This document shows, in pieces, positions 1-60,124 of a stretch of 60,124 nucleotides of DNA. Under the pieces are notes generated by a model. It had not been told where the DNA came from. It searched no databases and worked only from the letters and a program-made list of their open reading frames with translations. This DNA is from a virus. Where the stretch lies: the IMG/VR virus record IMGVR_UViG_3300045993_000895, positions 1-60,124 of that record. One strand, given 5' to 3'. The position numbers and the translations under genes were made by a program. Each line of letters starts with the position of its first letter. Position 1 is the first letter of the stretch.

Positions 1-15
1 CAGGAGTTGAACGGG

Positions 16-651
16 ATGGCGAAGGAGTTGAACGAGGCTCGCGCCGAGATCGAGCGGCAGAAGTCAGCGCACGCGACGTTCAGGTCCATCGCGGAGGCCA
101 ACTTCAACATGGCCATCGAGCAGCGCGGCGAGCTGCGGGCGGAGGTCGAGCGGCAGCGCGCACGCGCCGAAGAGGCGGAGAAGGAGCGCGACGAGGCCGA
201 CAGGGCCGTGGCTGACGCTATCGCCGCGCTACAGGACAAGGCCGTGGACTCGATCTGCTCGTGGTGCGGCGCCCTGTCGACGAAGGACCAGGCCCGAGCA
301 CACCTCGCGGTCTGTCCCACGCACCCCCTGCGCGCTGCGGAGGCCCGCGCCGATGCCGCCGAGGCCGAGTTGTCCGGCTACCTGCGCCACTCCGGACTGA
401 CGCGGGCCGACACCCAGGCGCAGGACCTGCTCGCGCTGCTGGACCTGCAACGGGAGCAACTCGACGTCGCATGGGCTGACCGACGCGAAGCAGAGAAGGA
501 GAGCCTGGAGATGCAGGAGAAGTGCGACCGGCTGATGGTGGCTCTGCAGGCGCTGCTGCCCTACCTGGATGCGCACCCAGTCCCGGTGATCGGTGAAGCG
601 CTGAAACAGCAGGCCCGCGCCGCCCTCGCAGAGGTGTACCCCCGTGGCTGA
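16..651 (+). CDS. Coiled-coil early protein with a small zinc knuckle
   Basis: Function unknown. Most of the 211 residues are charged helix rich in Glu, Arg and Ala, predicted coiled coil on both sides of a short Cys/His cluster near residues 80-105 (CSWCG followed by HLAVCPTHPLR), a C-x2-C...H-x3-C-x2-H knuckle common in small phage early proteins. I chose ATG at 16 because AGGAG at 2-6 sits nine bases upstream; a TTG at 7 is in frame but touches that ribosome site. The 3' end overlaps the GTG of the next gene by eight bases, so it is the first gene seen at this end of a tightly coupled rightward operon ending in the integrase. If the genome is circular, the HTH gene at 59814 precedes it directly. 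Confidence 0.7.
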   Translation: MAKELNEARAEIERQKSAHATFRSIAEANFNMAIEQRGELRAEVERQRARAEEAEKERDEADRAVADAIAALQDKAVDSICSWCGALSTKDQARAHLAVCPTHPLRAAEARADAAEAELSGYLRHSGLTRADTQAQDLLALLDLQREQLDVAWADRREAEKESLEMQEKCDRLMVALQALLPYLDAHPVPVIGEALKQQARAALAEVYPRG

Positions 652-922
652 CCCGCGCTCCCTCATCTCGGCGACCTGCGACGAGATCAAGTCCCTCCTC
701 CTGGAGAAGAACGCCAAGTACGGCAACTCGGCGCTGGAGCCGGCCCGGATCTTCTCGCGGGCAGACCCGGTGGAGCAGATCCGGGTGCGGATCGACGACA
801 AGCTCTCGCGCATCCGCACGACCGGCGAGGCCGCCAGCGACGAGGACACCGCCCGCGACCTCTGCGGCTACCTCGTTCTCCTGCTCGTGGCGAAGAAGCT
901 CGCGCAAGGGGGCGGACGATGA
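644..922 (+). CDS. DUF1599/Nmad1-like small protein
   Basis: A 92-residue helical protein with the pattern KNAKYGNSALEP near residues 19-30, followed by IRVRIDDKLSRI and a C-terminal segment with D-L-x-G-Y-L. This combination (KNxxYGNSALEP, then R-x-D-D-K-x-S-R, then a late Asp) resembles phage proteins grouped with the nucleotide-modification-associated domain 1 (DUF1599) family, thought to be related to all-alpha nucleotide pyrophosphohydrolases. An enzymatic role on nucleotides is inference from family resemblance. It starts at GTG overlapping the upstream stop, and its own stop overlaps the next start as ATGA, so translation is probably coupled. Confidence 0.6.
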   Translation: MADPRSLISATCDEIKSLLLEKNAKYGNSALEPARIFSRADPVEQIRVRIDDKLSRIRTTGEAASDEDTARDLCGYLVLLLVAKKLAQGGGR

Positions 923-1389
923 GCGGCGGAAGCTGGAACTCCGAGCACGACGAACGATGCCGCGGCGAGTGCCGCCACCCCAGTCACAACTTCGGCTGGC
1001 ACCAGAAGCGGACCAATAAGAAGCGAGGCGCCTGCGTGGATTGGGTCTGCGACGGACTTGGTCCCGCGCATGGGAGTATCGCGATGATCGTGCGGACAAA
1101 GAGGCCCTGGCATCTGTCGTGGGCGCCGGGCATCAATCCGAAGCGCAACATGCGACGCTTGCTGCTCTCCGTCGAGCCAGGGGTGGCGCTCGGTTGGGTG
1201 ACAGTGCCGGACTGGAATCCAGAGGACGACGACACTGTCCGCCTCATCTGCGCCGCGCCAGAGATGTACGAGGCGCTGCGTGGCGCGCTGGATGCCATCT
1301 CGACCATTGGCAGCATCCCCGGCGGCCCAAGCGACACGGCGCGGAGAATCATAGAGGGCGCGCTGGCGAAAGCGAATGGCAAGCCATGA
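919..1389 (+). CDS. Hypothetical early phage protein
   Basis: 156 residues, not recognised as an enzyme. The N-terminal third is rich in Cys and His (around residues 13-50), possibly a metal site. The C-terminal part carries LICAAPEMYEAL, a version of the LIAAAPELLEAL helix frequent in small uncharacterised phage proteins. It overlaps both neighbours by four bases (ATGA on each side), which supports the start at 919 and membership of the integrase operon. A reverse ORF over the same bases is judged a shadow because only the plus frame shows this motif and the coupled overlaps. Confidence 0.65.
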   Translation: MSGGSWNSEHDERCRGECRHPSHNFGWHQKRTNKKRGACVDWVCDGLGPAHGSIAMIVRTKRPWHLSWAPGINPKRNMRRLLLSVEPGVALGWVTVPDWNPEDDDTVRLICAAPEMYEALRGALDAISTIGSIPGGPSDTARRIIEGALAKANGKP

Positions 1390-1577
1390 TCTGCGCCGTC
1401 TGCCACCAGCCACACCCGCAGGACCGCCCGCTCGACGCCGAGGAGCGGGTCGCCTGCTTCCGCGCCGGCTACCACCGGCTGGAGCAGGAGATCGAGCGGC
1501 TCCGGGCGAAGCGGTCATCGGCCGAGGAGATCGCCGAGCAGTGGGCGGCGCACTACCAGCGCGGGAGTGACAGGTGA
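1386..1577 (+). CDS. Small CxxC helical protein
   Basis: A 63-residue protein beginning MICAVC, with a third Cys near residue 25 and a helical, charged C-terminal half (YHRLEQEIERLRAKR). It could be a small metal-binding accessory factor, but no family is recognised. The start is set by the ATGA overlap with the preceding stop, and the stop overlaps the GTG of the excisionase-like gene as GTGA. A longer ORF in the same frame from 1041 is rejected because it would run through most of the upstream gene. Confidence 0.6.
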   Translation: MICAVCHQPHPQDRPLDAEERVACFRAGYHRLEQEIERLRAKRSSAEEIAEQWAAHYQRGSDR

Positions 1578-1921
1578 GCGCCCTTCAGGACGAGATCAAG
1601 GCCGCCGTCGCCGCCGCTCTCCGCGAGGAGCTCCCGCGCCTGCTCCGCGAGGTCACCCCTGCGAACGACCCCACCTCGCCCGACTCCTGGCTCTCGGTGG
1701 CGCAGGCCGCGAAGCTCGGGGCCTTCGAGCCTGGCACGATCGCCGACCACATCGAGCGGGGGAACCTCCCCGCGGCCAAGCCGAAGGGCTCCCGGGAGTG
1801 GCGGATTCGGCTGGCCGACTTCCGGGCCTTCATGGGCTGGCAGAAGCAGCCCGACGCCGTGGACATCGACCGTAGCGTGAGGCACATCCTCGGACGCGCG
1901 CCCGGAGGGGGAGGGCGGTGA
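1574..1921 (+). CDS. Excisionase-like MerR-type HTH protein
   Basis: 115 residues. The N-terminus (about 1-35) is helical. Residues about 36-90 read SWLSVAQAAKLGAFEP, then HIERGNLPAAKPKGSREWRI and a D-F-x-x-F ending, the layout of the helix-turn-helix 17 family: an HTH, a wing with a basic turn, and a final aromatic helix. Proteins like this next to a tyrosine integrase commonly act as recombination directionality factors. The gene lies directly upstream of the integrase with a GTGA overlap, which supports the role. It could instead be a simple regulator of the operon. Confidence 0.7.
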   Translation: MSALQDEIKAAVAAALREELPRLLREVTPANDPTSPDSWLSVAQAAKLGAFEPGTIADHIERGNLPAAKPKGSREWRIRLADFRAFMGWQKQPDAVDIDRSVRHILGRAPGGGGR

Positions 1922-3120
1922 CCGAGGAGGTCCTGGTGCCGAAGGACTGGAGCGCCCGCGTCCAGCAGAGGGGCGGGAAGCTGTACGTCGAGTTCAAGGA
2001 GAACGGCCGCTGGGTCCAGCGGGTGACGCCCTGCAAGGTCGGCGAGGAGAAGGCCGCCGAGTCCATCGCCAGGAAGATCGAACGGGAGCTGAAGGAGCGA
2101 GAGGCCTTCGCCGACGAGACCGGGATCGTGACGGTCCGATCGTTCGGCGAGAAGTGGCTCGAGCGGCGCAAGCGGCTCCCGAGCTGGCAGGACGACGAGA
2201 GCCACCTGAAGCACCACATCTACCCGCGCTTCGGCGGAAGCCTGCTCGTCGAGGTGAAGCCGAAGATGGTCCGGAAGATGATGGACGAGCTCGAGCTCGC
2301 CGGCCTGGCGCCCCGGACCCGGCGCAACATCTACTCGACCGGCCGGTCGCTCTTCCGCGCGGCCCAGTTCGAGGAACTCATCGTCGCGTCGCCGTTCATC
2401 CTCTCCCGCGAGGACATGCCGAAGCCGCGGGATGTCGATCCCCGGTGGCGCAAGACGGCGATCTTCCTCCCGACCGAGGTCGAGCAGCTCATCAGCGATG
2501 CGAGCGTCCCGCAGGACCGGCGTGTCATCTACGCGCTTCTGTTCCTCGGCTGCGCGCGGTTCGGCGAGATGGCCGCGCTCCGGTGGCGTCATATCGAGGC
2601 GCGGGTGCCGCTCGCCTGCCTCGAGATCAGCGCGAGCTACAACGTCCGCTCCAAGAAGGAGAAGGGCGTGAAGGCTGGCCCGGGACGGGAGGTGCCCGTC
2701 CACCCCACGCTCGCGAAGGTGCTAGCGGCATGGAAGCTCACCGGCTGGAAGGAGATGTTCGGCCAGGACCCGAAGCCGGACGACCTGATCGCGCCGAGCC
2801 GCAAGGGCAAGAACCGCTCGGTGAACCACGGCCTCAAGAAGTTCCACGAGGACCTCGAGCGGCTGGAGCTGCGCGTGCGGCGCCAGCACGACTCCCGGAG
2901 GACGTTCGCGACGCTGGCCGAGAATGCCTGCCGGGACCGCGAGGCGGTGAAGTGGATCGTGCATGGGCGGGCCGGCGACGTGCTCTCGCAGTACACCGAT
3001 GCCGAGTGGGACCGGCTCTGCGCCGCCGTCCTGTCGGTCAAGATCGAGCTGCGGGAGGGCAGGGTGCTAGCTCTGGGCCCGACCCCGAATCTCCTGCAAT
3101 CTCCTGCAAGCGTTTCCTGA
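1918..3120 (+). CDS. int: Tyrosine recombinase integrase
   Basis: A 400-residue phage integrase with the expected order: an N-terminal arm-binding region (about 1-60), a SAM-like core-binding domain (about 62-150) and a catalytic domain (about 185-370). Catalytic residues visible are R214 (GCARFGEM), H324 and R327 (QHDSRRTF), H349 (WIVHGRAG) and nucleophile Y359 (SQYTD), so the enzyme looks intact. It starts at GTG overlapping the excisionase-like gene (GTGA). Its last bases include the direct repeats at 3091-3110, and a tRNA-like 3' end follows at 3164-3191, so it probably recombines attP there with a host tRNA gene. Confidence 0.95.
   Translation: MTEEVLVPKDWSARVQQRGGKLYVEFKENGRWVQRVTPCKVGEEKAAESIARKIERELKEREAFADETGIVTVRSFGEKWLERRKRLPSWQDDESHLKHHIYPRFGGSLLVEVKPKMVRKMMDELELAGLAPRTRRNIYSTGRSLFRAAQFEELIVASPFILSREDMPKPRDVDPRWRKTAIFLPTEVEQLISDASVPQDRRVIYALLFLGCARFGEMAALRWRHIEARVPLACLEISASYNVRSKKEKGVKAGPGREVPVHPTLAKVLAAWKLTGWKEMFGQDPKPDDLIAPSRKGKNRSVNHGLKKFHEDLERLELRVRRQHDSRRTFATLAENACRDREAVKWIVHGRAGDVLSQYTDAEWDRLCAAVLSVKIELREGRVLALGPTPNLLQSPASVS
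3091..3110. promoter_or_regulatory. Candidate integrase arm-type sites, left arm
   Basis: Two direct copies of CTCCTGCAA, ten bases apart, lie inside the end of the integrase gene. The same pair occurs in inverted orientation at 3294-3311, beyond the tRNA-like core. Paired direct repeats flanking a core in opposite orientation are the usual arrangement of arm-type integrase sites. Binding is inferred from position and symmetry. Confidence 0.6.
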
Positions 3121-3129
3121 CAACAAAAA

Positions 3130-3157
3130 GGCCCGTAAGCATCTCTGCTTACGGGCC
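3130..3157 (-). terminator. Strong hairpin terminator, leftward
   Basis: A perfect 12-base-pair stem (GGCCCGTAAGCA, loop TCTC, then the complement) is followed on the minus strand by TTTTT. It lies between the integrase stop and the tRNA-like 3' end, where a host tRNA's own terminator would sit, so it may be part of the captured attachment region. In the phage it would end leftward late transcripts running past 3349. The stem may also weaken rightward transcripts, although that side has no T run. Confidence 0.8.
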
Positions 3158-3163
3158 CAAAAC

Positions 3164-3191
3164 TGGCGGGGTGTACGGGACTCGAACCCCC
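3164..3191 (-). other. attP: Candidate attP core: tRNA 3' end
   Basis: Read on the minus strand, this is a T-loop TTCGAGT followed by an acceptor 3' strand ending ACACCCC-G-CCA. The 5' side of the T stem pairs poorly and no upstream tRNA arms follow, so it is only the 3' end of a tRNA, as expected of a phage attP that restores the host tRNA on integration. Integrase, flanking repeats and terminator all adjoin it. The tRNA species cannot be told from this piece. Confidence 0.75.
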
Positions 3192-3293
3192 GAGCCCCGG
3201 GTTGCGTCATTGGCTGTCTTTCGGCGTTATCTCAAGATCGCGGCATGTTGCGACGTTGTAGTCCGGGCCTGACGGGTTTCTGACGCTGGTTCT

Positions 3294-3311
3294 TGCAGGA
3301 GATGCAGGAGA
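3294..3311. promoter_or_regulatory. Candidate integrase arm-type sites, right arm
   Basis: Two adjacent copies of TGCAGGAGA lie nine bases apart. They are the reverse complement of the CTCCTGCA repeats at 3091-3110, on the opposite side of the tRNA-like core. About 150 bases here (3197-3348) lack a convincing gene and would form the second arm of attP. Confidence 0.6.
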
Positions 3312-3348
3312 TGGCGATCGCGAGCCGCCCGAGGGCGCGCTCGAGCTC

Positions 3349-5685
3349 TCACGCCGCCGTCGCGTGCGCCGTCGAGACGAGCGTCCCGAACGCCTGCACG
3401 CTCTCCGTCCCGTCCGGCTCCACGAGCACCACGTCGTAGGCGAGGCTTCCCGACGCCGCGATGTCGCCGGCGCGAACGTAGATCCCGACGACGCCGGCCG
3501 CCTGATCCTGCACGAGGATGTCCTGCGACGGCCCGTACTTCTGGAGCAGCATCGCGCCGTCGAGCTTGCGCCGGACCCCGAAGCGCAGGGTCGCGCCGGC
3601 GAGGTTGATCGGCGTCCGGCCGTTGCGACGCCGGCAGGCGACCACGATCGCGAAGGATGCGCCGGCGGCGACCGAGAGGTTGCGCGAGGCCGTCATGCTC
3701 CTCGCGCCCGTCGAGACGACGACCCCGCCGTCGCGCCTCGGGGCGGCCCGGTCCGCGAGGGCGAGCGCCACCGCGCCCGTCGTGTTTTGGACGTGGACGA
3801 GTTCGAGGAAGGCGCCGAGGTCGATCGACAGGGCGCACGAGGCCGCGAGAGCATTCTGCGCGCCGACCGTGCCGGCCAGCGAGAGCGAGATGGCGTCGCC
3901 GGCGAGGAGCCCGTAGAGCGCCCGCGGGGTGCCTGCATCGCCGAGCGAGAACCCGGAAGCGGCCGCGATGGGCCGGTCGGGGACCGCCGCGTCGCCGAGG
4001 TGGAGCGCCGAGGCTCCCGTGAGCGGGACCGCTTCGAGCGGCGCTGCGCCCAGGTCGAGACGAAGCGGGGCCGGGCCCGCGAGGGCGCTGGCGGACTTCG
4101 GCGGCGCCGCAAGGGCCAGCGAGATCGAGACAGGGCAGCCGGAGGTCGCCCCTGCGCCGGGAGCGCCGGCGGCGGACAGGGAGAGCGACGACGCGCCGGT
4201 GAGTTGGAGGAACGTCCCGGAGGCCGGAGCGGCTCCGAGCGCCAAGGAGAGCGCGTCCGAGCCGGAGATGGACTCCGCGGCCGCCGGCTGCGCCGAGCCG
4301 GCGATGGAGATGGCGCCCGCGCCGGACAGCGCGCCCGAGGAGGTGAGCGACGGGACCGAGGCGTGGACGAGTTGGAGCCCGGACGCGCCCACGAGCGCGT
4401 CGGCGGCGGCCGGCGTGGATGCGTGGGCAAGCCGCTCGCTGATCGCCGAGGCGAGGGAGGCGGCCTCTGCCGGGGCGGACGAGCCGGCGAGCGAGATGGG
4501 TCCGGCGACGGCGACCGCCTCGGCTGCGGCCGGAGTCGCTGTGCCCGCGAGCGCGAGCGCGTCGGCCGCGGAGAGTTGACCGGCGGCGGCGACGGAGCCG
4601 GACGCGGCGAGGGAGATCCCCTCGGCGCCGGACAGGGCGCCCGCGGCCGTGGGCGTCGCCGTCTCGGCGAGGCTGATCGCGGAGGCGCCGGAGAGCGACC
4701 CGGAGGCGCCCGTGCTGATGCCGCCCGAGAGCGCGGAGGAGATCGAGGACGCGCCGGTGAGCGCGTCGGCGGAGGTCGGAGCGGCCGCGTCGGCGAGAGC
4801 GAGCCCGACGGCGGCCGAGGGGCCGATCCTGGGCGCGGCGGCGAGTGCGACCTGGAGTGCGTCGGCGGCGGTCGGTGCAGCCGCCGCGACCGGCACGGCG
4901 GCGTCGGCGAGCGAGGCCGTGACGGCGCCCTGCTCGGCGAGCGCCTGGGCTGGAACGCCGGCGTCGGCGAGCGCGATCGTGGTCGCGGAGGCGACGGCTC
5001 CGGCCGCGAGGGGCGGCGCTGCCGCTGCTAGGGCGATGGCCTCTGCGCCGGTGAGCGCGAGAGCCTGGGAGGGCGTCGCCGCTCCGGCCAGCGCCTCGGC
5101 GGCCGCGCCGGAGATGGAGTCTGCGCTCGTTGGAGTCGCAGCCCCGGCCAGCGCGACCGCCGAGTTACCAGCAAGGGCCCCGCTCGCTCCCGTGCTGATG
5201 GCGGAGGCGTGGGCGAAGGAGATCGAGTCGGCGCCCGCGAGGGCAAGACCGGCCACGGGCGTGCCAGCGTCGGCGATGGCGATGGCGACCGCGCCGGTCT
5301 TGGCCTGCCCGAAGGAGATCGCCGATGCGTCGGCGAGAGCGACCGCCGAGGCCGCGGTGAGTGCATCGGCGCCCGCCGGCGTCGCCGCGAGGGCGCAGGA
5401 GATGGCCGCCGCAGACGCGAGGGCGCCGGATGCCTTCACGGTGGAGGCGTGGGCGAGCGACACCGCGTCGGCGCCGACGAGCGCGAGAGCCTCCGTCGGC
5501 GCACCGGCGTCCGCCGCCGAGATCGCGTCCGCGCCGGTGAGTGCGTACTTGACCGACGGGGCGGCCGACAGCGCGAGGCTGACGCTGCCGGCTCCGGTGT
5601 CGGAGACGGGCCCGCCGCCACCCGCCGACGCGAGGTCGAGGATGACGGCCGTGATGATGCCGCTGCGGCGGGGCAGGAAGGCCAT
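3349..5685 (-). CDS. Giant 20-residue-repeat protein with BppU-like C-terminal domain
   Basis: 778 residues. After a short N-terminus, about 30 tandem units of close to 20 residues fill residues 28-650, with consensus ALxGAxAISLAxAaTPxaad. The last 125 residues are a different domain with INLAGATLRFGVRRK and LAYDVVLVEPDGTESVQ. It closely parallels the free-standing 120-residue protein at 9494-9856 and resembles the N-terminal Ig-like domain of phage baseplate upper proteins (BppU). The repeats may form a beta-solenoid or fibrous shaft; this is inference. Start at 5685 has GAGG upstream. It is the last gene of the leftward transcript. Two other strong paralogues lie at 9866-11086 and 11099-16363. 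A structural or fibre role is likely but not shown. Confidence 0.8.
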   Translation of the reverse strand: MAFLPRRSGIITAVILDLASAGGGGPVSDTGAGSVSLALSAAPSVKYALTGADAISAADAGAPTEALALVGADAVSLAHASTVKASGALASAAAISCALAATPAGADALTAASAVALADASAISFGQAKTGAVAIAIADAGTPVAGLALAGADSISFAHASAISTGASGALAGNSAVALAGAATPTSADSISGAAAEALAGAATPSQALALTGAEAIALAAAAPPLAAGAVASATTIALADAGVPAQALAEQGAVTASLADAAVPVAAAAPTAADALQVALAAAPRIGPSAAVGLALADAAAPTSADALTGASSISSALSGGISTGASGSLSGASAISLAETATPTAAGALSGAEGISLAASGSVAAAGQLSAADALALAGTATPAAAEAVAVAGPISLAGSSAPAEAASLASAISERLAHASTPAAADALVGASGLQLVHASVPSLTSSGALSGAGAISIAGSAQPAAAESISGSDALSLALGAAPASGTFLQLTGASSLSLSAAGAPGAGATSGCPVSISLALAAPPKSASALAGPAPLRLDLGAAPLEAVPLTGASALHLGDAAVPDRPIAAASGFSLGDAGTPRALYGLLAGDAISLSLAGTVGAQNALAASCALSIDLGAFLELVHVQNTTGAVALALADRAAPRRDGGVVVSTGARSMTASRNLSVAAGASFAIVVACRRRNGRTPINLAGATLRFGVRRKLDGAMLLQKYGPSQDILVQDQAAGVVGIYVRAGDIAASGSLAYDVVLVEPDGTESVQAFGTLVSTAHATAA
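3735..5604 (-). repeat. Tandem protein-coding repeats, about 60-base period
   Basis: About 30 diverged units, mostly exactly 60 bases, encode the 20-residue motif. A few units are 17-18 or 22 residues. Codon usage varies between units, so most copies are old, unlike the near-identical pair at 15571-15676. The repeats leave several other frames without stop codons. Confidence 0.85.
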
Positions 5686-5710
5686 CGGCTACCTCGGGAC
5701 GGGAGTGGAT

Positions 5711-5773
5711 CTACTGCGGCAGGCAGCCGGGGACGCAGGCGTAGATCGCCCAGAACCGAAGCCAGGGGAGCAT
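5711..5773 (-). CDS. Possible 20-residue hydrophobic peptide
   Basis: A short ORF coding MLPWLRFWAIYACVPGCLPQ fills the gap between the exported protein upstream and the repeat protein downstream. Its ATG overlaps the preceding stop by one base (TGATG), which favours re-initiation. The peptide is hydrophobic with two cysteines and could insert in a membrane. There is no other support. Confidence 0.3.
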   Translation of the reverse strand: MLPWLRFWAIYACVPGCLPQ

Positions 5774-6558
5774 CACGGGCCTCCGACGCGGAACCCGAAG
5801 CGGCGGGTTGGCGCAAGGCGGGGGGCTGTTGCGCCGGACGGAGCGGCCAGGATCTCCAGGGCGACAGCGCCGAGGTCTGCGTTGGTCGTCACGGTCGCAG
5901 ATCCGAACGTCACGGCACCGGGACCGCTGGTCAGGTAGCCCGCTGCCGCGTTCTCGTTGTCGGATGCCCACCCGATCTGCCGGATGTACGTCGTGTTTGC
6001 CAGCGCAGGCCAGGACGCGCCCGACAGCGACGACGCGACCCAGGCTCCCAGGATCAGCGATCCGGCGGCGTCGGCGGTGATCGTGATCGACGCGGCTACT
6101 GCCGGCGCAGCGTTCTGCGAGATCGACGCAGGGGACGAGCCGAACGGGTTCGCGATGTTGTGCCCGGTGAGAGCTGCGACGTGAAACATGATGATCCCAG
6201 AGTCGGGCGCAGTCATGGTCAGCGTGATCGCCTGTGCGGTCAGTTGCGTTGGGGCCGACGCTGTCCAGATCTCGGCGAAGTTCCATACGCCGCCGCTACT
6301 GGCGCTGACTCGCTTCGTCCAAGCGAGCCCGCCGCCAGCAACAGACGAAATGTGGACGCCACCTGTGAACGGCGCATTCCCGCAGATCGCGACGATGAGC
6401 CGATCCGGCCCGCTCGTCGTGAGCGTGATGGTCGATGTCGTCACGTTGACGGTGCCGTTGCCGGCCACGCTGCCGTCGAGCCAAGAGCCGTCGAGAACCG
6501 GATCGGCTCTCGCCTCGTTTGCGATCAAGAGCAGGAGGAGCGGAAGAACGCGGCGCAT
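5773..6558 (-). CDS. Exported beta-rich protein in fibre block
   Basis: 261 residues with a clear Sec signal peptide: MRR, a Leu-rich core, and an ARA cleavage site near residue 18. The mature part alternates Ser/Thr-rich strands (NVTTSTITLTTSG, GGLAWTKRVSASS, WNFAEIWTASAP), a pattern seen in phage minor structural proteins with jelly-roll or Ig-like folds. An export signal on such a protein is unusual for a virion component made in the cytoplasm. No catalytic motif is seen. It lies between a signal-peptide fibre-like gene and the 778-residue repeat protein, in the same leftward transcript. Confidence 0.7.
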   Translation of the reverse strand: MRRVLPLLLLLIANEARADPVLDGSWLDGSVAGNGTVNVTTSTITLTTSGPDRLIVAICGNAPFTGGVHISSVAGGGLAWTKRVSASSGGVWNFAEIWTASAPTQLTAQAITLTMTAPDSGIIMFHVAALTGHNIANPFGSSPASISQNAAPAVAASITITADAAGSLILGAWVASSLSGASWPALANTTYIRQIGWASDNENAAAGYLTSGPGAVTFGSATVTTNADLGAVALEILAAPSGATAPRLAPTRRFGFRVGGP

Positions 6559-6569
6559 TGTCGTGCCTC

Positions 6570-7844
6570 CTAGTTGTCGCTCTCGCAGTACATCATGATG
6601 AAGCTGATACCGAAGTTGGCCGCGGACCCGTTCGCAGCGTAGATGCGCGGAGCCAGGAACGACGTGTTGCTAGGCAGAGCGCCGACCGCGCTGAACGTGG
6701 TGGTACAGGATGCGATGTCCACATCCAGCCGCTTCAACTCCAGGCTCGCAGTCGTACTCGACGGGGCCGAGTAGATGGACAGCGCGAACGTGGACGTGGG
6801 CGAGTTTTTCGCGAAGTTGGCGCCACAGTCCACGCACGTCGCGCTTCCGGTCGCGTCATTCCCACAGAGGGCGGCGGTGGTGGAGGCGCTTGACCAGCCC
6901 GCGAAGAGCGAAGAAGTCGCATTGACGACGGCCTGCGTCCCGGAGGGAGCGCCGATGTTTGTGGACAGCCCGATAAATGCCTGCGACGTGGACAGCGGCA
7001 CATGGTTGATCCAGCGAAACTGGCAAAAGAAGCCGCCCAGGCCCGCTGCGTTGCCTCGCCAGAAAGTCGCAGGGGACGAGACGTAGATGCCGGCTGCCGT
7101 GCCGTTGGTCGCGCCCGTGCTGTACGGGGCGCGCTTCGTAGACGATGCCATTGTGCCGCCGGAGAAAACGGCAGCGGCAGCCGTGCCTACGGCCGTGGTA
7201 GCCCATCCGGCGTCCGACTTGCCTGCGGACGCGCCCGTGAAGATGGTGTAGCCGACGCCGTTCGACCAGATGGCGGGCTGTGCGAACTGGTCAACCCCCG
7301 AGGGTGCCATCCACGCGAGCAGCGCCCGATTGGCTCGCGTCCTGGCGAACAACGTGGCCCCGTTGGTGGGCGGCGCTGGAATGGGAGACGAGGGCAGCGT
7401 CAGGTAGCCAGCCCCGTCGCTGGCTGCGTAGACGAGGCCGCCCAGCGAACCGCCGCCAGCATTGAACTGCACGCTCGACGCGGACCCTCCAGGGGTGATG
7501 CCCGCGCTCGCGACGGTGCAGTCGGTCCTGGTGGATCCCGCGTTGTCGGCGCACGAGATGCCCGCCCCGGTGAAGTTGAGGTTGGTTCTAGCCGTCAGCG
7601 AAACGGCCTCGTCCTGAATCGTGTGCCCGCCGCCGCCGCCGCCCGAAGACGAAGACGGGCTGGAGATCGTGAGGATGCCGCCCGTCAGCGAGCAGGTCGA
7701 GCTACCGGAGCAGTTAAGAACCGTCGCCGCGCCGAGCGGCGTGCCTGCGTTCTGGGCCTGGAGCGGCATCTGCGAGATGCCCGCGCCGACCAAGACCACG
7801 GAGACGAGGGCGGCGAGCCCGCCCATGAGGAATGATCGGCGCAT
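6570..7844 (-). CDS. Exported fibre-like protein
   Basis: 424 residues from ATG at 7844, set by an ATGA overlap with the upstream gene; the same frame is open further upstream but that would overrun the neighbour. The N-terminus is a long hydrophobic signal sequence (residues about 5-33). Residues about 80-90 are a Ser/Gly linker. The C-terminal half resembles phage tail-fibre tips, with a short NTSFLAPRIYAANG segment and a cysteine pair (CVDC). Binding to a surface ligand is inferred from that resemblance. The signal sequence is at odds with a normal tail fibre. Confidence 0.7.
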   Translation of the reverse strand: MRRSFLMGGLAALVSVVLVGAGISQMPLQAQNAGTPLGAATVLNCSGSSTCSLTGGILTISSPSSSSGGGGGGHTIQDEAVSLTARTNLNFTGAGISCADNAGSTRTDCTVASAGITPGGSASSVQFNAGGGSLGGLVYAASDGAGYLTLPSSPIPAPPTNGATLFARTRANRALLAWMAPSGVDQFAQPAIWSNGVGYTIFTGASAGKSDAGWATTAVGTAAAAVFSGGTMASSTKRAPYSTGATNGTAAGIYVSSPATFWRGNAAGLGGFFCQFRWINHVPLSTSQAFIGLSTNIGAPSGTQAVVNATSSLFAGWSSASTTAALCGNDATGSATCVDCGANFAKNSPTSTFALSIYSAPSSTTASLELKRLDVDIASCTTTFSAVGALPSNTSFLAPRIYAANGSAANFGISFIMMYCESDN

Positions 7845-8119
7845 CAGTAGGCTCCCAGGTAGCGAATGGTGAACGTCGGGTCGGCCGGCGCCCCGCTGCT
7901 GGCCTCGAACGCGAGCGACATGGCGTCCTCGCGGAGGACGACCAGCGGAGGCGCGAGGCGCGCGGTGCCGGCGCACTGGAAGGCGACCGTCTCGCCTCCG
8001 ATCATGACCTTCAGGGAACCGTCTGCGTCACCGCAGTCGATCGCGATGATGAGGCGGTCGGCTGACGGCAGGTTGTCGAACGGCTGCGCTGCGCCTGGAA
8101 TCCACTGTGCGATGCTCAT
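7844..8119 (-). CDS. Small fibre-block protein
   Basis: 91 residues, not recognised. The sequence is beta-rich with two cysteines (AIDCGD and FQCAG) and no signal peptide. The start follows the neighbouring stop after three bases, and the stop overlaps the next ATG as ATGA. It is probably a small structural or chaperone-like component of the adjacent exported proteins. Confidence 0.6.
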   Translation of the reverse strand: MSIAQWIPGAAQPFDNLPSADRLIIAIDCGDADGSLKVMIGGETVAFQCAGTARLAPPLVVLREDAMSLAFEASSGAPADPTFTIRYLGAY

Positions 8120-8122
8120 GGG

Positions 8123-9190
8123 TCACCAATCGGAAACGCAGATCGTGATGGAGGCGCCGGTTTCGGAAATGAAGGCGACGGCTCCCTTGTAGGTGCCGTC
8201 GAGGCTCAGAGACTGACCGGGTTCGAGCGGCATCTGGGTCGCGGTCGCCGTGCCGCTGAACGAGTAGCGAGCGCGGACCGTGTTGGTCGAGAGCGATGTC
8301 GCCAGCGCGCCGATCCGGGCCGTGCGAGCCGCCAGCAGGGCGTTGGAGGTCGTCACGGCGGAGCAGGTTCCGGCCGTCGTTGCCGCGCTAGCCGTCGCTG
8401 GCGTGATCAGCAGGCCCGTCGAGGATGCGCCGCGCATCCGATCCCAGGTTGTCCCGTTGAACACCATGTTGTGCGCCTCGGTTTCCGCGGCCCCCGCGGT
8501 CACGACGGCCTCGGTGTCGATGTTGGTCCCGCCGCTGCTCGCGCGCTCCCAGGCGGTGCCGTTCCAGCCCAGTTGATACGCTCCGGCCTTCATCGCGTCG
8601 GTTGGGTTTGCCAGCGCATCGCCGAGGGTTGTTGCGCCGCCCGTCGTCCCGGTGACGGCGAGAGGCTGCCCGCCGGAGATCCCCTGGACCGTGACGACGC
8701 CGGCGGCAGGAGTACCGGCGGAGCCAGAGCCCTGAATCGCGTTGCCGATGGTGGGCGCGATCGTGGCGATCACCGTCGCGGCCGCGCTGCCGCTCGTGAC
8801 GGCTGATGCCCGGACCCGGCAGTAGCGCGCTCCTCCGGCCAGCGCGACCGAGAGCGCCTTCGCGGCGCCGCTCGCAGTCGTGGTCGAGGAGAGCCCGTTG
8901 CCGAGCGAATCGACGAGCGCGGACCCGACCCACCCCACCCCGTCGTAGGAGTAGTCGGCCTTGACCGTGCCGACAAGCGTCGTCGAGGTCGGGATGTTGA
9001 AGCCGCAGCCGCCGGCGCCGGCAATCGCGACCTGCACGGTCGAGTTCGCGGGGCAGGCGTTGATCGAGGCGTCGGCGCAGGCCGCCGACAGCGTGCCGGA
9101 GGCGATCACGTCAGGCGTGAGCGTCGTGAAGGTGGCGGCGCCGGCCGACGCTGACAGGAGCAGGACGGCGAGAGCGATGGGGGCGCGCAT
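8123..9190 (-). CDS. Exported two-domain adhesin-like protein
   Basis: 355 residues with a Sec signal peptide (MRAPIALAVLLLSASAGA, cleavage near residue 18). The N-terminal domain (about 40-150) has strands like VGTVKADYSYDGVGWVGS and a late RYCRVRASAVTSG, resembling the exported protein at 18579-19268 in strand order (TLTAWASRDGGSSW, then VKVQMTAWTSGS). Later segments repeat LGWNGTAWERA and MVFNGTTWDRM, motifs familiar from phage fibre and receptor-binding proteins. The C-terminus has an ISETGASITICVSD strand. An adhesin or fibre role is likely; secretion is predicted from the leader alone. Confidence 0.7.
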   Translation of the reverse strand: MRAPIALAVLLLSASAGAATFTTLTPDVIASGTLSAACADASINACPANSTVQVAIAGAGGCGFNIPTSTTLVGTVKADYSYDGVGWVGSALVDSLGNGLSSTTTASGAAKALSVALAGGARYCRVRASAVTSGSAAATVIATIAPTIGNAIQGSGSAGTPAAGVVTVQGISGGQPLAVTGTTGGATTLGDALANPTDAMKAGAYQLGWNGTAWERASSGGTNIDTEAVVTAGAAETEAHNMVFNGTTWDRMRGASSTGLLITPATASAATTAGTCSAVTTSNALLAARTARIGALATSLSTNTVRARYSFSGTATATQMPLEPGQSLSLDGTYKGAVAFISETGASITICVSDW

Positions 9191-9490
9191 TTAGGACTCC
9201 TCCTCGACGAAGAGCACGGTGTTGACGTTGGAGACGGCGTAGATGGCGATGGCGGGCCCGCGGGCGCGCTCCTCCATGATCCCGGCCTGCATCGGCCAGC
9301 CGTTCGCGGCCGTGACGCCGGAGGTTGGCCCGAGGAAGACCTGGGCGGAGGTGTCGAGCGAGAGGCCGCGCCAGATGAGGGCGCTCGCGAGCCTCGCCCC
9401 GGCGGACCCGGCCCCGACGAGGGCTGGAGTTCCGGCTGTGAGCGCGATCTGTGCCGTCGCGGTGGCGGTGTTCGCGTAGGGGGTCGTCAC
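9191..9490 (-). CDS. Small beta-domain fibre-block protein
   Basis: 99 residues from GTG at 9490. The pattern VFLGPTSGVTAANGWPM followed by IAIYAVSNVNTVLFVEE matches the C-terminal half of the 170-residue protein at 19272-19784 (IYIGNAGVTIATGF, then IALYAVAEN). I infer one shared beta-fold reused at both ends of the fibre block. It has no signal peptide. Its position directly behind the BppU-like protein fits a baseplate-peripheral or fibre-cap role. Confidence 0.65.
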   Translation of the reverse strand: MTTPYANTATATAQIALTAGTPALVGAGSAGARLASALIWRGLSLDTSAQVFLGPTSGVTAANGWPMQAGIMEERARGPAIAIYAVSNVNTVLFVEEES

Positions 9491-9493
9491 GGG

Positions 9494-9856
9494 CTACCTC
9501 GACGGGTGGTCGGTGAAGAGGAACTGGCCGAGGCCCTGGACCGACTCGGTGCCGTTCGCCTCGACGACCACAACGTCGTAGGCGAAGGCGCCGGCAGAGG
9601 TCGTGTCGGCGGGACGGAGGACGAACGTCACGAGGCCGTTGACGGCGTCGCTGAACGTCACGTCGGGGTTCGCTGCGCCGCCCTGCACGGCGACCTTCTG
9701 GACGACGAAGGCGACATCGGCGACCCGCTTCTTGATGCCGAACTTGACGGTCCCGCCGGTCAGGTCGATCGGGGTCGTGCCGTCCGAGCGGTTGCAACTC
9801 ACGTTGATCGTCACCGTCTCCCCCGCGAACGCGGAGAAGTTTTGCTGGGTCGCCAT
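9494..9856 (-). CDS. BppU N-terminal-like Ig-fold protein
   Basis: 120 residues. The motif order TINVSCNRSDGTTPIDLTGG, VKFGIKKR, FVLRPADTTSAGAFAYDVVV and EANGTESVQGLGQFLF matches the N-terminal domain of phage baseplate upper proteins (BppU/DUF2479), in which D-G-x-P-x-D-L-T is characteristic. It is also clearly paralogous to the last 125 residues of the 778-residue repeat protein. In other phages this domain anchors receptor-binding proteins to the baseplate. Here it stands alone beside two repeat giants. Confidence 0.75.
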   Translation of the reverse strand: MATQQNFSAFAGETVTINVSCNRSDGTTPIDLTGGTVKFGIKKRVADVAFVVQKVAVQGGAANPDVTFSDAVNGLVTFVLRPADTTSAGAFAYDVVVVEANGTESVQGLGQFLFTDHPSR

Positions 9857-9865
9857 CCGGGCCTC

Positions 9866-11086
9866 CTACTGCTGGTTGGTTTCTGGGTCTGCCGCGCCCT
9901 GGAGCGCGAAGACCGAAGAGGCGGCCCCGGCGAGCGCGATCACGGGCCCTGCGCGGCCGACGAGAGCGGCGGGGCTTGATCCTGCGTGGCCCGCGAAGGA
10001 AAGGGTCTTTTGCTGCACGCCAACGAGCGAAAGATTCGGCGCCGTTTTTCCGTTCAGCGGCAGCGGCCGGTCGATGTCGGCCGCCGCGAGGCCAGCGAGC
10101 GAGAGCGCGGCCAAGCCGCCAGGGCCGCAGAAGACCGCCGGTGCGCCGCCGAGCGAGAGCCCGAGGCCGGCCGTCGCGGAGCGCCCAGTGTCCGGCGTCC
10201 CCGCGAGGTCGAGGCGCAGGGTCGCCGCGCCGAAGACCGCCGCCGCGGGACCGCCGCCCAGGTCGATGCGGAGCGGTGCCGCCGCCCCCGCCGCCGCTCC
10301 CGCCGCCGCGACGCCGCTGCCGGCGAGCCCGAGTTGTGCTGCTCCCGACGCCGGGAGCGCGACAGCGGTCGCGGCTTGCGCGCCGACCTGTAGCCCCAGC
10401 CCGCCGGCCGGCTGCGTGGCGCTGGCGGGCGCCGCGGCAGCGACAAGGAGCGCCCCGGCCGTGCCAGCAACCGGGATGGACGCCGCCGGAACAGCCGAAC
10501 CGGCGAGCTGGAGCATTTCTCCTGCCGCCGGTGTCGCGAGCGCGACCGGCGATCCTGCGAGGGCGAGCGAGACGCCGACCGGGGCGCCGGGGGATGCCGA
10601 GGCGAACGGTTCGGAGATCCCGAATAGTTGGATCGCCGCACCAGCGAGCGGCGACGCCTGGGCCGACGCCTGGGCGCTGGCCCCGATCGGCAGGCCGTCC
10701 GCGCCGAGCAGCGCCTCCTTGGCTGCCGGCGCAGCGCCGAGCGAGAGCGCGATCGGCGAGGTGGCGCCGAAGAGTTGAGCGATGGCGGCCGCGCCCGAGA
10801 GCCGGAGCCCGGAGGCGCCCGAGAGAGGTGCGCTCGGGACCGCGGCGCAGGCGAGGGCGATGACGCCCGCTGCCGAGATCGGCCGGTCGGCGACGGCACC
10901 GCCGGCGAGCGCGACAGCCGACGCGCCGGACAGCGCGCAGCGGCTGGTGATCGTCGCCCCGGCCGCGAGCCCGACCTGCGCCGGGCAGGTGATGGGCCTC
11001 GACGGGATCGCCGCGCCCGAGAGCGAGAGCGTGACCGAGCCAGCCAGCGCGAGCACCGGGCTGCGGAGGAGAAGGAGGACCGTCAT
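9866..11086 (-). CDS. 20-residue-repeat protein, 406 residues
   Basis: Built almost entirely from about 18-20 imperfect units of the ALSGASAVALAGGAV type that also make up the 778- and 1754-residue proteins; spacing is less regular, about 17-23 residues. The N-terminus (MTVLLLLRSPVLALAGS) is hydrophobic and resembles that of the 1754-residue paralogue; I read it as a first repeat rather than a classical signal peptide. GGGAGG precedes the ATG, supporting the start. There is no BppU domain. A fibrous structural role is inferred. Six-frame openness here comes from repeat composition, and only this frame gives the coherent repeat. Confidence 0.75.
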   Translation of the reverse strand: MTVLLLLRSPVLALAGSVTLSLSGAAIPSRPITCPAQVGLAAGATITSRCALSGASAVALAGGAVADRPISAAGVIALACAAVPSAPLSGASGLRLSGAAAIAQLFGATSPIALSLGAAPAAKEALLGADGLPIGASAQASAQASPLAGAAIQLFGISEPFASASPGAPVGVSLALAGSPVALATPAAGEMLQLAGSAVPAASIPVAGTAGALLVAAAAPASATQPAGGLGLQVGAQAATAVALPASGAAQLGLAGSGVAAAGAAAGAAAPLRIDLGGGPAAAVFGAATLRLDLAGTPDTGRSATAGLGLSLGGAPAVFCGPGGLAALSLAGLAAADIDRPLPLNGKTAPNLSLVGVQQKTLSFAGHAGSSPAALVGRAGPVIALAGAASSVFALQGAADPETNQQ

Positions 11087-11098
11087 GTCGGCCTCCCG

Positions 11099-14000
11099 CT
11101 AGAGCAGCGCGCCGTCGAAGAGCACGTCGGGGTCGGCCTGTCCGACGAGGGTCAGCACGGCAAGCTGCCGGCCGATGAGGTCGAACGGGCCGGAGCGCCG
11201 GCCGGCGACGGAGATCGCCGCGAGTTGCCGCCCGATGAGATCCACCGTGGTGTCGGCGGAGCCGAGCCCCCACCCGGGAGCAGCGGCCGCACCGAGCGAG
11301 AGCCCGAGGGAGCCGGCGAGCGCCCGGGCCGCGCCGGGAGACGCCGCCGCCTGGAGGCTGATCGCCGACGATCCCGCGAGCGCGCCGGAGGCAGCCGGGA
11401 CTCCCGCCGCGCCGATCGAGATCCCGTCCGACCCGGACAGCGCGATCCCGGTCGAGAGGGCGATCCCCCCGGAGCCGGCCAGGGCGAGCGCGACGGAGCC
11501 AGCGAGGGCGTCCGCCTCCGCGATGGCGCCGGATTCTCCGAGCGACAGCGGCAGATTGCCCACGAGGGAGATGGCAGAGCCGCCGGAGCCCGCCGCGTCG
11601 GCGAGGGCGATCCCCGAGGAGCCCGAGAGGCCGATCGCCGTCGTGCCGGCGGCCGCGTCGGCGAGCGAGATCCCGTCCGCTCCTGCGAGCGCGGCCGGCT
11701 GGGAGAGGGCGCCGGCGAGGGCGACCGAGACGGCGGAGGCTGCCGCCGGGGTGAACTGCTCGGCCGGTGCGCCCGCCGCCGCGAGGGAGATCCCCGCGGC
11801 CGCGAGCGTCGGAGCGGTCAGCGATGCCGCCGCCGAGAGCGCAGCCGTCAACTGAGAATTGCCTGCGAGTCCAGCGACCTGCGCCGTGACCGCCGCGTCG
11901 AGCAGGTTGCTCGTCAACTGCCCGGCGAGCGGGGAGACGAGCGACGGGATCGCCGACAGGCCGAGGGCGAGTTGGTCGCTCGCGCCTGCCTCGCCGGCCT
12001 CCCGGATCTGGGCCGCGTAGGCGAGCCCGATCGCGTCCGAGCCCTGCGCCTGGAGGAGCACCGAGCCCGCCGCCGAGAGCGCGAGTCCGACCGAGGAGGC
12101 CCCGAGGAGCCCGCTCCGGGGCGAGGCCGCGAGAGCGAGTTGCAGCGCGCAGGCGGCGGAGGGCCCGCGCAGGAGAGTCGCTCCGTCCGCCAGCGAGATC
12201 GCGGAGGCGAGGGCGGGGCTCGTGACGGCGGCGATGGCCGCGGAGCCGGTGAGCGAGATCGCGGAGGTGCCGGAGAAGACGTTGGCCGAGTCGGCGAGGC
12301 CGATCGCCAGCGAGCCGGTCAGCGCGGCCTGTGTGGATGGCGCCGAGAACTGGAGCGCGATCGAGAACGCGACATCCCCGAGCGGCCCGAGGAGCGCCGT
12401 CACGATCGCCGCGTCGGCGAGCGACAGCGGGCAGGGGAGGGCCGGGGAGAACTGCGCTGCGAGGACGATCGCGTCGCCGATGGACGCGGCGGAGTCGCCC
12501 GCGAGCGCCTGGGCCTCCGCGACGGAGCCGGCGAGGCCGAGGCCGATCGCCACGTCGCCCGCGAACAGGACGGGAGCGTTCGCGATCTGCGAGGACACCG
12601 CCGCGCCGAGCGCGAGGGAGAGCGGGCCGGTCCCGGCGAGCGGGCCGGAGGGCGCGGCTGACGCGGCCAGCGAGAGCGAGGCCGCCCCGGCGAACGACCC
12701 GAACGGCGAGCCCTGGTCGTTGACCTGGATGAGGCACGCGCCCGAGAGCGGCCCGGACGGCACGCCCGCCGCGGAGAGGGCGATGCTCCCGGCGCCGGTG
12801 AGCGAGCCGAGCGGGGTGGTCTGGGCCGTGAGGCCGATGGCGACCGGGATGTCGCCGACGAGGGAGAGCCGGATGTCGCCGAGCGGGTTGCTGGCGGACG
12901 GGACCGCCGCACAGTCCAGGGCGATCGAGGCGACCGCCGCCGGCGGGGTCGTCGGGGTCGCCGCGTCCGCGAGCCCAATCGCGCAGGAGCCCGAAAGAGG
13001 GCCGGAGGGTCGCGCCGAGGCGGTCGTGTAAATGTAGGCCGCGCCCGCGATGCTGCCCGAGGGCCGGCCGGAGAGGTCGAGTCCGATGCCGCAGTTGCCA
13101 GCGAGGGGGCCGCTCGGCGCCGCGAGGTCGGTGATCGACAGGAGCGAGAAGCCGCCCATCGACACGGGGCCGGTCCCGTAGGCCGTCGCCGCGAGGCCGA
13201 TCGCCAGGGAGCCCGCGAGCGGCCCGGAAGGGGCTCCGGCGAGGGCGATGGAGGCCGGAGCCCAGCCGAGAGGCCGGCAGGTCGTCGCCGGGGCTCCCGC
13301 GTCCGCGACCTGGACGGACGCCGCGCCGGAGATCGGCAGAACCAGCGATGGCGCCGCGCCGTCCGCGAGGGACAAGGACGAGGCGCCGGCCAGGGCGAGG
13401 TTCTGGTTCGTGACCGAGAGCGACGGCGCGATGGCGAGCGCGGAGGCAGCCGTGAGGGCGTCGGCCTCCTTGGGCGAGGCCGCGCAGGCGATCGACAGCC
13501 CGTCGGCGCCGGCCAGGGAGATGAACAGGCCGGACGACGGCGAGGCCCCGCAGGCGAGCGAGATCGCCGAAGCGCCCGTCGATGCGTCGGCCGTGGCGGG
13601 CGCGGCGGAGCCTGCGATCTGCTCCGTCGCGGCGCCGGAGAGGGCCTCGGCCGCCTTGGGGGCGGACGCATCGGCGAGCGAGACGGCCGACGCAGCCGTC
13701 AGCGACCCGCCGCCGTTGATCGTGGCCGAGTCGGCGAGGGCGAGTCCGATCGCGCCGGACACGCCTCCGGCGGCGGACGGCACTCCCGCGCCGGCAAGGG
13801 CCAGCAGGTCGGCGCCCGAGAGCGCCTCGGAGACGGTCGGGCCCGCCGCGTCGGCGATGGAGATCGCCGAGGCCGCGGACAGGGCTCCGCCGGGCGTGGG
13901 GGTGGCGCCATCGGCGAGGGAGATCGCCCCGGCGGCCTGGAGCGCCTCCGCGGCGGAGAGGGTCGCCGCAAGGGCAAGCTGCTCGCCGCAGGCCCCCGCG

Positions 14001-16363
14001 ATGGCATCGGCGGCCCGCGGGGTGCCCGCGCAGGCGATCTGCATCGGTGCGGCGCCGGTGATCGAGCCGCCAAGCTCTGTCGGGACCGCCGCGTCGGCCA
14101 CCTGGATCGCGACGGCGCCGGCGAGGCCCAAGGAGGCCGCTGGCGTGCCCGTGGCGGCAAGCTGGAGGGAGTCCGAGCCCTGTAGCGGGGCGGCCAGCGA
14201 GAGCGCCCCAGAGAGCGCCAGGGAGAGCGAGGAGGCGGCCGACGCTCCGATCGCGGGGAGGGCCGAGCAGGCAAGCTGCAGCGGATCGGCAGCCGAGGGT
14301 GCGTCGGCACACGCGGGCGCTGCGGCGCAGGCAAGCGCGAGGGCCGAGGCGCAGCCCATGCCGATCGCCGGGCTGCCGGAGAGCGCGATCTGCTCGGACG
14401 CCGCGCCGGAGATCGCCTCGGCTGCCCGCGGCGTGGCGGCGAGGGCGAGTTGGTCGGCGCAGGCGGCGATGACGGCGCCGGAGAACGAGACGGTCGCGGC
14501 GCACGCGATCTGGATCGCCTCGGTGGCGCTCTGGTAGGCGAGGGCCACGGCCGGAGCGGCAGAGTCGGCGAGCGCGATGGCGCTGGACGCCGATGGGGCC
14601 TCCCTGCTGGACGGGGCCGCCGCGAGGGCGATCTGGAGCCCGGAGGCAGCCGTCACGCCGGAGGTCGCAGCCGGCGCCGCGGAGCAGGCCAGCGAGAGCG
14701 CGTCCGACGCCGCGGGCGACTCGCTGGCCTTCGGGACGGAGGCGAGGGCGAGGGAGATCGGGCAGGCGCCAGAGATGGCGTCGGCCTCCGAGATGCCGCC
14801 CGCGCCGGCCAGGGAGATCGGGTCCGCGCACGAGATGGCGCTCACTCCGCCCGGGGAGGCCCCGAGGGCGATGGACAGCGGCCCGGCGCCCGCTACCGCA
14901 TCGGCCGAGGTTGGGATGGAAGCAAGGCCGAGCGCGTCGGCGACAGCCCCGGTCGGAGTCAGGCGGGCCGTCGGCGTGGCCGTCGCCGCGATGGCGATCG
15001 AGCAGGCCAGGACGGGCGAGAGGGTCCCGCCCGGGGCTCCCGCGCAGCCGATGGAGATGGACTCTGCGCCGGAGAGCGGCTTGGCGGCGAGCGGTGGCGC
15101 GGAGAGCGCGAGTGAGAGCGTCGAGGCGCAGTTCGCTCCGACCGAAGGCTTGGCGGCGTCGGCGAGCGCGAGAGCGTCGCTGGCCTGGATGGCGCCCTGC
15201 GCGGCGAGTGAGGAGGCGGCGGAGAGTTGGACGGCGCAGGAGGCGGAGAGGGCGTCGGACTCGCGCGGGACAGATCCGCCGGCCAGGGCGATCGTGTCCG
15301 CTCCCGCGAGCGCCAGCCCAGCCGTCGGCGTCGCGGCGCAGAGGAGCGAGATCCCTGCCGCGCCCGCAAACTGAGTTGTCCCCAGCGGCATGACGCTGGC
15401 GTAGAGCCGGATCTCGTTGATGCCGGTCGCGAGGCTGTCGGACTCAATGATCGCGCCGGCGTCGGCGAAGGAGATGGTCGCGGCGCAGTTCGCCCCGATC
15501 CGCACGGGTGCGGCGAGAGCGATGGAGATCGGGCAGGCGGCCGCCAGGGCGTCGGCCTGCTTGGGCGCGGGCGAGTTCGTCGCGAGCTGGATCGCGGTCG
15601 CGGAGGCGAGCGCGCCCGAGGCGGAGATCGCCGGCGAGTTCGTCGCAAGCTGGATCGCGGTCGCGGAGGCGAGCGCCTCGGCCGACTTCGGGACGGCCGA
15701 GCACGCAAGCTGGATCGGGCAGGCGCCGGTGAGCGCGGAGGCGCCCGAGGCCGTGGCGGCGCAGGCAAGCTGCTCGCCGAGCGCGGCCCGGACGGCATCG
15801 GCCTCGGTCGGGGCCGGGGAGTTGGTCGCAAGCTGGATCGCCGTCGCCGACGAGAGTGCCAGCGAGGAGCGAGGAGTCCCGGCGCACGCGAGCGAGACGG
15901 ACTCCGCGCCCGAGAGCGCCGTCGCCGAGGAGAGCGCCATGCCGCCGGCAAGCTGGAGCGCGACGTTGCCCGCGAGCGCGTGGGCCTCGCGAATCGCCGC
16001 GGCATCGGCCAGAGCGAGGCCGTCCGCGCCTGCGAGAGCCGTCCCGGCGAGGACCGGGCCCGCGAGCGCGATCTGGAGGGCGCTCGCCCCGGCGTCGGCG
16101 TCGGACTCCCGCGGCGTTGCCGCCAGCGCCGCCGAGATGGCGACGGCCGCCGTGAGGCCCGACGCCGACTTCGGCACGCCTGCGTCTGCGACAGCGATGG
16201 AGCTTGCGCCCGTCTCCGCCGCGGCGTGGGCGACGTTCGCGTTGCAGGCAAGCTGGACGCTCGACGCGCCCGAGATCGCCCGCGTCGGGGCGCCGGAGCA
16301 CGCAAGCGAGAGCGCGGCCGTCGCGGTGAGCGCACGGCTGCCGAACAGGAAGAGCAGAGACAT
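11099..16363 (-). CDS. 1754-residue giant 20-residue-repeat protein
   Basis: The largest gene in the window, about 9 percent of its length. Roughly 80-90 units of about 20 residues run almost end to end, consensus A-L-x-G-A-x-x-[IL]-x-L-A-x-A-x-x-P followed by four variable residues. Residues about 1020-1260 use a variant with PSGPLAG starts. The C-terminus carries two copies of DLIGRQLA. Composition is dominated by Ala, Ser, Gly and Leu, with several Cys (IQLACSA). AGGAGG precedes the start. If each unit is one beta-solenoid rung, the shaft would be about 40 nm, assuming 0.48 nm per rung. No known family is recognised. Its late operon and relatives point to a virion or fibre component. Confidence 0.8.
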   Translation of the reverse strand: MSLLFLFGSRALTATAALSLACSGAPTRAISGASSVQLACNANVAHAAAETGASSIAVADAGVPKSASGLTAAVAISAALAATPRESDADAGASALQIALAGPVLAGTALAGADGLALADAAAIREAHALAGNVALQLAGGMALSSATALSGAESVSLACAGTPRSSLALSSATAIQLATNSPAPTEADAVRAALGEQLACAATASGASALTGACPIQLACSAVPKSAEALASATAIQLATNSPAISASGALASATAIQLATNSPAPKQADALAAACPISIALAAPVRIGANCAATISFADAGAIIESDSLATGINEIRLYASVMPLGTTQFAGAAGISLLCAATPTAGLALAGADTIALAGGSVPRESDALSASCAVQLSAASSLAAQGAIQASDALALADAAKPSVGANCASTLSLALSAPPLAAKPLSGAESISIGCAGAPGGTLSPVLACSIAIAATATPTARLTPTGAVADALGLASIPTSADAVAGAGPLSIALGASPGGVSAISCADPISLAGAGGISEADAISGACPISLALASVPKASESPAASDALSLACSAAPAATSGVTAASGLQIALAAAPSSREAPSASSAIALADSAAPAVALAYQSATEAIQIACAATVSFSGAVIAACADQLALAATPRAAEAISGAASEQIALSGSPAIGMGCASALALACAAAPACADAPSAADPLQLACSALPAIGASAASSLSLALSGALSLAAPLQGSDSLQLAATGTPAASLGLAGAVAIQVADAAVPTELGGSITGAAPMQIACAGTPRAADAIAGACGEQLALAATLSAAEALQAAGAISLADGATPTPGGALSAASAISIADAAGPTVSEALSGADLLALAGAGVPSAAGGVSGAIGLALADSATINGGGSLTAASAVSLADASAPKAAEALSGAATEQIAGSAAPATADASTGASAISLACGASPSSGLFISLAGADGLSIACAASPKEADALTAASALAIAPSLSVTNQNLALAGASSLSLADGAAPSLVLPISGAASVQVADAGAPATTCRPLGWAPASIALAGAPSGPLAGSLAIGLAATAYGTGPVSMGGFSLLSITDLAAPSGPLAGNCGIGLDLSGRPSGSIAGAAYIYTTASARPSGPLSGSCAIGLADAATPTTPPAAVASIALDCAAVPSASNPLGDIRLSLVGDIPVAIGLTAQTTPLGSLTGAGSIALSAAGVPSGPLSGACLIQVNDQGSPFGSFAGAASLSLAASAAPSGPLAGTGPLSLALGAAVSSQIANAPVLFAGDVAIGLGLAGSVAEAQALAGDSAASIGDAIVLAAQFSPALPCPLSLADAAIVTALLGPLGDVAFSIALQFSAPSTQAALTGSLAIGLADSANVFSGTSAISLTGSAAIAAVTSPALASAISLADGATLLRGPSAACALQLALAASPRSGLLGASSVGLALSAAGSVLLQAQGSDAIGLAYAAQIREAGEAGASDQLALGLSAIPSLVSPLAGQLTSNLLDAAVTAQVAGLAGNSQLTAALSAAASLTAPTLAAAGISLAAAGAPAEQFTPAAASAVSVALAGALSQPAALAGADGISLADAAAGTTAIGLSGSSGIALADAAGSGGSAISLVGNLPLSLGESGAIAEADALAGSVALALAGSGGIALSTGIALSGSDGISIGAAGVPAASGALAGSSAISLQAAASPGAARALAGSLGLSLGAAAAPGWGLGSADTTVDLIGRQLAAISVAGRRSGPFDLIGRQLAVLTLVGQADPDVLFDGALL
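11180..16330 (-). repeat. Long tandem array of 60-base coding repeats
   Basis: About 85 diverged units of roughly 60 bases encode the protein repeat. Two units (15571-15613 and 15634-15676) match at 42 of 43 bases, 63 bases apart, showing recent unit duplication. A third related unit lies near 15818. Confidence 0.85.
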
Positions 16364-16404
16364 GGGCCGCCCCTCCTGGCTCGGGGTGCGCTACCGGACG
16401 ACGG

Positions 16405-16677
16405 CTACTTCCTCGCGCAGCAGAAGCAGGAGAGGATCGGCTGGATCCCCTCCTTCACCTCGACGACGTTGCCCCAGACGGTGGGCTGCCAGCGCGGCAG
16501 GCACTTCGCCGAGCAGACGACCTCGCCGTCCTCGACCTTCCAAGTGGTCTTCGACGGCTCGACGGAGATGCAGGGCGGGCGGACCGGCTTCTGCGGCGCC
16601 TGCGCGGGCGCGGCTGGCGTGCTGGACGCGGAGGGGACGGCCTGGGCGAGAATGGCGGCGATGACGAGGGCAAGCAT
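16405..16677 (-). CDS. Small exported Cys-rich protein
   Basis: 90 residues. Residues 1-20 (MLALVIAAILAQAVPSASS) form a hydrophobic leader. The mature part is a Pro/Ala linker then a compact domain with six cysteines (PPCISV, VVCSAKCLP, LSCFCCARK), probably disulphide- or metal-bonded. No family is recognised. It lies between a signal-peptide fibre-like gene and the 1754-residue repeat gene. Confidence 0.6.
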   Translation of the reverse strand: MLALVIAAILAQAVPSASSTPAAPAQAPQKPVRPPCISVEPSKTTWKVEDGEVVCSAKCLPRWQPTVWGNVVEVKEGIQPILSCFCCARK

Positions 16678-16695
16678 CGGCGTGGACTCCTGTGG

Positions 16696-18576
16696 CTAGA
16701 GGCAGACGTAGTTCGCGGTAACCGCGTTGTTGAGGTTGTGCGTAAGCGTCAACGTGGTGCCGGACGACGTACAGGTGATCGGCGTAAAGAAATTGACGGG
16801 GCTGCACACGCAGTTCGCGCCGGAGTAGTCGAGCGTCACGGTGGTCCCTGCGCCCAGCGGAACCGAGATGGTCCCCTTGGTGGCTGTGCCGGTGGCTCGC
16901 AGCGTGAGGGCGGCCACTGCGCCACCAGAGGAGATCAAGTTGTAGCTCACAGACGACGTGAAGCCGCCGCTGGTAACCGTAATCCCTGCCGGCACCGCGA
17001 GGTTGCCCGCGTTCGTGAGCCGCATCCGTTCGGTCGGCCCCCCGTAGGTGCTCCCGGCCGTCCCGGATGGGCCAATCGCGAATACGATGTCGCCTGTACC
17101 GACATCCTGCGAGACGTGCCCTGTGTAGTTCGCGGAGACGCGGGTGTAGTTCACGCCTGCGCCACCGCCGTTGTAATAGGTGTTGAAGCCGAGGCCAGCC
17201 CAGTTGGAACGGATGATGACCGGGTGAGTCGCGCCGAACTGCGCGACGGCATCCCCGAACGCGGCGCCGAACTGAATCGGCGGGCCGCTGGCCGCGCCGA
17301 ACCGCGCCCACTCAACGGCGCCGTCCGAGCGATAGAAGCCGAAGTCGGCCGCCCCGGGCGAAGCCTGATGCGACCGCATCAACATCCCCCAGTTGCTGTC
17401 GGTGTAGAGGCTCCCGGCTTGGTACGTTCCGCCGCCGCCGAGCACGACCCCGCCATTGGCGAAGAGTTGCCCGGTGAGGGTAGTGCTGCCGGCGACGCTG
17501 AGGGTGGTCATGCCGCCCGACACAGCGAGCGTGCCGGAGAACGTGCTATTGCCGCTTCCGTCGATGGTCAGCCGCGCCGTGTTTGCCGTCCCGAGGACGA
17601 GCGAGTCGGTGCTGAAGTTCACGATCGAGAACGTGTTCGCGCCGCCCGAGTTCGCGCTGCTGTTCTTCACGAACATCGTCCGCTTCGTGACGGTGCCTCC
17701 TGCGGTAATAGCGATGGCCGTGGCGTCCGCGACCCCGGTCGCTCCAGCGTTGGCGACCGTGAGGGGGAACGTGACGGCAGCCGAGTTGGGGTCGGCAACC
17801 AGCGTGCTCGCCGCCGTGAACGCGCCGGTCGCCGTGATGCCGGTGGTTGCGACCGTCAGCATATCGGATGGGATCGTATTGACTGCGCCTACGCGCAGGG
17901 AGATGACGCCACCCGTGCCGGCCGTGGTTCCGAGTTTGACCAGGGCGGTGCCCGCGGTAGCGTTATCGACCGTGCCGCCGACGCTGTTGACGTTGAGCGA
18001 AAAGTCTCCCCGCGCATTGGCGCCGTCAAAGAAGCCCTGCATCCTGGTGTAGCCGAGGCCGGAGTATGCTTTGAATGTGCCGTTATTGTTGACCGTGAAT
18101 CCGTAGCTGTCGGCGCCCGTGTAGGTGGATGTTCCCGACGTGGTCAGAGGCCCACCAAACAAGCCGGCACCGATGGTTCGGAGGTTGCCCGTGTTGCTGG
18201 ATAGCTCTGCCACGATGGCTGGAGCGGCGCCGGTCGGCGCGTTGCTTTCCCAGGTCCATCCATAGCCGACGGAACTCTCGACGACGCTGCGGCGAGCCCA
18301 GGAAGTGACGTAGGTGCCGGACGGCGGCGTGAGCGTGCCAGCCGGACCCTGCCCGCCGGCCACCGGCGCCATGTAGTCAATCCACGATCCGGTGTAGCTG
18401 GACACGTACCAGTTGATGCCGCTGGCCGTGGTCGCGCTCCGGTTGATGAAGATGGTTGGCGCGGTGAACGCACCCGTCATCGCCCCACCGGACAGCGGCA
18501 GGAACCCGCTGCTGTTGATCTTGGGCGCGGCGAAGGCAGGCCCAGCGAGAAGCGCGAGAGCAAGAAGGAGGCGCAT
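16696..18576 (-). CDS. Tail-fibre-like protein with signal peptide
   Basis: 626 residues from ATG at 18576, chosen because the preceding stop is two bases away; the same frame is open much further upstream but overlaps another gene. The first 17 residues are a textbook leader (MRLLLALALLAGPAFA, AFA cleavage). Then comes INSSGFLPLSGGAMTGAFTA, the start of a phage tail-fibre trunk repeat, followed by long Gly/Thr/Ser-rich beta segments (GNSTFSGTLAVSGGMTT, STTLTGQLFANGGVVLG) typical of fibre shafts and a C-terminal Cys-containing tip. A secreted leader on a tail fibre is contradictory and is listed as a finding. Confidence 0.75.
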   Translation of the reverse strand: MRLLLALALLAGPAFAAPKINSSGFLPLSGGAMTGAFTAPTIFINRSATTASGINWYVSSYTGSWIDYMAPVAGGQGPAGTLTPPSGTYVTSWARRSVVESSVGYGWTWESNAPTGAAPAIVAELSSNTGNLRTIGAGLFGGPLTTSGTSTYTGADSYGFTVNNNGTFKAYSGLGYTRMQGFFDGANARGDFSLNVNSVGGTVDNATAGTALVKLGTTAGTGGVISLRVGAVNTIPSDMLTVATTGITATGAFTAASTLVADPNSAAVTFPLTVANAGATGVADATAIAITAGGTVTKRTMFVKNSSANSGGANTFSIVNFSTDSLVLGTANTARLTIDGSGNSTFSGTLAVSGGMTTLSVAGSTTLTGQLFANGGVVLGGGGTYQAGSLYTDSNWGMLMRSHQASPGAADFGFYRSDGAVEWARFGAASGPPIQFGAAFGDAVAQFGATHPVIIRSNWAGLGFNTYYNGGGAGVNYTRVSANYTGHVSQDVGTGDIVFAIGPSGTAGSTYGGPTERMRLTNAGNLAVPAGITVTSGGFTSSVSYNLISSGGAVAALTLRATGTATKGTISVPLGAGTTVTLDYSGANCVCSPVNFFTPITCTSSGTTLTLTHNLNNAVTANYVCL

Positions 18577-18578
18577 CG

Positions 18579-19268
18579 CTAGTTCTCCATGATCCGCACG
18601 GTCGCCGAGCCGCTGGCGACGAGGCAGTAGTAGGGGGTCTGACCCACGTCGTCGCAGAACGAGTCGCCGTTGTTGAGTTGGATCCCGTTCGCGGTCGAGA
18701 CGCCGGCCGACCCGATGTAGACGACGACTCCGCTCTGGTTCTGGACGCAGAGGCTCGTCCGGTTGACGGGCGTTGCCGCCTGCATCGGGGTTGCGCCGGT
18801 CGTGCAGGAGATCGCGGTCGTGACCGGCGCGAAGCCGCGCTTGCTGGCCTGCGCCGAGACGAACCCGCCGTTGAAGGTCGCCCGTAGGGTCGCGGTGAAG
18901 GAGCCGCTCGTCCAGGCCGTCATCTGCACCTTGACGTGCGTCGTGCCGACCGGGAGCGGGATGCCGAGGGAGAAGGCGCTGATGGCCGAGCCAGTGAGCG
19001 ACGTGTAGACGTAGCCGTTCGAGTCGATGAAGGGGGCCGAGGCCCAGGACGAGCCGCCGTCGCGCGAGGCCCAGGCCGTCAGCGTCCCGTTGACCGGGCC
19101 ACCCGTGAACTGGACCGAGGCGCCCTGGCGGCCCGCGACGGCGAGCATGACGTTGGCGTTGAGGGCGCCGAGCGTCGTCGCCGCGCTGAAGGCGTCGGGG
19201 ACGATGATCTGGGCGCGAGCCGGAAGGGCGAAGCAGAGGAGAGCCGCGAGCAGCAGGAGGTAGCGCAT
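18579..19268 (-). CDS. Exported beta-sandwich protein
   Basis: 229 residues with a strong signal peptide (MRYLLLLAALLCFALPARA, ARA cleavage near 19). The middle (about 35-135) resembles phage fibre carbohydrate-binding-like domains, with TLTAWASRDGGSSWASAPF, an Asn-Gly turn, and VKVQMTAWTSGSFTATLRAT. The C-terminal 75 residues (SLCVQNQSGVVVYIGSAGVS, then YYCLVASGSATVRIME) match the small beta-domain of 9191-9490 and 19272-19784. So it combines two domain types found separately elsewhere in the block. Confidence 0.7.
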   Translation of the reverse strand: MRYLLLLAALLCFALPARAQIIVPDAFSAATTLGALNANVMLAVAGRQGASVQFTGGPVNGTLTAWASRDGGSSWASAPFIDSNGYVYTSLTGSAISAFSLGIPLPVGTTHVKVQMTAWTSGSFTATLRATFNGGFVSAQASKRGFAPVTTAISCTTGATPMQAATPVNRTSLCVQNQSGVVVYIGSAGVSTANGIQLNNGDSFCDDVGQTPYYCLVASGSATVRIMEN

Positions 19269-19271
19269 GGG

Positions 19272-19784
19272 TCACTCCACGTCTTCGAGGACGGCGACGG
19301 CGGCCGCGTAGTTCTCCGCGACCGCGTAGAGGGCGATGCCGGGGCCGTAGGCGGCGTCGAACGTCTCGCCGGCCGCCACGCGGAAGCCGGTCGCGATCGT
19401 GACGCCGGCGTTGCCGATGTAGATCGAGTTGAGGATGTCGAGGTTCCGCACCCGGATGCGCCGCCGGTTCGCGGCAGCGGAAGCCGGAACGGCGACGGCC
19501 GTGAGGCCGACCGAGACGCCGGTGATGACCGGGGCGGTGTTGCAGTAGCTCGGCTTGACGCGGCCCGCGATGCGGGTCGTGAGGCCGTACTCGGTTGATG
19601 CCGGGTCGGCCGAGAGGACGGTCGCCACGTCGTTCGCGGCCTCCGTCGTGGAGGAGCCAGCGCGCCCGCTGATCTGGACGCGCTGGCGGTCCCCCGAGAG
19701 GGAACCGGGCTGCGGGACGTTCTCTGTCTCGATGGACACCCCGGAGCCCGGGGTGATCGTGACGTTCGTTGTGTTCGCAGCCAC
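19272..19784 (-). CDS. Virion-associated beta-domain protein
   Basis: 170 residues without signal peptide. The N-terminal half is Thr/Ser-rich. The C-terminal half has RRRIRVRNLDILNSIYIGNA, then GFRVAAGETFDA and ALYAVAENYAAAVAVLED, a compact beta-domain also found in two neighbours. It lies between a tail-fibre-family gene and an exported protein and is probably part of the fibre or baseplate periphery. Confidence 0.65.
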   Translation of the reverse strand: MAANTTNVTITPGSGVSIETENVPQPGSLSGDRQRVQISGRAGSSTTEAANDVATVLSADPASTEYGLTTRIAGRVKPSYCNTAPVITGVSVGLTAVAVPASAAANRRRIRVRNLDILNSIYIGNAGVTIATGFRVAAGETFDAAYGPGIALYAVAENYAAAVAVLEDVE

Positions 19785-19800
19785 GGTCGCCTCCTGCGGC

Positions 19801-20274
19801 TTAGGTCGCGGTGATGGTGAGCGTGCCGGCGGCGAAGCTGATCGTGACGCCGGTGCCCGCGACGGTCAGGGTGTTCGGGGTGCAGGTTCCGAACTCCCAG
19901 AGGTTGCCGACGGTGAGGGCGTCGTAGAGCCCGAAGCCCACGATCGCCGCGCCCGCGGACCACGCGCCCGTGCTGGTCGGGAAGGTGATCACGTTGGTGT
20001 TCGACGAGACGCCGGTGTTACCGGTCGAGGCCAGCGAGTCGTTCTGCGTGGACTTGAAGATCGTGAGGCCGGAGGCGCCGAGCGACACGCGGGCGTAGCC
20101 GTTGGAGGCGGTGACCTCGACGTTGCCGGTGCCGACGCCGCCGGCGCCGTTCGACCCGTTGCCGGTCGGCTGGGTCGTGAAGAGCGCCATGTAGAGGGTC
20201 GTGGGGGCGCCGAGCGCCTGACCACGGTGGAGGGCGTCGAGAACCTTGTTCTCGCAATACGCGGACATGGACAT
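19801..20274 (-). CDS. Phage tail-fibre-family protein
   Basis: 157 residues of a common phage family: SAYCENKVLDALHRG, then TTLYMALFTTQPT, NGYARVSLGAS, VITFPTSTGAWSAGAAIVGF, GLYDALTVGNLWEFG and a GTLTIT end. Members lie in tail or fibre operons of many phages and are usually annotated as structural or fibre protein; the exact role is unknown. Length is normal. It is the last gene before the lysis group when read against transcription. Confidence 0.75.
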   Translation of the reverse strand: MSMSAYCENKVLDALHRGQALGAPTTLYMALFTTQPTGNGSNGAGGVGTGNVEVTASNGYARVSLGASGLTIFKSTQNDSLASTGNTGVSSNTNVITFPTSTGAWSAGAAIVGFGLYDALTVGNLWEFGTCTPNTLTVAGTGVTISFAAGTLTITAT

Positions 20275-20313
20275 TTGCGATACTCCTTCGATTTGCGGAC
20301 GGGCCGCGGGGGA

Positions 20314-20718
20314 TTACGGATTCAACTTCTTGGCTGCGTAGAAGCCCGCCAGCCCACCGAGGAGGAGGCTGGCTCCGACGCCGAGCAGGACGGCGGCGGG
20401 ACTTGCGAGAAAACTCTTCTCTGCTGCGACGGTGTTATCGAAACAGTCCTTGCCGGCCTTGTCTTCGAGGTAGCGAATCCGGCCGTCGATGCGGACGACC
20501 TTCTGGTCGGAGAACCAGAAGCCGGGCGTCGAGGTCGCGCCGATGCACCCGGCGACGGGCGTGAAGAGCAGGGTCGTGGACGTGGGGCCGACCCAGCACC
20601 AGCGGACCGGCGCGTAGGTCAGCGGGGAGGAGGTGGGGGCGGCGAAGACCAACTCCTCGCCGTGCGCCCTCGCCGGAGCGATGAGCGCCAGCGAGAGCAG
20701 CAGGGCGAGGGGGCGCAC
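20314..20718 (-). CDS. Exported protein with C-terminal membrane segment
   Basis: 134 residues from GTG at 20718, three bases after the holin-like stop. It has a Sec signal peptide (MRPLALLLSLALIAPARA), a lumenal domain with four Cys (WCWVG, VAGCIG, KDCFDN) and a hydrophobic C-terminal segment (about 107-128, VLLGVGASLLLGGLAGFY) followed by KK. This would place it in the periplasm anchored in the inner membrane. Its position beside the holin-like and amidase genes suggests a lysis accessory such as a spanin-type factor, but no spanin motif is recognised. Confidence 0.6.
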   Translation of the reverse strand: MRPLALLLSLALIAPARAHGEELVFAAPTSSPLTYAPVRWCWVGPTSTTLLFTPVAGCIGATSTPGFWFSDQKVVRIDGRIRYLEDKAGKDCFDNTVAAEKSFLASPAAVLLGVGASLLLGGLAGFYAAKKLNP

Positions 20719-20721
20719 GGC

Positions 20722-21120
20722 CTAGCTCTGGCCGAGGTTCGCGGCGGCGGCCGTGGCGTTCGCGGCCGAGGCGGCGTCGCCGGCGGCGGCGTGGGCTGCG
20801 GCCTTCACGCTGGCGCGGGTGTACTGGTAGCCGATCGCCGTGAGAACGGTCCCGGCGATGCCGAGGACCGAGAGCAGCGGGCCCATCCACTTCGAGCCGG
20901 AGAGGGCCGGCGCCATCGACTGCAGGAAGTCGGTCGCGACGCCGACGATGGTCGCGGCGGTCGAGAGGATGATCGTGAGCTTCGTGACGGCGTACTCGCT
21001 CGTCGCGGCTCCCGGGGCCGGGGCTGCCGGGGCCGTGACCACAACGGCGGCCGGCGTCTTCGGAGCCTCGACCGTGGGGTCGAAGGCGGGGGTCGGGGCG
21101 GGGGCGGTGGCGTCGGGCAT
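20722..21120 (-). CDS. Putative holin
   Basis: 132 residues from ATG at 21120. After a Pro/Ala-rich N-terminus (1-40) there are two hydrophobic segments, about 47-68 (LTIILSTAATIVGVATDFL) and 80-100 (GPLLSVLGIAGTVLTAIGY), then an Ala-rich helical tail. Size, two membrane spans and position directly after the amidase fit a class II-like holin. The sequence GSKWMGPLL before the second span is seen in other phage small membrane proteins of unknown role. A longer ORF in this frame is a repeat-free extension into the fibre gene and is rejected. Confidence 0.55.
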   Translation of the reverse strand: MPDATAPAPTPAFDPTVEAPKTPAAVVVTAPAAPAPGAATSEYAVTKLTIILSTAATIVGVATDFLQSMAPALSGSKWMGPLLSVLGIAGTVLTAIGYQYTRASVKAAAHAAAGDAASAANATAAAANLGQS

Positions 21121-21203
21121 CTGGTTGCTCCTCTTGGCTTCGGGGAAAGGGGTGCCCGGGCCGGCGCGAGGCCAGCCTGCGGGCGGTCGTGATGCGGCCC
21201 GGG

Positions 21204-21752
21204 TCAGCCGACGGGCGGCGGCTGAACGTCGTTCGCGACCACTCCCACGAGGGCGTCGATCTCGAAGGAGGGACCTGGGTCGAAGTGGTGACCGGCGCCG
21301 CCCATCCGGCCCGGGAGGACAGGGTCGGGGATGTCCCGGTGCATGGTGATGCCCGGGGTGCCGCGCAGCCGCGGGACACCATGGCGGCGGCAGATGTCCG
21401 AGCAGAGGGCGGCGAGCGAGAGCATCATCGCCGGCGTGAACTGCGCCCGGTCGGCTGGGCCGCCCCGCTCGGTGCAGGTCGCCTCCAGTTCGATCCCGAT
21501 CGAGCGGATGTTCACGGCCTTGTTGCCGGCGTGCCAGCCCGCGAGCTGCTCGACGAGGTAGCGGACGATCGTGCCGTCCTTGGCGATGCCGTAGTGGGCG
21601 CTCGCCTGGGCGTTCGGGGCGGCGAAGGTCGCCTCGGTGCCGGCCATCGTGCCCTGCATGGAGTGGATGACGATGGTGTCGATGGCGGCGATGCGCGGCG
21701 AGAAGCGGACGGCCGGGTGGCGGGCCACCGCGATCGGGGGGAGAGGCAGCAT
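21204..21752 (-). CDS. N-acetylmuramoyl-L-alanine amidase endolysin
   Basis: 182 residues with an amidase-2/PGRP-like layout: IDTIVIHSMQGT (first Zn-ligand His near 31), SAHYGIAKDGTIVRYL, NIRSIGIELEA and a late MHRDIPDP with the second His. It would cleave the amide bond between N-acetylmuramate and the stem peptide to release progeny. There is no signal peptide, so access to the wall would depend on a holin such as the next gene. Length is that of a catalytic domain without a separate wall-binding domain. Confidence 0.85.
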   Translation of the reverse strand: MLPLPPIAVARHPAVRFSPRIAAIDTIVIHSMQGTMAGTEATFAAPNAQASAHYGIAKDGTIVRYLVEQLAGWHAGNKAVNIRSIGIELEATCTERGGPADRAQFTPAMMLSLAALCSDICRRHGVPRLRGTPGITMHRDIPDPVLPGRMGGAGHHFDPGPSFEIDALVGVVANDVQPPPVG

Positions 21753-21776
21753 CGGAGGACTCCTTGTCGGGGTGGG

Positions 21777-23690
21777 CTAGCCGATGCGGCGGACCATCCA
21801 GGTCCCGTCGCCGATGTAGACGGTGCAGGTCGCGCCGTCGGTCTTGAGCGTGAGTTGGAAGGCGGTCTGCCCCGATGCCTGCCGGAGATCGACGACGCCG
21901 GTCCAGTTCATCGGCACGAGGGCGTTCGCGGTGTTGTTGCGGTCGGAGGCGCCGCTGACGACGGTGCCCACGTCCTTGATCGTCGTCCCGGCGGTCTGGG
22001 CGGACCCGCCCGGGTTCAGGTAGACCGTGACCGCGCCGCTCGTCTGCGCGAGGTAGCAGCGCGCAAGCATGACGACGACCTCGTAGAGCCCGGGCGCCAG
22101 CATGATCGAGAGGCCGTCGCTGCTCAGAGAGCAGGCCGAGGCCGGGATCGAGCGCGAGATCGCGCTGGAGAGTTGGATCGGCTTGTAGACCGCCGCGAGG
22201 TTCGCGACGGGCGTGTCCTTGGCGACGGCGCCCGAGATGAAGTCGGGCGGCATCATCGGGACGCCGGACACCTGGAGCCCGCCGGTGAAGTTGGTCAGGC
22301 CGGTGTGCGTCTCGGTGCCGTTGTGGACCTCGGGGCCGCCGTGCGCCTCCGAGCCGGAGTGCGTCTCCGCCCCGCCGTGCGTCTCCGCCCCGCTCACGGC
22401 GAGCGTCACGAACGTCTCGGCGCCGGCGTGCGTCTCCGGCCCGCTGTGCGTCTCGGCGCCGGTGTGGGCCTCCGGGCCCGAGTGCGTCTCGGCGCCCTGG
22501 TGGGCGTTCGCAGCGGTGAAGGTGACGATGCCCTGATGCAGTTCGGCGTCCACTCGATCGTCGTGGTCGGCGACCGCCGAGGTGATGTTCGTCCCATCGA
22601 CCAGGATCCGGCCGAGGTAGACGCAGGACGGGCTGTCGGGGAAGGTCGAGAGCGCGCAGACCGGGTTCTGGGCGGCGGTGTAGGCAAGCCGCGAGACGGG
22701 CCTGCTCGACGCTCGGTCGGGCGCGATGTTCGAGACGACGATCCGGTCGGCCCCGTCGCTCATCGAGCCGTAGCCGGACGAGAGGTAGACGTAGCGCCAG
22801 CCCGGCGTCGAGGAGTCGCCCGCGTCGTGGGCGGCCTTCCATCCGATGTAGGCGTAGCTGCTCGGGGAGTCCGAGAAGCCCGTGCGGATCGGGTGGGCGA
22901 CGATCCGGCCGTCGAGGAAGGCGATCCCCTCGCCGAGCTTGAACTGCGTCGGGCTGCCTCCGATGGAGAACTGGAAGCCGGACACGCGACCGTGGAGGTG
23001 GGCGAAGGCGAGCGACTGATGCGCGAAGGTGCGCGCGTCCATGACCCGGATGTCGCCACCGACCGGCACCCAGACGACCGCGAGCCACGCCTCCGCGGAC
23101 GAGGAGAGGCGGCTCGGGGCGGAGACAGGCAGCGCGGGAGACGAGCTGGGCGTGCCCTGGTAGACGCGCAGGGTTGCCGAGGCCCGCGTCTGCTTGGCGG
23201 TGCTCGTCCACTGGACGACGCCGTTCACCTTCTTGGGGACGGTGAAGGTGTCGGCCGCGAGCGACGCGACGGCCGGCGCGATCGTGATCACGTCGAGGCG
23301 ACCCCAAGTGGCGTCGGGGGTGCCGAGGGTGAGGTAGCGCGAGGGCGGCATACCTTCGTCGGGCGAGATGCGGGCGAGCCGGAAGCGCGACTCGTCGGAA
23401 CCGAAGGTGCCGTCGGCCGCTTTCACGACCGCCTCGCCAGCGAAGACGCCGACGACGGGCGAGGAGCCGCCCGAGATGCTGCCCACCATGAGCCCGGACA
23501 GGACGCCGGCCGTGAATAGACCGTCTGCGCCCGACCCTTGCGCCTGCTCCAGCCCGCGGTCGAGCCCGGCCCCCAGGATCGCCATCGTCCGGCGCTGGAT
23601 CTCCTGGAAGAGCCGGTCCTGCGCGGCGTTCAGGTCCACGTCGGTGATCTGCTCGACGCCGCTCCAGTTCACGCCTCGGTGTTGGGTCAC
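21777..23690 (-). CDS. Tail fibre with histidine hexapeptide repeats
   Basis: 637 residues following tail protein I, where the distal fibre gene usually sits. The N-terminus (1-60) is helical and may attach to the baseplate. Residues about 60-385 are a mixed beta region (RFRLARISPDEGMPPSRYLT, DARTFAHQSLAFAHLHGRVS). Residues about 396-463 carry some 12 hexapeptides of the form GAETHS or GPEAHT. The C-terminus (to 637) is a beta tip ending YIGDGTWMVRR. Histidine every six residues recalls iron-binding needle segments of trimeric phage fibres, but that is inference. It is probably a receptor-binding or shaft component. Confidence 0.75.
   Translation of the reverse strand: MTQHRGVNWSGVEQITDVDLNAAQDRLFQEIQRRTMAILGAGLDRGLEQAQGSGADGLFTAGVLSGLMVGSISGGSSPVVGVFAGEAVVKAADGTFGSDESRFRLARISPDEGMPPSRYLTLGTPDATWGRLDVITIAPAVASLAADTFTVPKKVNGVVQWTSTAKQTRASATLRVYQGTPSSSPALPVSAPSRLSSSAEAWLAVVWVPVGGDIRVMDARTFAHQSLAFAHLHGRVSGFQFSIGGSPTQFKLGEGIAFLDGRIVAHPIRTGFSDSPSSYAYIGWKAAHDAGDSSTPGWRYVYLSSGYGSMSDGADRIVVSNIAPDRASSRPVSRLAYTAAQNPVCALSTFPDSPSCVYLGRILVDGTNITSAVADHDDRVDAELHQGIVTFTAANAHQGAETHSGPEAHTGAETHSGPETHAGAETFVTLAVSGAETHGGAETHSGSEAHGGPEVHNGTETHTGLTNFTGGLQVSGVPMMPPDFISGAVAKDTPVANLAAVYKPIQLSSAISRSIPASACSLSSDGLSIMLAPGLYEVVVMLARCYLAQTSGAVTVYLNPGGSAQTAGTTIKDVGTVVSGASDRNNTANALVPMNWTGVVDLRQASGQTAFQLTLKTDGATCTVYIGDGTWMVRRIG
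22301..22505 (-). repeat. 18-base coding repeats, Glu-x-His hexapeptides
   Basis: About 12 near-tandem 18-base units encode E-[TAV]-H-x-G hexapeptides. The GTGCGTCTCGGCGCC-type DNA units are similar but not identical. A short break (VTLAVS) splits the run into two blocks. Confidence 0.8.
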
Positions 23691-23699
23691 GGTGATCTC

Positions 23700-24425
23700 C
23701 TAGAAGCGCGGGTCGAGCCAGATGTCGGAGGCGACGCCGCCGGCCTTCGCGCCGTCGATCGCCTGGATCCCTGCGGTGAGTTGCTCGACCGTCGCGTCGG
23801 GCCCGGCGTGGATGATGACGCCCGGGGGAACCGGGCTGCAGAAGGCGTCGGCGCCGCTCTGGCCCGCCGAGAAGCAAAAGGCCCCGCCACCCGCGACCAT
23901 CTGGGCGAGCAGCGTCGAGTCGTGCGTCGCCGCGGGGAAGTCGGCGGAGAAGGAGATCGGCAACTCGACCAGCGCGGCCCGCAGGCCGGTCTTGAGGTGG
24001 GCGACGGTGAGGGCTTGGTTCAGCCCGCCCATCGTCACGTCCGGCGGCGACCACATCCTCGTCCGAAGCTCGGCATCCGTCTCGTCCGGCCGGCGGGAGT
24101 ACTCGAAGCCCTGCGCGTGCAGGTCGAGCCAGCGGCCCTCGGCCTGGGAGAAGTACGCCTGGAAGTCGTACTGGTCGGAGAGGTTCGCGAGCTTCTCGAA
24201 GAGAGCGGCCGCGCCCCGGAGGAGCCACTCGGATGCGCCGCCGTCCACGCGGAACGGGCGGAAGATCGAGCGGACGAAGAGGTAGTAGGCCGACTCGTGG
24301 TTGCCGACCGCCGACACCTCGGCGCGACCCGCGAGCCCGAGGACCGAGGTCCCCTGCGCGAAGACGTGGTTCGGCAGGGCGCCAGCGGCAAGCTGGATCG
24401 CCGATGCTCCTGCGAGGGCCGGCAT
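23700..24425 (-). CDS. Tail protein I homologue with N-terminal 20-residue repeats
   Basis: 241 residues. Its position directly after baseplate J, and features such as YYLFVRSIFRPF, LDLHAQGFEYSRRPDETDAE and LRTRMWSPPDV, match the P2 gpI/phage tail protein I family, which joins baseplate wedge to fibre. The first about 40 residues (MPALAGASAIQLAAGALP, then SVLGLAGRAEVSA) are two copies of the repeat that builds the giant proteins. This is the only baseplate gene carrying the repeat and links the two systems. The C-terminal CFSAGQSGADAF region is unassigned. Confidence 0.75.
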   Translation of the reverse strand: MPALAGASAIQLAAGALPNHVFAQGTSVLGLAGRAEVSAVGNHESAYYLFVRSIFRPFRVDGGASEWLLRGAAALFEKLANLSDQYDFQAYFSQAEGRWLDLHAQGFEYSRRPDETDAELRTRMWSPPDVTMGGLNQALTVAHLKTGLRAALVELPISFSADFPAATHDSTLLAQMVAGGGAFCFSAGQSGADAFCSPVPPGVIIHAGPDATVEQLTAGIQAIDGAKAGGVASDIWLDPRF

Positions 24426-24433
24426 CGTCTACC

Positions 24434-25576
24434 TCACGCGAAGTTGATGAGCGTCACGTCCGACCGCGGGACGTGGGCAAGCCCAAGCTGAAGGTCTTGC
24501 GCTGACGGCGCCGCCGGGCTCACGCCGAGGAGCACCTGGACATCGAGGAGGCCGAGCGAGCGGCCGAGGTCGAGCGCGATCTGGGCGATGACGGAGCGGT
24601 AGATCACATCGCCCGCCCCATACCTCTTCGAGCTTGCCTCGGCGGCGATGGCGGCCGCGATGGCGGAGCGGGCAGCGGCGGTGCTCGTCCCGGCCTGCCA
24701 CACGCACTGGAGCGTGACGGCGATGTCGTCGATGACCGTGCCGGCGACGATGACCGCGACGCCGCCTGCCCGCCACTGGTCGATGATCGCCTTCACCGAG
24801 TCGGTCATGGCGGTGTTCGAGTTGCCCTGGTCGTCGCCGACGTAGAGCATCACCTGTCGGCCCTGCTCGACGGCGGTCGCGCGGCGGACGGCCGGGATGG
24901 TCAGCGCCCCGTACTCGATCGCCGTGAGCGTCCCGCGGCGCTGGGCGGCTCCCCAGGAGTGGCAGCGGGCGAGGAGTTGGTCGTTCGTCTCCTTGTCGTT
25001 GCCGCCGGCGGCCGCCTGGGCGTTCGAGACGGTCAGCGAGGAGTCGAAGAGGGAGCCCTGGATCTGGGTGATCTTGCCAGCGCCGACGTTGCCCGAGACG
25101 CCGGAGGATGTCGCGACGACGAGGCCGGTCTTCGTGAGGTCGGTGCCGGAGAAGCCCACGTCGGCCTGGAGCGAGAAGGTGACCGAGATGCCGGTCGTCG
25201 GATCCTTCACCGAGGTGAAGCTCGTGCCGGACGGGACGACGCCGGAGCCCGCCGAGGTGTTCGGGCGGGTCAGGGTGATCGTCGCGCTCGCGGAGGTCGC
25301 CGGGTCGCGCGAGATCCGCAGGCGGTCGTAGGCGAGCTTGTCGAGGTCCGCGCCGTCAGGGATCGCGGCGGCGGTGTCGAAGAAGAGGCGCCGGTGATCC
25401 TCGACGAGCTTGTGGATGACCAACTCGCCCATCGCGGCCGCCGCGCCGATGAGGAGGTCGGACGCGGAGCCGTCGGCGAAGTCGGTGATCGGGTTCGCGG
25501 CCGAGAGCGACGCCTGCTGGACGCGGGCCTGCCCGGCGTTGAAGAGGTCGGTGAAGCTCGGGGTGTAGGTGCTCAT
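24434..25576 (-). CDS. Baseplate J-like protein
   Basis: 380 residues with the J-family pattern: PSFTDLFNAG near the start, SASDLLIGAAAAMGELV, the early LAYDRLRISRDPATSASATI, VVPSGTSFTS, then GNVGAGKITQI and NDQLLARCHSWGAAQRRGTL with AVRRATAVEQGRQVMLYV. It forms the wedge of contractile-tail baseplates. It overlaps the upstream gp25-like gene by four bases (ATGA) and precedes tail protein I, the conserved W-J-I order. Confidence 0.9.
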   Translation of the reverse strand: MSTYTPSFTDLFNAGQARVQQASLSAANPITDFADGSASDLLIGAAAAMGELVIHKLVEDHRRLFFDTAAAIPDGADLDKLAYDRLRISRDPATSASATITLTRPNTSAGSGVVPSGTSFTSVKDPTTGISVTFSLQADVGFSGTDLTKTGLVVATSSGVSGNVGAGKITQIQGSLFDSSLTVSNAQAAAGGNDKETNDQLLARCHSWGAAQRRGTLTAIEYGALTIPAVRRATAVEQGRQVMLYVGDDQGNSNTAMTDSVKAIIDQWRAGGVAVIVAGTVIDDIAVTLQCVWQAGTSTAAARSAIAAAIAAEASSKRYGAGDVIYRSVIAQIALDLGRSLGLLDVQVLLGVSPAAPSAQDLQLGLAHVPRSDVTLINFA

Positions 25577-25968
25577 GGGGCGACCCTCGCGACGACGGGG
25601 AGCGTGGTGCCGGCGGCAACGACCACGACGCTGACGACGAGGGCGTTGTCGCCGGTGACCGCGACGGAGACGCTCTGGACGAGCGCGATGCGCGGCTCCA
25701 GCGAGAGCACCTCGCGGACCCGCGCCTTAATCTTCTTGCCCACCATGTCGGTGACGGGCTTGTTCAGGAAGTCGCGCAGGCCGACCCCGTAGTCGGGCCG
25801 GTGGTAGATGTCGCCGGGCGAGGAGAGCAGGAGCCGCTCGATCGCCTGCCGCAGGTTCGCGAGCCCGGCCACCGTCGCGACGCCGCCGCGGCCGTCCGGG
25901 GCGAGGTCGGTCGATAGGTAGATGTCGCGCCCGAGGATGCGCTCTTCGGCGGAGACGGTCATGGTCAC
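25573..25968 (-). CDS. gp25/GpW-like baseplate wedge protein
   Basis: 131 residues. LRQAIERLLLSSPGDIYHRP followed by DYGVGLRDFLNKPV is the conserved core of the T4 gp25/P2 gpW lysozyme-like wedge family (R-x-R-P-x-Y-G-x-x-L-x-x-x-x). Length fits. It precedes baseplate J with an ATGA overlap. The family keeps the lysozyme-like name but generally acts structurally. Confidence 0.85.
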   Translation of the reverse strand: MTMTVSAEERILGRDIYLSTDLAPDGRGGVATVAGLANLRQAIERLLLSSPGDIYHRPDYGVGLRDFLNKPVTDMVGKKIKARVREVLSLEPRIALVQSVSVAVTGDNALVVSVVVVAAGTTLPVVARVAP

Positions 25969-25974
25969 CTCGGG

Positions 25975-28671
25975 CTACGGCAAGCGGATCACGTCTACTT
26001 CGAGGTCAACCCAGGACGCGGAGTCCACGGTTCGCGTCGCGACGACGGTCACCGCGGTCGGCGTCTTGGAGACGCGGGCGATGGCGAACCCGGTCAGCGC
26101 CGGGACGTAGACGCCGGTGCCCGGGTCGAACACGGTCGCGTCGTACTGGCCGACGACGTAGGCCACGGCGACGTAGCGGGAGCCGGGCACCGTGCCGCCG
26201 AGGGTGACGACGACGCTGCCGGTGCCCGACATCCTCACGAAGTACTGCGTGATCATGCTCGACATGACGAAGGAGCCGACCTGGAGGTTGCCGGGCGCCA
26301 CCTTGAGCGCGGCGCCGGCCTTGTCGAGCTTCGCTCCCGCCACGGGATCACCGACGCTCCAGCCGAGCCCGGGGTGGGCGGCGAGGTAGGCGGCGTCGGC
26401 CTCCTGGTAGTTGCTCGTCTTCAGTGCGTCGGCCTTGATCGCCGAGGCGGTGATCGCCCCGGCCGAAATCTCGCTCGCGATGAGGAGCTGCGAGCCCTTC
26501 GCGTCGATCCAGTTCGCCCCGGTCCACTGGTGCGACCAGAAGGTGGAGCGGTGCGGCAGCGACCCGATCTGCGGGTTGCCGTTCGCGTCCGGCGAGTGGC
26601 CCTTGCAGTTGGAGTCCGGGCAGGAGGTCACGGTGTCGGTGGAGAACCACACGTCGCCGACGCGCAGGGTGTAGCCGCCGGCGCCGTTCACCGGGGCCGT
26701 CGCCTGGAAGAACGTCGCCGTCTTCTTCGAGGCGAGGCCGTTCGCGGCGTCGGCGGTGCTCTGCGCGGTCACAATGAGCCCCTTCGCAGCCGAGGCGACG
26801 GCGTTCAGTAGCGCGGTCCGGGCGGCGTAGGCGTTCGCGAACACGTCGCGGAAGGCTTGGCCGGTGATCGTGATCGTGGCCGCGTTGACCCAGGTCGTCT
26901 CGTTGGTCGTGCCCCAGGTGAAGCCGAGGTTGCTCTGGAAGTAGCCGTAGAGCGACGTGACGGCGGCGTCGAGCGCCGAGTGGTCGATACCGTAGGTGTT
27001 GGCCTGCGCCTGGATGATCCAGTTGTTGCCGTAGAGATCCTTGAAGTCGAGAAGCGCCTGCTGCTTCTCCGCCCCCGGCGTGAGCTTGCCGTCCGACGCG
27101 ATGTCGGCGAGGGCCGCGTTGGCGTTCGCGGCCTGCGTCGCCGCAGCCGAGGCCGCGGCCTGCGCCGTCGCCGCGTTCGCGACCGCCGTGTTGGCCGTGC
27201 CCTGCGCGCCGTCCGCGAGGCTCTTGGCCTTCGCGGCGATGGCGTTCAGGAGCGTCGTGCGGGCCGCGTAGGCGTTGCCGAACTTGAGCCGGAAGGTCGG
27301 CCCGTCGATGTCCGTCGTCGTCGCCTGCCACGCGGCATCGTTCGTCCCGACGGTCAGGGAGAGCGTCCCGAGGTAGGTCGAGAGGGCCGAGAGCGCCGTG
27401 TCGTAGGCGGTCCGCGAGACGACGAAGGTGTCCGCCTGGGAGTCGGTTCCGGCCTGGGCGTCAAGGAGATCGTGGGCGTCGGAGAGCACGGCCCGCTTCT
27501 CGGCCGGCGTCAGCTTGCCGTCCGAGGAGATGTCCGCGAGCGCCGCGTTCGCCGTCGCTGCCGCGCTTGCCGCGCTCGACGCCGCCGCCGCCGCGCCGTC
27601 AGCTACGGTCTTGGCTGCGTCGGCCCGGCCCTTGATCGCCGTCGCGATGGCGTTGAGCAGCGCCGTGCGGGCGGAGTAGGCCGCCGTGAACTTCTCCCGG
27701 AAGACCGCCCCGTCGATGTTGTTCGTCGTCGTCTGCCACGCAAGCTCGTTCGAGCCGATCGCGAGGCCGAGGGTGCCGAAGTAGGCCAGGAGCGCGGTGA
27801 TCGCCGCGTCGTAGGCCGTGGTCGAGACGGAGACGGTTCCAGCCTGGGCGTCGATGCCGGCCTGGGCGTCGTAGAGGTCGTGGATGTCGCGGAGGACGGC
27901 GCTCTTTTCGTCGGGCGTGAGCTTGTTGTCGTTCGCGATGTCGGACAGGCTCGCGAGCGCCGTCGTGGCGTTCGAGGCCGCGGCGGCTGCCGCGCTGGCC
28001 GCCCCGTCTGCCGTGCCCTGCGCCGCGTTGGCGAGAACCTTCGCTGCCGTCGAGATCGCGTTCTCGATCGTGTCCCGGGCCCCGTAGGCGCCCGCGAAGG
28101 CGGCCCGGAAGACCGCGCCGTCGATGTCGGTCGTCGTCGCGGACCACGCCGCGTCGTTGACGCCGAGGTTCGAGCCGAGGCCGGCCATGTAGGTCTGGAG
28201 CGAGGAGATCGCGGCGTCGAAGGCGACGGTCGAGACGCCGAAGACGTTGGCCTCGGCGTCGATGGCCGCGTGCCCATCGACCAGTTCCTTGTAGTCGCGG
28301 AGCACCGCGCCCTTCTCGGCGGGCGTGAGCTTCGAGTCCGAGGCGATGTCGGCGAGTGCCGCGTTCGCGAGCGCCGCGTCGGCGGCGGCCTGCTGCGCCT
28401 GATAGTTCGCCAGGGCGACGGCCGACTGCGCCTCGGCGGCCGCGGTCGAGGCGGCGTTGATGGCGTCGGTCGCCGCGGCCGGCAGGGTGCCCTCTCCGCC
28501 CTGCGGAAGCGAGGGGGCGAGCGCGGTCGCGAAGGCGTAGGCGAAGGCCCGAAGCTGCGGGCCGGCGATGGCGTTGTCGGGCTGGGCGAGCAGGGACTCG
28601 TAGAGGGTCTTCGACAGGCCCGAGGTGCAGGCGGCGTTGCCTGGGTCGATGCCGAGGTTCAGAAGTCCCAT
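25975..28671 (-). CDS. Long tail-fibre or tip protein with four repeats
   Basis: 898 residues. Four copies of a roughly 130-residue module run from about residue 95 to 640, each with LADIASDxKLTPxEK, a YGV/VS-x-x-A-Y-D-x-A segment, WxxTTTDIDGxxFR and ARTxLLNAIAxxAK. Between modules are Ala-rich heptads (AAAASNATTALASL). This resembles the central repeats of phage tail-tip and host-specificity proteins. The N-terminus contains Ala-rich coiled coil. The C-terminal 200 residues are beta-rich, ending SASWVDLEVDVIRLP. It sits unusually between the spike and gp25-like genes. Confidence 0.75.
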   Translation of the reverse strand: MGLLNLGIDPGNAACTSGLSKTLYESLLAQPDNAIAGPQLRAFAYAFATALAPSLPQGGEGTLPAAATDAINAASTAAAEAQSAVALANYQAQQAAADAALANAALADIASDSKLTPAEKGAVLRDYKELVDGHAAIDAEANVFGVSTVAFDAAISSLQTYMAGLGSNLGVNDAAWSATTTDIDGAVFRAAFAGAYGARDTIENAISTAAKVLANAAQGTADGAASAAAAAASNATTALASLSDIANDNKLTPDEKSAVLRDIHDLYDAQAGIDAQAGTVSVSTTAYDAAITALLAYFGTLGLAIGSNELAWQTTTNNIDGAVFREKFTAAYSARTALLNAIATAIKGRADAAKTVADGAAAAASSAASAAATANAALADISSDGKLTPAEKRAVLSDAHDLLDAQAGTDSQADTFVVSRTAYDTALSALSTYLGTLSLTVGTNDAAWQATTTDIDGPTFRLKFGNAYAARTTLLNAIAAKAKSLADGAQGTANTAVANAATAQAAASAAATQAANANAALADIASDGKLTPGAEKQQALLDFKDLYGNNWIIQAQANTYGIDHSALDAAVTSLYGYFQSNLGFTWGTTNETTWVNAATITITGQAFRDVFANAYAARTALLNAVASAAKGLIVTAQSTADAANGLASKKTATFFQATAPVNGAGGYTLRVGDVWFSTDTVTSCPDSNCKGHSPDANGNPQIGSLPHRSTFWSHQWTGANWIDAKGSQLLIASEISAGAITASAIKADALKTSNYQEADAAYLAAHPGLGWSVGDPVAGAKLDKAGAALKVAPGNLQVGSFVMSSMITQYFVRMSGTGSVVVTLGGTVPGSRYVAVAYVVGQYDATVFDPGTGVYVPALTGFAIARVSKTPTAVTVVATRTVDSASWVDLEVDVIRLP

Positions 28672-28674
28672 CGA

Positions 28675-29331
28675 TCACCCCAGGAGGTTCGGGTTCGGCG
28701 TGCCGCCCTGCGCGGTGATGGTCCCGGCGAAGCCGCCGGCGATCACGGCGTCGCCGATGCGGGCGATGGGCGCCGAGCCGCCGTTCAGCGTGACCTTGCC
28801 GGTGCCGTCGCCGATCGTGACCTGCTTGGCGGTCACGGTCACCGAGTCGGCCGTGACCTCGACGGTGTTCGCCTTCGTGTCGATGACGATCGTGCTGCTC
28901 GGGGCGCCGGCGGGCCGGACGATGAGCCGGTGATCCTTCGCGAGCGAGAGGAGCAGCGTGTCCTGGGCCGGGGCGTCGTCGCCCTGGCCGGGAGGGCTTG
29001 CGTCCTCCTGCATGACGGCGAGGATGACGCCGATCGTCATGTCGGGCTCGACCTCGCCGCCGGGCCCCGGGACACCCTGGCTCGGGAAGGCGACGAGCAC
29101 CTCGGCGTCCACGTTCGGGAAGCTGTAGAGGCCGGAGCCGGGGCCGGAGTAGAGCGAACCCATCCGGGCGGTGATCTGCTGCCCCGTCTCCTCGATGACG
29201 GCATCGACCCAGAGGGCGACGTTCATCGGGTCGATGTAGGTCTTTCGCACCCGCGCGTAGGACAGCCAGGGGCGGCCGGCCGGGCGGCCGAAGATGCCGC
29301 AGAGGGCCGAGATGTCGATGTTGGAGTCCAT
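28675..29331 (-). CDS. Baseplate spike protein, gpV/gp45-like
   Basis: 218 residues. DAEVLVAFPSQG in the middle is the OB-fold signature of contractile-tail spikes. The C-terminal part has regularly alternating strands, IVIDTKANTVEVTADSVTV then TIGDGTGKVTLNG, as in the spike beta-helix, ending with a Gly-rich tip. It would form the membrane-piercing tip. The gene abuts the hub gene, as expected. Confidence 0.85.
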   Translation of the reverse strand: MDSNIDISALCGIFGRPAGRPWLSYARVRKTYIDPMNVALWVDAVIEETGQQITARMGSLYSGPGSGLYSFPNVDAEVLVAFPSQGVPGPGGEVEPDMTIGVILAVMQEDASPPGQGDDAPAQDTLLLSLAKDHRLIVRPAGAPSSTIVIDTKANTVEVTADSVTVTAKQVTIGDGTGKVTLNGGSAPIARIGDAVIAGGFAGTITAQGGTPNPNLLG

Positions 29332-29332
29332 G

Positions 29333-31072
29333 TCAGATCCCGGGCAGGCCGCTGGTGACGCCGGCGATGGCGCCGCCGAGGCCGGAGGCCGTCGAGAACG
29401 AGGAACCGGACGGGAGCAGGCTGTTGCCCGGCAGCGACGGCGCGGCGATCGGGAGCGAGGCGCCGCCGTCGAACCCGGGCTGCGCGGCTGCGGCCGCTGC
29501 CGGCTGAACCGCCGTCGGCTTCGCCTTCTTCAGCCCCTTGCCCGCGACCGGCGCCTGCTTCGGGACGAGCCCGCTGATGTCGATGTAGTTCACGCAGGTC
29601 CCGTGGAGCTTGTAGCCGTGCTCTGCGTCGAACTCGTGCGTCGCCCGGACGACCCGGAAGAGGCCGTAGGGCGCGATCTCGTCCCAGTGCTGCGCGAGCG
29701 CCTGGGCGACGTTCGGCAGGTAGCCGCGCGCCTTCAGCGCCTCGACCCGCTGCGGCACGCTCTTGCCGTCGAGGAGGCCGCGGAGGCTGTCCGTCTGGAA
29801 GTACACGGTGTCGCCGTTCCGCATCCGGGCGAGGTTCGCGACCGCCGCGCCGCCGGCGCCGGTGATCCCGGCGTGGCTCGCGACGCCCATCTCGCGCGTC
29901 TCGAACTCGATCTCCAACTCCGCCGTCGTCAACTCCTCGAAGATCCGGCGGGCGCACGCCTCCGCCTCCGCGTTCGAGGCGAGGCCGGGCACGAGGTACT
30001 GCTTCACGCTGACGGTCGATCCCGACGCGCTGTTGTCCGCCTGCCCGTTTGCCGCGGAGCCCTTCGAGTGGCTGCCGCCCGTGATCATGTGTCCCTCGGG
30101 CGGGAAGTAGCCCATCACGGTCTTGCGCCCGCCGGGCCGGTACGAGACGACCCGGACGTTCGGGGCCCTGAAGCGGCCGTAGTTCTTCTTGATGGTCAGG
30201 CTCGACAGGTTCTCGCCCCAGATCAGGTGCGGCGCCGCGGCGACCGCCGACGAACTGTCGGTGATGTTCCGCGGCGTCGTGATGACCAACTCGGTCTTGT
30301 CGATGTAGGCGACGAGGCCCAGCGACTCGGCCATCTCCTGGATCACGTCCCAGTAGGTGTGGTGCGCCCCGACGGCCGCGCCCTTCGCGGCGCCGCCGTG
30401 GAACTTGCCGTTCATCGAGGCTGCGCCATTCGCCGACCCGATCTTGCCGTTCGCTCCCTTGACCGGCGTCTTCACGCCGAGCCCGAGGAGGAGTTCGCCC
30501 ACGCCGTCCTCGATCTTCACCGAGACGGCGCCGGCCCCCGGCAGCCCGTGGCCGTGCGCCGGGTCGGAGCCGTGGATCATGTCGTCGAGAACGGTCGCGA
30601 GGTCGCCGGACCTCGGCGCGACGGCGCCTGGGTACTTCTTGTCGAGGAAGAGGGCGGTGAAGTCCCGGCCGTGGAACGTGATCATCTCCCCCTTGCTCTC
30701 GCTGAAGTGCCGGTCGGAGTGGTCGAGGAAGCCGACGAAGAGGCAGTCGTCGATGGCCGGCTGGTAGATCTTGTCCGGCGGCCGCTCCCCCATGAAGGCC
30801 GCGACCTCGATGGAGCGCACGGTCCGCGGGTCGAAGGGGAAGTCGCGACCGGAAAGCTCCAAGTCCTTGATCGTGTCGGCGGTTCGGATGTCGTTCGACT
30901 CGATGACGAGCTTGCGGGGCTGGAGGCCGGTCAGCGTCACGGAGTCGTTGGGGCTGGGCGGCGACTCCGCCACCCACCGCTCCGGGCCGTCGAGCCCCAG
31001 CGTGTCCACGCCGCGGGTGCCGCGCTCCCACCGGACGATCAGGTCGACGACGGCGGCAGGGTAGAAGGGCAT
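29333..31072 (-). CDS. Baseplate hub protein, gpD/gp27-like
   Basis: 579 residues. ITFHGRDFTALFLDKKYPG, YWDVIQEMAESLGLVAYIDK and WGENLSSLTIKKNYGRF follow the layout of late-control-D/gp27-type hubs: an N-terminal beta-barrel, a DFT-x-x-x-L motif, then a second barrel carrying an RVVSY-type strand. A Lys/Ala/Pro-rich linker (about 495-545) precedes a short tail. It directly precedes the spike gene and follows the LysM gene. Confidence 0.8.
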   Translation of the reverse strand: MPFYPAAVVDLIVRWERGTRGVDTLGLDGPERWVAESPPSPNDSVTLTGLQPRKLVIESNDIRTADTIKDLELSGRDFPFDPRTVRSIEVAAFMGERPPDKIYQPAIDDCLFVGFLDHSDRHFSESKGEMITFHGRDFTALFLDKKYPGAVAPRSGDLATVLDDMIHGSDPAHGHGLPGAGAVSVKIEDGVGELLLGLGVKTPVKGANGKIGSANGAASMNGKFHGGAAKGAAVGAHHTYWDVIQEMAESLGLVAYIDKTELVITTPRNITDSSSAVAAAPHLIWGENLSSLTIKKNYGRFRAPNVRVVSYRPGGRKTVMGYFPPEGHMITGGSHSKGSAANGQADNSASGSTVSVKQYLVPGLASNAEAEACARRIFEELTTAELEIEFETREMGVASHAGITGAGGAAVANLARMRNGDTVYFQTDSLRGLLDGKSVPQRVEALKARGYLPNVAQALAQHWDEIAPYGLFRVVRATHEFDAEHGYKLHGTCVNYIDISGLVPKQAPVAGKGLKKAKPTAVQPAAAAAAQPGFDGGASLPIAAPSLPGNSLLPSGSSFSTASGLGGAIAGVTSGLPGI

Positions 31073-31079
31073 CGGCGCC

Positions 31080-32204
31080 TCACCGCTGCGGGATGATCAG
31101 GATCGTGCCGGGGAGCAGGATGTCGTCGCCCAGGTCGTTCGCGTCGGCGATGCGCTGCCAGCCGATCGGGGTGCCGTAGTAGATGCGGGCGATGTTCGGC
31201 AGCGTCTCGCCGTCCCGGGAGATGTGGATCGGGTTCGTCCACTCGACCGGGGATAGCTGCGCGATCAGGTTCGTGGACATCGCCACGGTGTCCCGTGCCG
31301 CCGTGCCGATCTCGTTGCGCCAACCCTCCGCCGCGAAGGTTGCGCGCACGTCGTGGACGATGGCCGAGGCGTCGGCGTCGATGCTCTGGAGCGTGTTGGA
31401 CACGTCCGCCGCCCAGGAGCGAAGCTCGCCAACGACGCCGGTCGCGCGGGCGACGACGTGGACGGCCTCGTCGGCGACGTCCAGCGTGTCGCTGACGAGG
31501 TTCTCGACGGATGCGATGGCAGCCCGGCCGGCGTCGACGTAGGAGCCGGCGATGTCGACGAGCCCGGACACCGAGGAGAGCAGGCCGCGAGCGAAAGCGA
31601 GGCCGGGAATGGTGAACTTCGGCCGGCCGAGGGGAGCGTAGGGGTCGTACTCGTCTCCGACGATGCCCCAGAGGTCCACGATCTTGTTGCTCTGCTCCGT
31701 GACCACGAGGATGTTCGTGCGCGAGAACGCGACCGTCTTCGGAGGCTTGACGACCATCGCCGGCTGCTTGCCGGTCGGCAGGAACTCGACCTCGTACTCG
31801 ATCAACTCGGCGAGGTGGACGACGAACTTCGCCTTCGTCACGAGGCCGTCGAGGGTGATCGGGCCCCACTGGAGCATGACCGGGAAGCCGTCAGAGGCGA
31901 GCTTCCGCATCGACTCCATCATCGAGAGCGCGGTCTTCTGGCCGAGGATGTAGCGGTCGTCGAGGCGGCCCTTGAGGCTGATCGGGTCGCGGCGGGAGCC
32001 CAGGATCTGGACGGAGGCGTTCTCGTTGCCGGGGTAGTAGGTCGTCGAGACGCGGCTCTCGGAGGCGAGCGGCAACTCCTTCGGCATCGTCTGTTCGAGC
32101 GCCGAGAACTTCAGCCACTCCGTCCCGCCGTTGAGTTGCTCCAGCGAGAGTTGCCTGTCGGGCTGTTCATAGAGGCCGACCCGGCGGCCTTCGGCGAGGA
32201 ACAT
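31080..32204 (-). CDS. LysM-containing tail/baseplate protein
   Basis: 374 residues. The N-terminal part (1-150) resembles phage baseplate adaptor proteins (VLWMLEPAL-free, with SLKGRLDDRYILGQKTA and a FVVHLAELIEYEVEFLPTG strand). The middle is helical. The C-terminal 55 residues are a LysM-type domain (HISRDGETLPNIARIYYGTP, then LPGTILIIP), as in gp53/gpX-like proteins that fasten the tail to the baseplate. The ATG overlaps the tape-measure stop by one base, supporting the start. Confidence 0.7.
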   Translation of the reverse strand: MFLAEGRRVGLYEQPDRQLSLEQLNGGTEWLKFSALEQTMPKELPLASESRVSTTYYPGNENASVQILGSRRDPISLKGRLDDRYILGQKTALSMMESMRKLASDGFPVMLQWGPITLDGLVTKAKFVVHLAELIEYEVEFLPTGKQPAMVVKPPKTVAFSRTNILVVTEQSNKIVDLWGIVGDEYDPYAPLGRPKFTIPGLAFARGLLSSVSGLVDIAGSYVDAGRAAIASVENLVSDTLDVADEAVHVVARATGVVGELRSWAADVSNTLQSIDADASAIVHDVRATFAAEGWRNEIGTAARDTVAMSTNLIAQLSPVEWTNPIHISRDGETLPNIARIYYGTPIGWQRIADANDLGDDILLPGTILIIPQR

Positions 32205-33853
32205 CAGAAGCCCCCGACCGGCAGCGCCCGCCGTCCCTGCGTCGGCGCCTTCACGAACTCGGCGAGCTTCTTCGCCGTGATCGAGGCGAGTCGGTCGGGG
32301 TCGCGCACGTCGCGCACGTCCATCGTGATCTTGACGTTGACCTCGGCGGCCTTGCTCTGGTGCATCCGGGCCTCGGCCGGGTTATCGAGCATCTTCTTGA
32401 GCTTGGCGCGCTCCGCGATGAGGCCCGGGTCCGAGGCGGTGTGGTACTTGCCCCAGTACTGGTCGGCGACCTTCTGCGAGCCGACCTCCTTCGCGACCTT
32501 GTAGAGCGTGTCGGCATACTGGCCGGCGCCGTTCTTCTTGAAGAAGTCGTCGGTCGCGACCTCGTAGCGGTCGATGCCGGCTCCGAGGTGGCCCTTGGCG
32601 CCGATGGCGTAGGCGCCCTCGGTGAACTTGGCGGCCTTCGCCTTCTGCTCGGCGGCGATGCGCCCGATCCTCGCGTCGTCGCCGGCCATCTTCGCAAGCT
32701 CCTTGACGATGAGGCCGATCGCGACCACGGCAGCGGCAGCGGCCGCGGCGAGGGCGATCATCGGGGCTCCGGCGACGGCGAGGACTGCCGCGAACTCGCC
32801 GACCAGGGTGATGATGCCGGACAGGGCGGAGAAGCCGGCGTATGCCGCGCCGGCGGAGGCGATGACGGACATCACGCCTGTGATCGCCTCCCCGTTCTCG
32901 ACGACCCACTTGAGCGAGTCGACCATCAGCGAGAAGCCGCCCTTCGCGATCGCGCCGGCGGTCAGGGCGATCGAATCGATGGTGCCCTTGTTGCGCTCCA
33001 TCGACTCGTTCAGCTCGTTGACGGTGCTCTTCCAGAACTCGAATACCGACTCTCCGGCCGTGCGGCCGAGCAGCGCGAGATTCGACTCCAGCGTCGACGA
33101 CGCCGCCTCCCAGGACGTTTCTCCGGCCTTGATCATGCCGGAGAATCCGCCGAGCAACCGCGTCAGCGCAGGGATCCGATCCTGCGTTTTGATCTTGTTG
33201 AACTGCTCGAAGGTCATCCCTGCTTCGCGGATAATCCGGCCAATCGCCGGCGCCAGATTGGGCGAGATGCCGCGCGTCAGAACCTCGGAGACTTGGCGCC
33301 CGATCTGCGCCACGCCCTCCTTGCCCTCCGTCGTCAGGATCACCGGGACGAGCTTGGTGGTCAGGTTCACGATCTCTTCGCTGGTCGCGTGGGCTGCGCG
33401 TCCGGGGGCCATTAGCTGCTTGGCGACGCTGAAGTAGTCCTCGTTGGTGCCGACCTGGACCTTGGCCGCCTTCATCAACTCTTCGATGCGCTTCTCGGCG
33501 ATGACCTGCGACGCGGCGAACGACGCGCCGCCGGTGCCGGAGATGGACCCGGCGATACTCAGCTTGAGTTGCTCGAACTTCGACGACGCCTCGATGAGCG
33601 AGTGCGTCCACTCCTTCACTCGCTCGACAGCGAAGAAGCTGGCGGCCATCACGACCATGTTCTGGAACGCCGATCCCAGGCCCTTCGCGTGCTCAGCGGC
33701 GCCCTTCATCTCGTCGGCGGCCTTCTTGGCGGCGTGTCCCGCGGCCTCCGTCTGCTTCGCCGCTGCGTTGGCGCTGGCGACGATCTTCGCCATCTGGTCG
33801 GCGAAGAGGGCGGCGTTGGTGGCGAACTGGATGCTGACGGTGGTGGTAGCCAT
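32204..33853 (-). CDS. Tail tape measure protein
   Basis: 549 residues, mostly helical, with a hydrophobic Ala/Val-rich stretch at about 345-400 (GAPMIALAAAAAAAVVAIG), typical of tape-measure proteins. It follows the frameshifting chaperone gene, the conserved order. Tape length scales with tail length. At about 0.15 nm per residue this implies a short tail of about 80 nm, using a textbook ratio. No lytic domain is seen. Confidence 0.85.
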   Translation of the reverse strand: MATTTVSIQFATNAALFADQMAKIVASANAAAKQTEAAGHAAKKAADEMKGAAEHAKGLGSAFQNMVVMAASFFAVERVKEWTHSLIEASSKFEQLKLSIAGSISGTGGASFAASQVIAEKRIEELMKAAKVQVGTNEDYFSVAKQLMAPGRAAHATSEEIVNLTTKLVPVILTTEGKEGVAQIGRQVSEVLTRGISPNLAPAIGRIIREAGMTFEQFNKIKTQDRIPALTRLLGGFSGMIKAGETSWEAASSTLESNLALLGRTAGESVFEFWKSTVNELNESMERNKGTIDSIALTAGAIAKGGFSLMVDSLKWVVENGEAITGVMSVIASAGAAYAGFSALSGIITLVGEFAAVLAVAGAPMIALAAAAAAAVVAIGLIVKELAKMAGDDARIGRIAAEQKAKAAKFTEGAYAIGAKGHLGAGIDRYEVATDDFFKKNGAGQYADTLYKVAKEVGSQKVADQYWGKYHTASDPGLIAERAKLKKMLDNPAEARMHQSKAAEVNVKITMDVRDVRDPDRLASITAKKLAEFVKAPTQGRRALPVGGF

Positions 33854-33856
33854 CGG

Positions 33857-34383
33857 TCACTCCTCTCCGCCGGCCTTCGCTGGCTCTGCGTTGATCTTGT
33901 TGTGGATGCGGACGACGGCCGCGCAGAGCATCACGCGCTCGCGGGTGCAGAGGCCGCGGATCTCGGACAGGGGCTGGTGGCCGAAGTACGCAAGGAGGCC
34001 GGCCTCGCGCCAGAAGCGGGCCTCCCGCGACGAGACGACGTCGCTTAGATCTCCGTCACCAACTCCATCTTGAAAAAACTGTCGAGTTCCTCCTGCGAGG
34101 GGTCGCCGCACTTCCGCTGGTAGGCGGCCTGGAGGAACTTCACGTCGCGGGAGGGGAGGAGGTCATACAGCTTCTTGCCGACGACGGCCTCGTAGGTCAC
34201 CGGCGCGTCGTCGATGGTCACGATCGAGAGGCGGACGAGTTCGAGGATGATCCGCATCCCCTTCGCCATCATCGACTGCTCCGCGTCGCCGACGAGCCGG
34301 AACGCCTGCAACTCCTCGTCGCCCGTCAGTTCCTTGAACCGAACGACCTTGCCGGACGCCGGCAGCTTCAGCTTGTGGATCAT
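33857..34383 (-). CDS. Tail assembly chaperone, frameshifted long form (GT-like)
   Basis: Predicted 175-residue product made when ribosomes slip back one base on TTTTTTC (34078-34072). Residues 1-104 are shared with the short chaperone. The extension then reads FQDGVGDGDLSDVVSSREAR to a stop at 33859-33857. The downstream ORF has no good start of its own (the nominal one lies inside the chaperone). P2 E/E' and lambda G/GT produce such fusions at the same operon position, just before the tape-measure gene. The codon phases were checked: the extension frame is exactly -1. Confidence 0.8.
34045..34383 (-). CDS. Tail assembly chaperone, short form (G-like)
   Basis: 112 residues from ATG at 34383. 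VRFKELTGDEELQAFRLVGD and IDDAPVTYEAVVGKKLYDLL are typical of phage tail assembly chaperones, which coat the tape measure and recruit tube subunits. A much longer ORF in the same frame, from 37626, is rejected because it crosses the tube and sheath genes. The gene ends TAA, ten codons beyond the slippery heptamer. Confidence 0.8.
   Translation of the reverse strand: MIHKLKLPASGKVVRFKELTGDEELQAFRLVGDAEQSMMAKGMRIILELVRLSIVTIDDAPVTYEAVVGKKLYDLLPSRDVKFLQAAYQRKCGDPSQEELDSFFKMELVTEI
34072..34078 (-). promoter_or_regulatory. Programmed -1 frameshift site T_TTT_TTC
   Basis: On the minus strand the chaperone reads AGT TTT TTC, giving the canonical slippery heptamer in the correct phase. A -1 slip re-pairs both tRNAs on UUU and continues with CAA. 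The P2 tail gene E uses T_TTT_TTG. I did not identify a firm downstream pseudoknot by eye. Confidence 0.8.
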
Positions 34384-34475
34384 GGGTGCTCCGCGGGCCC
34401 GCCAGAGCCCGGTTGGTTGTGGGGAGAGGTGGCGCCCGGAGCGGCGGTCGGGCCGCCCCGGCGCCGGGTGCGCTG

Positions 34476-34907
34476 CTACAGGGCGACGCGCTTGTCGCAG
34501 CGGCCGGACATCTTGAACTTGATGAAGCCCTCGCGGCCCTGCGCGCTGTGGTCGAACTTGAGCGCGAGGTTCGTGTAGGCCCAGGAGCCGTTCGAGCCGT
34601 CCCGGTAGTAGATGACCTCGGTCGCGTTCACGACCGCCGGCGTCTGCCGGTCCTTGTCGCGGCGGATCACGGCGTCCTCCAGGTCGTGGAACTCGGAGTT
34701 CGACATCTCGCCGTCGATCTCGACCTCCCAGCCGTTGTGCTCGCGGCTGCTGATCTTCGTCGGCTCGCCAAGGAACGACGAGGCGGTGACCTCGGCGTCC
34801 TCCTTGGCGGAGAAGTTGGTGAAGGTGAAGACCTTGATCCCCTCGCCGTCGCGGGTGAGGCGAAGCTGGAGGTGTCGGCCACGGGCCGGCAGCTTGTTCG
34901 TTGCCAT
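34476..34907 (-). CDS. Tail tube protein
   Basis: 143 residues, placed directly after the sheath gene, where the inner tube gene lies in contractile phages. Beta-rich with VFTFTNFSAKEDAEVTASSF, WEVEIDGEMSNSEFHDLEDA and LKFDHSAQGREGFIKFKMSG, compatible with the tube/Hcp fold. Its size fits the 140-170 residue range. The following 92-base gap contains GC-rich inverted repeats but no T run. Confidence 0.75.
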   Translation of the reverse strand: MATNKLPARGRHLQLRLTRDGEGIKVFTFTNFSAKEDAEVTASSFLGEPTKISSREHNGWEVEIDGEMSNSEFHDLEDAVIRRDKDRQTPAVVNATEVIYYRDGSNGSWAYTNLALKFDHSAQGREGFIKFKMSGRCDKRVAL

Positions 34908-34943
34908 TGGAGCCTCTTGTGGGGGCGTGGGTTAGCGGAGCGA

Positions 34944-36470
34944 CTACGCGACCGAGACGGAGTTGCCGACCTGCGAGCGCAGCACGATCGAGTCGGCGCG
35001 CGGGTTCATCTTGATCTTCTGGATGATCACGAAGATGCCGGCGTTCAGGCCGTTCTGCGTGTTGCCGGAGATCGGGTCGATCTTGAAGCCAGCGATCCGG
35101 CCGCTCGCCTGCATATCGGCGTAGAAGCTCTGGATCTCGGCCACGATCTGGAGGTGGTCCGCGGCGATCGTGCCGTCCGGGTTCAGCGGCAGCGGCTTGT
35201 TCTGGAACGCCTTGAGCCGGCGGGCGACCGAGAGTTCGATGAACGAGGCGAAGTGCCGCCGCTCGATGTAGCCCTCGTCGGTCCCCTTGGTCAGGGCGAC
35301 CGGCCAGTAGGTCGAGCAGGACGACTTGAACTTGTAGCCGCCGAGGTCCGGGTCGTAGCTGTCGATCGCGGCGATCCCGTTCGCCTTGAGCGTGATGTAG
35401 TTCGTCCGGGTCAGCGACGGGAAGGTGAGCCCCGAGATGCCGGCCAGCATGGGCACGGTGTCCGGGTCCGCCGCCGACAACTCGGGAAGCTGCTGCGAGC
35501 GCAGCGAGGCGAGCCACGTCTCCGGGCCCGTCGTGACGGTGGTCCCGTCGTCGAGCACCGTCTGCGGGTGGTTGAAGCAGTAGATGAGGTTCTGAAGGTC
35601 CGCGAGCGCGCTCGACGTGGTGACGGCCGCCGCCACGCTGTCGGTCGACTGCCCGGCGACGATGCAGATCTGGCCGGGGAAGTTCACGGCGTGGGTAACC
35701 ATCGCCGCGTTGATCGTCGCCCGGAAGGCGTCGGGCGGGTTCGAGAAGCAGACGATCATCACGTCGGCCTGATCGCTCGTCTCGATGGCGGTCAGCGCGG
35801 CGGTGTAGTCGCTCGCGGCGACGCTGCCGTTCGCGCCCGAGGCGAGGCCCGTCGAGGAGGCGTTCGAGATGGCCGAGGCGGCGAGCCACACGAAGTTGAC
35901 GTACTTGGACGCGCCCACGCCGGCGCCGCTCGCACCGCGCAGGCCGGCGTTCAGCGCCGCCTGCGATGCGGGGGTGGCCGGCACGTTGTCGAAGACCTCC
36001 ACGTCGGGCTGCACGCCCGGGGATGCCGGCGTGTAGGTGACGGTGATCAGCTTGCCGGTGGTCGTGCCGGCCGCGACGGTGACGGCGACGTTGTTGCCCC
36101 AGGCGCCCTTCGAGTTCGCGTCGATGCGGACGGCGGCCGAGAGCGTCAGGGAGGCTCGGACAGCCGAGGCCGGGATGACCCGCTTGATGCGGAGCGAGGT
36201 CATCTTCTTGTTCACGAGGCCGAGGTAGCCGATGAACTCCTTGTTCGCGCCGCGCCCGCCGAACTGCGCAATGATGTCGGCGCCGGAGCCGCAGTTCCCG
36301 ACGAGCGGGTTGTTGTTGATGTCCTCGGGCCCGCGCTCGAACTCGCCGATGACGAGCGCGATGCCGGAGTTGATCCCGTTGACGCGCCCGGGCGGGGTCG
36401 TCTCGTCGATGTAGATGCCGTCGAGGGCGGCGAAGTCGGAAGGGTTGTTCGTGAAGATCGGCTGCGCCAT
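34944..36470 (-). CDS. Contractile tail sheath protein
   Basis: 508 residues. The N-terminus GIYIDETTPPGRVNGINSGI with ALVIGEFERGP is the sheath family start. The middle has an Ig-like insertion (DANSKGAWGNNVAVTVAAG), and the C-terminus has RRHFASFIELSVARRLKAF and VAEIQSFYADM, ending in a strand-rich tail (VLRSQVGNSVSVA). It is diagnostic of a myovirus. The C-terminal strand would complete the neighbouring subunit's sheet. Confidence 0.9.
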   Translation of the reverse strand: MAQPIFTNNPSDFAALDGIYIDETTPPGRVNGINSGIALVIGEFERGPEDINNNPLVGNCGSGADIIAQFGGRGANKEFIGYLGLVNKKMTSLRIKRVIPASAVRASLTLSAAVRIDANSKGAWGNNVAVTVAAGTTTGKLITVTYTPASPGVQPDVEVFDNVPATPASQAALNAGLRGASGAGVGASKYVNFVWLAASAISNASSTGLASGANGSVAASDYTAALTAIETSDQADVMIVCFSNPPDAFRATINAAMVTHAVNFPGQICIVAGQSTDSVAAAVTTSSALADLQNLIYCFNHPQTVLDDGTTVTTGPETWLASLRSQQLPELSAADPDTVPMLAGISGLTFPSLTRTNYITLKANGIAAIDSYDPDLGGYKFKSSCSTYWPVALTKGTDEGYIERRHFASFIELSVARRLKAFQNKPLPLNPDGTIAADHLQIVAEIQSFYADMQASGRIAGFKIDPISGNTQNGLNAGIFVIIQKIKMNPRADSIVLRSQVGNSVSVA

Positions 36471-36542
36471 GACGAAGCTCCGCTGGCGCGAGCCCGGCAG
36501 GGCTCACGCGGAAGTGCCCTGCTGGGCGGGGGAGGGGAGGGG

Positions 36543-37220
36543 CTACGGCAGGTTCGAGAACGGTGCCGGAACGGCCTCGCCCGGAACCGGGATGGTTTCG
36601 GTCGGGGCGGCCGGGTTGAGCGTGAGGGCCGCTGCCGCGAGCGTCGCGGAGTCGGGGTCGTCGTCCACGATGAAGCGGGCGTCGAGGATGACGTAGGGCG
36701 CGGTCAGGTCGGCCGAGAGGAGCGCCGTCTCCGCCTCGATCGTGAAGACGAGGCGGTAGACGCCGCGCCGCACGTCGTCCTCGGTGTCGAGCCGCTCCTT
36801 CGAGACGAGAGTGAAGCTCACGGGCTCGCCGAAGTAGCTGTCGGTCTTGATCCAGAGCCCGCCGCGGGCCGGGTCGGAGTGCAGGGCCCGGTGCATCGCC
36901 GACTCGATGATGGCGCGCTGCCCCTTGGAGGCGATCCAGAAGTCGAGGCGGAGCTTCGAGGAGAAGCGGCCGTAGCAGAGGCAGATCTTGCCGGGGAGCA
37001 GCCCGGTCGCGCCTTCGACGGGAAAGGGTGCGTACTCCTCGGCGTCCCAGGAAACCTGCTCGATCTCGGCCTCGGGATAGGCGCGCCGGAGCGTCTGCTC
37101 GGACCACTGCGTGGCGACCTGGAGGAGCCCGAGCGAGTAGGGCGCGGCGTTGCCGGCCGTCATCAGCCATGCGCCGAGGGCCTCGACGACGGCCTGCTCG
37201 GTGTTGTTGGTGTTCGCCAT
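36543..37220 (-). CDS. Tail completion/tail terminator-like protein
   Basis: 225 residues, not firmly recognised. It has PYSLGLLQVATQWSEQTL, then KICLCYGRFSSKLRLDFWI and GVYRLVFTIEAETALL, an alpha/beta mix with a Pro-rich C-terminus. Its position between the HK97 gp10-like gene and the sheath is where tail terminator or completion proteins lie. A 72-base gap to the sheath gene holds GAGCCC-GGCA-GGGCTC, a six-pair hairpin. Confidence 0.55.
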   Translation of the reverse strand: MANTNNTEQAVVEALGAWLMTAGNAAPYSLGLLQVATQWSEQTLRRAYPEAEIEQVSWDAEEYAPFPVEGATGLLPGKICLCYGRFSSKLRLDFWIASKGQRAIIESAMHRALHSDPARGGLWIKTDSYFGEPVSFTLVSKERLDTEDDVRRGVYRLVFTIEAETALLSADLTAPYVILDARFIVDDDPDSATLAAAALTLNPAAPTETIPVPGEAVPAPFSNLP

Positions 37221-37223
37221 CGG

Positions 37224-37793
37224 TCACATCCCAGCCAGCGCTCGGGCTAGCTCCTCTTCGACGATGCGTCGGAGCTCCGGCTCGGCGCCGCCGGCGATGT
37301 TCTGGGCTCGGGTGCCGCGGGCCTTGATCTTCCAGGCGATGAGCCACGCGATCTCGGTCGCGGCCTTTTCGAGAGCGCCGCGGGCCGTCGCCGGCTCGCC
37401 CTTGCCCGTCGACTCCCAGGTGCCGCCCTTCTTCGTGAGCTTGATGCCGCGCGCCTTGACGGTCTTCATCTCGTCCTTGAGCCGCGGGCCGATGACCCGC
37501 ATCACCCAGAGGATCAGCGGGGCGACCGGCGGCATATGCGGCCGCGAGCCGAACTCGACGATCGCCGCGTGCGGCGCGTCGTTGTGGACGAGGTAGCCGA
37601 GGGCGTTCTTCTCGGGTGCGCTCCATGCCTGCCGCATCTGCGAGGAGACGCCGAGCGGCGTGCGCTCGATGAGTAGCTTCCGGCCTCGCTGCGCTGCGTC
37701 GTAGAGGGCGCGGTCGACCTTCTTGGTGATGTCGCCGGCGATCCCCTCCATGAGCCGGCCGAGCCCGTCGATCTTGATCGTGACGCTCGCCAC
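37224..37793 (-). CDS. HK97 gp10-like tail completion protein
   Basis: 189 residues from GTG at 37793, with GGAGAA six bases upstream; a longer start at 37829 would overlap the neighbour by 34 bases. MEGIAGDITKKVDRALYDAA, LIERTPLGVSSQMRQAWSAP and AAIVEFGSRPHMPP are typical of the HK97 gp10/Mu gpG-like family, which contributes to tail completion or neck building. Charged C-terminal helices end the protein. Confidence 0.75.
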   Translation of the reverse strand: MASVTIKIDGLGRLMEGIAGDITKKVDRALYDAAQRGRKLLIERTPLGVSSQMRQAWSAPEKNALGYLVHNDAPHAAIVEFGSRPHMPPVAPLILWVMRVIGPRLKDEMKTVKARGIKLTKKGGTWESTGKGEPATARGALEKAATEIAWLIAWKIKARGTRAQNIAGGAEPELRRIVEEELARALAGM

Positions 37794-37795
37794 GG

Positions 37796-38239
37796 TCAGT
37801 TCTCCGTCTTGATGACGCCGACGGACCACTTCGTGAGGTGGCGGAAGGGGCCCTCGTCGAGCGTGTAGAGTTGCTCGTTGATCTGGCCGCCGTCTGCTCC
37901 GACGACGACGAAGTACGACCGCTGGTGCGGCCCGCAGTCGGGGACCAGCGTCTTGTAGTCGGTCATCGGGTTGATGCCCGAGATCCGAAGGCGCCCGGTC
38001 AGCACGAGGCCGCCGGACAGCGCCTTCTGGGCGAAGACGGAGCCGTCGCCGGCGACCTCCGAGATGCGGGGCCGCGGTAGTAGCTCGGTGTCCTCGTCGG
38101 TCTGGTTGCCCACGAACGGAGAGCCGCCGTCCCAGGACGAGACGCGCACGAAGACCCGGTAGGGCCTCGCGCCGAGGTCGGCCGCGAGTTGCCGGGTGTC
38201 GTTGATGAGCGGAAGGAGTCCTTCGACGAGGGTCGCCAT
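37796..38239 (-). CDS. Head-tail joining protein, unassigned
   Basis: 147 residues, beta-rich (YRVFVRVSSWDGGSPFVGN, LSGGLVLTGRLRISGIN). No family is firmly recognised. Its position between a connector-like gene and a gp10-like gene is that of neck or stopper proteins. It abuts both neighbours. Confidence 0.6.
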   Translation of the reverse strand: MATLVEGLLPLINDTRQLAADLGARPYRVFVRVSSWDGGSPFVGNQTDEDTELLPRPRISEVAGDGSVFAQKALSGGLVLTGRLRISGINPMTDYKTLVPDCGPHQRSYFVVVGADGGQINEQLYTLDEGPFRHLTKWSVGVIKTEN

Positions 38240-38243
38240 CGCC

Positions 38244-38612
38244 TCACCCCACGCGCAGCGCGCCGCCGCCGGAGACGCCCAGGTAGGGGTCGCCGACCTT
38301 CTCGACGCTGAGGACGGTCCCGATCGCGCCGGCGTACAGGCTGGCCTCGCGGCGGAGGTCTTGGAGTTCCTCGCGGCCGCGGAGCTTGATGCCTTCGAGC
38401 CCGTCGGCCTTCAGCCGCCCGCGGGCCTCGGAGAGTTGAGCCTCAATCAGGGTGATCTCGGCTAGCTGTGCCCGGACGAGCGTCTGGTCGGCCGGCGATG
38501 CCGCCGCGACCGTCGCCATCGTCGAGTCGAGCCATGTGTTCGCCCACGCCGGGGTGCTCGCGTAGCCGAGCACGAAGCGCAGCTTGGCGAGTTCGTCCGA
38601 CGTGAACGCCAC
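38244..38612 (-). CDS. Head-tail connector-like protein
   Basis: 122 residues, mainly helical, with DELAKLRFVLGYASTPAW near the start and EITLIEAQLSEARGRLKADG. This resembles the short helical connectors (gp6/gp15 type) following the capsid gene in many phages. The assignment rests on size, helicity and position. Confidence 0.6.
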   Translation of the reverse strand: MAFTSDELAKLRFVLGYASTPAWANTWLDSTMATVAAASPADQTLVRAQLAEITLIEAQLSEARGRLKADGLEGIKLRGREELQDLRREASLYAGAIGTVLSVEKVGDPYLGVSGGGALRVG

Positions 38613-38616
38613 GGGA

Positions 38617-38877
38617 CTACGCCGCCTTCGTCTTCGGGGCCGCGCCCTTCACCAACTGCGGGGCGAGCATCGGCAGGGCGTATGCGAGGGAGGCCGGGAT
38701 CGCCACCTCGTCGCCGATCTTGACCGTGAACTTCGCGCCGTCCAACTCGAAGGTGACCTGGGGCGGAGCGTCGAGTTGCTTGCCGGTCGGCTTGGCGATG
38801 TTCCAGTCGATCTCGGGGACCTTGGCGGGGAGGTGCCACACCTCGGTTTCGAGCCCTGCGCCCTGAACGAGTGCCAT
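38617..38877 (-). CDS. Small capsid-adjacent protein
   Basis: 86 residues, beta-rich with VTFELDGAKFTVKIGDEVAI and a Lys-rich C-terminus. It lies directly after the capsid gene. It could be a head accessory or decoration protein, but no family is recognised. Confidence 0.55.
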   Translation of the reverse strand: MALVQGAGLETEVWHLPAKVPEIDWNIAKPTGKQLDAPPQVTFELDGAKFTVKIGDEVAIPASLAYALPMLAPQLVKGAAPKTKAA

Positions 38878-38904
38878 CTGAGACTCCGTGCTGTTGGGGT
38901 TGGA

Positions 38905-38932
38905 GGCCGGGGCCCGCGAACGAGCCCCGGCC
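38905..38932 (-). terminator. Hairpin after the capsid gene
   Basis: A perfect nine-pair stem (GGCCGGGGC and complement) with a ten-base loop lies 18 bases beyond the capsid stop. No T run follows, so it is more likely an attenuator or mRNA-stabilising hairpin that lets capsid be made in excess than a full terminator. Confidence 0.5.
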
Positions 38933-38949
38933 GGTGACTACGGAAGCGA

Positions 38950-39969
38950 CTACGAGAGGTCGGAGAGCAGGCCCATGAGGTTCGGGCGCTCGCAGATCAA
39001 CTGGTAGTAGCCCTTGAGGAACGCCTTGATGCTGTCGCCGGTGCGGCCGAGCGCCACGACGGCGCAGGGGAGCGATGCCGGCTCGTCGATGCTGCCCTCG
39101 GCGACCTTCTCGGCGATGGCCGGGAAGCCGGGGACGAGCGCGTCGGGCAGGTAGCTCCAGTACAGGTGCTTGGAGTTGATGAAGTACATCGACCCCGCCG
39201 CCATGTCCTTGTCGCGGAGGACCGGGATGCCCTCGAACTCCAGCGCCTGATAGCCGGCGTCGAGCTTGATGAGCCCCTTGTCCACGCGGAGGTTGTCCAC
39301 CCAGCGGCGCTGGGAGTCGAGCAGCGCGCCGTAGGCGTCGAACTGCGCCGGGCTCGCCAGGATCACGTCGGGCGGCTCGCCGTTGATGTAGAGCTGGCGC
39401 CGGACCGCCCGCATCAGCGCGAGGGTGAGCGGGCGCGGAGTGCCGCCGTTGGCGTTGACCACGCCCTGCCACAGCGAGGTCGTGCCCTTGTTGATGCCGG
39501 CGTAGGTGCCGGTGGCCGCCACGGCGGAGGCGAAGGACGCGATCGGCTGGACGCCGCCCGCTCCCGCGTTCTGCGTGTGGAAGTCCTTGTTCAACTGCGA
39601 GACGAGGGCGTTCGCCGCGTTGTCGATGTCGCGCCCGAAGAGGTTGCGGAGGTCGTCGGGGTTCATCGTGGACGCCGCCGCCGCCAGGGCGATGCCGCTC
39701 TGCTTCACCGCGGCGGTGTACTGGCCCCAGGCCAGCGAGGCGGGCATCCTCACGTCGGCCGCGAAGGACGAGATGTCGGCGCCCTCCACGGCGGCTCCGG
39801 CCGTCGACTCTGCGCCGCTCGTTTCCACGGCCCAGATGGTGTTCTGTCCGAAGCCCTTGCGGATGCTGAGCAGCCGCACGGCCATCGACTTGCGGTTGAC
39901 GGTGCGGGTGACCCGGGGCTGAAACTCCTGGGTCAGCGCCGCGCTGATCGCTGCGAGATCGTTTGCCAC
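38950..39969 (-). CDS. Major capsid protein
   Basis: 339 residues following scaffold and followed by a strong hairpin. The N-terminal arm (AALTQEFQPRVTRTVNRKSM) is helical; SFAADVRMPASLAWGQYTAA, then PPDVILASPAQFDAYGALLD and LEFEGIPVLRDKDMAAGSMY, are typical HK97-fold capsid features (P domain helix, then a late domain loop). AAAGGAG lies seven bases before the GTG start, one of the best ribosome sites in the window, in keeping with high expression. Confidence 0.85.
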   Translation of the reverse strand: MANDLAAISAALTQEFQPRVTRTVNRKSMAVRLLSIRKGFGQNTIWAVETSGAESTAGAAVEGADISSFAADVRMPASLAWGQYTAAVKQSGIALAAAASTMNPDDLRNLFGRDIDNAANALVSQLNKDFHTQNAGAGGVQPIASFASAVAATGTYAGINKGTTSLWQGVVNANGGTPRPLTLALMRAVRRQLYINGEPPDVILASPAQFDAYGALLDSQRRWVDNLRVDKGLIKLDAGYQALEFEGIPVLRDKDMAAGSMYFINSKHLYWSYLPDALVPGFPAIAEKVAEGSIDEPASLPCAVVALGRTGDSIKAFLKGYYQLICERPNLMGLLSDLS

Positions 39970-40046
39970 TGTCGTACTCCTTTGTGTGGCACCCGCCCCG
40001 CCTCGGCCGTGGGCTCATTGGGTGCTGTGGTTGTGCTGCGCGCGGT

Positions 40047-40730
40047 CTAGCCGCTCCTGCCGAAGAGGAAATCGTTGATGGCCTGCTGGTTGGCGTTGCC
40101 GGGCTTCTGCGCCGCGACGCCGGGGGTGCGGGTGCCCGCGCCCTGCGCGCCGGACGGGGGGAGAAAGAGCTTCCCCTCGTCGGTCTTGAGGAACGTGCCG
40201 ATGCCGTCGGCCAGGGCGGACTCCATGTCGCCCGTGACGAAGGTCAGGCCGGAGTCGCCGCGCCGGATGAATCCCTCGGAGCGGAGGTGGTTGAGCGCGA
40301 CACGGGCCCGCTGACCGGTGACGCCGCCCGACTCCAGGGTCCGCAGGACCAACTCGTTGTCGAGCTTGATCTGGTTCTCCTGCTCCATGCGCTGCGCCTT
40401 CGCCTCGGCGTCGAGTTGCTTCTTGGTCAGCGCCTCGACCTGCTTGCGGAGGGCGACGACCTCGGGTGCCGCCTCGTTGCCGGCCTTGCCCGACTGCTGG
40501 TCCTTCTTCGCTGCCGCCTCGGCTGCCTCGGCCTCGCGGGCGGCCTTGAAGGCTTCGAGCGCGGCCGACTTGATGTCGTCGGCGCCCGGGATCTTGAGCC
40601 GCTTGAGGTGCGACCCGATCGCCGCGTTCAACTGCTCGGCGGTGACGAACTGCGGTGCGGGCGGGGGCGTGCCTTCGGCGCCGGACGCAGGGGAGCCCTG
40701 CCCCGGAGCGGGGGTGGTTGCTTCGGCCAT
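40047..40730 (-). CDS. Capsid scaffold protein
   Basis: 227 residues: a Pro/Ala-rich N-terminus, a helical coiled-coil middle (about 60-125, VALRKQVEALTKKQLDAEAK) and a short C-terminal segment (AINDFLFGRSG). This layout, directly upstream of the capsid gene, is typical of internal scaffold proteins lost on maturation. No protease domain is seen, so removal would need the host or another protein. Confidence 0.8.
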   Translation of the reverse strand: MAEATTPAPGQGSPASGAEGTPPPAPQFVTAEQLNAAIGSHLKRLKIPGADDIKSAALEAFKAAREAEAAEAAAKKDQQSGKAGNEAAPEVVALRKQVEALTKKQLDAEAKAQRMEQENQIKLDNELVLRTLESGGVTGQRARVALNHLRSEGFIRRGDSGLTFVTGDMESALADGIGTFLKTDEGKLFLPPSGAQGAGTRTPGVAAQKPGNANQQAINDFLFGRSG

Positions 40731-40816
40731 GTTGTGCCTCTGGGTTCAGCGCGCGCTGGATGCGCGGCCGTTCGCCGATACGCTCGACGTGGGCGTTCGG
40801 GCTTGCGCCCGTGGTG

Positions 40817-41020
40817 CTACTTCTTGCGGTCCAGCAACTGCCTGATCAGGTCCGCCGACACAGAGAAGCCGGCGCCGCGCATCTCGACGCGGGGCGCCAC
40901 CTCGACCTGCGGCTCTGCCTTCTTGCCCCGGAACGCCGCGCCGCAGTGCTTGCAGCGGAGGGAGCCGGGGGTGATGGGTTTGGAGCAGGAGCCGCAGAGG
41001 TGGGGGAGGGCGGCGGGCAC
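40817..41020 (-). CDS. Small zinc-ribbon protein
   Basis: 67 residues with CGSCSKPITPGSLRCKHCG, a four-cysteine zinc ribbon (C-x2-C, C-x2-C), followed by a basic C-terminal helix. Such proteins are often nucleic-acid binding. It lies between the candidate immunity gene and the scaffold. An 86-base gap beyond holds weak inverted repeats. Confidence 0.65.
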   Translation of the reverse strand: MPAALPHLCGSCSKPITPGSLRCKHCGAAFRGKKAEPQVEVAPRVEMRGAGFSVSADLIRQLLDRKK

Positions 41021-41031
41021 GACGGAAGAGG

Positions 41032-41382
41032 TCAGGCCGCGGAGCGCTTCGGGTGGAACTCGGCCAGCTTCGTCTCCAGGTTCTCAGTGAGCATCACCGG
41101 AACGTCGAGTCGTGCGAGTCGTTCGAAGAGTCGCCGCGCCTCCGCCGTTGCGCTGTCGCTGTCGCCAGCAAGCGCCAGCTGGTATCGCTCGAAGTCTAGC
41201 CCTGGCTCGCTGGACAGCGTGTGGCGGTAGAGCCGCCACGTCGTGCCCGGCGAGGAGAGGGTCAGGTCTTCCTGGAACCGCGGATCGTTGGCCGATTCGA
41301 CGGTCATCCCACCGAGAGACGCCAGCCTCTCTGCTGCCTCTCGAACTCGTTCGCTCATGCCGACGAAGAGGTGGGTGTCCAT
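41032..41382 (-). CDS. Candidate immunity protein to MuF toxin
   Basis: 116 residues, unrecognised: an N-terminal helix (ERVREAAERLASLGG), strands TWRLYRHTLSS and LDVPVMLTENLETKLAEF. It follows the toxin-like MuF gene after three bases in a position where phages with MuF polymorphic toxins keep the cognate immunity gene. The role is inferred from context only. It could instead be a head accessory protein. Confidence 0.5.
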   Translation of the reverse strand: MDTHLFVGMSERVREAAERLASLGGMTVESANDPRFQEDLTLSSPGTTWRLYRHTLSSEPGLDFERYQLALAGDSDSATAEARRLFERLARLDVPVMLTENLETKLAEFHPKRSAA

Positions 41383-41385
41383 CGC

Positions 41386-42747
41386 CTAGATCCTGGTAGG
41401 TTTCTTCCAAAACGTCAAGTCGAAGGACTTGCCCATGATCCTGATGGCGGAGAACTCGCCCCGGATGTTGTCCCACGCACGCGCGACGCCGGTGATCGCG
41501 TCCTCGCGCGTCAGGTCACTGGTTGGCGCACCGATCACGAGCTGATCCGCTCCCTGATTCCTCCGGTGCTTGTCCTCGATCCTGTTCTTGACGGTCTGGT
41601 GATCTGCGTCGCGCTTCTCGATGCCGGTCAACTCGACCCGATTGAGATCGACGTTGCCGCGCGGCGGATTCACAGCTGCGTCGTGACTTCGCCGGCCGCC
41701 CGGTTCCGGCCTCAGGAAGACCTCGTTGCCCTGGTTGGCGAGTTGCTTGGCTACTTTGATCGTCTCTGGAGGAGCGCTGGCGAGTCCGCCGCCATCGCGG
41801 ACCGGTACGGCGTCGCCGGGCTCCATCTTCCAGAACGGCTGCGCAGCGCCGGGCGGAGGCCTCCCATCGTGGAACTCTGGCGTCGGCACGGCCGCCTTAT
41901 CCCACACGTCCTTCCACGCCACGCACGCGCACGCGCAGTTCGGATGAACCGGCGGCGTCATCACCGTCCCGCCGCCGGGCACCTTGAACGGCTCGCCCGT
42001 GTCGACGGTCTGGTCGTGCATCTGCCGGCACACCGGACAGGTCCGGCGCTCCGAGAGCGCCGAAGACCAGCGCCGGCGGAGCTTCGGGTCCTGCGCCGCC
42101 GCCTGATCCAGGTGGGCGTTGAAGGTGACGTTGTAGCTCGAAACTAACTCGGTCCTGACGATCCGCTCCGCGAAGTACGCCGTCGGCGGGACCATCTCCC
42201 GGCCCATCTTCACGGTGCGGAGCGGCTGGAGGTAGTCCTTGAAGATCCTGTTCCGCGTCTCGAACAGCGACTCCTGCGCCTGGAGGCTGATCGCCATGCG
42301 TTGCTGCATCCCGCGGATCAACTCGTTGCCGTAGCGGTCGACGCTCGACTTGAACTGCGGGAGGAGCAGCGTCTCGCCCTCGCGCATCGCCACGGCGACC
42401 GAGGTCGGCAGCGGGCGGACCGTGCCGCGCCACTGCTTCTGCCCCGCCGCGACCTGCTGGGCGAGGTGCGAGCCGGCCATCCGGTTCGCGATGCCGAGGC
42501 CGTCCACAAGCTGCCCGGTCATCCGGCCGTCCATCGTCTCGATGCCGGCCTCGATCTGGAGCAGCGCGTTCCGGTAGTGCTGCGCCGTGAATCGGTCGCC
42601 GCGCCCGGTGTCCTCCAGGATCTCCAGCCGCTGGAGCAGATCGGCGCGCGTCTCCCGGTAGAGCCGCAGCACCGCGGCGACGCGCTCGGCCGTGAGGCCC
42701 TGCATCTCCTCAGACTGCCGCGCGAGAAGCTCCTCGACGGTGAGCAC
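41386..42747 (-). CDS. MuF head morphogenesis protein with C-terminal toxin-like domain
   Basis: 453 residues in three parts. Residues about 1-185 are helical and probably sit with the portal. Residues about 190-290 are the Mu gpF/SPP1 gp7 domain, with ERIVRTELVSSYNVTFNAH, RRTCPVCRQMHD and PPVHPNCACACVAW. Residues about 325-453 do not belong to the head family: LANQGNEVFLRPE, RVELTGIEKRDADHQTVKNR, QLVIGAPTSDLT and an AIRIMGKSFDLTFW end. This matches the layout of CdiA-type C-terminal tRNA nuclease toxins. A small gene follows immediately, as with toxin-immunity pairs. The toxin activity is inference. Confidence 0.75.
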   Translation of the reverse strand: MLTVEELLARQSEEMQGLTAERVAAVLRLYRETRADLLQRLEILEDTGRGDRFTAQHYRNALLQIEAGIETMDGRMTGQLVDGLGIANRMAGSHLAQQVAAGQKQWRGTVRPLPTSVAVAMREGETLLLPQFKSSVDRYGNELIRGMQQRMAISLQAQESLFETRNRIFKDYLQPLRTVKMGREMVPPTAYFAERIVRTELVSSYNVTFNAHLDQAAAQDPKLRRRWSSALSERRTCPVCRQMHDQTVDTGEPFKVPGGGTVMTPPVHPNCACACVAWKDVWDKAAVPTPEFHDGRPPPGAAQPFWKMEPGDAVPVRDGGGLASAPPETIKVAKQLANQGNEVFLRPEPGGRRSHDAAVNPPRGNVDLNRVELTGIEKRDADHQTVKNRIEDKHRRNQGADQLVIGAPTSDLTREDAITGVARAWDNIRGEFSAIRIMGKSFDLTFWKKPTRI

Positions 42748-42756
42748 GGGGACCGC

Positions 42757-43938
42757 CTACGAGAACAGGAGGGGGAGCTGCTCCCGTTGGTCGGGTGGGA
42801 GGAACGGCTCGACCGTGGAAGTGGACGCCACCGCGGCCCGCTGGCGAGCTACGAACTCGGCGTCCTCCCGGGCGCGGCGCGCCTTTGCGTCTTCCGCCGC
42901 CTGCGCGGCCGCCGCCTTCGCGTGCGCTGCCGCGGTCTTCTCCTCGGCCACCCTGCGGCGGAGGCGCTGGTACTCGTCGAAGGCGGCCGACACGGCTTGG
43001 TGCTCCGGGCTGCGGGGCTCCTTGAGCGCGAGGTTGGTCGAGTCAGCGACGAGCCAGACCGCATCGGGCCGACCGATCGACTTCGATCGGAAGTGATCCA
43101 TGTGGCCGCGGCCCGTTCGCCTGCCGTCCGGCGTGATGAGAACGGTCTGCCTGTCCACGGGACAGCAGCCGCCATAGAAGCGCGCCACGACCGCATACGC
43201 CTCGTCCGTGGTCTTCTTCGTGGGGGGATCGGGCGGCTTCGCCTCGTCGTCGTGCTGGCGGAGTTGCTCCTTCAGCGCGTCCATCTCCGCCCGCAACTGC
43301 GCGGCGACGGCATCCACGTCGGACTTGTCGGCCTTCTGCTCCAGCACCCCGTCGAGGTATTCGGTCGTCGGCATCAGACGCAGCCTCGCGGCGATCACGT
43401 CCCGGAGATCGTCCGCCCTCTTTTGCCTGCCGAGGATCTGCTGATTGCTCTCGATCAGTTCGGCGAAGATGTCGCGCTGCTCGCGGGCTTCCTTTGCGGC
43501 CTCGGCCGTAACGAGCGCCACCGGAGAGCCGCGGAATCCTGCATCCAGGATCTTCGCGCCCATCCGCTGCAGGCGACCCATCGCCTCGCGCAGGCCGGGG
43601 TCGGAGATCGCGCTCGCGTCAAGCGTCTCCGCCCAGACGGCCACCAGCTCGGCAGGCAGGCACGCCATCCGGTAGCTCTTGCCGTCAGCACCAGTTGTGC
43701 GGCACTGCCGCACGACTGAATTACCCAAATCATCACGCGCCCATGCGGCCGTCTTGATCCTCTCAAGCTGCGCCGACACGCCCAGACCAAACCGCTCACT
43801 GAGGCGCTTGATGACCACGCCGATCCAGCCATCGGGCTCTCGGACGGTCTGGAAGTCCGCTCCGTCGACCTGGACGGTGACGAGCGAAGCGCCGCCTGTC
43901 GCGCCCGCCAGGGCCGCGTTCGTGTTCTGGTTTGGCAT
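42757..43938 (-). CDS. Antirepressor-like protein fused to HNH-like domain
   Basis: 393 residues. Residues about 15-130 (VTVQVDGADFQTVREPDGWI, then VIKRLSERFGLGVSAQLERI, a late YRMACLPAEL) match the P22 antirepressor N-terminal domain. The middle is coiled coil. Residues about 255-300 (GGCCPVDRQ, then HMDHFRSKSIGRP, then ADSTNLAL) resemble an HNH nuclease with Cys pair and H-x-D-H. The C-terminus is a long Ala/Arg coiled coil. Such a protein between portal and MuF genes is unusual: antirepressors normally sit in early regions, so it looks like an inserted moron. Function in lysogeny is inferred. Confidence 0.65.
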   Translation of the reverse strand: MPNQNTNAALAGATGGASLVTVQVDGADFQTVREPDGWIGVVIKRLSERFGLGVSAQLERIKTAAWARDDLGNSVVRQCRTTGADGKSYRMACLPAELVAVWAETLDASAISDPGLREAMGRLQRMGAKILDAGFRGSPVALVTAEAAKEAREQRDIFAELIESNQQILGRQKRADDLRDVIAARLRLMPTTEYLDGVLEQKADKSDVDAVAAQLRAEMDALKEQLRQHDDEAKPPDPPTKKTTDEAYAVVARFYGGCCPVDRQTVLITPDGRRTGRGHMDHFRSKSIGRPDAVWLVADSTNLALKEPRSPEHQAVSAAFDEYQRLRRRVAEEKTAAAHAKAAAAQAAEDAKARRAREDAEFVARQRAAVASTSTVEPFLPPDQREQLPLLFS

Positions 43939-43956
43939 GGAGTTTTCCCGTCCGAA

Positions 43957-45549
43957 CTACGTCGCGACCCTGGCCCCGGCGTTGTCTCCGCCGCGCTTCG
44001 GCGGCCCGCCGGTCATCCCGCTCGCGCGCTGCCCGGCGTCGAAGCCGGAGGCGTCGGAGCCGCCGGATGCCCCGCCCGCGCCGATGTCCTGGGCGACGCC
44101 GCCGCCGGAGGCGTGGAGGCCGCCGGACACGACGAGCCCGGGCTGAGCCCCGGTGTCGATCGCCTCGGCGATCTCCTCCCGGATCTGGTTCAGATCCTGC
44201 TCCGGCATATCGGGCAGGAGCGCCGTGACGGCCTTCATGTACATCGCCTTGGCGAAGGTCTTGGACGGGACGTTCAGCCCCGCCGCCGTCTGCACCTCTT
44301 TGAGCACCTCGCCGGTCGAGTCGATCGAGAAGTTGTCGGCGGGCTTCACGGCCCAGGCGATCTTCTCCCCGCGCCCGGAGGAGACGAGCGACAAGATCTG
44401 CTCGCGGGCCCGCGCCTCGTACTGCGCTAACGCCGAGAGGATGACCTCGGTCGAGCTTCGGTCGTGGCGCTTGCTCTCGCCGCTGCTCTTTTGCGCCGAG
44501 CCGTCGTGCGCCTGCGCCATCTGGTGGACGACCCGGTAGAGTTCGTCCTTGAGTTCGGTGACCCGCTTCTGGAGCGCGTCGGCGAAGGTGCCCTTGGGTT
44601 CCAGGTAGAACACGTCGTCGGTCGGGTCGATGCGGATCCCGTAGCCGTTGCCGAACGTCTTGCCGTCGAGGTCGTCCGAGAGGGTCTTGAGGACGACCGT
44701 CGCGTGGGCGGCGACGTAGCACATCCAGGCGAACGAGCAGCGGGCGTTGAACATCTCGATCACCTGACTCGCGGTCTTCCCGAGCAGGTAGAGCCCGTCC
44801 GGCAGCGCCAGATCGACGAGCGGGACGGCGCCGAAGGAGTGCCGGCCCTCGCCGACAAGCTGCGCCTCGTCGTCGCCGCGGGGCTCCTGGCCCGGCTTCG
44901 TCTGCTGCCAGGACCACCGCTTCCATCCGGCGGCGGAGTAGGCGGTCCAGGTGATCACCTCCAGCCCGCGGGGCTGCTCGGGATCGACCCGGGACGCCGA
45001 GACGGAGCGGACGATCGCCCAGCGGAGGCCGCCGTCGTCGTCCAGTTCCCAATCGACGACCGCTTCGGCCGGCAGCGGAACGAGGTAGGCGCGGCGGAGG
45101 CCGGCGTCGTCCTCGTCCCTCATGCTGGCGGGCTCGGACTCGCCGGGGCGCTCCGGCAACTCGACGAGCACCCAGCCGTGCGAGGTGATCATCGCATCGC
45201 GGAGTCGGCCGGCCATGAACTGGTTGAGGTCCGAGCCCTGCACGTCGCAGTTCTCGGTGAAGTCCGACCAGAAGGCGTCGCGCTCCTCGGGCTCGCTCGT
45301 GACCTCGCACTCGGCGGTCTGGAAGCCGGCGACGAAGAAGTCGACGATGCCGGAGGCGTGGTTGACGTAGTGCGCGCGCTTCTTGCGGGCGTCGTACTGG
45401 CGCCCGGGCTCGCTCGCGCCCCTGTGGAGCAGCAGCGAGATCACCGGCTCGGACAGCATGGCCTTCCCGCCGGCGTAGAGCGCGCGGTGGATGAGCCACT
45501 CCTGCGCGTCGTAGCTCGGGTGGCGCTGGTCGAGGACGGAGATCTTCAT
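43957..45549 (-). CDS. Portal protein
   Basis: 530 residues in the terminase-portal-head order. YAGGKAMLSEPVISLLLHRG near the start, HASGIVDFFVAGFQTAECEV, WVLVELPERPGES and YLVPLPAEAVVDWELD fit the wing of portal proteins; the stem/crown helices include VIEMFNARCSFAWMCYVAAH and VTELKDELYRVVHQMAQAHD. The C-terminus is a Gly/Ala/Ser-rich tail (about 470-530). It forms the head vertex ring and DNA channel. Confidence 0.8.
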   Translation of the reverse strand: MKISVLDQRHPSYDAQEWLIHRALYAGGKAMLSEPVISLLLHRGASEPGRQYDARKKRAHYVNHASGIVDFFVAGFQTAECEVTSEPEERDAFWSDFTENCDVQGSDLNQFMAGRLRDAMITSHGWVLVELPERPGESEPASMRDEDDAGLRRAYLVPLPAEAVVDWELDDDGGLRWAIVRSVSASRVDPEQPRGLEVITWTAYSAAGWKRWSWQQTKPGQEPRGDDEAQLVGEGRHSFGAVPLVDLALPDGLYLLGKTASQVIEMFNARCSFAWMCYVAAHATVVLKTLSDDLDGKTFGNGYGIRIDPTDDVFYLEPKGTFADALQKRVTELKDELYRVVHQMAQAHDGSAQKSSGESKRHDRSSTEVILSALAQYEARAREQILSLVSSGRGEKIAWAVKPADNFSIDSTGEVLKEVQTAAGLNVPSKTFAKAMYMKAVTALLPDMPEQDLNQIREEIAEAIDTGAQPGLVVSGGLHASGGGVAQDIGAGGASGGSDASGFDAGQRASGMTGGPPKRGGDNAGARVAT

Positions 45550-45556
45550 GGCAGTC

Positions 45557-46060
45557 CTACATCGCGCCGAGCGTGATCTTCGTGCTGCTCGCCGCCTTCG
45601 CGATGTGCGCGTTGTAGGCGGTCTTCAGGGCGTTCCCGAGGGCGATGGAGGTCGCGAGGTCGATCGCGTTCGCCGTGGCGACGGTGCCCGCGTCGTTGTT
45701 GATGTGGACGCCGGCCTGCGCGCAGTGGGCGTTGTAGGCGGTCTTGATGGCGGTGAGGAGCGTGTTCGCGGTCGCCTGATCGACGGCGGTCGCGGCGGCG
45801 ACGACGTTGGTGGCGTCGGCGGCGATGTGCGCGTCGGCGAGCGCGATGTGGGCGTTGTACTCGGCCTTCAGCGCGTTCGCCATCACGAGGACGGTCGGGA
45901 GGTCCGCCGCGGTCGGCGAGGCGTCGGTCGTCGCGTTGTTGTCGAGGTGGACCAGCGACGCCCGGTTCTTGAGGTCGTTCCGGTGGGCGTTGTGCTGGGC
46001 GACGAGCGCCTGGATCACGGGGTCGAAGCTGTCGATGTTGCGAACGAGAGAGTCGGACAT
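45557..46060 (-). CDS. Triple-repeat YNAH protein, probable virion component
   Basis: 167 residues. Three imperfect units of about 45 residues end ALKAEYNAHIALADAHIAAD, AIKTAYNAHCAQAGVHINND and ALKTAYNAHIAKA. The YNAH-x6-H-x3-D pattern recurs in head-region proteins of many phages, often called head decoration or structural. The histidine and Asp spacing may bind metal. It is encoded directly upstream of the portal gene. Confidence 0.65.
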   Translation of the reverse strand: MSDSLVRNIDSFDPVIQALVAQHNAHRNDLKNRASLVHLDNNATTDASPTAADLPTVLVMANALKAEYNAHIALADAHIAADATNVVAAATAVDQATANTLLTAIKTAYNAHCAQAGVHINNDAGTVATANAIDLATSIALGNALKTAYNAHIAKAASSTKITLGAM

Positions 46061-46079
46061 TGTGGGCTCCTGCGGTGGG

Positions 46080-46571
46080 CTACTTCTTGCCCGGGGACGA
46101 GTCGAGCTTCTGGTTGGCGGCCAGTGCCGGCAGCCGGGGGATCGAGGGGCTGGAGTCGCCGCGGAGGTACTCGACGACGGCGATGATGTGGTCGTTCTGG
46201 CTGCGCTGGTACTGCTGCTCGGTCTGGATCGCGGCGAAGATGCCGCGCTCCTCGTGGATGTGGTCGCGGAGGGCGGAGGCCTGCTGAGCGCCGGCCTGCT
46301 GGATCGCCTCGGCGACAGCGTTACGGGTCCGGCCGGCCGCTTCTTTCGAGTGGAGGTCGATGGCCTCTCGCGCCTCTGCCGCCGCGGTCCGCTTCACCCA
46401 GCCCTGCACCGTCAAGTACGAGACGATGACGGAGCCGGCGGCGGTTCCGATCGCGACGAGGCCGCCCAGCACCCATGCGATCTGGGACGGGGTCGATGAC
46501 ATCCCCTGCGCGATCATGGCCGCGCCAGAGGTTGCCAGCGAGGCGGCGAAGATCTTTGTCGGGGCGATCAT
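46080..46571 (-). CDS. Membrane-anchored coiled-coil protein
   Basis: 163 residues. The hydrophobic segment IAWVLGGLVAIGTAAGSVIV (about 31-50) is the clearest span; residues 1-25 are also weakly hydrophobic. The rest is a charged coiled coil, QGWVKRTAAAEAREAIDLHS then IFAAIQTEQQYQRSQNDHII. It could be a spanin- or holin-like membrane protein, but no lysis motif is recognised. A lysis-like membrane protein between terminase and portal genes would be misplaced in this genome. Confidence 0.6.
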   Translation of the reverse strand: MIAPTKIFAASLATSGAAMIAQGMSSTPSQIAWVLGGLVAIGTAAGSVIVSYLTVQGWVKRTAAAEAREAIDLHSKEAAGRTRNAVAEAIQQAGAQQASALRDHIHEERGIFAAIQTEQQYQRSQNDHIIAVVEYLRGDSSPSIPRLPALAANQKLDSSPGKK

Positions 46572-46590
46572 CTGCTGCTCCGGTTCGGGA

Positions 46591-48015
46591 TCACCCGAGG
46601 ATTGAGATCGAGTTCTTCAGGGCGCCAGGCCCGGGCGTTGCGAGCACGTCGAATCCGGCTGCTGCGGCGTCGATGAGGTCATCGTGTGCGTCGTGGTTGC
46701 CGGTGAACTCGGCGAGCTCGCCGACCAACACCTCGGCCCACGCGGCGCCTCGAGGGACGAGCACGCGCCCCGCGTTCCACGCCGCAGCGAGTGGCTGGGC
46801 CCTCACGAACTTGTCGCCGCGCGGGGCGAGGACCTGGAGGGCTACGCCGGGACCCTCTAGGTCGGCCTGCCGCATGAAGTCGGCCGAGCCCTTCTCGGTG
46901 CCGGCGGCGTACCAGCGCATCGTCGCGCCCGGATACCTCCGTGCCAGGGTCCGCAGGTCCTTCTTGAAGGCCGGTGCGGCGACCTGCTTACGGATGACGT
47001 CTACGACGTAGAACTTGCCGGCCTTCGCATCCTCGAGCGGACGGCCGAGCGCGTCGATCGCCGGCGGCGGGCGCCCAAGCACGATCGCGACCGAGTAGTC
47101 GGCTTGGCTCTTCGCCGTGTAGGCGAGGTCGACGCCGATCGAGTACCGGAGGCCGGACTTCGGGACGTCCTCGCAGAGCGTTGCGTCGGTGAAGACCGAT
47201 CCGCCGCGGGGACGGGGCTCGCCCTGGTAGAGGGATGCGAAGATGTACTCGCCGACGTCTCGTCGCACGTCGGCGAGAAACTCCGCCGACCTACCGGAGG
47301 GCCAGAGCGCAGTGCCGTCGTCAGAGATGGCCGGCAGGTTGATGCGCCGCCAGTTGCGGCCGGCGAGTCGGCCAGACAGGTCGTCGCTATGCCACCGGGT
47401 CTGGACCACGATCACCGAGGCGCCAGGGTGAACGCGGGTCAGGGCGACCGTCTTGAACCACTCGTCCGTCCGCTCCCGCATGACGGAGCTGTTGGCATCG
47501 ACGGAGTTCTTGACGGGGTCGTCTACGAGCAGAACGCCGTCGATCGGCTTGCCGGTGAGGGGACCCCCGATGCCAGCAGCGACCACGCCGCCGCCTTGGG
47601 GCGTCTGCCACCTTGTCCGGTTGCCGGTCCACTTGAGCCCGGCCCGGTCGGCGATCCGCTGGAGCTCCTCGTTCTGTTGCTCTGCGAAGGTCGCCTCATA
47701 GGTGGCGTAGCCGTGCCTCTTGGCTGGGTTCCGCCGTAGCATCCAGATCAGGGCGTGCATGCACGCCTGCGACTTGCCGTGCTGCGGCGGAGCCGAGACG
47801 GTGGCGCGAACCGGCTCCGTCTCTGCCGCCTGCAGAAGGTCGATCAAGGGCTTCAAGTGCCGGGGCGCTTGCAGCCGGGGCGACACGCGCGGGATGAAGT
47901 CGAGGAGCGACTCCGTGAGCCGCCTCAACTCAAGCAGCGCCTCCGGCCGTACCCTCGCGAGGGCCCGCGCCCGCTTGTGCGGCGGCAGCGCCGCCAGACG
48001 TGAGCGCAGGTCCAT
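46591..48015 (-). CDS. Terminase large subunit
   Basis: 474 residues with ATPase and nuclease parts. Walker A-like SAPPQHGKSQACMH (residues about 78-91), Walker B GVLLVDDPVKNS, then VIVVQTRWHSDDLSGRL as motif III. The nuclease part has SIGVDLAYTAKSQADYSVAI (acidic residue after a strand) and NHDDLIDAAAAGF. It translocates DNA into the prohead and makes the cuts. The start follows the small-subunit stop after three bases. Confidence 0.9.
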   Translation of the reverse strand: MDLRSRLAALPPHKRARALARVRPEALLELRRLTESLLDFIPRVSPRLQAPRHLKPLIDLLQAAETEPVRATVSAPPQHGKSQACMHALIWMLRRNPAKRHGYATYEATFAEQQNEELQRIADRAGLKWTGNRTRWQTPQGGGVVAAGIGGPLTGKPIDGVLLVDDPVKNSVDANSSVMRERTDEWFKTVALTRVHPGASVIVVQTRWHSDDLSGRLAGRNWRRINLPAISDDGTALWPSGRSAEFLADVRRDVGEYIFASLYQGEPRPRGGSVFTDATLCEDVPKSGLRYSIGVDLAYTAKSQADYSVAIVLGRPPPAIDALGRPLEDAKAGKFYVVDVIRKQVAAPAFKKDLRTLARRYPGATMRWYAAGTEKGSADFMRQADLEGPGVALQVLAPRGDKFVRAQPLAAAWNAGRVLVPRGAAWAEVLVGELAEFTGNHDAHDDLIDAAAAGFDVLATPGPGALKNSISILG

Positions 48016-48018
48016 CGG

Positions 48019-48498
48019 TCAGTCCTTTGCGCCCTCCTCGGCCTCGATCGAGCGGAGCAACTCGGCCTGTAGAGCGCCCTGGTCGGCCGCTTGATCGCCG
48101 CCGGCTCCAGCCATCTCGAGCCGCCGCGTGTACAGCTCGCGCTGCTCGATGCGCTCCTTGCGATGCTCGGCGATGGCGCGGAGCTGCAGCTCGGGTTCGT
48201 CGGCGAGCTTCTCGAGCAGCTTGGAGAGTCGCTGCTCCATCTCCACCGACCGGGCCTCGAGGCCGGCCATGGCGTCGAGGTCGGGGGCGATCGTCCCAGC
48301 GAGCTTCTCGCGGGCTACGGCATCGGCGATCGGGCGGCGCTCCGCAGTGATCCGGGTCAGCAAGCGGAGGACTGCGGCGGGACTCGCCTTGATGCCGCGC
48401 TCGCTGGTGAGCCACGCCGCGATTTGGCGGGTGCTCAGGCCCTCGCCGGCCTTTGCCATCACCTCCGGCTCAACGTCTGGCGGGATGGCTTTGCGCAT
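48019..48498 (-). CDS. Terminase small subunit, putative
   Basis: 159 residues upstream of the large subunit. An HTH-like N-terminus (GEGLSTRQIAAWLTSERG) precedes coiled coils (about 75-130, LEARSVEMEQRLSKLLEKLA). This is the usual build of small terminases, which bind the packaging site and oligomerise. Family identity is inferred from context. The 340-base region upstream is a plausible place for the packaging or control site. Confidence 0.7.
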   Translation of the reverse strand: MRKAIPPDVEPEVMAKAGEGLSTRQIAAWLTSERGIKASPAAVLRLLTRITAERRPIADAVAREKLAGTIAPDLDAMAGLEARSVEMEQRLSKLLEKLADEPELQLRAIAEHRKERIEQRELYTRRLEMAGAGGDQAADQGALQAELLRSIEAEEGAKD

Positions 48499-48542
48499 GG
48501 TCGCTTCGGTCCTGCGTCAGTTCGCGTCGGTGTGCTTCGGTT

Positions 48543-48737
48543 CTACGCAGCCCTTGCGAGCCGAGCGGCTGCGGGCGGGAAGAGTTCGAGGATCTCGTCG
48601 CGCAGGTTGCGACGTCGAGGAGGAGAGTCGGCCACCTCGGGGGTGGACGCCGGCCGGGGCAACGCGGGGCGGCGGAGCACGCCAGCGCCGACCAGGCGGA
48701 GCACCCTGACGACTGGGGGATCTGCGCGAAGGCCCAT
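48543..48737 (-). CDS. Possible small protein, 64 residues
   Basis: An ORF with a coherent ending (DEILELFPPAAARLARA) but no ribosome site, and its ATG lies within the TATATATA element that may be a promoter -10 box. If that is the promoter, transcription would start inside or after the ATG. Not recognised as a known family. I list it as possible only. Confidence 0.3.
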   Translation of the reverse strand: MGLRADPPVVRVLRLVGAGVLRRPALPRPASTPEVADSPPRRRNLRDEILELFPPAAARLARAA

Positions 48738-48761
48738 ATATATAGGCGGCAAAATGGGGCG

Positions 48762-48796
48762 GGAAGGGCCGCGAAGGAACGGAAGGGCCGCGAAGG
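48762..48796. repeat. Direct repeat near putative late promoter
   Basis: GGAAGGGCCGCGAAGG occurs twice, 19 bases apart (48762-48777 and 48781-48796), immediately upstream (for minus-strand transcription) of TATATATA. A tandem site beside an AT-rich box suggests an activator binding site. Function is inferred. Confidence 0.55.
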
Positions 48797-48835
48797 GGCG
48801 AAAATGCTACCTACACACACAAGACCATTGTCTCG

Positions 48836-49093
48836 CTAGTCCTTGGCGAACTGCTCGAGCGATACCTCCGGGCCCCATCGTGCTCGGAGCGCAGCCACGA
48901 CCTCCGGCCAGTGCTGTTCGAGCTCCCACAGCCACAAGGTCTCGGTCGCCTGCCCTGGACGCCTGATCCCCTGCCGCACCAACATACGCCGCAGCATCTT
49001 GCGGCTCACCCTCACGGGGGCGCCTGGCGGTACGCCATGGTTCAGCAGCCGCAGCAGTCCGCGCACCGACATCATCCTCGGCAGCTCACCCAC
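48836..49093 (-). CDS. Small basic regulator-like protein
   Basis: 85 residues from GTG at 49093, overlapping the upstream gene by eight bases. The sequence is basic and helical (VSRKMLRRMLVRQGIRRPGQ), followed by LWLWELEQHWPEVVAAL. It may be DNA-binding. It stands immediately before the terminase control region, so a role in late expression or packaging is possible. Not recognised. Confidence 0.55.
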   Translation of the reverse strand: MGELPRMMSVRGLLRLLNHGVPPGAPVRVSRKMLRRMLVRQGIRRPGQATETLWLWELEQHWPEVVAALRARWGPEVSLEQFAKD

Positions 49094-49763
49094 GTCGCAC
49101 CCCCACTCGCGCCGCGCGCCAGGCCCGAGAGGCGGCAGCCACGATCGCCCCGGCCTCCCGTGAGATCTCCGCCACGGCCCGCGCGTCGGCCTGCTTGCGC
49201 TTCCGGCTGCTCACCCGCGCCGATAGGCGCACGAGCCACGCCGCGGCCGGATCCTCGGCGAGACGCGCCACGCTCGCCATGCGGTCCATTCCTCGAGCCA
49301 CGATCCCGGACAGCCGCGCTCCGTGCTCACCCGGCTCGTCGAACGCCACGAGCGCCCGCACAGGAGGCTCCACGTAGACCGCCTGGAGCACCTGGACAGC
49401 GCCGGGCGTCCGTCGATGGGCCTCTCGGACGATGCGCTCAACGAAGGCGAGCTGCCGGACCACGGCGAGGTGCCGGTCGTCGATCTCGTAGCCTGACCCC
49501 TCGTGCGACGGCGCTCCCACGAAGATCGGCCCGCAACGGAGCCCCACATCCTCCGTCCAGCCCCCGGTCGTGCTCGTCTTGATCCAGGCCGCCTCCCCTC
49601 GCCCGATCGGCTCGAACATACTCCCCGCTACGATCCCAGCATGGGGGCTCCGGACCCCGACCAACCCGCGCGCCTCCGAGAAGAGCAGGCGGATCGAGTC
49701 GATCTCGGAGCCGGAGAGGCGGTCATCCGATAGCGCTTCGAAAGCTGTTCTGGCTTGCGACAT
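49086..49763 (-). CDS. Unknown 225-residue protein, candidate late regulator
   Basis: Not recognised. The N-terminal half has a small Cys/Gly region (VGLRCGPIFVGAPSHEGSGY); the middle helix reads RHLAVVRQLAFVERIVREAH; the C-terminus is basic (SRKRKQADARAVAEISREAG). It sits between the replication genes and the late genes, where Q- or RinA-like late activators commonly lie. The role is inferred from position only. Start ATG at 49763. Confidence 0.55.
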   Translation of the reverse strand: MSQARTAFEALSDDRLSGSEIDSIRLLFSEARGLVGVRSPHAGIVAGSMFEPIGRGEAAWIKTSTTGGWTEDVGLRCGPIFVGAPSHEGSGYEIDDRHLAVVRQLAFVERIVREAHRRTPGAVQVLQAVYVEPPVRALVAFDEPGEHGARLSGIVARGMDRMASVARLAEDPAAAWLVRLSARVSSRKRKQADARAVAEISREAGAIVAAASRAWRAARVGVRRG

Positions 49764-49935
49764 TGGTCTTATCTTTCTTGGGTGTTATCCATGCTGACTC
49801 TGCGGACTTTGCTGATTCTCGTGCAACCCTTCCTGGGAGAATTGGCGTTTTGCCATAATTTTTGACGAGTCCGATTCTTCCCAGCCTCGGGGTAGACAGA
49901 GTCAGCAGACTCTGCAGAGTCTGCGGGTGTTTCAC
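49723..49935 (-). CDS. Possible 70-residue ORF after primase
   Basis: An ORF that starts with a GTGA overlap at the primase stop and runs across the AT-richer control region into the next gene. It reads through the palindromes at 49897-49924 as LQSLLTL-type sequence, so coding may be fortuitous. It contains VARESAKSAESAW. No family is recognised. I judge it less likely real than not. Confidence 0.3.
   Translation of the reverse strand: MKHPQTLQSLLTLSTPRLGRIGLVKNYGKTPILPGRVARESAKSAESAWITPKKDKTNVASQNSFRSAIG
49797..49924. repeat. GACTCTGC palindrome cluster after primase gene
   Basis: GCAGACTCTGCAGAGTCTGC (49905-49924) is a perfect 20-base palindrome. It overlaps CAGAGTC-AGCA-GACTCTG (49897-49914). 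Copies GACTCTGC and GACTTTGC recur at 49797-49804 and 49805-49812. Iteron-like sites beside a primase gene could be an origin or a control element. No T run follows, so it is not an ordinary terminator. Confidence 0.6.
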
Positions 49936-52526
49936 TTACTTGATGTACTCCTAACGGCCCACACCGCGAACCCCATTCTGTTGGTTCTCATGCTCAGGAA
50001 CTCGCCACCCAAAACACGATCTCTGAAGTGTTTAAGCCTATTTCCAACGACTCTGATCGTCGGAGTCTTGCCGCCGCAGAGGTTCTCAAGTGCGTCTTTG
50101 AGGACGCTCAGTTCGTGCGGAGCTCCCTCGACGCGCCGAAGGGCGTCGCGGACCGTCAGACCATCGCCAAAGACGTCGAGCTGCTTCCAGCCGGCGATCA
50201 GCTGGTCAAGAAGTTCGGACTCCGTGTCGGCCGCGCTGGCCAACTCCTCTCGGGTTAACCCTGGGTCGGGCTGACCGGCCCAGACGATCGCGTGACGGAT
50301 GAGGCGTGACCAGCCGCTAAATGAGCCCCAGTCCTTGAGATTCTGGTCAGGACGACCGGCGGCGCAGTACGCGCGCAAGGCGGTGAGCGCGGCGCGCACG
50401 AGGCGGGGACGGTTCTCGCGTGCCCAGGCGAGCACGTCGGGGTGCCGGAAGCCGCTCCGCTCCTCCGGCCGCTCGAGCTCGGTCGCCAGGCGGACATGGA
50501 GGGTGCGCCGGGTGGTGTCGCCGTCGAGCTGGACGTTGTTGCCGGTGGCGAGCCAGATCGTGGAGATCGGGATCTTGGGAACCTCGTTGGTGCCCAGCAT
50601 TCGGTCCTGCACGACCTCGGAGGTGAGGACGTTGTTCAGGATTTGGTTCCCGAGCTTCCCCTCAACGTTGTCGATCAGCACGAGAGGATCACCGGCGAGA
50701 GCGATGGACATGACGCGCTTGGCCATCTCGGGCTCGTCGTTCGTGTTGCTCATCCGCGCCATCGGGCGACCACAGAAGATCGTCGAGACGATGTCGGCGA
50801 GGAGCGACTTGCCGGCGCCGCGGCTGTTGGCGTCGATGAGCGTCAGAACGGCAGGGCCGGCGAAGGCGTGGCGAGCGAAGGGGGTCAGCATCACGGCGAG
50901 CCAGGCAGACCGATGCTCGGGCTTCTCGAATGGGAAGTCGCAGACGACCTCGAGCAGCTCCTCCACGGCTGCTTTCGCGGCGTCGATGGTGGGATGCTCG
51001 GGCACGGCCGGGAAGTCGGCGTTGGGCTCGTAGATCAACTCGGTCGCCGCGTCGTATCCGGCCCGATCGAGCACGCTGCCATCCGGGCGGAGGACGGGAG
51101 ATTCGACGACGCCGGCGATCGGCCGAACCGAGAGCCACGTGCCGCGTGCGTGGATGGCGCTCGGAGCCCACTCCGGCGGGTGCGCCGGCATCCAGGCGTG
51201 CTCGCCTTTCGACCACTTCTTCCAGACCGCCACCGCAGTCAGGCGCTCGCGCAGCACCGGGATGGCCAGAGCCTTGATCCGCGGCGTGGCAGGCGGCCGA
51301 TTGAGCCCAGTCGGATCTGACTTGTCCGGAGAGCGGATGACCTGCACGAGGAGGTTCGCTCGCTGATAGACGTTCTGGTCCCTCGCGAGCGCCTCGACCG
51401 CCTGGTCATTCACCAAGTGTTCCTTGGTCGTGATCTTGATCTCGGGGAGGTCGTCGGTTGGCTGGCCGGGCTCGCCCGGGTTCAGTTGGAGGATCTCGGC
51501 GCCGGGCCCCTCGTCGTCGTCATCTGCTCCAGGCTCGCGCGGCAGCTCGGCGGGCCCCGACAGGACTGCCGCGGCGAAGGCCTCCGGCCCCACTTCTAGC
51601 CGCCAGTCGGCGGGGTCCTTGTGCGGCGCCGGGGTGGTGAGCCGCAACACGATGGCGCCCGCCGCGCGGAGCTTGCCGGCGAGCCGGGAGAAGGCGGTCT
51701 GGGACTGGCTACCCTTTTTGCCCGGCGCCGGAGCGGGATCATTCTGCGGGCAGAGGACGACCTCGCGACCCTTCGCGTTGCCGAGGAAGGCCGCCAGCCG
51801 CTTGAGTTGGTCGCAACCTGGCGCGCCGACGACTGCCACGCCGGCGAGCTGCAGCGCCAGGGTGTCGGCGATGCCCTCGGCCAAGTAGACGCGCGGGTCG
51901 GTACGGGCTCGCCCGACGTCGCCCATCGCGACACCGTCGCGCGGGTATGTGACGCCGGCCAGGCTCCGCTTCGCGTCCTTGCCCGGCACTCCGGCGACCA
52001 CGGAGCGCAACTGCAGGGAGACGATCGCTCCTTGGGTATCGAAGAGCGGCAGCGCGAGCCTGTATCCATCCCGGGCCCGATGGCAGAGCCACTTGGAGGA
52101 CGAGGCGCCGGTGTTGAACCGCACCGGCGCCCCCGCGAGCCCGCGAGACACAAGGTAGGCCTCTCCGGCGACATCGCGGGTCGACAGCTCGCGCCAGAGT
52201 GCTGCGGCATCGGGGGCGTCGCGTGGCGGTCCGGGCGGGCGCAGCGGGACAACGTTCGCGTTGCAGATCTGCTCGAGCTCCCGCAGCGCACCAGGGACGT
52301 CGAGCCGCCGCACGTGCATGATCAGGTCGACGACAGAGCCGCCAGCACAGCAGCGGTGGCAGTTCCAGACCGCTCCACCGTCGTTGTCGGACACCGACGC
52401 CGAGTCGCCTGCCTCCGAGCAGCGGGCCGGGCAGGCGAACCGTCGCGCCCGGGAGGAGGCGAGCCCTTCGGACTTGGCGAACTCGATCAGCCGCTCGGCG
52501 GACCAGTTGCGCTTTAGATCGCTCAT
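49932..52526 (-). CDS. Bifunctional primase-helicase
   Basis: 864 residues from ATG at 52526. The N-terminus (about 10-60) is a CHC2-type zinc finger (FACPARCSE, then WNCHRCCAGGSVVDLIMHVR). A TOPRIM-like part follows (VYLAEGIADTLALQL, VVLCPQNDPAPAPG). The C-terminal half is a P-loop helicase: ANSRGAGKSLLADIV near residue 570, VLIDNVEGKLG as Walker B, and IWLATGNNVQLDGDTTRRTL as sensor and arginine finger. It is the main replication enzyme, unwinding DNA and laying primers. It overlaps the upstream nuclease gene as ATGA. Confidence 0.85.
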   Translation of the reverse strand: MSDLKRNWSAERLIEFAKSEGLASSRARRFACPARCSEAGDSASVSDNDGGAVWNCHRCCAGGSVVDLIMHVRRLDVPGALRELEQICNANVVPLRPPGPPRDAPDAAALWRELSTRDVAGEAYLVSRGLAGAPVRFNTGASSSKWLCHRARDGYRLALPLFDTQGAIVSLQLRSVVAGVPGKDAKRSLAGVTYPRDGVAMGDVGRARTDPRVYLAEGIADTLALQLAGVAVVGAPGCDQLKRLAAFLGNAKGREVVLCPQNDPAPAPGKKGSQSQTAFSRLAGKLRAAGAIVLRLTTPAPHKDPADWRLEVGPEAFAAAVLSGPAELPREPGADDDDEGPGAEILQLNPGEPGQPTDDLPEIKITTKEHLVNDQAVEALARDQNVYQRANLLVQVIRSPDKSDPTGLNRPPATPRIKALAIPVLRERLTAVAVWKKWSKGEHAWMPAHPPEWAPSAIHARGTWLSVRPIAGVVESPVLRPDGSVLDRAGYDAATELIYEPNADFPAVPEHPTIDAAKAAVEELLEVVCDFPFEKPEHRSAWLAVMLTPFARHAFAGPAVLTLIDANSRGAGKSLLADIVSTIFCGRPMARMSNTNDEPEMAKRVMSIALAGDPLVLIDNVEGKLGNQILNNVLTSEVVQDRMLGTNEVPKIPISTIWLATGNNVQLDGDTTRRTLHVRLATELERPEERSGFRHPDVLAWARENRPRLVRAALTALRAYCAAGRPDQNLKDWGSFSGWSRLIRHAIVWAGQPDPGLTREELASAADTESELLDQLIAGWKQLDVFGDGLTVRDALRRVEGAPHELSVLKDALENLCGGKTPTIRVVGNRLKHFRDRVLGGEFLSMRTNRMGFAVWAVRSTSSK

Positions 52527-52975
52527 CGGGCGCACCTGGCCTCCTCTGCGCCGGGCGGCACCTTGGCCCGCTCGAGCAGCCGCACGGCATCGGCCACGCT
52601 GCGCGCGACGCCAGCGACCCCACCCATCCGGTTGATCATGGCGAGGAACGACCGCTGTTCCTTGCTCGGCTGCCCGCTGCCGGTCTTCGCCTCGATCTCG
52701 AGTCGGCGGCCGAACGGCAGGACGATGCCGCTGATGTCCGCCGAGCCTTTGAGGCCGAATCTCAGGACGCGCGCCGGGTTGTGGAGCGGCCGCGCGGCTC
52801 CGACGCTGTTGCGCCAGATCCTGGCGTCGGGGAGCGCGCCGAGGGCAAGCAGGATGTCGTGCACGAGCTCGCTGTGGGCGTCTGAGTTGGAGCCTGAGCG
52901 GGAGTCGTTGCCGACGACGCCAAAGTCGCCGCTCACGCTCGATGTAGCGCCGCTCAAGCCAGAATTGCCGGTCAC
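52523..52975 (-). CDS. VRR-NUC domain nuclease
   Basis: 150 residues from GTG at 52975, set by a GTGA overlap with the helicase stop. KGSADISGIVLPFGRRLEIE followed by AKTGSGQPSKEQRSF is the VRR-NUC pattern: G-x-x-D, then E-x-K, then Q. It is a small Holliday-junction or flap nuclease of the kind phages carry with helicases. The Ser-rich N-terminus (1-40) is probably disordered. Confidence 0.8.
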   Translation of the reverse strand: MTGNSGLSGATSSVSGDFGVVGNDSRSGSNSDAHSELVHDILLALGALPDARIWRNSVGAARPLHNPARVLRFGLKGSADISGIVLPFGRRLEIEAKTGSGQPSKEQRSFLAMINRMGGVAGVARSVADAVRLLERAKVPPGAEEARCAR

Positions 52976-54354
52976 GCGAGCCTCATGGCCGGCCAGGTGC
53001 CGAACTTCGCGTGGTAGCGGTGCGCCGCCCAGGACGGCTTGTAGCCCTTCTCCTTGGCGATCTTGAGCTGCACCTCCAGGTAGCTGTTCTTGGCCGAGTC
53101 CGGCAGTTCGAGCTGGCCGCGCATCTCCTCGAGCGGGATCGCGCGGACCTGCGAGGTGATCTCCTGCGGCAGCTCGCGCGGCATGACCGGCTCGGGGTCC
53201 CTGTGGGGACAACTCGGGCACGCGGTGCCCGAGTAGAGAGCGAAGCAGTCCGGGCAGGTCCGCAGCGTGCCCAGCTTGGGAGGCATGGGCCGGTCGCCGT
53301 TCAGCGAGTAGTCGCGGTCGAGGTCGGGCGCGCCGTGCGTCAGGATGCAGCCCGAGTGGTCGTGGATGCGGGCTAGGTACTTCCCCGACGCCGGGCGAAG
53401 GACCCGGCCGACCATCTGCAGGTAGAGCCCCACCGACAGGGTTGGCCGGGCGAGGACGCAGACCTCCACGCTCGGACAGTCCCACCCCTCCGTGAGCACG
53501 TTGCAGTTGGAGACGACCGTCGTCTCTCCGCTCGCGAGCCGCGCGAGGATCGACGCGCGGTCGGCCTGGTGCATCTCGCCATCGACGTGCTCGGCGGCGA
53601 CGCCGGCCGCGCGGAACCGCTCGACCAGGTGCTGCGAGTGGGCGATCGAGACCGCGAAGACGACGGTACGCTTGCCCTGCGCGTGCGCCACCCACTGCTC
53701 GACGATGTTGCCGGCGAGCTTGGAGCCGTCCATAATCAGAGCGAGCGCCTGCTCGTTGTAGTCGGCGCCGGTCTTGCGGACCTGGGCCAGCTCCGGCGTG
53801 TCGTAGGCGAACCCGGTGTAGCCGACGAGGTGGCCCTGCTCGATCAGCTCGCGCGGGCGCGCGGCGACGACCACCTCCTGGAAGAGCTCGCCGAGGCCCC
53901 GGCCATCGCCCCGCCATGGAGTTGCAGAAAGTCCGATCACCGGTACCTGCGGGTATTCCCCGAGGATTCGCTCGTAAGTATTGGCGCGGGCGTGGTGCGC
54001 CTCATCGACGATGACGAGCGTCGCGCGGGGCTTCTCACGCCTAACGAGAGTCTGCACCGAGGCGACCTGCACGGGCAGTCCGGGCATGGCTCTCGGGTGC
54101 CCAGCGGCGATGACTCCATGGTCGATGCCGATCGAGTCGAGGCGCGCGCTGCACTGGTCAATGAGCTCGCGACGGTGGGCCAGGAACAGGACCGCGCCGC
54201 CCTTCGCGCGCGCTCCCTCGATCATCCATCCGGCCACAGAGGTTTTTCCGGAGCCGGTTGGCGCGACGAGGAGCTGCCGCTTCACGCCGCAGCGGATGCC
54301 TGCGCGCAGCCGGTCGAGCGCCTCCGTCTGATAGGCCCGCGGTGTCTGGCTCAT
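52972..54354 (-). CDS. SF2 DNA helicase
   Basis: 460 residues with all motifs in order: VAPTGSGKTSVAGWMI (Walker A), VIVDEAHHARANTYE (DEAH), IGLSATPWRGDGRG, then STTVVSNCNVLTEGWD-like TTVVSNCNVLTEGWDCPSVE and LQMVGRVLRPASG (motif VI). A four-Cys zinc finger (CPDCFALYSGTACPSCP) follows near residue 375. The RAD25-like family is used for strand unwinding or branch migration. It overlaps both neighbours by four bases. Confidence 0.9.
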   Translation of the reverse strand: MSQTPRAYQTEALDRLRAGIRCGVKRQLLVAPTGSGKTSVAGWMIEGARAKGGAVLFLAHRRELIDQCSARLDSIGIDHGVIAAGHPRAMPGLPVQVASVQTLVRREKPRATLVIVDEAHHARANTYERILGEYPQVPVIGLSATPWRGDGRGLGELFQEVVVAARPRELIEQGHLVGYTGFAYDTPELAQVRKTGADYNEQALALIMDGSKLAGNIVEQWVAHAQGKRTVVFAVSIAHSQHLVERFRAAGVAAEHVDGEMHQADRASILARLASGETTVVSNCNVLTEGWDCPSVEVCVLARPTLSVGLYLQMVGRVLRPASGKYLARIHDHSGCILTHGAPDLDRDYSLNGDRPMPPKLGTLRTCPDCFALYSGTACPSCPHRDPEPVMPRELPQEITSQVRAIPLEEMRGQLELPDSAKNSYLEVQLKIAKEKGYKPSWAAHRYHAKFGTWPAMRLA

Positions 54355-55067
54355 CGAGCCGCTCCTTCCTGCATGGGCCAGCCCCGCGAGACGGTGGCCT
54401 TCTCGTCCTTGCGGCGCAGGAAGAGCTCGAGCGACTCGGTCTGTTCGCCGCGCCAGCCGGCCTGCATCCGGTGCAGTTCGTCGGGCGAGAGCCGGCCGAT
54501 CTGCTCGTTGCGCTCGCAGAGCACCCAGGCGATCCGGGCGGCGGCGAGCGCGTCGAAGGCGGCGTCGTGGGCTCCGTCGAGCTTGACGCCGTGGTGCTCA
54601 CAGGCGGCGCCGAGGTTCCGCCGGCCCTTCCGGTAGGGATCGATCTTCCGGTCGATGACGAGCGGGTCGACGACGGGACCGATCGGCAGGAAGAGCGCGC
54701 CGTGGCGCTCTGCCTCGCAGCGAAGGATCGTCAGGTCGAATGGCGCGTTGAAGGCGACGATCGGGGCGCCTGTCGCCCAGACGTCGGCGATGCGGCGGAT
54801 GATCTCCGGGATCACCTCGGCTGGTTTGCGGCCCTCCGCGCGGGCGCGGGCCGTCGTGATCCCGTGCACCGCGCTCGCGGCCGCTGGGATCTCGACGCCG
54901 GGGTCGAGGAGCCACGTGTGGCGCACCGTGGGCTCGCCCCCGGAAACGAGGACGACCGCCGCCGAGACGATGCGGTCGGAGCGGACATCGACGCCGGTTG
55001 TCTCCGTATCAAAGGAGGCATAGCGGCGACGCCACCAGCGGGGCTCGTTGGCGATGCGGGGGCTCAT
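54351..55067 (-). CDS. DEDDh 3'-5' exonuclease, DnaQ-like
   Basis: 238 residues with ASFDTETTGVDVRSDRI (Exo I, D and E), PIVAFNAPFDLTIL (Exo II, Asp) and DGAHDAAFDALAAARIA (Exo III, H-x4-D). It is proofreading-type exonuclease or processing enzyme for the replication cassette. Overlaps are ATGA on both sides. Confidence 0.9.
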   Translation of the reverse strand: MSPRIANEPRWWRRRYASFDTETTGVDVRSDRIVSAAVVLVSGGEPTVRHTWLLDPGVEIPAAASAVHGITTARARAEGRKPAEVIPEIIRRIADVWATGAPIVAFNAPFDLTILRCEAERHGALFLPIGPVVDPLVIDRKIDPYRKGRRNLGAACEHHGVKLDGAHDAAFDALAAARIAWVLCERNEQIGRLSPDELHRMQAGWRGEQTESLELFLRRKDEKATVSRGWPMQEGAAR

Positions 55068-55273
55068 CGGGGCAAGCTCCGGACTTCCGCGAACTCGGGC
55101 ACGCCGCGGATGGGAATGATGAGCACGCGACCGCCGAACACCTGGTCGACGACCACAAGCGCTCCGGTCTCATCGGGGCGCGATGGCTCGCGCTGCCTGC
55201 CGACGAATGTGGCCGTGTAGACGCCGTCCTTGGCGCGCCGGATGGCGGGGAAGGGGAAGCCGGTGTCGCTCAT
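55064..55273 (-). CDS. Small replication-cassette protein
   Basis: 69 residues from ATG at 55273, defined by four-base overlaps on both sides. Beta-rich (GVYTATFVGRQ, ALVVVDQVFGGRVLIIPIRG). It resembles short phage accessory proteins that follow zinc-finger genes, but no family is recognised. Confidence 0.55.
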   Translation of the reverse strand: MSDTGFPFPAIRRAKDGVYTATFVGRQREPSRPDETGALVVVDQVFGGRVLIIPIRGVPEFAEVRSLPR

Positions 55274-55590
55274 GCAGCACCCCGCGCTCGCCGCGCCCGC
55301 ATCCGTGCCGCATCCGCCGCGAGATCCCGACTGCGCCGCTGGTCCCGCTCTCGTTGGCACTGCACGCAGTAGGTCCGCCCACTGGGCATCCGTCTGCGGG
55401 TGTGCCCCGGCTGGCACTTGGCGGGCTGCCGTGCGGCGTAGCCGCGCACTCCGAACCAGGGGTCCGAGGGGCGCGAGTCGCGAGCGAGGTAGTCGGCGAC
55501 GAACCAGGCCCGGACCGCCCCGTGCTCGATCAGGTCTACAGCGAGAGGGTCCTCGAAGAGCCGCAGGAGGCGGGCACCGAGCGAGATCAT
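55270..55590 (-). CDS. Zinc-finger protein
   Basis: 106 residues from ATG at 55590, preferred over GTG at 55596 because GAGG lies upstream and the ATG overlaps the methyltransferase-like stop as ATGA. The C-terminal half has CQPGHTRRRMPSGRTYCVQC, a C-x3-H ... C-x2-C zinc-binding pattern with basic residues following. Probably nucleic-acid binding. Confidence 0.6.
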   Translation of the reverse strand: MISLGARLLRLFEDPLAVDLIEHGAVRAWFVADYLARDSRPSDPWFGVRGYAARQPAKCQPGHTRRRMPSGRTYCVQCQRERDQRRSRDLAADAARMRARRARGAA

Positions 55591-56168
55591 TTCCACCTCA
55601 GAGGAGGGAGGAGTTGCCCGAGGCCGGCGAACCCGCGGCGCCAGACGAAGAGGGCGTAATCCGCCGAGTCGCTGCCGCCGCCAATGAAGCTCGGCCGCTG
55701 CGCGATCGGCTGGAGCGCCCAGAGCGGGTGCTCTTCGTAGAGAGCGACCCGCGAGGCCGAGGAGAGGAACGACGACCGGAGCAGGAGCGCGACGTGACCG
55801 CCAGGCCGGGTCAGGGCGAGCGAGTGCCGGACGACGCGCTCCGCGATGGCGAAGTCGGGATTCCCGATCACCGCGTCGAACTCGCCGGTCACGTCGAACA
55901 AGTCGACCGCTCGCACCTCTCCAGGCCCGGTGCAGGCCGGGAGGAGGTCGACGCCGAGGAGCGAGGCACCGGGCCAGGTCACCTGAGCCGCGCTGAGGAA
56001 GGCTCCTCCTCCGCAGCCCGGCTCGAGGATCCGCCGAGGCCGCAGACCGAGGAGGTTGAGGGTGCAGCAGATGCCGGTTGCGAGCGGAGCTGGGGTGTAG
56101 AAGGCACCGCGCTCGCGCCGCCCCACTTCGCCGTCGAGCGGCTGGGTGAACAGGGGCTCGGTCAGCAC
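55587..56168 (-). CDS. Adenine-methyltransferase-like protein
   Basis: 193 residues from GTG at 56168. GAFYTPAPLATGICCTLNLL then ILEPGCGGGAFLSAAQV is the N-6 methyltransferase motif X-I region; DAVIGNPDFAIAERVVR is the [DN]PP[YF]-like motif IV, here NPDF in place of NPPF. Substitution of the second Pro may alter activity. The C-terminal target-recognition domain is short. It overlaps the next gene by four bases and the upstream stop by seven. Confidence 0.75.
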   Translation of the reverse strand: MLTEPLFTQPLDGEVGRRERGAFYTPAPLATGICCTLNLLGLRPRRILEPGCGGGAFLSAAQVTWPGASLLGVDLLPACTGPGEVRAVDLFDVTGEFDAVIGNPDFAIAERVVRHSLALTRPGGHVALLLRSSFLSSASRVALYEEHPLWALQPIAQRPSFIGGGSDSADYALFVWRRGFAGLGQLLPPLRWK

Positions 56169-56368
56169 GCGAGCCTCGAGATCTGCTCGGCGAAGGCGCG
56201 CAGCGCGGCCGCGACGTCCGGCGGCGCCGCGCGAGCCTGGCGTTCGGCGATGTCGGCGACCTCGCCCAGGAGCGCGCGCCGGGTCGCGGACTCGGAGGGC
56301 GGGGCGCGCCGGCACTCGGAGTGCGGGCCGGAGAAGTAGTCGGCGCCGCAGAGCGGGCAGGTGATCAC
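56162..56368 (-). CDS. Small zinc-binding protein
   Basis: 68 residues from GTG at 56368 (GTGA overlap with the upstream stop). MITCPLCGADYFSGPHSECR is a C-x2-C ... H-x3-C metal-binding motif, then a helix (AAALRAFAEQISRL). No family is recognised. Part of the chain of very small overlapping genes. Confidence 0.6.
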   Translation of the reverse strand: MITCPLCGADYFSGPHSECRRAPPSESATRRALLGEVADIAERQARAAPPDVAAALRAFAEQISRLAC

Positions 56369-56508
56369 GGCCAGAGCTCCCGGACGTCGCCGACGACCCG
56401 CTCGCCGCGCGCTCGCCGCTCGAGCCAGCCGCGGGCGGCCCAGCCCACCGAGAGGCCGAGCGCGAGCACGGGCAGGAACTGGGCGAACTCGATGAGGGAG
56501 GGGCTCAC
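56365..56508 (-). CDS. Small membrane protein, 47 residues
   Basis: Starts at GTG with a GTGA overlap. The sequence has one hydrophobic segment (FLPVLALGLSVGWAARGWL), then a basic helix (ERRARGERVV). A single-span inner-membrane protein is likely. It is below the usual ORF-size cutoff and supported by the coupled overlaps on both sides. Confidence 0.5.
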   Translation of the reverse strand: MSPSLIEFAQFLPVLALGLSVGWAARGWLERRARGERVVGDVRELWP

Positions 56509-56555
56509 GCGCGGCCTCCCAGCCGGCGCCGGAGTCCTGCGAGCAGGCGGCTCAC
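56505..56555 (-). CDS. Possible 16-residue peptide
   Basis: MSRLLAGLRRRLGGRA, with GTGA overlaps at both ends, fills the gap between the 30- and 47-residue ORFs. Very short and basic. It may be only a translational link, or the gap may be untranslated. Confidence 0.3.
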   Translation of the reverse strand: MSRLLAGLRRRLGGRA

Positions 56556-56644
56556 GCCCGCCCCCAGCGTTTCGGATCCCAGCAGTGCGGACAGGAGACG
56601 TCGAAGACGCGGAGCACGTACCAGTGGAAGAGGTGCAAGATCAT
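56552..56644 (-). CDS. Small CPHCW protein, 30 residues
   Basis: MILHLFHWYVLRVFDVSCPH, then CWDPKRWGRA. The CPHC motif with a following WDPKRWGR recurs in my memory of small phage ORFs. ATG and stop overlap both neighbours by four bases. It could bind metal or nucleic acid. Confidence 0.45.
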   Translation of the reverse strand: MILHLFHWYVLRVFDVSCPHCWDPKRWGRA

Positions 56645-56730
56645 GGCTGGTCCTCGTCGATGAGGGCGGCGGCGACGGCGAGCGCCGCGACGACGATTGC
56701 GAGGAGGGCGAAGGAGTCGAGGGATGTCAC
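56641..56730 (-). CDS. Small membrane protein, 29 residues
   Basis: GTG start with a GTGA overlap. TSLDSFALLAIVVAALAVAA is hydrophobic and ends LIDEDQP. A single-span peptide. Its start is within a longer frame whose extra upstream part would overlap the next gene wrongly, so the short form is chosen. Confidence 0.45.
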   Translation of the reverse strand: MTSLDSFALLAIVVAALAVAAALIDEDQP

Positions 56731-57116
56731 GCAGCCTCCCGGACGGCGAGGCCGACGGTCGCGACGAGCTTGAAGGCGGACCAGGGGATCGCGACCTTGC
56801 CGCCGCGGCGCTTGCGCTTCAGGCGGAGGACATCGGCGAGAAGGACCCGCCACAGTTCGCGGGTATCGGAGCAGAGCACGTCGATCGACTTCGTGGTCCC
56901 CTGGCTCTGGGTGAGGAACTCGAGCGAGCGATCCAGGTCGGCGCCGGACATCACGACTTCCTCGACGTCGAACTCGGCCATGCTGCGACGTGAGCCGACC
57001 GTCCTGTCGCGGATGACCAGGGTCGTCTGGAACTTGATGCCCCCGGTGTCGTCGCCGCGCGAGCGTTTCCAGTCTGCGACCGCATCCTCGACGAGGAGCT
57101 TCAGATCCCAGGTCAT
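56727..57116 (-). CDS. Unknown 129-residue early protein
   Basis: Start ATG at 57116 with ATGA overlap. It is a mixed alpha/beta sequence with KFQTTLVIRDRTVGSRRSMA and LRLKRKRRGGKVAIPW near the end. Not recognised. Position between the 191-residue protein and the small-gene chain suggests a DNA-metabolism accessory. Confidence 0.55.
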   Translation of the reverse strand: MTWDLKLLVEDAVADWKRSRGDDTGGIKFQTTLVIRDRTVGSRRSMAEFDVEEVVMSGADLDRSLEFLTQSQGTTKSIDVLCSDTRELWRVLLADVLRLKRKRRGGKVAIPWSAFKLVATVGLAVREAA

Positions 57117-57688
57117 GCCGCCTCCCGGACCGCTTCTGTGGCGACTCGTAGTTCGACGCCTGCAGCGGCGAGTTCGTCCCAGCTCACCCAGAGGAGCCGG
57201 TTGCCGTCGTAAACCCTGCGGAGGTGAGCCTGGAGCCAAGCGTCATCTCGGCGCCGAGCCTCGACGAACTCGAACAGCTCGCGGGTGCGGACCACGCCGG
57301 CTGCCAGCAGGCGCGACTTGTCGCTGCTCAGGTAGGAGTGGATCGTCAGCGCGGGGTAGAGGAAGCCATCCCGGATCGCCGCCCAGCGCTTCTCCCACTC
57401 GGTCGTGGCGCCGGTCATCCGGCTGTAGCGGATGGTGAAGGTGCGCCAGCACTTCCCATCGGTCCACTGGACGCGGCTCGCGATCCCACGCATGCAGCGG
57501 TCAGATCGGAGCAACTGCCAGGCGTCGATACCAGCGAGCACGTCGAGGTCGCGAGCGATGCCCGCGTCGGCAGTCGACTCGACGGCCTGCATCTCTCCGC
57601 CGCGAACGAGAGGCGCGATCGCGGGCCAGACGATGGACTCAAAAAGCCGAGCGCTCTCGCTCAGGTCGGTGGCCACCTCATGCCGCAT
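57113..57688 (-). CDS. Conserved-looking unknown early protein, 191 residues
   Basis: Start ATG at 57688, 11 bases inside the methyltransferase end. Patterns include ARDLDVLAGIDAWQ, GIASRVQW, WRTFTIRYSR, EKRWAAIRDGFLYPALTIHS and VVRTRELFEFV, which look conserved by composition and regular Trp/Arg spacing. The D-x-D with GID could be a restriction-enzyme-like core, but this is guesswork and no family is named. Confidence 0.55.
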   Translation of the reverse strand: MRHEVATDLSESARLFESIVWPAIAPLVRGGEMQAVESTADAGIARDLDVLAGIDAWQLLRSDRCMRGIASRVQWTDGKCWRTFTIRYSRMTGATTEWEKRWAAIRDGFLYPALTIHSYLSSDKSRLLAAGVVRTRELFEFVEARRRDDAWLQAHLRRVYDGNRLLWVSWDELAAAGVELRVATEAVREAA

Positions 57689-59060
57689 GGAGGCACCCCC
57701 GTCCGGCCGATGCCTCGAAGGCGTCGCCGCCGATGTCGGAGCCGATGGCCCGGCGGCCAAGGCGAGCCGCCGCGAGGAGAAACGTCCCAGTCCCGGCGAA
57801 GGGGTCGATCACGAGGTCGCCGGCCTTGCTCGCGTGGCGCACGAACCGTTCGGCGAGGGCGTCGGGCTTCTGCCAGGCGTGGTAGCGGTCTCCCTGCCGA
57901 CCGTCTGGAGCGTTGATGTCCTGTACCGAGAACTGCTCGACCATCAGCGGGGAGTCGAGGGCTGGGGCCTTGGGTCCGCGCAGGTAGAGGATCGCCTGCC
58001 AGTTGAGCTTGTAGTCGAGCGTCGGGCTCGGCCCGATCGTGTTGCGGTAGGTCCAGACCAACACCTGGGCCAACGTGAATCCACCCGGCGGGCTCGCGAG
58101 TGCCGACAGGTAGGCGTGCAACTCGCGCGGATAGGCGCCGATGCAGATGAACGCGCGGCCGGTGGCCTTCAGCCGAGAGATAGCCAGCGGCGCCCACTCC
58201 ACAGCGAACGTGGCGATGTCCTCCACGTCGGTGGAGTAGGGCGGGTCGGTGAGCAGCAGGTCTGCGCCGGCACCGGGCAGAGCCTTCAAGAAAGAGATCG
58301 CGTCCTGCTGCCGGATGGTGGCCCGCTCCGGAGCCTGGGCGGCCTGGGCGGCGACCTTGGCCTGGGTCTCGGCTGTCTTGATCTGGGCGAGGGCCTTGTT
58401 GCCGGTGAGGCGCTGGGGCTCTCCGGCCTTCGCCTCCGACTTCATCCTCTCGACCAGGTCGGGCGCCTTGCGCTCCAGCTCCATCGCCCGCTCTACCGTC
58501 GCACGCGAGGTCCCGGCGGCGGCGGCGAGGCGGGTGGCGGCCTTGCGGGCGGCCTCGGCGGCGTGGTCGCGGGCGGGAGAAGCTGGCGCAGGACGAGGAG
58601 ACGGTGCCGCCTCACGTGAGGCGGGACTGTTCTTCGCGGCGGCGGCTGCCGGAGCCTTCTTCGCCGCGTTCTGGTTGCCCTTCGCCTTCTCCCCCCTCGC
58701 CCGATTCGCCTCCTCCTTCGCCTTAGCCTGCGCTGCGACATAGGCGTCCGAGCCCTCGATCAGCTTCTTCGACACGAGCACCCGGAGGATCGCGTCCTCC
58801 ATCTGGCGGCGCTTGAGGTTCAGAGAGAGGACGAAGAGGTACGGATCTGAGCCGTCGTGCTGCTCGAATCGCGGCGCGACGCCAGCGGCGAGGCACGCGA
58901 GGAGACGGTTGCGCCCATCGAGGATCCGACCCTCAAAGAGTACGATGGCCACCCGCAGGCCGTTCGCCTTGATGTCCTCCGTGAGGCCGGCCAGCTCGGT
59001 CGCCGTGAGCATCGGCACCTCGTCCGCCGCCGGGTGCGTCTCGTAGTTGCCGATCTTCAT
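57678..59060 (-). CDS. ParB-like domain fused to DNA methyltransferase
   Basis: 460 residues. The N-terminus (1-95) is a ParB/Srx-like nuclease-fold domain (LTEDIKANGL, then EGRILDGRNRLLA). A long Lys/Ala-rich linker with coiled coil (about 110-230) follows. The C-terminal half is an N4/N6-type methyltransferase: LLLTDPPYSTDVEDI (D272-P-P-Y275) and DLVIDPFAGTGTFLLAA (motif I) at the end, a beta-group order. Such fusions in phages modify DNA to resist restriction or alter gene switching. It is the first large gene leftward from the switch, overlapping its upstream gene as ATGA. Confidence 0.85.
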   Translation of the reverse strand: MKIGNYETHPAADEVPMLTATELAGLTEDIKANGLRVAIVLFEGRILDGRNRLLACLAAGVAPRFEQHDGSDPYLFVLSLNLKRRQMEDAILRVLVSKKLIEGSDAYVAAQAKAKEEANRARGEKAKGNQNAAKKAPAAAAAKNSPASREAAPSPRPAPASPARDHAAEAARKAATRLAAAAGTSRATVERAMELERKAPDLVERMKSEAKAGEPQRLTGNKALAQIKTAETQAKVAAQAAQAPERATIRQQDAISFLKALPGAGADLLLTDPPYSTDVEDIATFAVEWAPLAISRLKATGRAFICIGAYPRELHAYLSALASPPGGFTLAQVLVWTYRNTIGPSPTLDYKLNWQAILYLRGPKAPALDSPLMVEQFSVQDINAPDGRQGDRYHAWQKPDALAERFVRHASKAGDLVIDPFAGTGTFLLAAARLGRRAIGSDIGGDAFEASAGRGCLHAA

Positions 59061-59458
59061 GTCGCCTGCCTCCCCAGCACCACCCGCAGCGTCTCCTCGC
59101 CGGACTGCCCGTGGCGCGCCCTCACGGCCTCGACGAGCCGCGAGAACCGCTCGCCGGATGTCTCGCTCGCGAGTCGCTTGGGAGGCGTGAACTCAGCCAG
59201 CCGGCAGAAGGTCTGGACCATCCGCTCGGAGGGCTGCATCCGCGCGAGCGCGAGCGCCATGGCGAGCGTCGGCTCCCGGCCGTTGTTGCCAGAGAGCCGG
59301 TTCGCGAGCGTGGTCCGGTCCATCGTGTGGAGCCGGTAGAGCAGCTCCTTGTGGCCGACTTCGTCAGCCGCCCGCCTCACGGCGTCGTAGAGCTCGCCGA
59401 CATCGGCGGTCCACAGAGCGTGCTCATTTGGTTGCTCGCCGTTTCGTGCCTGGTCCAT
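59057..59458 (-). CDS. Regulator-like early protein
   Basis: 133 residues from ATG at 59458, favoured over ATG 59473 because GGAGGG sits seven bases upstream of it. The middle (about 30-85, ELLYRLHTMDRTTLANRLSG, then TLAMALALARM) could be an HTH. Size and position just after the repressor gene are those of lambda cII-type or antirepressor-control genes. Function is inferred. Confidence 0.55.
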   Translation of the reverse strand: MDQARNGEQPNEHALWTADVGELYDAVRRAADEVGHKELLYRLHTMDRTTLANRLSGNNGREPTLAMALALARMQPSERMVQTFCRLAEFTPPKRLASETSGERFSRLVEAVRARHGQSGEETLRVVLGRQAT

Positions 59459-59483
59459 GCACCCTCCGGTCATGGAGCAGCAG

Positions 59484-59720
59484 CTACGCGGCGCGGCGGG
59501 AACGGCGGGGGCGGGGAGGCTTGCTCAGCAACTCCTCGAGAGTCATCTCGACGCCGAGCCGCTTCAGGGCGGAGAGGATCGCGGCGGCGGTCTTGCTGCC
59601 CGGATAGCGTCCGCCCGTCCGGTACCCGTGGATCTGTGTGCGAGCACAGCTACAGAGCGCCGCGAACTCCGCGTCGGAGAGCCGAAGGCGGGCCCGCAGG
59701 ACTTCGTGGAGGGTCGACAT
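59484..59720 (-). CDS. Xre-type HTH repressor candidate
   Basis: 78 residues with a clear HTH: LSDAEFAALCSCARTQIHGY, then RTGGRYPGSKTAAAIL (residues about 13-47). The C-terminus is basic. It lacks the peptidase-like domain of lambda CI, so an SOS-type cleavage is not visible. The ATG is only six bases from the -10 box, so the message is probably leaderless. Its position over the operators suggests control of the divergent rightward genes. Confidence 0.75.
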   Translation of the reverse strand: MSTLHEVLRARLRLSDAEFAALCSCARTQIHGYRTGGRYPGSKTAAAILSALKRLGVEMTLEELLSKPPRPRRSRRAA

Positions 59721-59726
59721 GAAAGC

Positions 59727-59755
59727 GTTGTACCGAAAACGGCACAGCCGGTCAA
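59727..59755 (-). promoter_or_regulatory. Sigma70-type promoter for repressor, leaderless
   Basis: TTGACC (59755-59750), 17-base spacer, TACAAC (59732-59727). The ATG begins six bases after the -10 box, where transcription should start, so the transcript would begin at or next to the ATG. This resembles lambda cI read from PRM. Confidence 0.75.
59729..59746. promoter_or_regulatory. Operator 1, 18-base pseudo-palindrome
   Basis: TGTACCGAAAACGGCACA: seven-base arms TGTACCG and its complement, one mismatch, four-base centre. It overlaps the repressor -10 box and spacer, the typical autoregulation position. Confidence 0.75.
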
Positions 59756-59786
59756 GTTCGTTGTTCCGTTCCGACTATTCAGCGCT

Positions 59787-59804
59787 TGTTCACGGAAAGG
59801 TACA
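59787..59804. promoter_or_regulatory. Operator 2, 18-base pseudo-palindrome
   Basis: TGTTCACGGAAAGGTACA has the same TGT-N12-ACA frame and length as operator 1 but weaker arms. It lies 10 bases before the rightward HTH gene start. A further half-site TGTTCCG occurs at 59762-59768. Confidence 0.65.
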
Positions 59805-59813
59805 GTGAGAACC

Positions 59814-60124
59814 GTGCCGAAGAAAACGGACAAGCCGAAGACGTGGGCTCGTGTCGTTCGCGAGTTGACCGGACTCACGCAGGAGCGGTTTGCCGAGAAG
59901 GTGGGAGCCGGCAGACCACAGGTGGGGAAGTGGGAGACCCAAGGGGCTAGCCCGTCCTTCAAGCACTCACAGCAGATCCGGCGGGTCTTCCCCTCAGAGG
60001 CGGCACAGGCAGACAAGCTGTGGCCAACGCCATCTGCCGCCTCTGGCGTCACCATCACGTACGCAGCCACGCCCACCGCCGAGCAGTCCCCCGCCGCCAA
60101 CTCCGCCGTCAGTCTGACTGCCTC
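59814..60124 (+). CDS. HTH regulator at start of rightward operon, cut by window edge
   Basis: Starts at GTG 59814 and runs off the right edge (103 codons seen). ELTGLTQERFAEKVGAGRPQ then VGKWETQGASPSF is a Cro/Xre-like HTH (residues about 14-45). Joined to base 1, the frame continues three codons and stops at TGA 8-10, giving about 106 residues. It diverges from the repressor gene, so the two may form a bistable switch. The C-terminal part is Ala/Thr/Ser-rich. Confidence 0.7.
   Translation, partial: MPKKTDKPKTWARVVRELTGLTQERFAEKVGAGRPQVGKWETQGASPSFKHSQQIRRVFPSEAAQADKLWPTPSAASGVTITYAATPTAEQSPAANSAVSLTA

Follow-up and report, generated by a model that had tools for sequence, protein, structure and literature searches.

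The window analyzed here, the whole 60,124-base virus record IMGVR_UViG_3300045993_000895 (positions 1 to 60,124), comes from an uncultured bacterial virus and encodes three large proteins composed almost entirely of a 20-residue repeat. We consider it a new 20-residue beta repeat that most likely resides in fiber shafts, repetitive phage fiber shafts as such being already known. Comparison with a second phage, designated L011, indicates that the repeat sequence was replaced between the two phages while the 20-residue period stayed; this replacement, which was absent from an earlier, sequence-only reading of the same DNA, is, we think, the most informative part of the finding. Structural modeling and gene context together lead us to favor, with moderate confidence, the reading of the three proteins as shafts of phage adsorption fibers with a layered beta structure, and any particular fold is assigned with less confidence than this role.

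Three proteins share a 20-residue repeat

The three ORFs (778, 406, and 1754 residues) are present on the minus strand exactly at the positions given in the sequence-only reading.

11099 to 16363, minus strand: 1754-aa repeat protein; repeat region at about residues 15 to 1684 (11312 to 16321), AGGAGG site, 71 units
11099 to 11296, minus strand: noncanonical C-terminal tail of the 1754-aa protein (DLIGRQLA..., final residues QADPDVLFDGALL), from direct reading
9866 to 11086, minus strand: 406-aa repeat protein; 15 units at about 9920 to 11038, the ORF lying 12 bases past the 1754-aa gene
3349 to 5685, minus strand: 778-aa repeat protein; N terminus MAFLPRRSGIITAVIL, array at about 3715 to 5592, C-terminal BppU-like domain

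Units were called with an iterated weight matrix, yielding the consensus A-x-A-[IL]-[SAQ]-L-A-x-A-[AG]-x-P-x4-A-L-x-G and 71 + 31 + 15 = 117 units in the 1754-, 778-, and 406-aa proteins, respectively (of the 31 calls in the 778-aa protein, 30 fall in the array and 1 in the C-terminal domain). Thus, the period of about 20 residues proposed earlier stands, and the proposed count of about 130 copies is replaced by 117. The regularity of the period is borne out by self-comparison, with z scores at lag 20 of 16.4 (1754 aa), 13.1 (778 aa), and 5.4 (406 aa) and further peaks at 40 and 60; the weight-matrix calls show the greatest degeneracy in the array of the 406-aa protein. When single-unit spacings were pooled across the three proteins, 20 was the most common (67 cases), followed by 18 (16), 22 (6), 24 (2), and 21 (2). 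Because the spacings other than 20 are nearly all 18 or 22, indels nearly always leave beta-strand alternation intact. In the autocorrelation of hydrophobicity, positive values prevail at even lags and negative values at odd lags. The proteins consist of about 28 to 30% Ala, 11 to 14% Gly, and 9 to 13% Ser. The C-terminal tail of the 1754-aa protein was found in the same virus only in a scan of IMG/VR.

The reading frame is real and the arrays are old

The G+C content of the stretch is 76 to 77%, and many frames are open for that reason: each gene has 0 to 1 stops in one other sense frame, and there are long antisense frames as well. An open frame by itself therefore proves little, so that the absence of stops invoked in the sequence-only reading is correct as a description but weak as proof, and the decision falls to codon positions. 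In a test run without the weight matrix, the excess of identity at a lag of 20 codons was concentrated at the first two codon positions in the 1754-aa gene (z of 7.6, 12.7, and 2.3 for positions 1, 2, and 3) and in the 778-aa gene (z of 5.9, 10.8, and 0.1). In addition, Shine-Dalgarno-like sequences precede all three genes (CCAGGAGG, CGGGAGG, and a weaker CGAGG), in agreement with the ribosome sites reported earlier. The reading frame of the repeat genes is real and under selection at the protein level.

At the DNA level, the best identity between units is 73%, neighboring units are no closer than distant ones, and identity does not decay with distance along the array, indicating an old array that selection has preserved rather than a recent product of slippage. 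A second assembly, IMGVR_UViG_3300045747_000653 (77,656 bp), is 99.99% identical to the window over 17.4 kb and contains the same arrays. An artifact, whether a frame open by chance in highly GC-rich DNA or a repeat expanded by assembly, could draw only on the openness of other frames, and its probability is practically nil: the codon-position signal rules out a chance or wrong-frame ORF and, like the ribosome sites, refutes this explanation, and the lack of distance decay and of near-identical unit copies, together with the identical arrays in the second assembly, rules out recent slippage or misassembly.

The virus and its genome

Both ends of the 77,656-bp contig map onto positions 18055 to 18201 of the window, an overlap of about 150 bases, so that a circular or circularly permuted genome (a circular map or a terminal repeat) of about 77.5 kb is probable, with about 17.4 kb of it outside the window. 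The genes recognized in the virus encode an integrase (phrog_1), terminase, portal, head morphogenesis protein, major capsid protein, baseplate wedge (phrog_6), and amidase-type endolysin; a search of the virus for tRNAs found none. The match to the baseplate wedge makes a contractile tail likely, and a putative sheath protein gave no match. The integrase, of the tyrosine type and located at the edge of the fiber region, shows that the phage is temperate. A distant relative, MW202476, was identified by its portal (30% identity); a scan of all ORFs in that record detected no such repeat arrays, and no BLASTP match was obtained for its tail proteins. Beyond the window, the same virus (L010, 18643 to 21388) appears, from ORF reading, to encode a phosphoadenosine-phosphosulfate-reductase-like or DndC-like protein and a cytosine-methyltransferase-like protein.

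The repeat is absent from the libraries searched

No match to the repeat region was found among the Pfam, PHROG, and NCBIfam profiles, and PDB sequences gave no significant match (a single hit, E of 0.22). The earlier statement that no named family has this repeat thus holds within the libraries searched (Pfam, PHROG, NCBIfam, PDB sequences, and phage BLAST), with no hit to a well-known family among the models of the first three. When the repeats were compared by BLAST with 50,697 phage records, nothing significant was returned, a weak negative because BLAST masks low complexity. A degenerate DNA pattern spanning two units, sensitive only to close copies, matched the same virus only in IMG/VR; in 84,980 species genomes, it had 12 matches, in unrelated places and by chance. 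None of the 12 has such a 20-residue array, several being 10-residue Ala/Pro repeats or antisense-type frames. The 10-residue repeats (AP-x-L-x-VAA type) were seen in the actinobacterial ORFs L034, L035, L036, and L040, which are unrelated and possibly antisense frames themselves. Pentapeptide, RTX, and other named repeats were ruled out by the absence of a Pfam match; the 5-residue period of pentapeptide repeats is not enriched either (hydrophobic correlation at lag 5 of -0.11 and -0.13 in the two large proteins).

The arrays belong to a probable fiber cassette with BppU-like domains

The repeat genes are located downstream of the terminase, portal, capsid, baseplate wedge, and endolysin genes and adjoin proteins with tail-appendage-type and BppU-like domains, an order and a neighborhood that support the late fiber region proposed in the sequence-only reading. 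From upstream to downstream, the genes encode the 626-aa fiber-like protein, a 90-aa protein, the 1754-aa and 406-aa arrays, the 120-aa BppU-like protein, and the 99-aa, 355-aa, about 424-aa, and 261-aa proteins, followed by the 778-aa array and then the integrase on the opposite strand.

16696 to 18576, minus strand: 626-aa fiber-like protein upstream of the arrays; signal-peptide-like N terminus, no family match
9494 to 9856, minus strand: 120-aa protein with a BppU-N-like/phrog_1084 domain (phrog_1084, E of 1.3e-8), directly after the arrays
9191 to 9490, minus strand: 99-aa protein of the same gene run
8123 to 9190, minus strand: 355-aa secreted-looking fiber-cassette protein; 62% identity to its L011 counterpart
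6570 to 7844, minus strand: about 424-aa fiber-cassette protein (468-aa ORF, internal ATG start); phrog_13925 (E of 3.5e-17), 81% identity to its L011 counterpart
5773 to 6558, minus strand: 261-aa fiber-cassette protein; signal-peptide-like N terminus, 53% identity to its L011 counterpart over its length
3349 to 3720, minus strand: C-terminal BppU-like/phrog_1084 domain of the 778-aa protein (residues 664 to 760; phrog_1084, E of 1.6e-8)
1918 to 3120, plus strand: tyrosine-type integrase at the edge of the fiber region (phrog_1, E of 7e-36)

The about 424-aa protein has relatives in phages, and its start was inferred from the L011 homolog. The 90-aa protein (16405 to 16677), encoded just before the largest array, has a hydrophobic N terminus, a Pro/Ala-rich segment, and several cysteines, with no family match.

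With 38% identity (E of 6e-29), the 120-aa protein represents the same domain as the C terminus of the 778-aa protein. Pfam BppU_N (PF10651) scores 19.0 bits on the 120-aa protein, under the cutoff of 23.1, and has no match on the C-terminal domain of the 778-aa protein. BppU of lactococcal phage TP901-1 links the receptor-binding proteins to Dit, the central core of the baseplate (PMC3893620). The 120-aa protein resembles the N-terminal domain of that BppU, as does the end of the 778-aa protein through the 38% identity; in contrast to TP901-1 BppU, the domain in the window is C-terminal or standalone, its Pfam score is below the cutoff, and it accompanies a long repeat array that has no counterpart in BppU. 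The domain is fused to the 778-aa array and separate from but adjacent to the 406-aa array, an arrangement which suggests that the BppU-like domain and the arrays cooperate.

Signal-peptide-like N termini are unusual in virion proteins. Such starts (for example, MRRVLPLLLLLIANEARA) were seen at 8123 to 9190, 6570 to 7844, 5773 to 6558, and 16696 to 18576 and at 3318 to 12933 in L011, and those of the cassette proteins have been kept between two otherwise unrelated phages.

Lysogenic-conversion genes, like the repeat genes, are found between lysis genes and an integrase. This location, along with signal-peptide-like N termini on at least four nearby proteins, conserved in L011, is what would be seen if the repeat proteins were not parts of the virion but secreted or cell-surface proteins of the lysogen or infected cell, such as an adhesin, a biofilm protein, or an exclusion factor. 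We regard this as unlikely: the repeat proteins themselves lack a clear positively charged signal peptide, the BppU-like and phage-appendage domains favor a place in the virion, and the late genes on the same strand are tightly spaced with the repeat genes.

A second phage carries a different repeat with the same period

A search with the product of the 468-aa ORF identified L011 (IMGVR_UViG_3300045993_000425), a phage contig of 166,843 bp, whose 357-, 425-, and 503-aa proteins are the counterparts of the 355-aa, 468-aa-ORF, and 261-aa products of the window (62%, 81%, and 53% identity, respectively). In L011, the place of the 778-aa gene is occupied by a 1652-aa gene (12964 to 17922), and the two products share their N termini (MAFFPKRSGIFTAVIL in L011 versus MAFLPRRSGIITAVIL in the window; 50% identity over 41 residues). 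The N-terminal style that the sequence-only reading had attributed to all three proteins of the window is weak among them, and it is in L011 that the 778-aa protein has its clear N-terminal relative; no phage beyond these two was found in IMG/VR with this N terminus.

The 1652-aa protein contains 56 units of a 20-residue repeat (z of 22 at lag 20) with the consensus E-S-G-T-V-A-A-S-A-T-V-A-G-S-D-A-L-V-L-G (ESGTVAASATVAGSDALVLG), which lacks strict hydrophobic alternation. Comparison of the two repeat profiles with hhalign gave a probability of 4%, that is, no detectable relation. The two proteins are therefore alike in cassette place, N terminus, and period and differ in consensus and in the BppU-like end, which was not recognized in the 1652-aa protein. 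The final ~450 residues of the latter form another repeat, with RSG motifs.

The portal, capsid, and terminase proteins of the window have no detectable match in L011, and the fiber cassette was thus probably transferred between unrelated phages. The sample for a replacement that keeps the period is small (two phages), and the agreement on 20 may be due to chance.

A layered beta fold is predicted for the real frame

Nine regular units (residues 771 to 950) were modeled with AlphaFold2 as a single chain, using an alignment of the protein's own shifted windows. The prediction was a regular, solenoid-like beta fold (pLDDT of 73.8, pTM of 0.74; the five models span 73.8 down to 28.6), with three short strands in most units, at residues 4 to 6, 13 to 14, and 18 to 20. 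AlphaFold2 over-predicts beta-solenoids for repeats, confidently folding perfect repeats of random 20-residue units as such in 36 of 50 cases of a preliminary set (PMC11795689), and because of this bias, the antisense frame of the same DNA, which has equal period and Ala count and is under no selection, was folded as a control. The control gave no secondary structure (pLDDT of 45.5, pTM of 0.10). The prediction is hence specific to the real frame, the comparison being fair, if imperfect, in that the alignment of the control is shallower (32 rows versus 56). The low-complexity composition and the moderate, model-dependent confidence of AlphaFold2 would also suit a disordered, flexible spacer that is rich in Ala and Gly and adopts no fixed fold; this is very unlikely, given that even-lag alternation and the period are kept under selection and that, in the control, composition and period alone do not yield the predicted fold.

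The predicted model has no significant relative by Foldseek; the best PDB matches, all nonsignificant, are mostly beta-solenoids, and those in the viral library are a mixed set, most of them without a name. The beta-solenoid shaft proposed earlier thus gains a predicted regular beta fold that the control lacks, and its identity as a solenoid is limited by the AlphaFold2 bias, the single chain, and the nonsignificant fold matches. In the predicted stacking of short strands, the model resembles the beta-solenoids of phage tailspikes, pectate-lyase-like proteins, and LpxD-like left-handed helices. It differs from them in its rung of 20 residues, its new Ala/Leu/Pro consensus, and arrays that are several times longer; no significant fold match was found, and no catalytic domain was recognized.

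A beta-solenoid layer measures about 0.48 nm. At one such layer per 20 residues, the 1754-aa protein would be about 40 nm long; as an ordinary trimeric fiber, given the 1 nm per 12 to 20 residues of surveyed phage fibers (PMC3556154), it would reach about 88 to 146 nm. The lengths of 9 to 41 nm proposed in the sequence-only reading therefore hold only if each unit forms about one 0.48-nm rung.

Such a trimeric fiber, a triple beta-spiral or similar, would consist of three intertwined chains; each unit would contribute a turn and a variable loop besides two strands, and the largest protein would measure on the order of 100 nm. Phage fibers are usually trimers, which a single-chain AlphaFold2 run cannot reveal. 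Moreover, Pro/Gly at fixed places, alternating hydrophobic residues, and a loop of variable length recall beta-spiral shafts (PMC3150272) such as those of adenovirus fiber and reovirus sigma-1, where short repeats likewise set the length by their number. Those shafts, however, have a period of 15 rather than 20, with a published pattern of hydrophobic residues at c, e, g, k, and m and Pro/Gly at j (PMC3150272). This pattern (at least 4 of 5) occurs at 12 places in the 1754-aa protein (3.5 in shuffled sequences) and at 1 place in each of the other two, where it is not enriched; that is, it does not recur once per unit, nor did PDB sequences provide a match. Since a single chain, too, already forms regular layers in the prediction, we consider the trimeric fiber possible but rather doubtful.

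A model for the role of the arrays

In the adsorption-fiber reading that we favor, each 20-residue unit would form one layer of short strands, composed of an I-x-L-A-x-A segment whose side chains alternate, a turn at Pro, a loop tolerating two-residue indels, and an A-L-x-G strand. Small residues (Ala, Gly, and Ser) would fill the narrow core, and stacking of the units would produce a long, stiff rod whose length is set by unit number and which would act as the fiber shaft. The BppU-like domains may serve as links between the rods and the baseplate or other fiber proteins, and neighboring proteins of the cassette may bear the binding tips.

The period of 20, the even and odd hydrophobic lags, and the indels of 18 or 22 are as expected for beta strands and support the layered beta structure; the late-gene position, the phage-appendage and BppU-like neighbors, and the syntenic replacement in L011 count for the role as a shaft. 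Counted against it are the signal-peptide-like N termini nearby, the position between lysis genes and the integrase, the solenoid bias of AlphaFold2, the self-shifted alignment, the spread of the models, and the lack of strict alternation in the L011 repeat.

Implications

Fiber shafts determine the reach of a phage, and, to our knowledge, few long shaft folds are known. The repeat family described here is absent from the family libraries searched and occurs in three paralogous lengths within one phage. The wholesale replacement of the repeat in L011, with the period kept, makes the role of the 20-residue period directly testable, and rod length per unit offers a simple experimental distinction between a solenoid and a trimeric fiber. 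Such arrays would also be of interest as modular protein rods. We tentatively suggest, as a possibility, that only the length of the 20-residue layer is conserved: unrelated repeats of the same period may be swapped between phages behind one N-terminal anchor to build beta-solenoid rods, single-chain or homo-oligomeric, that are very long and comprise as many as about 85 layers.

Follow-up and report, generated by a model that had tools for sequence, protein, structure and literature searches.

Could a baseplate wedge protein carry a unit of the repeat that makes up the giant proteins of its own phage, and could such a unit hold these proteins on the tail? The question is raised by a 60,124-base virus record from IMG/VR, analysed as a whole and hereafter called the window. 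A circularly permuted copy of the window exists as the contig IMGVR_UViG_3300045747_000653, with 77,656 bases. Where the two were compared at one end, 2 of 18,201 positions differ. The two ends of this contig match each other over 147 bases, with a single mismatch. The genome is therefore most likely circular, with a length of about 77.5 kb, and both contigs together opened the entire genome to a scan for the repeat.

The wedge protein and its neighbourhood

The gpI gene and the features around it are as follows.

25573..25968, minus strand: gp25/gpW sheath initiator (PF04965, E 9e-9)
24434..25576, minus strand: gpJ, the gene immediately upstream of gpI (Baseplate_J, PF04865, E 8e-23)
24432..24435, minus strand: GAGG Shine-Dalgarno-like site, six bases before the gpI ATG
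23700..24425, minus strand: gpI-type baseplate wedge protein (BW3), 241 residues, identified from the open reading frame, motif relatives and a profile match to solved wedge proteins
24075..24143, minus strand: A-x-G-x-W-L-D...R-x-P-x-E-T-D motif of the gpI core
23703..24242, minus strand: gpI core (about residues 62-241), common to other gpI/DUF2612/Mu gp48-like proteins
21777..23690, minus strand: probable fibre gene directly after gpI, 637 residues, with the fibre role inferred from position and repeat

The tail is contractile, and its gene cluster comprises the sheath (phrog_279, E 5e-10), gp25/gpW, a gpV-like spike, gpJ and then gpI. An 898-residue protein (25975-28671, minus strand) takes an unusual position in the baseplate cluster, between the spike and gp25 genes, and contains several long repeats SDxKLTPxEKxAVLRDxxDL that match phrog_38044.

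Searched alone, gpI matched no PDB entry and no tail family in Pfam or NCBIfam, and gave only weak tail matches in PHROGs, the best at E 0.09 (tail protein). The motif W-L-D-x9-R-x-P-x-E-T-D-x3-R, with homologous flanks, is shared by gpI and the gpI-like proteins of other uncultured phages, and the motif-bearing relatives include a DUF2612 protein as well as Mu gp48-like proteins. By phmmer, gpI matched L199, L206, L178 and others at 1e-7 to 1e-5 (small sets), while a profile of gpI and six relatives matched the solved wedge proteins TmpF (3e-14), gp024 (4e-10) and phi92 gp146 (8e-7). The gpI homologue named in an earlier note on this DNA is thus borne out by the gene order after the gp25-like gene and gpJ, the core motif and the profile match. 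That is, gpI is a BW3/gpI-type baseplate wedge protein of a contractile-tailed phage, an assignment made from motif, gene order and profile, not from a curated family match by gpI alone.

The N-terminus of gpI reads MPALAGASAIQLAAGALPNHVFAQGTSVLGLAGRAEVSAVGNHE. Since the GAGG site precedes the ATG and only 8 bases separate the latter from the gpJ stop, translation very probably begins there and includes the first 40 residues. Initiation at a downstream GTG (residue 36) would leave the protein without the repeat. This reading was rejected on two grounds: it is the ATG that has the Shine-Dalgarno-like site, and the frame of the repeat match is that of gpI. Normally, the gene that follows gpI encodes the fibre that gpI holds. 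Here, this gene encodes a His-rich tandem repeat AETHSGPEAHTG, which is of a different kind from the 20-residue unit described below.

The 20-residue unit in the giant proteins and in gpI

The proteins that consist largely of the unit, and the two places with a match in gpI, are listed here.

11099..16363, minus strand: giant repeat protein G1, 1754 residues, 80 recognised units of about 20 residues
9866..11086, minus strand: repeat protein G2, 406 residues, 13 units
3349..5685, minus strand: repeat protein G3, 778 residues, 31 units, with a C-terminal BppU_N-like domain (residues 664-774; 3349-3693)
24369..24419, minus strand: repeat unit 1 in gpI, residues 3-19, ALAGASAIQLAAGALPN (PSSM 17.4 bits, HMM 13.9 bits)
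24312..24362, minus strand: degenerate repeat unit 2 in gpI, residues 22-38, FAQGTSVLGLAGRAEVS (-1.3 bits)

The unit consensus in G1, G2 and G3 is A-L-x-G-A-x-x-I-x-L-A-x-x-A-x-P, with a period of 20 and at times 18 or 22 residues. Three near-identical units (ALSSATAIQLATNSP or ALASATAIQLATNSP) occur at residues 169, 230 and 251 of G1 amid otherwise diverged units, and are likely the result of recent internal duplication. For five giant units, AlphaFold with an eight-row alignment predicted a regular solenoid in which each unit contributes two short strands (mean pLDDT 63, pTM 0.52), which suggests with modest confidence that the giant repeat is a solenoid of this kind. Searches with the repeat model and the repeat sequence found no significant fold match in the PDB or among viral models, and no match at E 0.001 or better. 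It was also observed that several small proteins of the fibre block have N-termini resembling signal peptides (MRRVLPLLLLLIANEARADP, MRYLLLLAALLCFALPARA), which is unusual for virion proteins. They are encoded on the minus strand at 5773-6558, 6570-7976, 8123-9190, 16405-16677 and 18579-19268.

Do residues 1-40 of gpI contain two such units, as the earlier note had read them? The position-specific scoring matrix (PSSM) covers 17 positions and was built from the 124 giant-protein units, whose own median score is 18.4 bits. Unit 1 of gpI scores 17.4 bits, a level reached by none of 20,000 shuffles (z about 5.8), by 2 of 20,000 random 241-mers of giant composition and by 4 of 20,000 first-order Markov 45-mers, and the same place again ranked first when the matrix was made from G1, G2 or G3 alone. 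The control set consisted of 13,647 ORFs, 2.36 million residues in all, taken from GC-rich loci of phages and bacteria, many of which had been chosen for repeat-like DNA. None of these ORFs reached 17.4 bits, and the top scores of 15.7 and 15.4 bits, the only ones above 15, come from a genuine repeat array in the viral contig L030. The profile HMM, which is bias-corrected, bears on the concern that any phage sequence rich in Ala and Gly might score as well; here unit 1 reaches 13.9 bits, above all controls (at most 10.1). Unit 2 is degenerate (PSSM -1.3 bits, HMM -0.1), although its spacing is right: it is the top remaining place in gpI, at an offset of +19, its level is reached by shuffles in 1.4% (P about 0.014), and its degeneracy is that of the worn units in the giants' own gaps. 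Consequently, the earlier reading holds firmly for the first unit and in weaker form for the second.

We infer that the gpI unit and the giants' units probably share descent. A duplication of a giant unit into gpI at the DNA level is unsupported, since the longest match is 16 bp (P 0.23) and nothing goes beyond what the protein match forces. In the AlphaFold model of gpI, made with six relatives, a confident helical stretch surrounds the motif, and residues 1-40 have a pLDDT of 31-35.

The unit sits in an added N-terminal extension of 40-60 residues, because no unit is found in the relatives examined and several of these start close to the start of the core. A small and distant sample of about 30 proteins that share the core motif, gpI-like and J-like, contains no unit match; the best other unit score among them is 5.7 bits, inside the core of a J-like protein. 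The relatives in L193, L199 and L206 begin close to the start of the gpI core, and in the solved wedge proteins the matched core begins 27-54 residues from the N-terminus, versus about residue 62 or later in gpI. The possibility that the same N-terminus is common in gpI of phages lacking the giants thus finds no example among the relatives examined (a small sample).

The size and distance of this sample reflect the lack of any close relative beyond the near-identical contig. In IMG/VR, searches for close relatives with gpI, gpJ, TerL, the LysM tail protein and the BppU_N-like protein returned only IMGVR_UViG_3300045747_000653 and one TerL relative at 38%. By tblastn in phages, gpI, the LysM protein, G1, G3 and the BppU_N-like protein had no match, where the null result for the giants may reflect the low-complexity filter, and gpI had no match in plasmids. 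A gpI-like protein of a prophage with an integrase was noted in L205 (1712-2914). The 19-21 residue periodicity at its C-terminus (ALGGAISLSDAAAAPADSSS) was considered as kin of the window repeat and rejected, as it scores 2.9 bits, within noise.

Proposed docking and the alternatives

Three further features bear on what the unit may do in gpI, one of them being the C-terminal domain of G3 given above.

9494..9856, minus strand: stand-alone BppU_N-like protein directly after G2 (PF10651, E 0.0012, below the Pfam cut-off)
60027..60077, plus strand: first of two repeat-like units in an HTH_3 regulator linker, the other beginning at 60087 and crossing the end of the window

What could a repeat unit do at the N-terminus of a wedge protein? 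BW3, which includes T4 gp7, A511 gp104, pyocin PA0619 and P2 gpI, is the usual attachment protein for receptor-binding proteins (PMC10811340). The binding site for these proteins or fibres is usually the C-terminal domain, and the N-terminal parts of BW3 form a helical bundle. In phage Milano, the tailspike arms touch the N-terminal part (PMC10811340).

The most likely single function of the gpI extension, held tentatively, is the docking of a repeat protein. According to this proposal, an ordinary contractile-tail wedge protein would have gained an N-terminal extension that contains two units of the giant type, the first intact and the second worn. The extension might fold as a short strand-turn-strand rung of the giants' kind, a fold that is guessed. 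Such a rung would present an edge for a repeat solenoid, the end of which could add to it by rung or strand stacking; this docking is likewise guessed. The repeat protein would thereby be attached to the sheath-proximal part of the wedge. In a more specific version, which we regard as unlikely, the rung would be homotypic: the wedge protein would carry one solenoid rung as a template that the fibre continues, an arrangement for which no description was found for phage tails.

The earlier suggestion of a docking edge for a repeat solenoid therefore has points on both sides. In its favour, unit 1 is as good as a typical giant unit and above every control, the spacing of unit 2 is right, the match is to the giants' own repeat, the relatives examined have no counterpart of the extension, and the protein that carries it belongs to the usual attachment type. 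Against it stand the two-unit match in the HTH_3 regulator, the adaptors of G2 and G3, the adjacent fibre without the unit, the usual place of fibres on the C-terminal domain of BW3 and the low pLDDT of the gpI N-terminus, which gives docking no structural support. The sequence observation is thus solid, and docking is a proposed mechanism.

It is possible, with a somewhat lower probability, that the unit is a module spread within the genome, found in the three repeat proteins, in gpI and in an HTH linker. In gpI it would then be a tolerated tail or a generic strand or linker with no holding role, and the giants would attach via BppU_N-like adaptors of their own. The HTH_3 regulator (Pfam E 4e-6; 60027-60124, plus strand) lies at the right edge of the window and continues in L009 (974-1084). 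In the linker after its DNA-binding domain, it holds the units TPSAASGVTITYAATPTAEQ and SPAANSAVSLTASAQPS, which score 13.5 and 14.1 bits with a spacing of exactly 20, a pair that 20,000 shuffles never produced. When the entire genome was translated in six frames and the giants were set aside, paired units occurred at two places only, gpI and this linker. The supposition that no repeat other than that of gpI lies outside the fibre block is consequently not quite right. A baseplate or fibre-docking role for the regulator's units is implausible, and docking is therefore just one of several explanations for the unit in gpI.

The adaptors point the same way. The BppU_N-like domain occurs exactly twice in the genome, each time with a repeat protein, namely fused to G3 and in the gene after G2; both the G3 C-terminus and protein 9494-9856 match phrog_1084 at E about 1e-8, and the two are 38% identical. 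This may mean that the repeat proteins come with adaptors of their own and could anchor without gpI. The units that duplicate inside G1 also fit a module able to spread. However, the HTH copy is weaker per unit, at about 9 bits each after bias correction and within the control range, and gpI and the giants have no kinship at the DNA level beyond the protein match. Any spread of the unit would therefore be old.

Convergence is less probable again, and we consider it unlikely. Under this explanation, a short hydrophobic strand of gpI, rich in Ala and Gly, would resemble the unit by chance and serve the wedge itself, for example in contacts with gpJ or the sheath. The composition (Ala/Gly/Leu-rich) allows it, as Ala-rich, GC-rich coding sequence can mimic the unit, and so do the few random and Markov sequences that reach the score, the weak unit 2 and the lack of DNA-level similarity. 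However, no control ORF attains 17.4 bits, those that exceed 15 all belong to a genuine repeat array, and paired units are confined to two places in the non-giant translation of the genome.

The fibre held by a wedge protein is often the product of the gene that follows. That the gpI extension docks the product of the next gene (21777-23690), its likeness to the giants being incidental, agrees with the order gp25-gpJ-gpI-fibre and with E217, whose fibre ORF directly follows that of its wedge protein (PMC10329688), but is improbable, as the 20-residue unit was not found in this fibre gene and the fibre sites of BW3 are usually C-terminal.

Docking of a repeat protein thus ranks first, closely followed by the spread module, then by convergence and by docking of the next gene's fibre. 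If the unit docks the giants, it would provide a simple way to attach very long repeat proteins to the baseplate, as well as a sequence signature for finding the partners of orphan repeat giants. Even without docking, gpI clearly exemplifies the fusion of a fibre-type repeat to a wedge protein.

Comparison with known systems

Similar repeats occur in other phages. Among the loci from a search with a two-unit DNA pattern, only L030 and L061 contain real arrays, besides the phage itself. In L030 (IMGVR_UViG_3300020020_000391, 432-3242), a 20-residue Ala/Gly-rich array (ALAGSSALAFAPSGDL) scores up to 15.7 bits on the window model, and a PF23148 fibre-tail adaptor domain lies C-terminal to the repeats. 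In L061 (IMGVR_UViG_3300049491_000346, minus strand), an open frame of 844 residues holds another such array (AVTVGVAGSGAARK), with up to 12.6 bits. Both share with the window repeat the period of 20 and the strand pattern G-A-x-x-I/L-x-L-A, whereas they differ in their lower scores, in their other adaptor domains and in having no gpI on the DNA fetched. This suggests a broad unnamed repeat class in tail proteins.

The N-terminal domain of BppU (PF10651) is an adaptor-type domain, here fused to G3 and encoded beside G2. It lies on the side of the repeat proteins and not in gpI, and the match is below the Pfam cut-off.

No description of a fibre-type repeat rung in BW3 was found in the literature. 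The gpI of this phage resembles known BW3 proteins (P2 gpI, pyocin PA0619, T4 gp7 and A511 gp104; TmpF/ORF63 and phi92 gp146 among phage proteins in the PDB; DUF2612 and Phage_Mu_Gp48 in Pfam) in its core motif, its position after gpJ and its profile match, and differs from them by about 40-60 additional N-terminal residues of fibre-type repeat.

A fibre-binding peptide element of a wedge protein does have a precedent, by analogy, since in E217 the fibre binds a loop of the triplex wedge protein gp45 (PMC10329688). In both cases, a peptide element of a baseplate wedge protein holds, or in gpI may hold, a tail fibre; the element of gp45 is an internal loop inserted in the fibre coiled coil, whereas that of gpI would be an N-terminal repeat rung instead.
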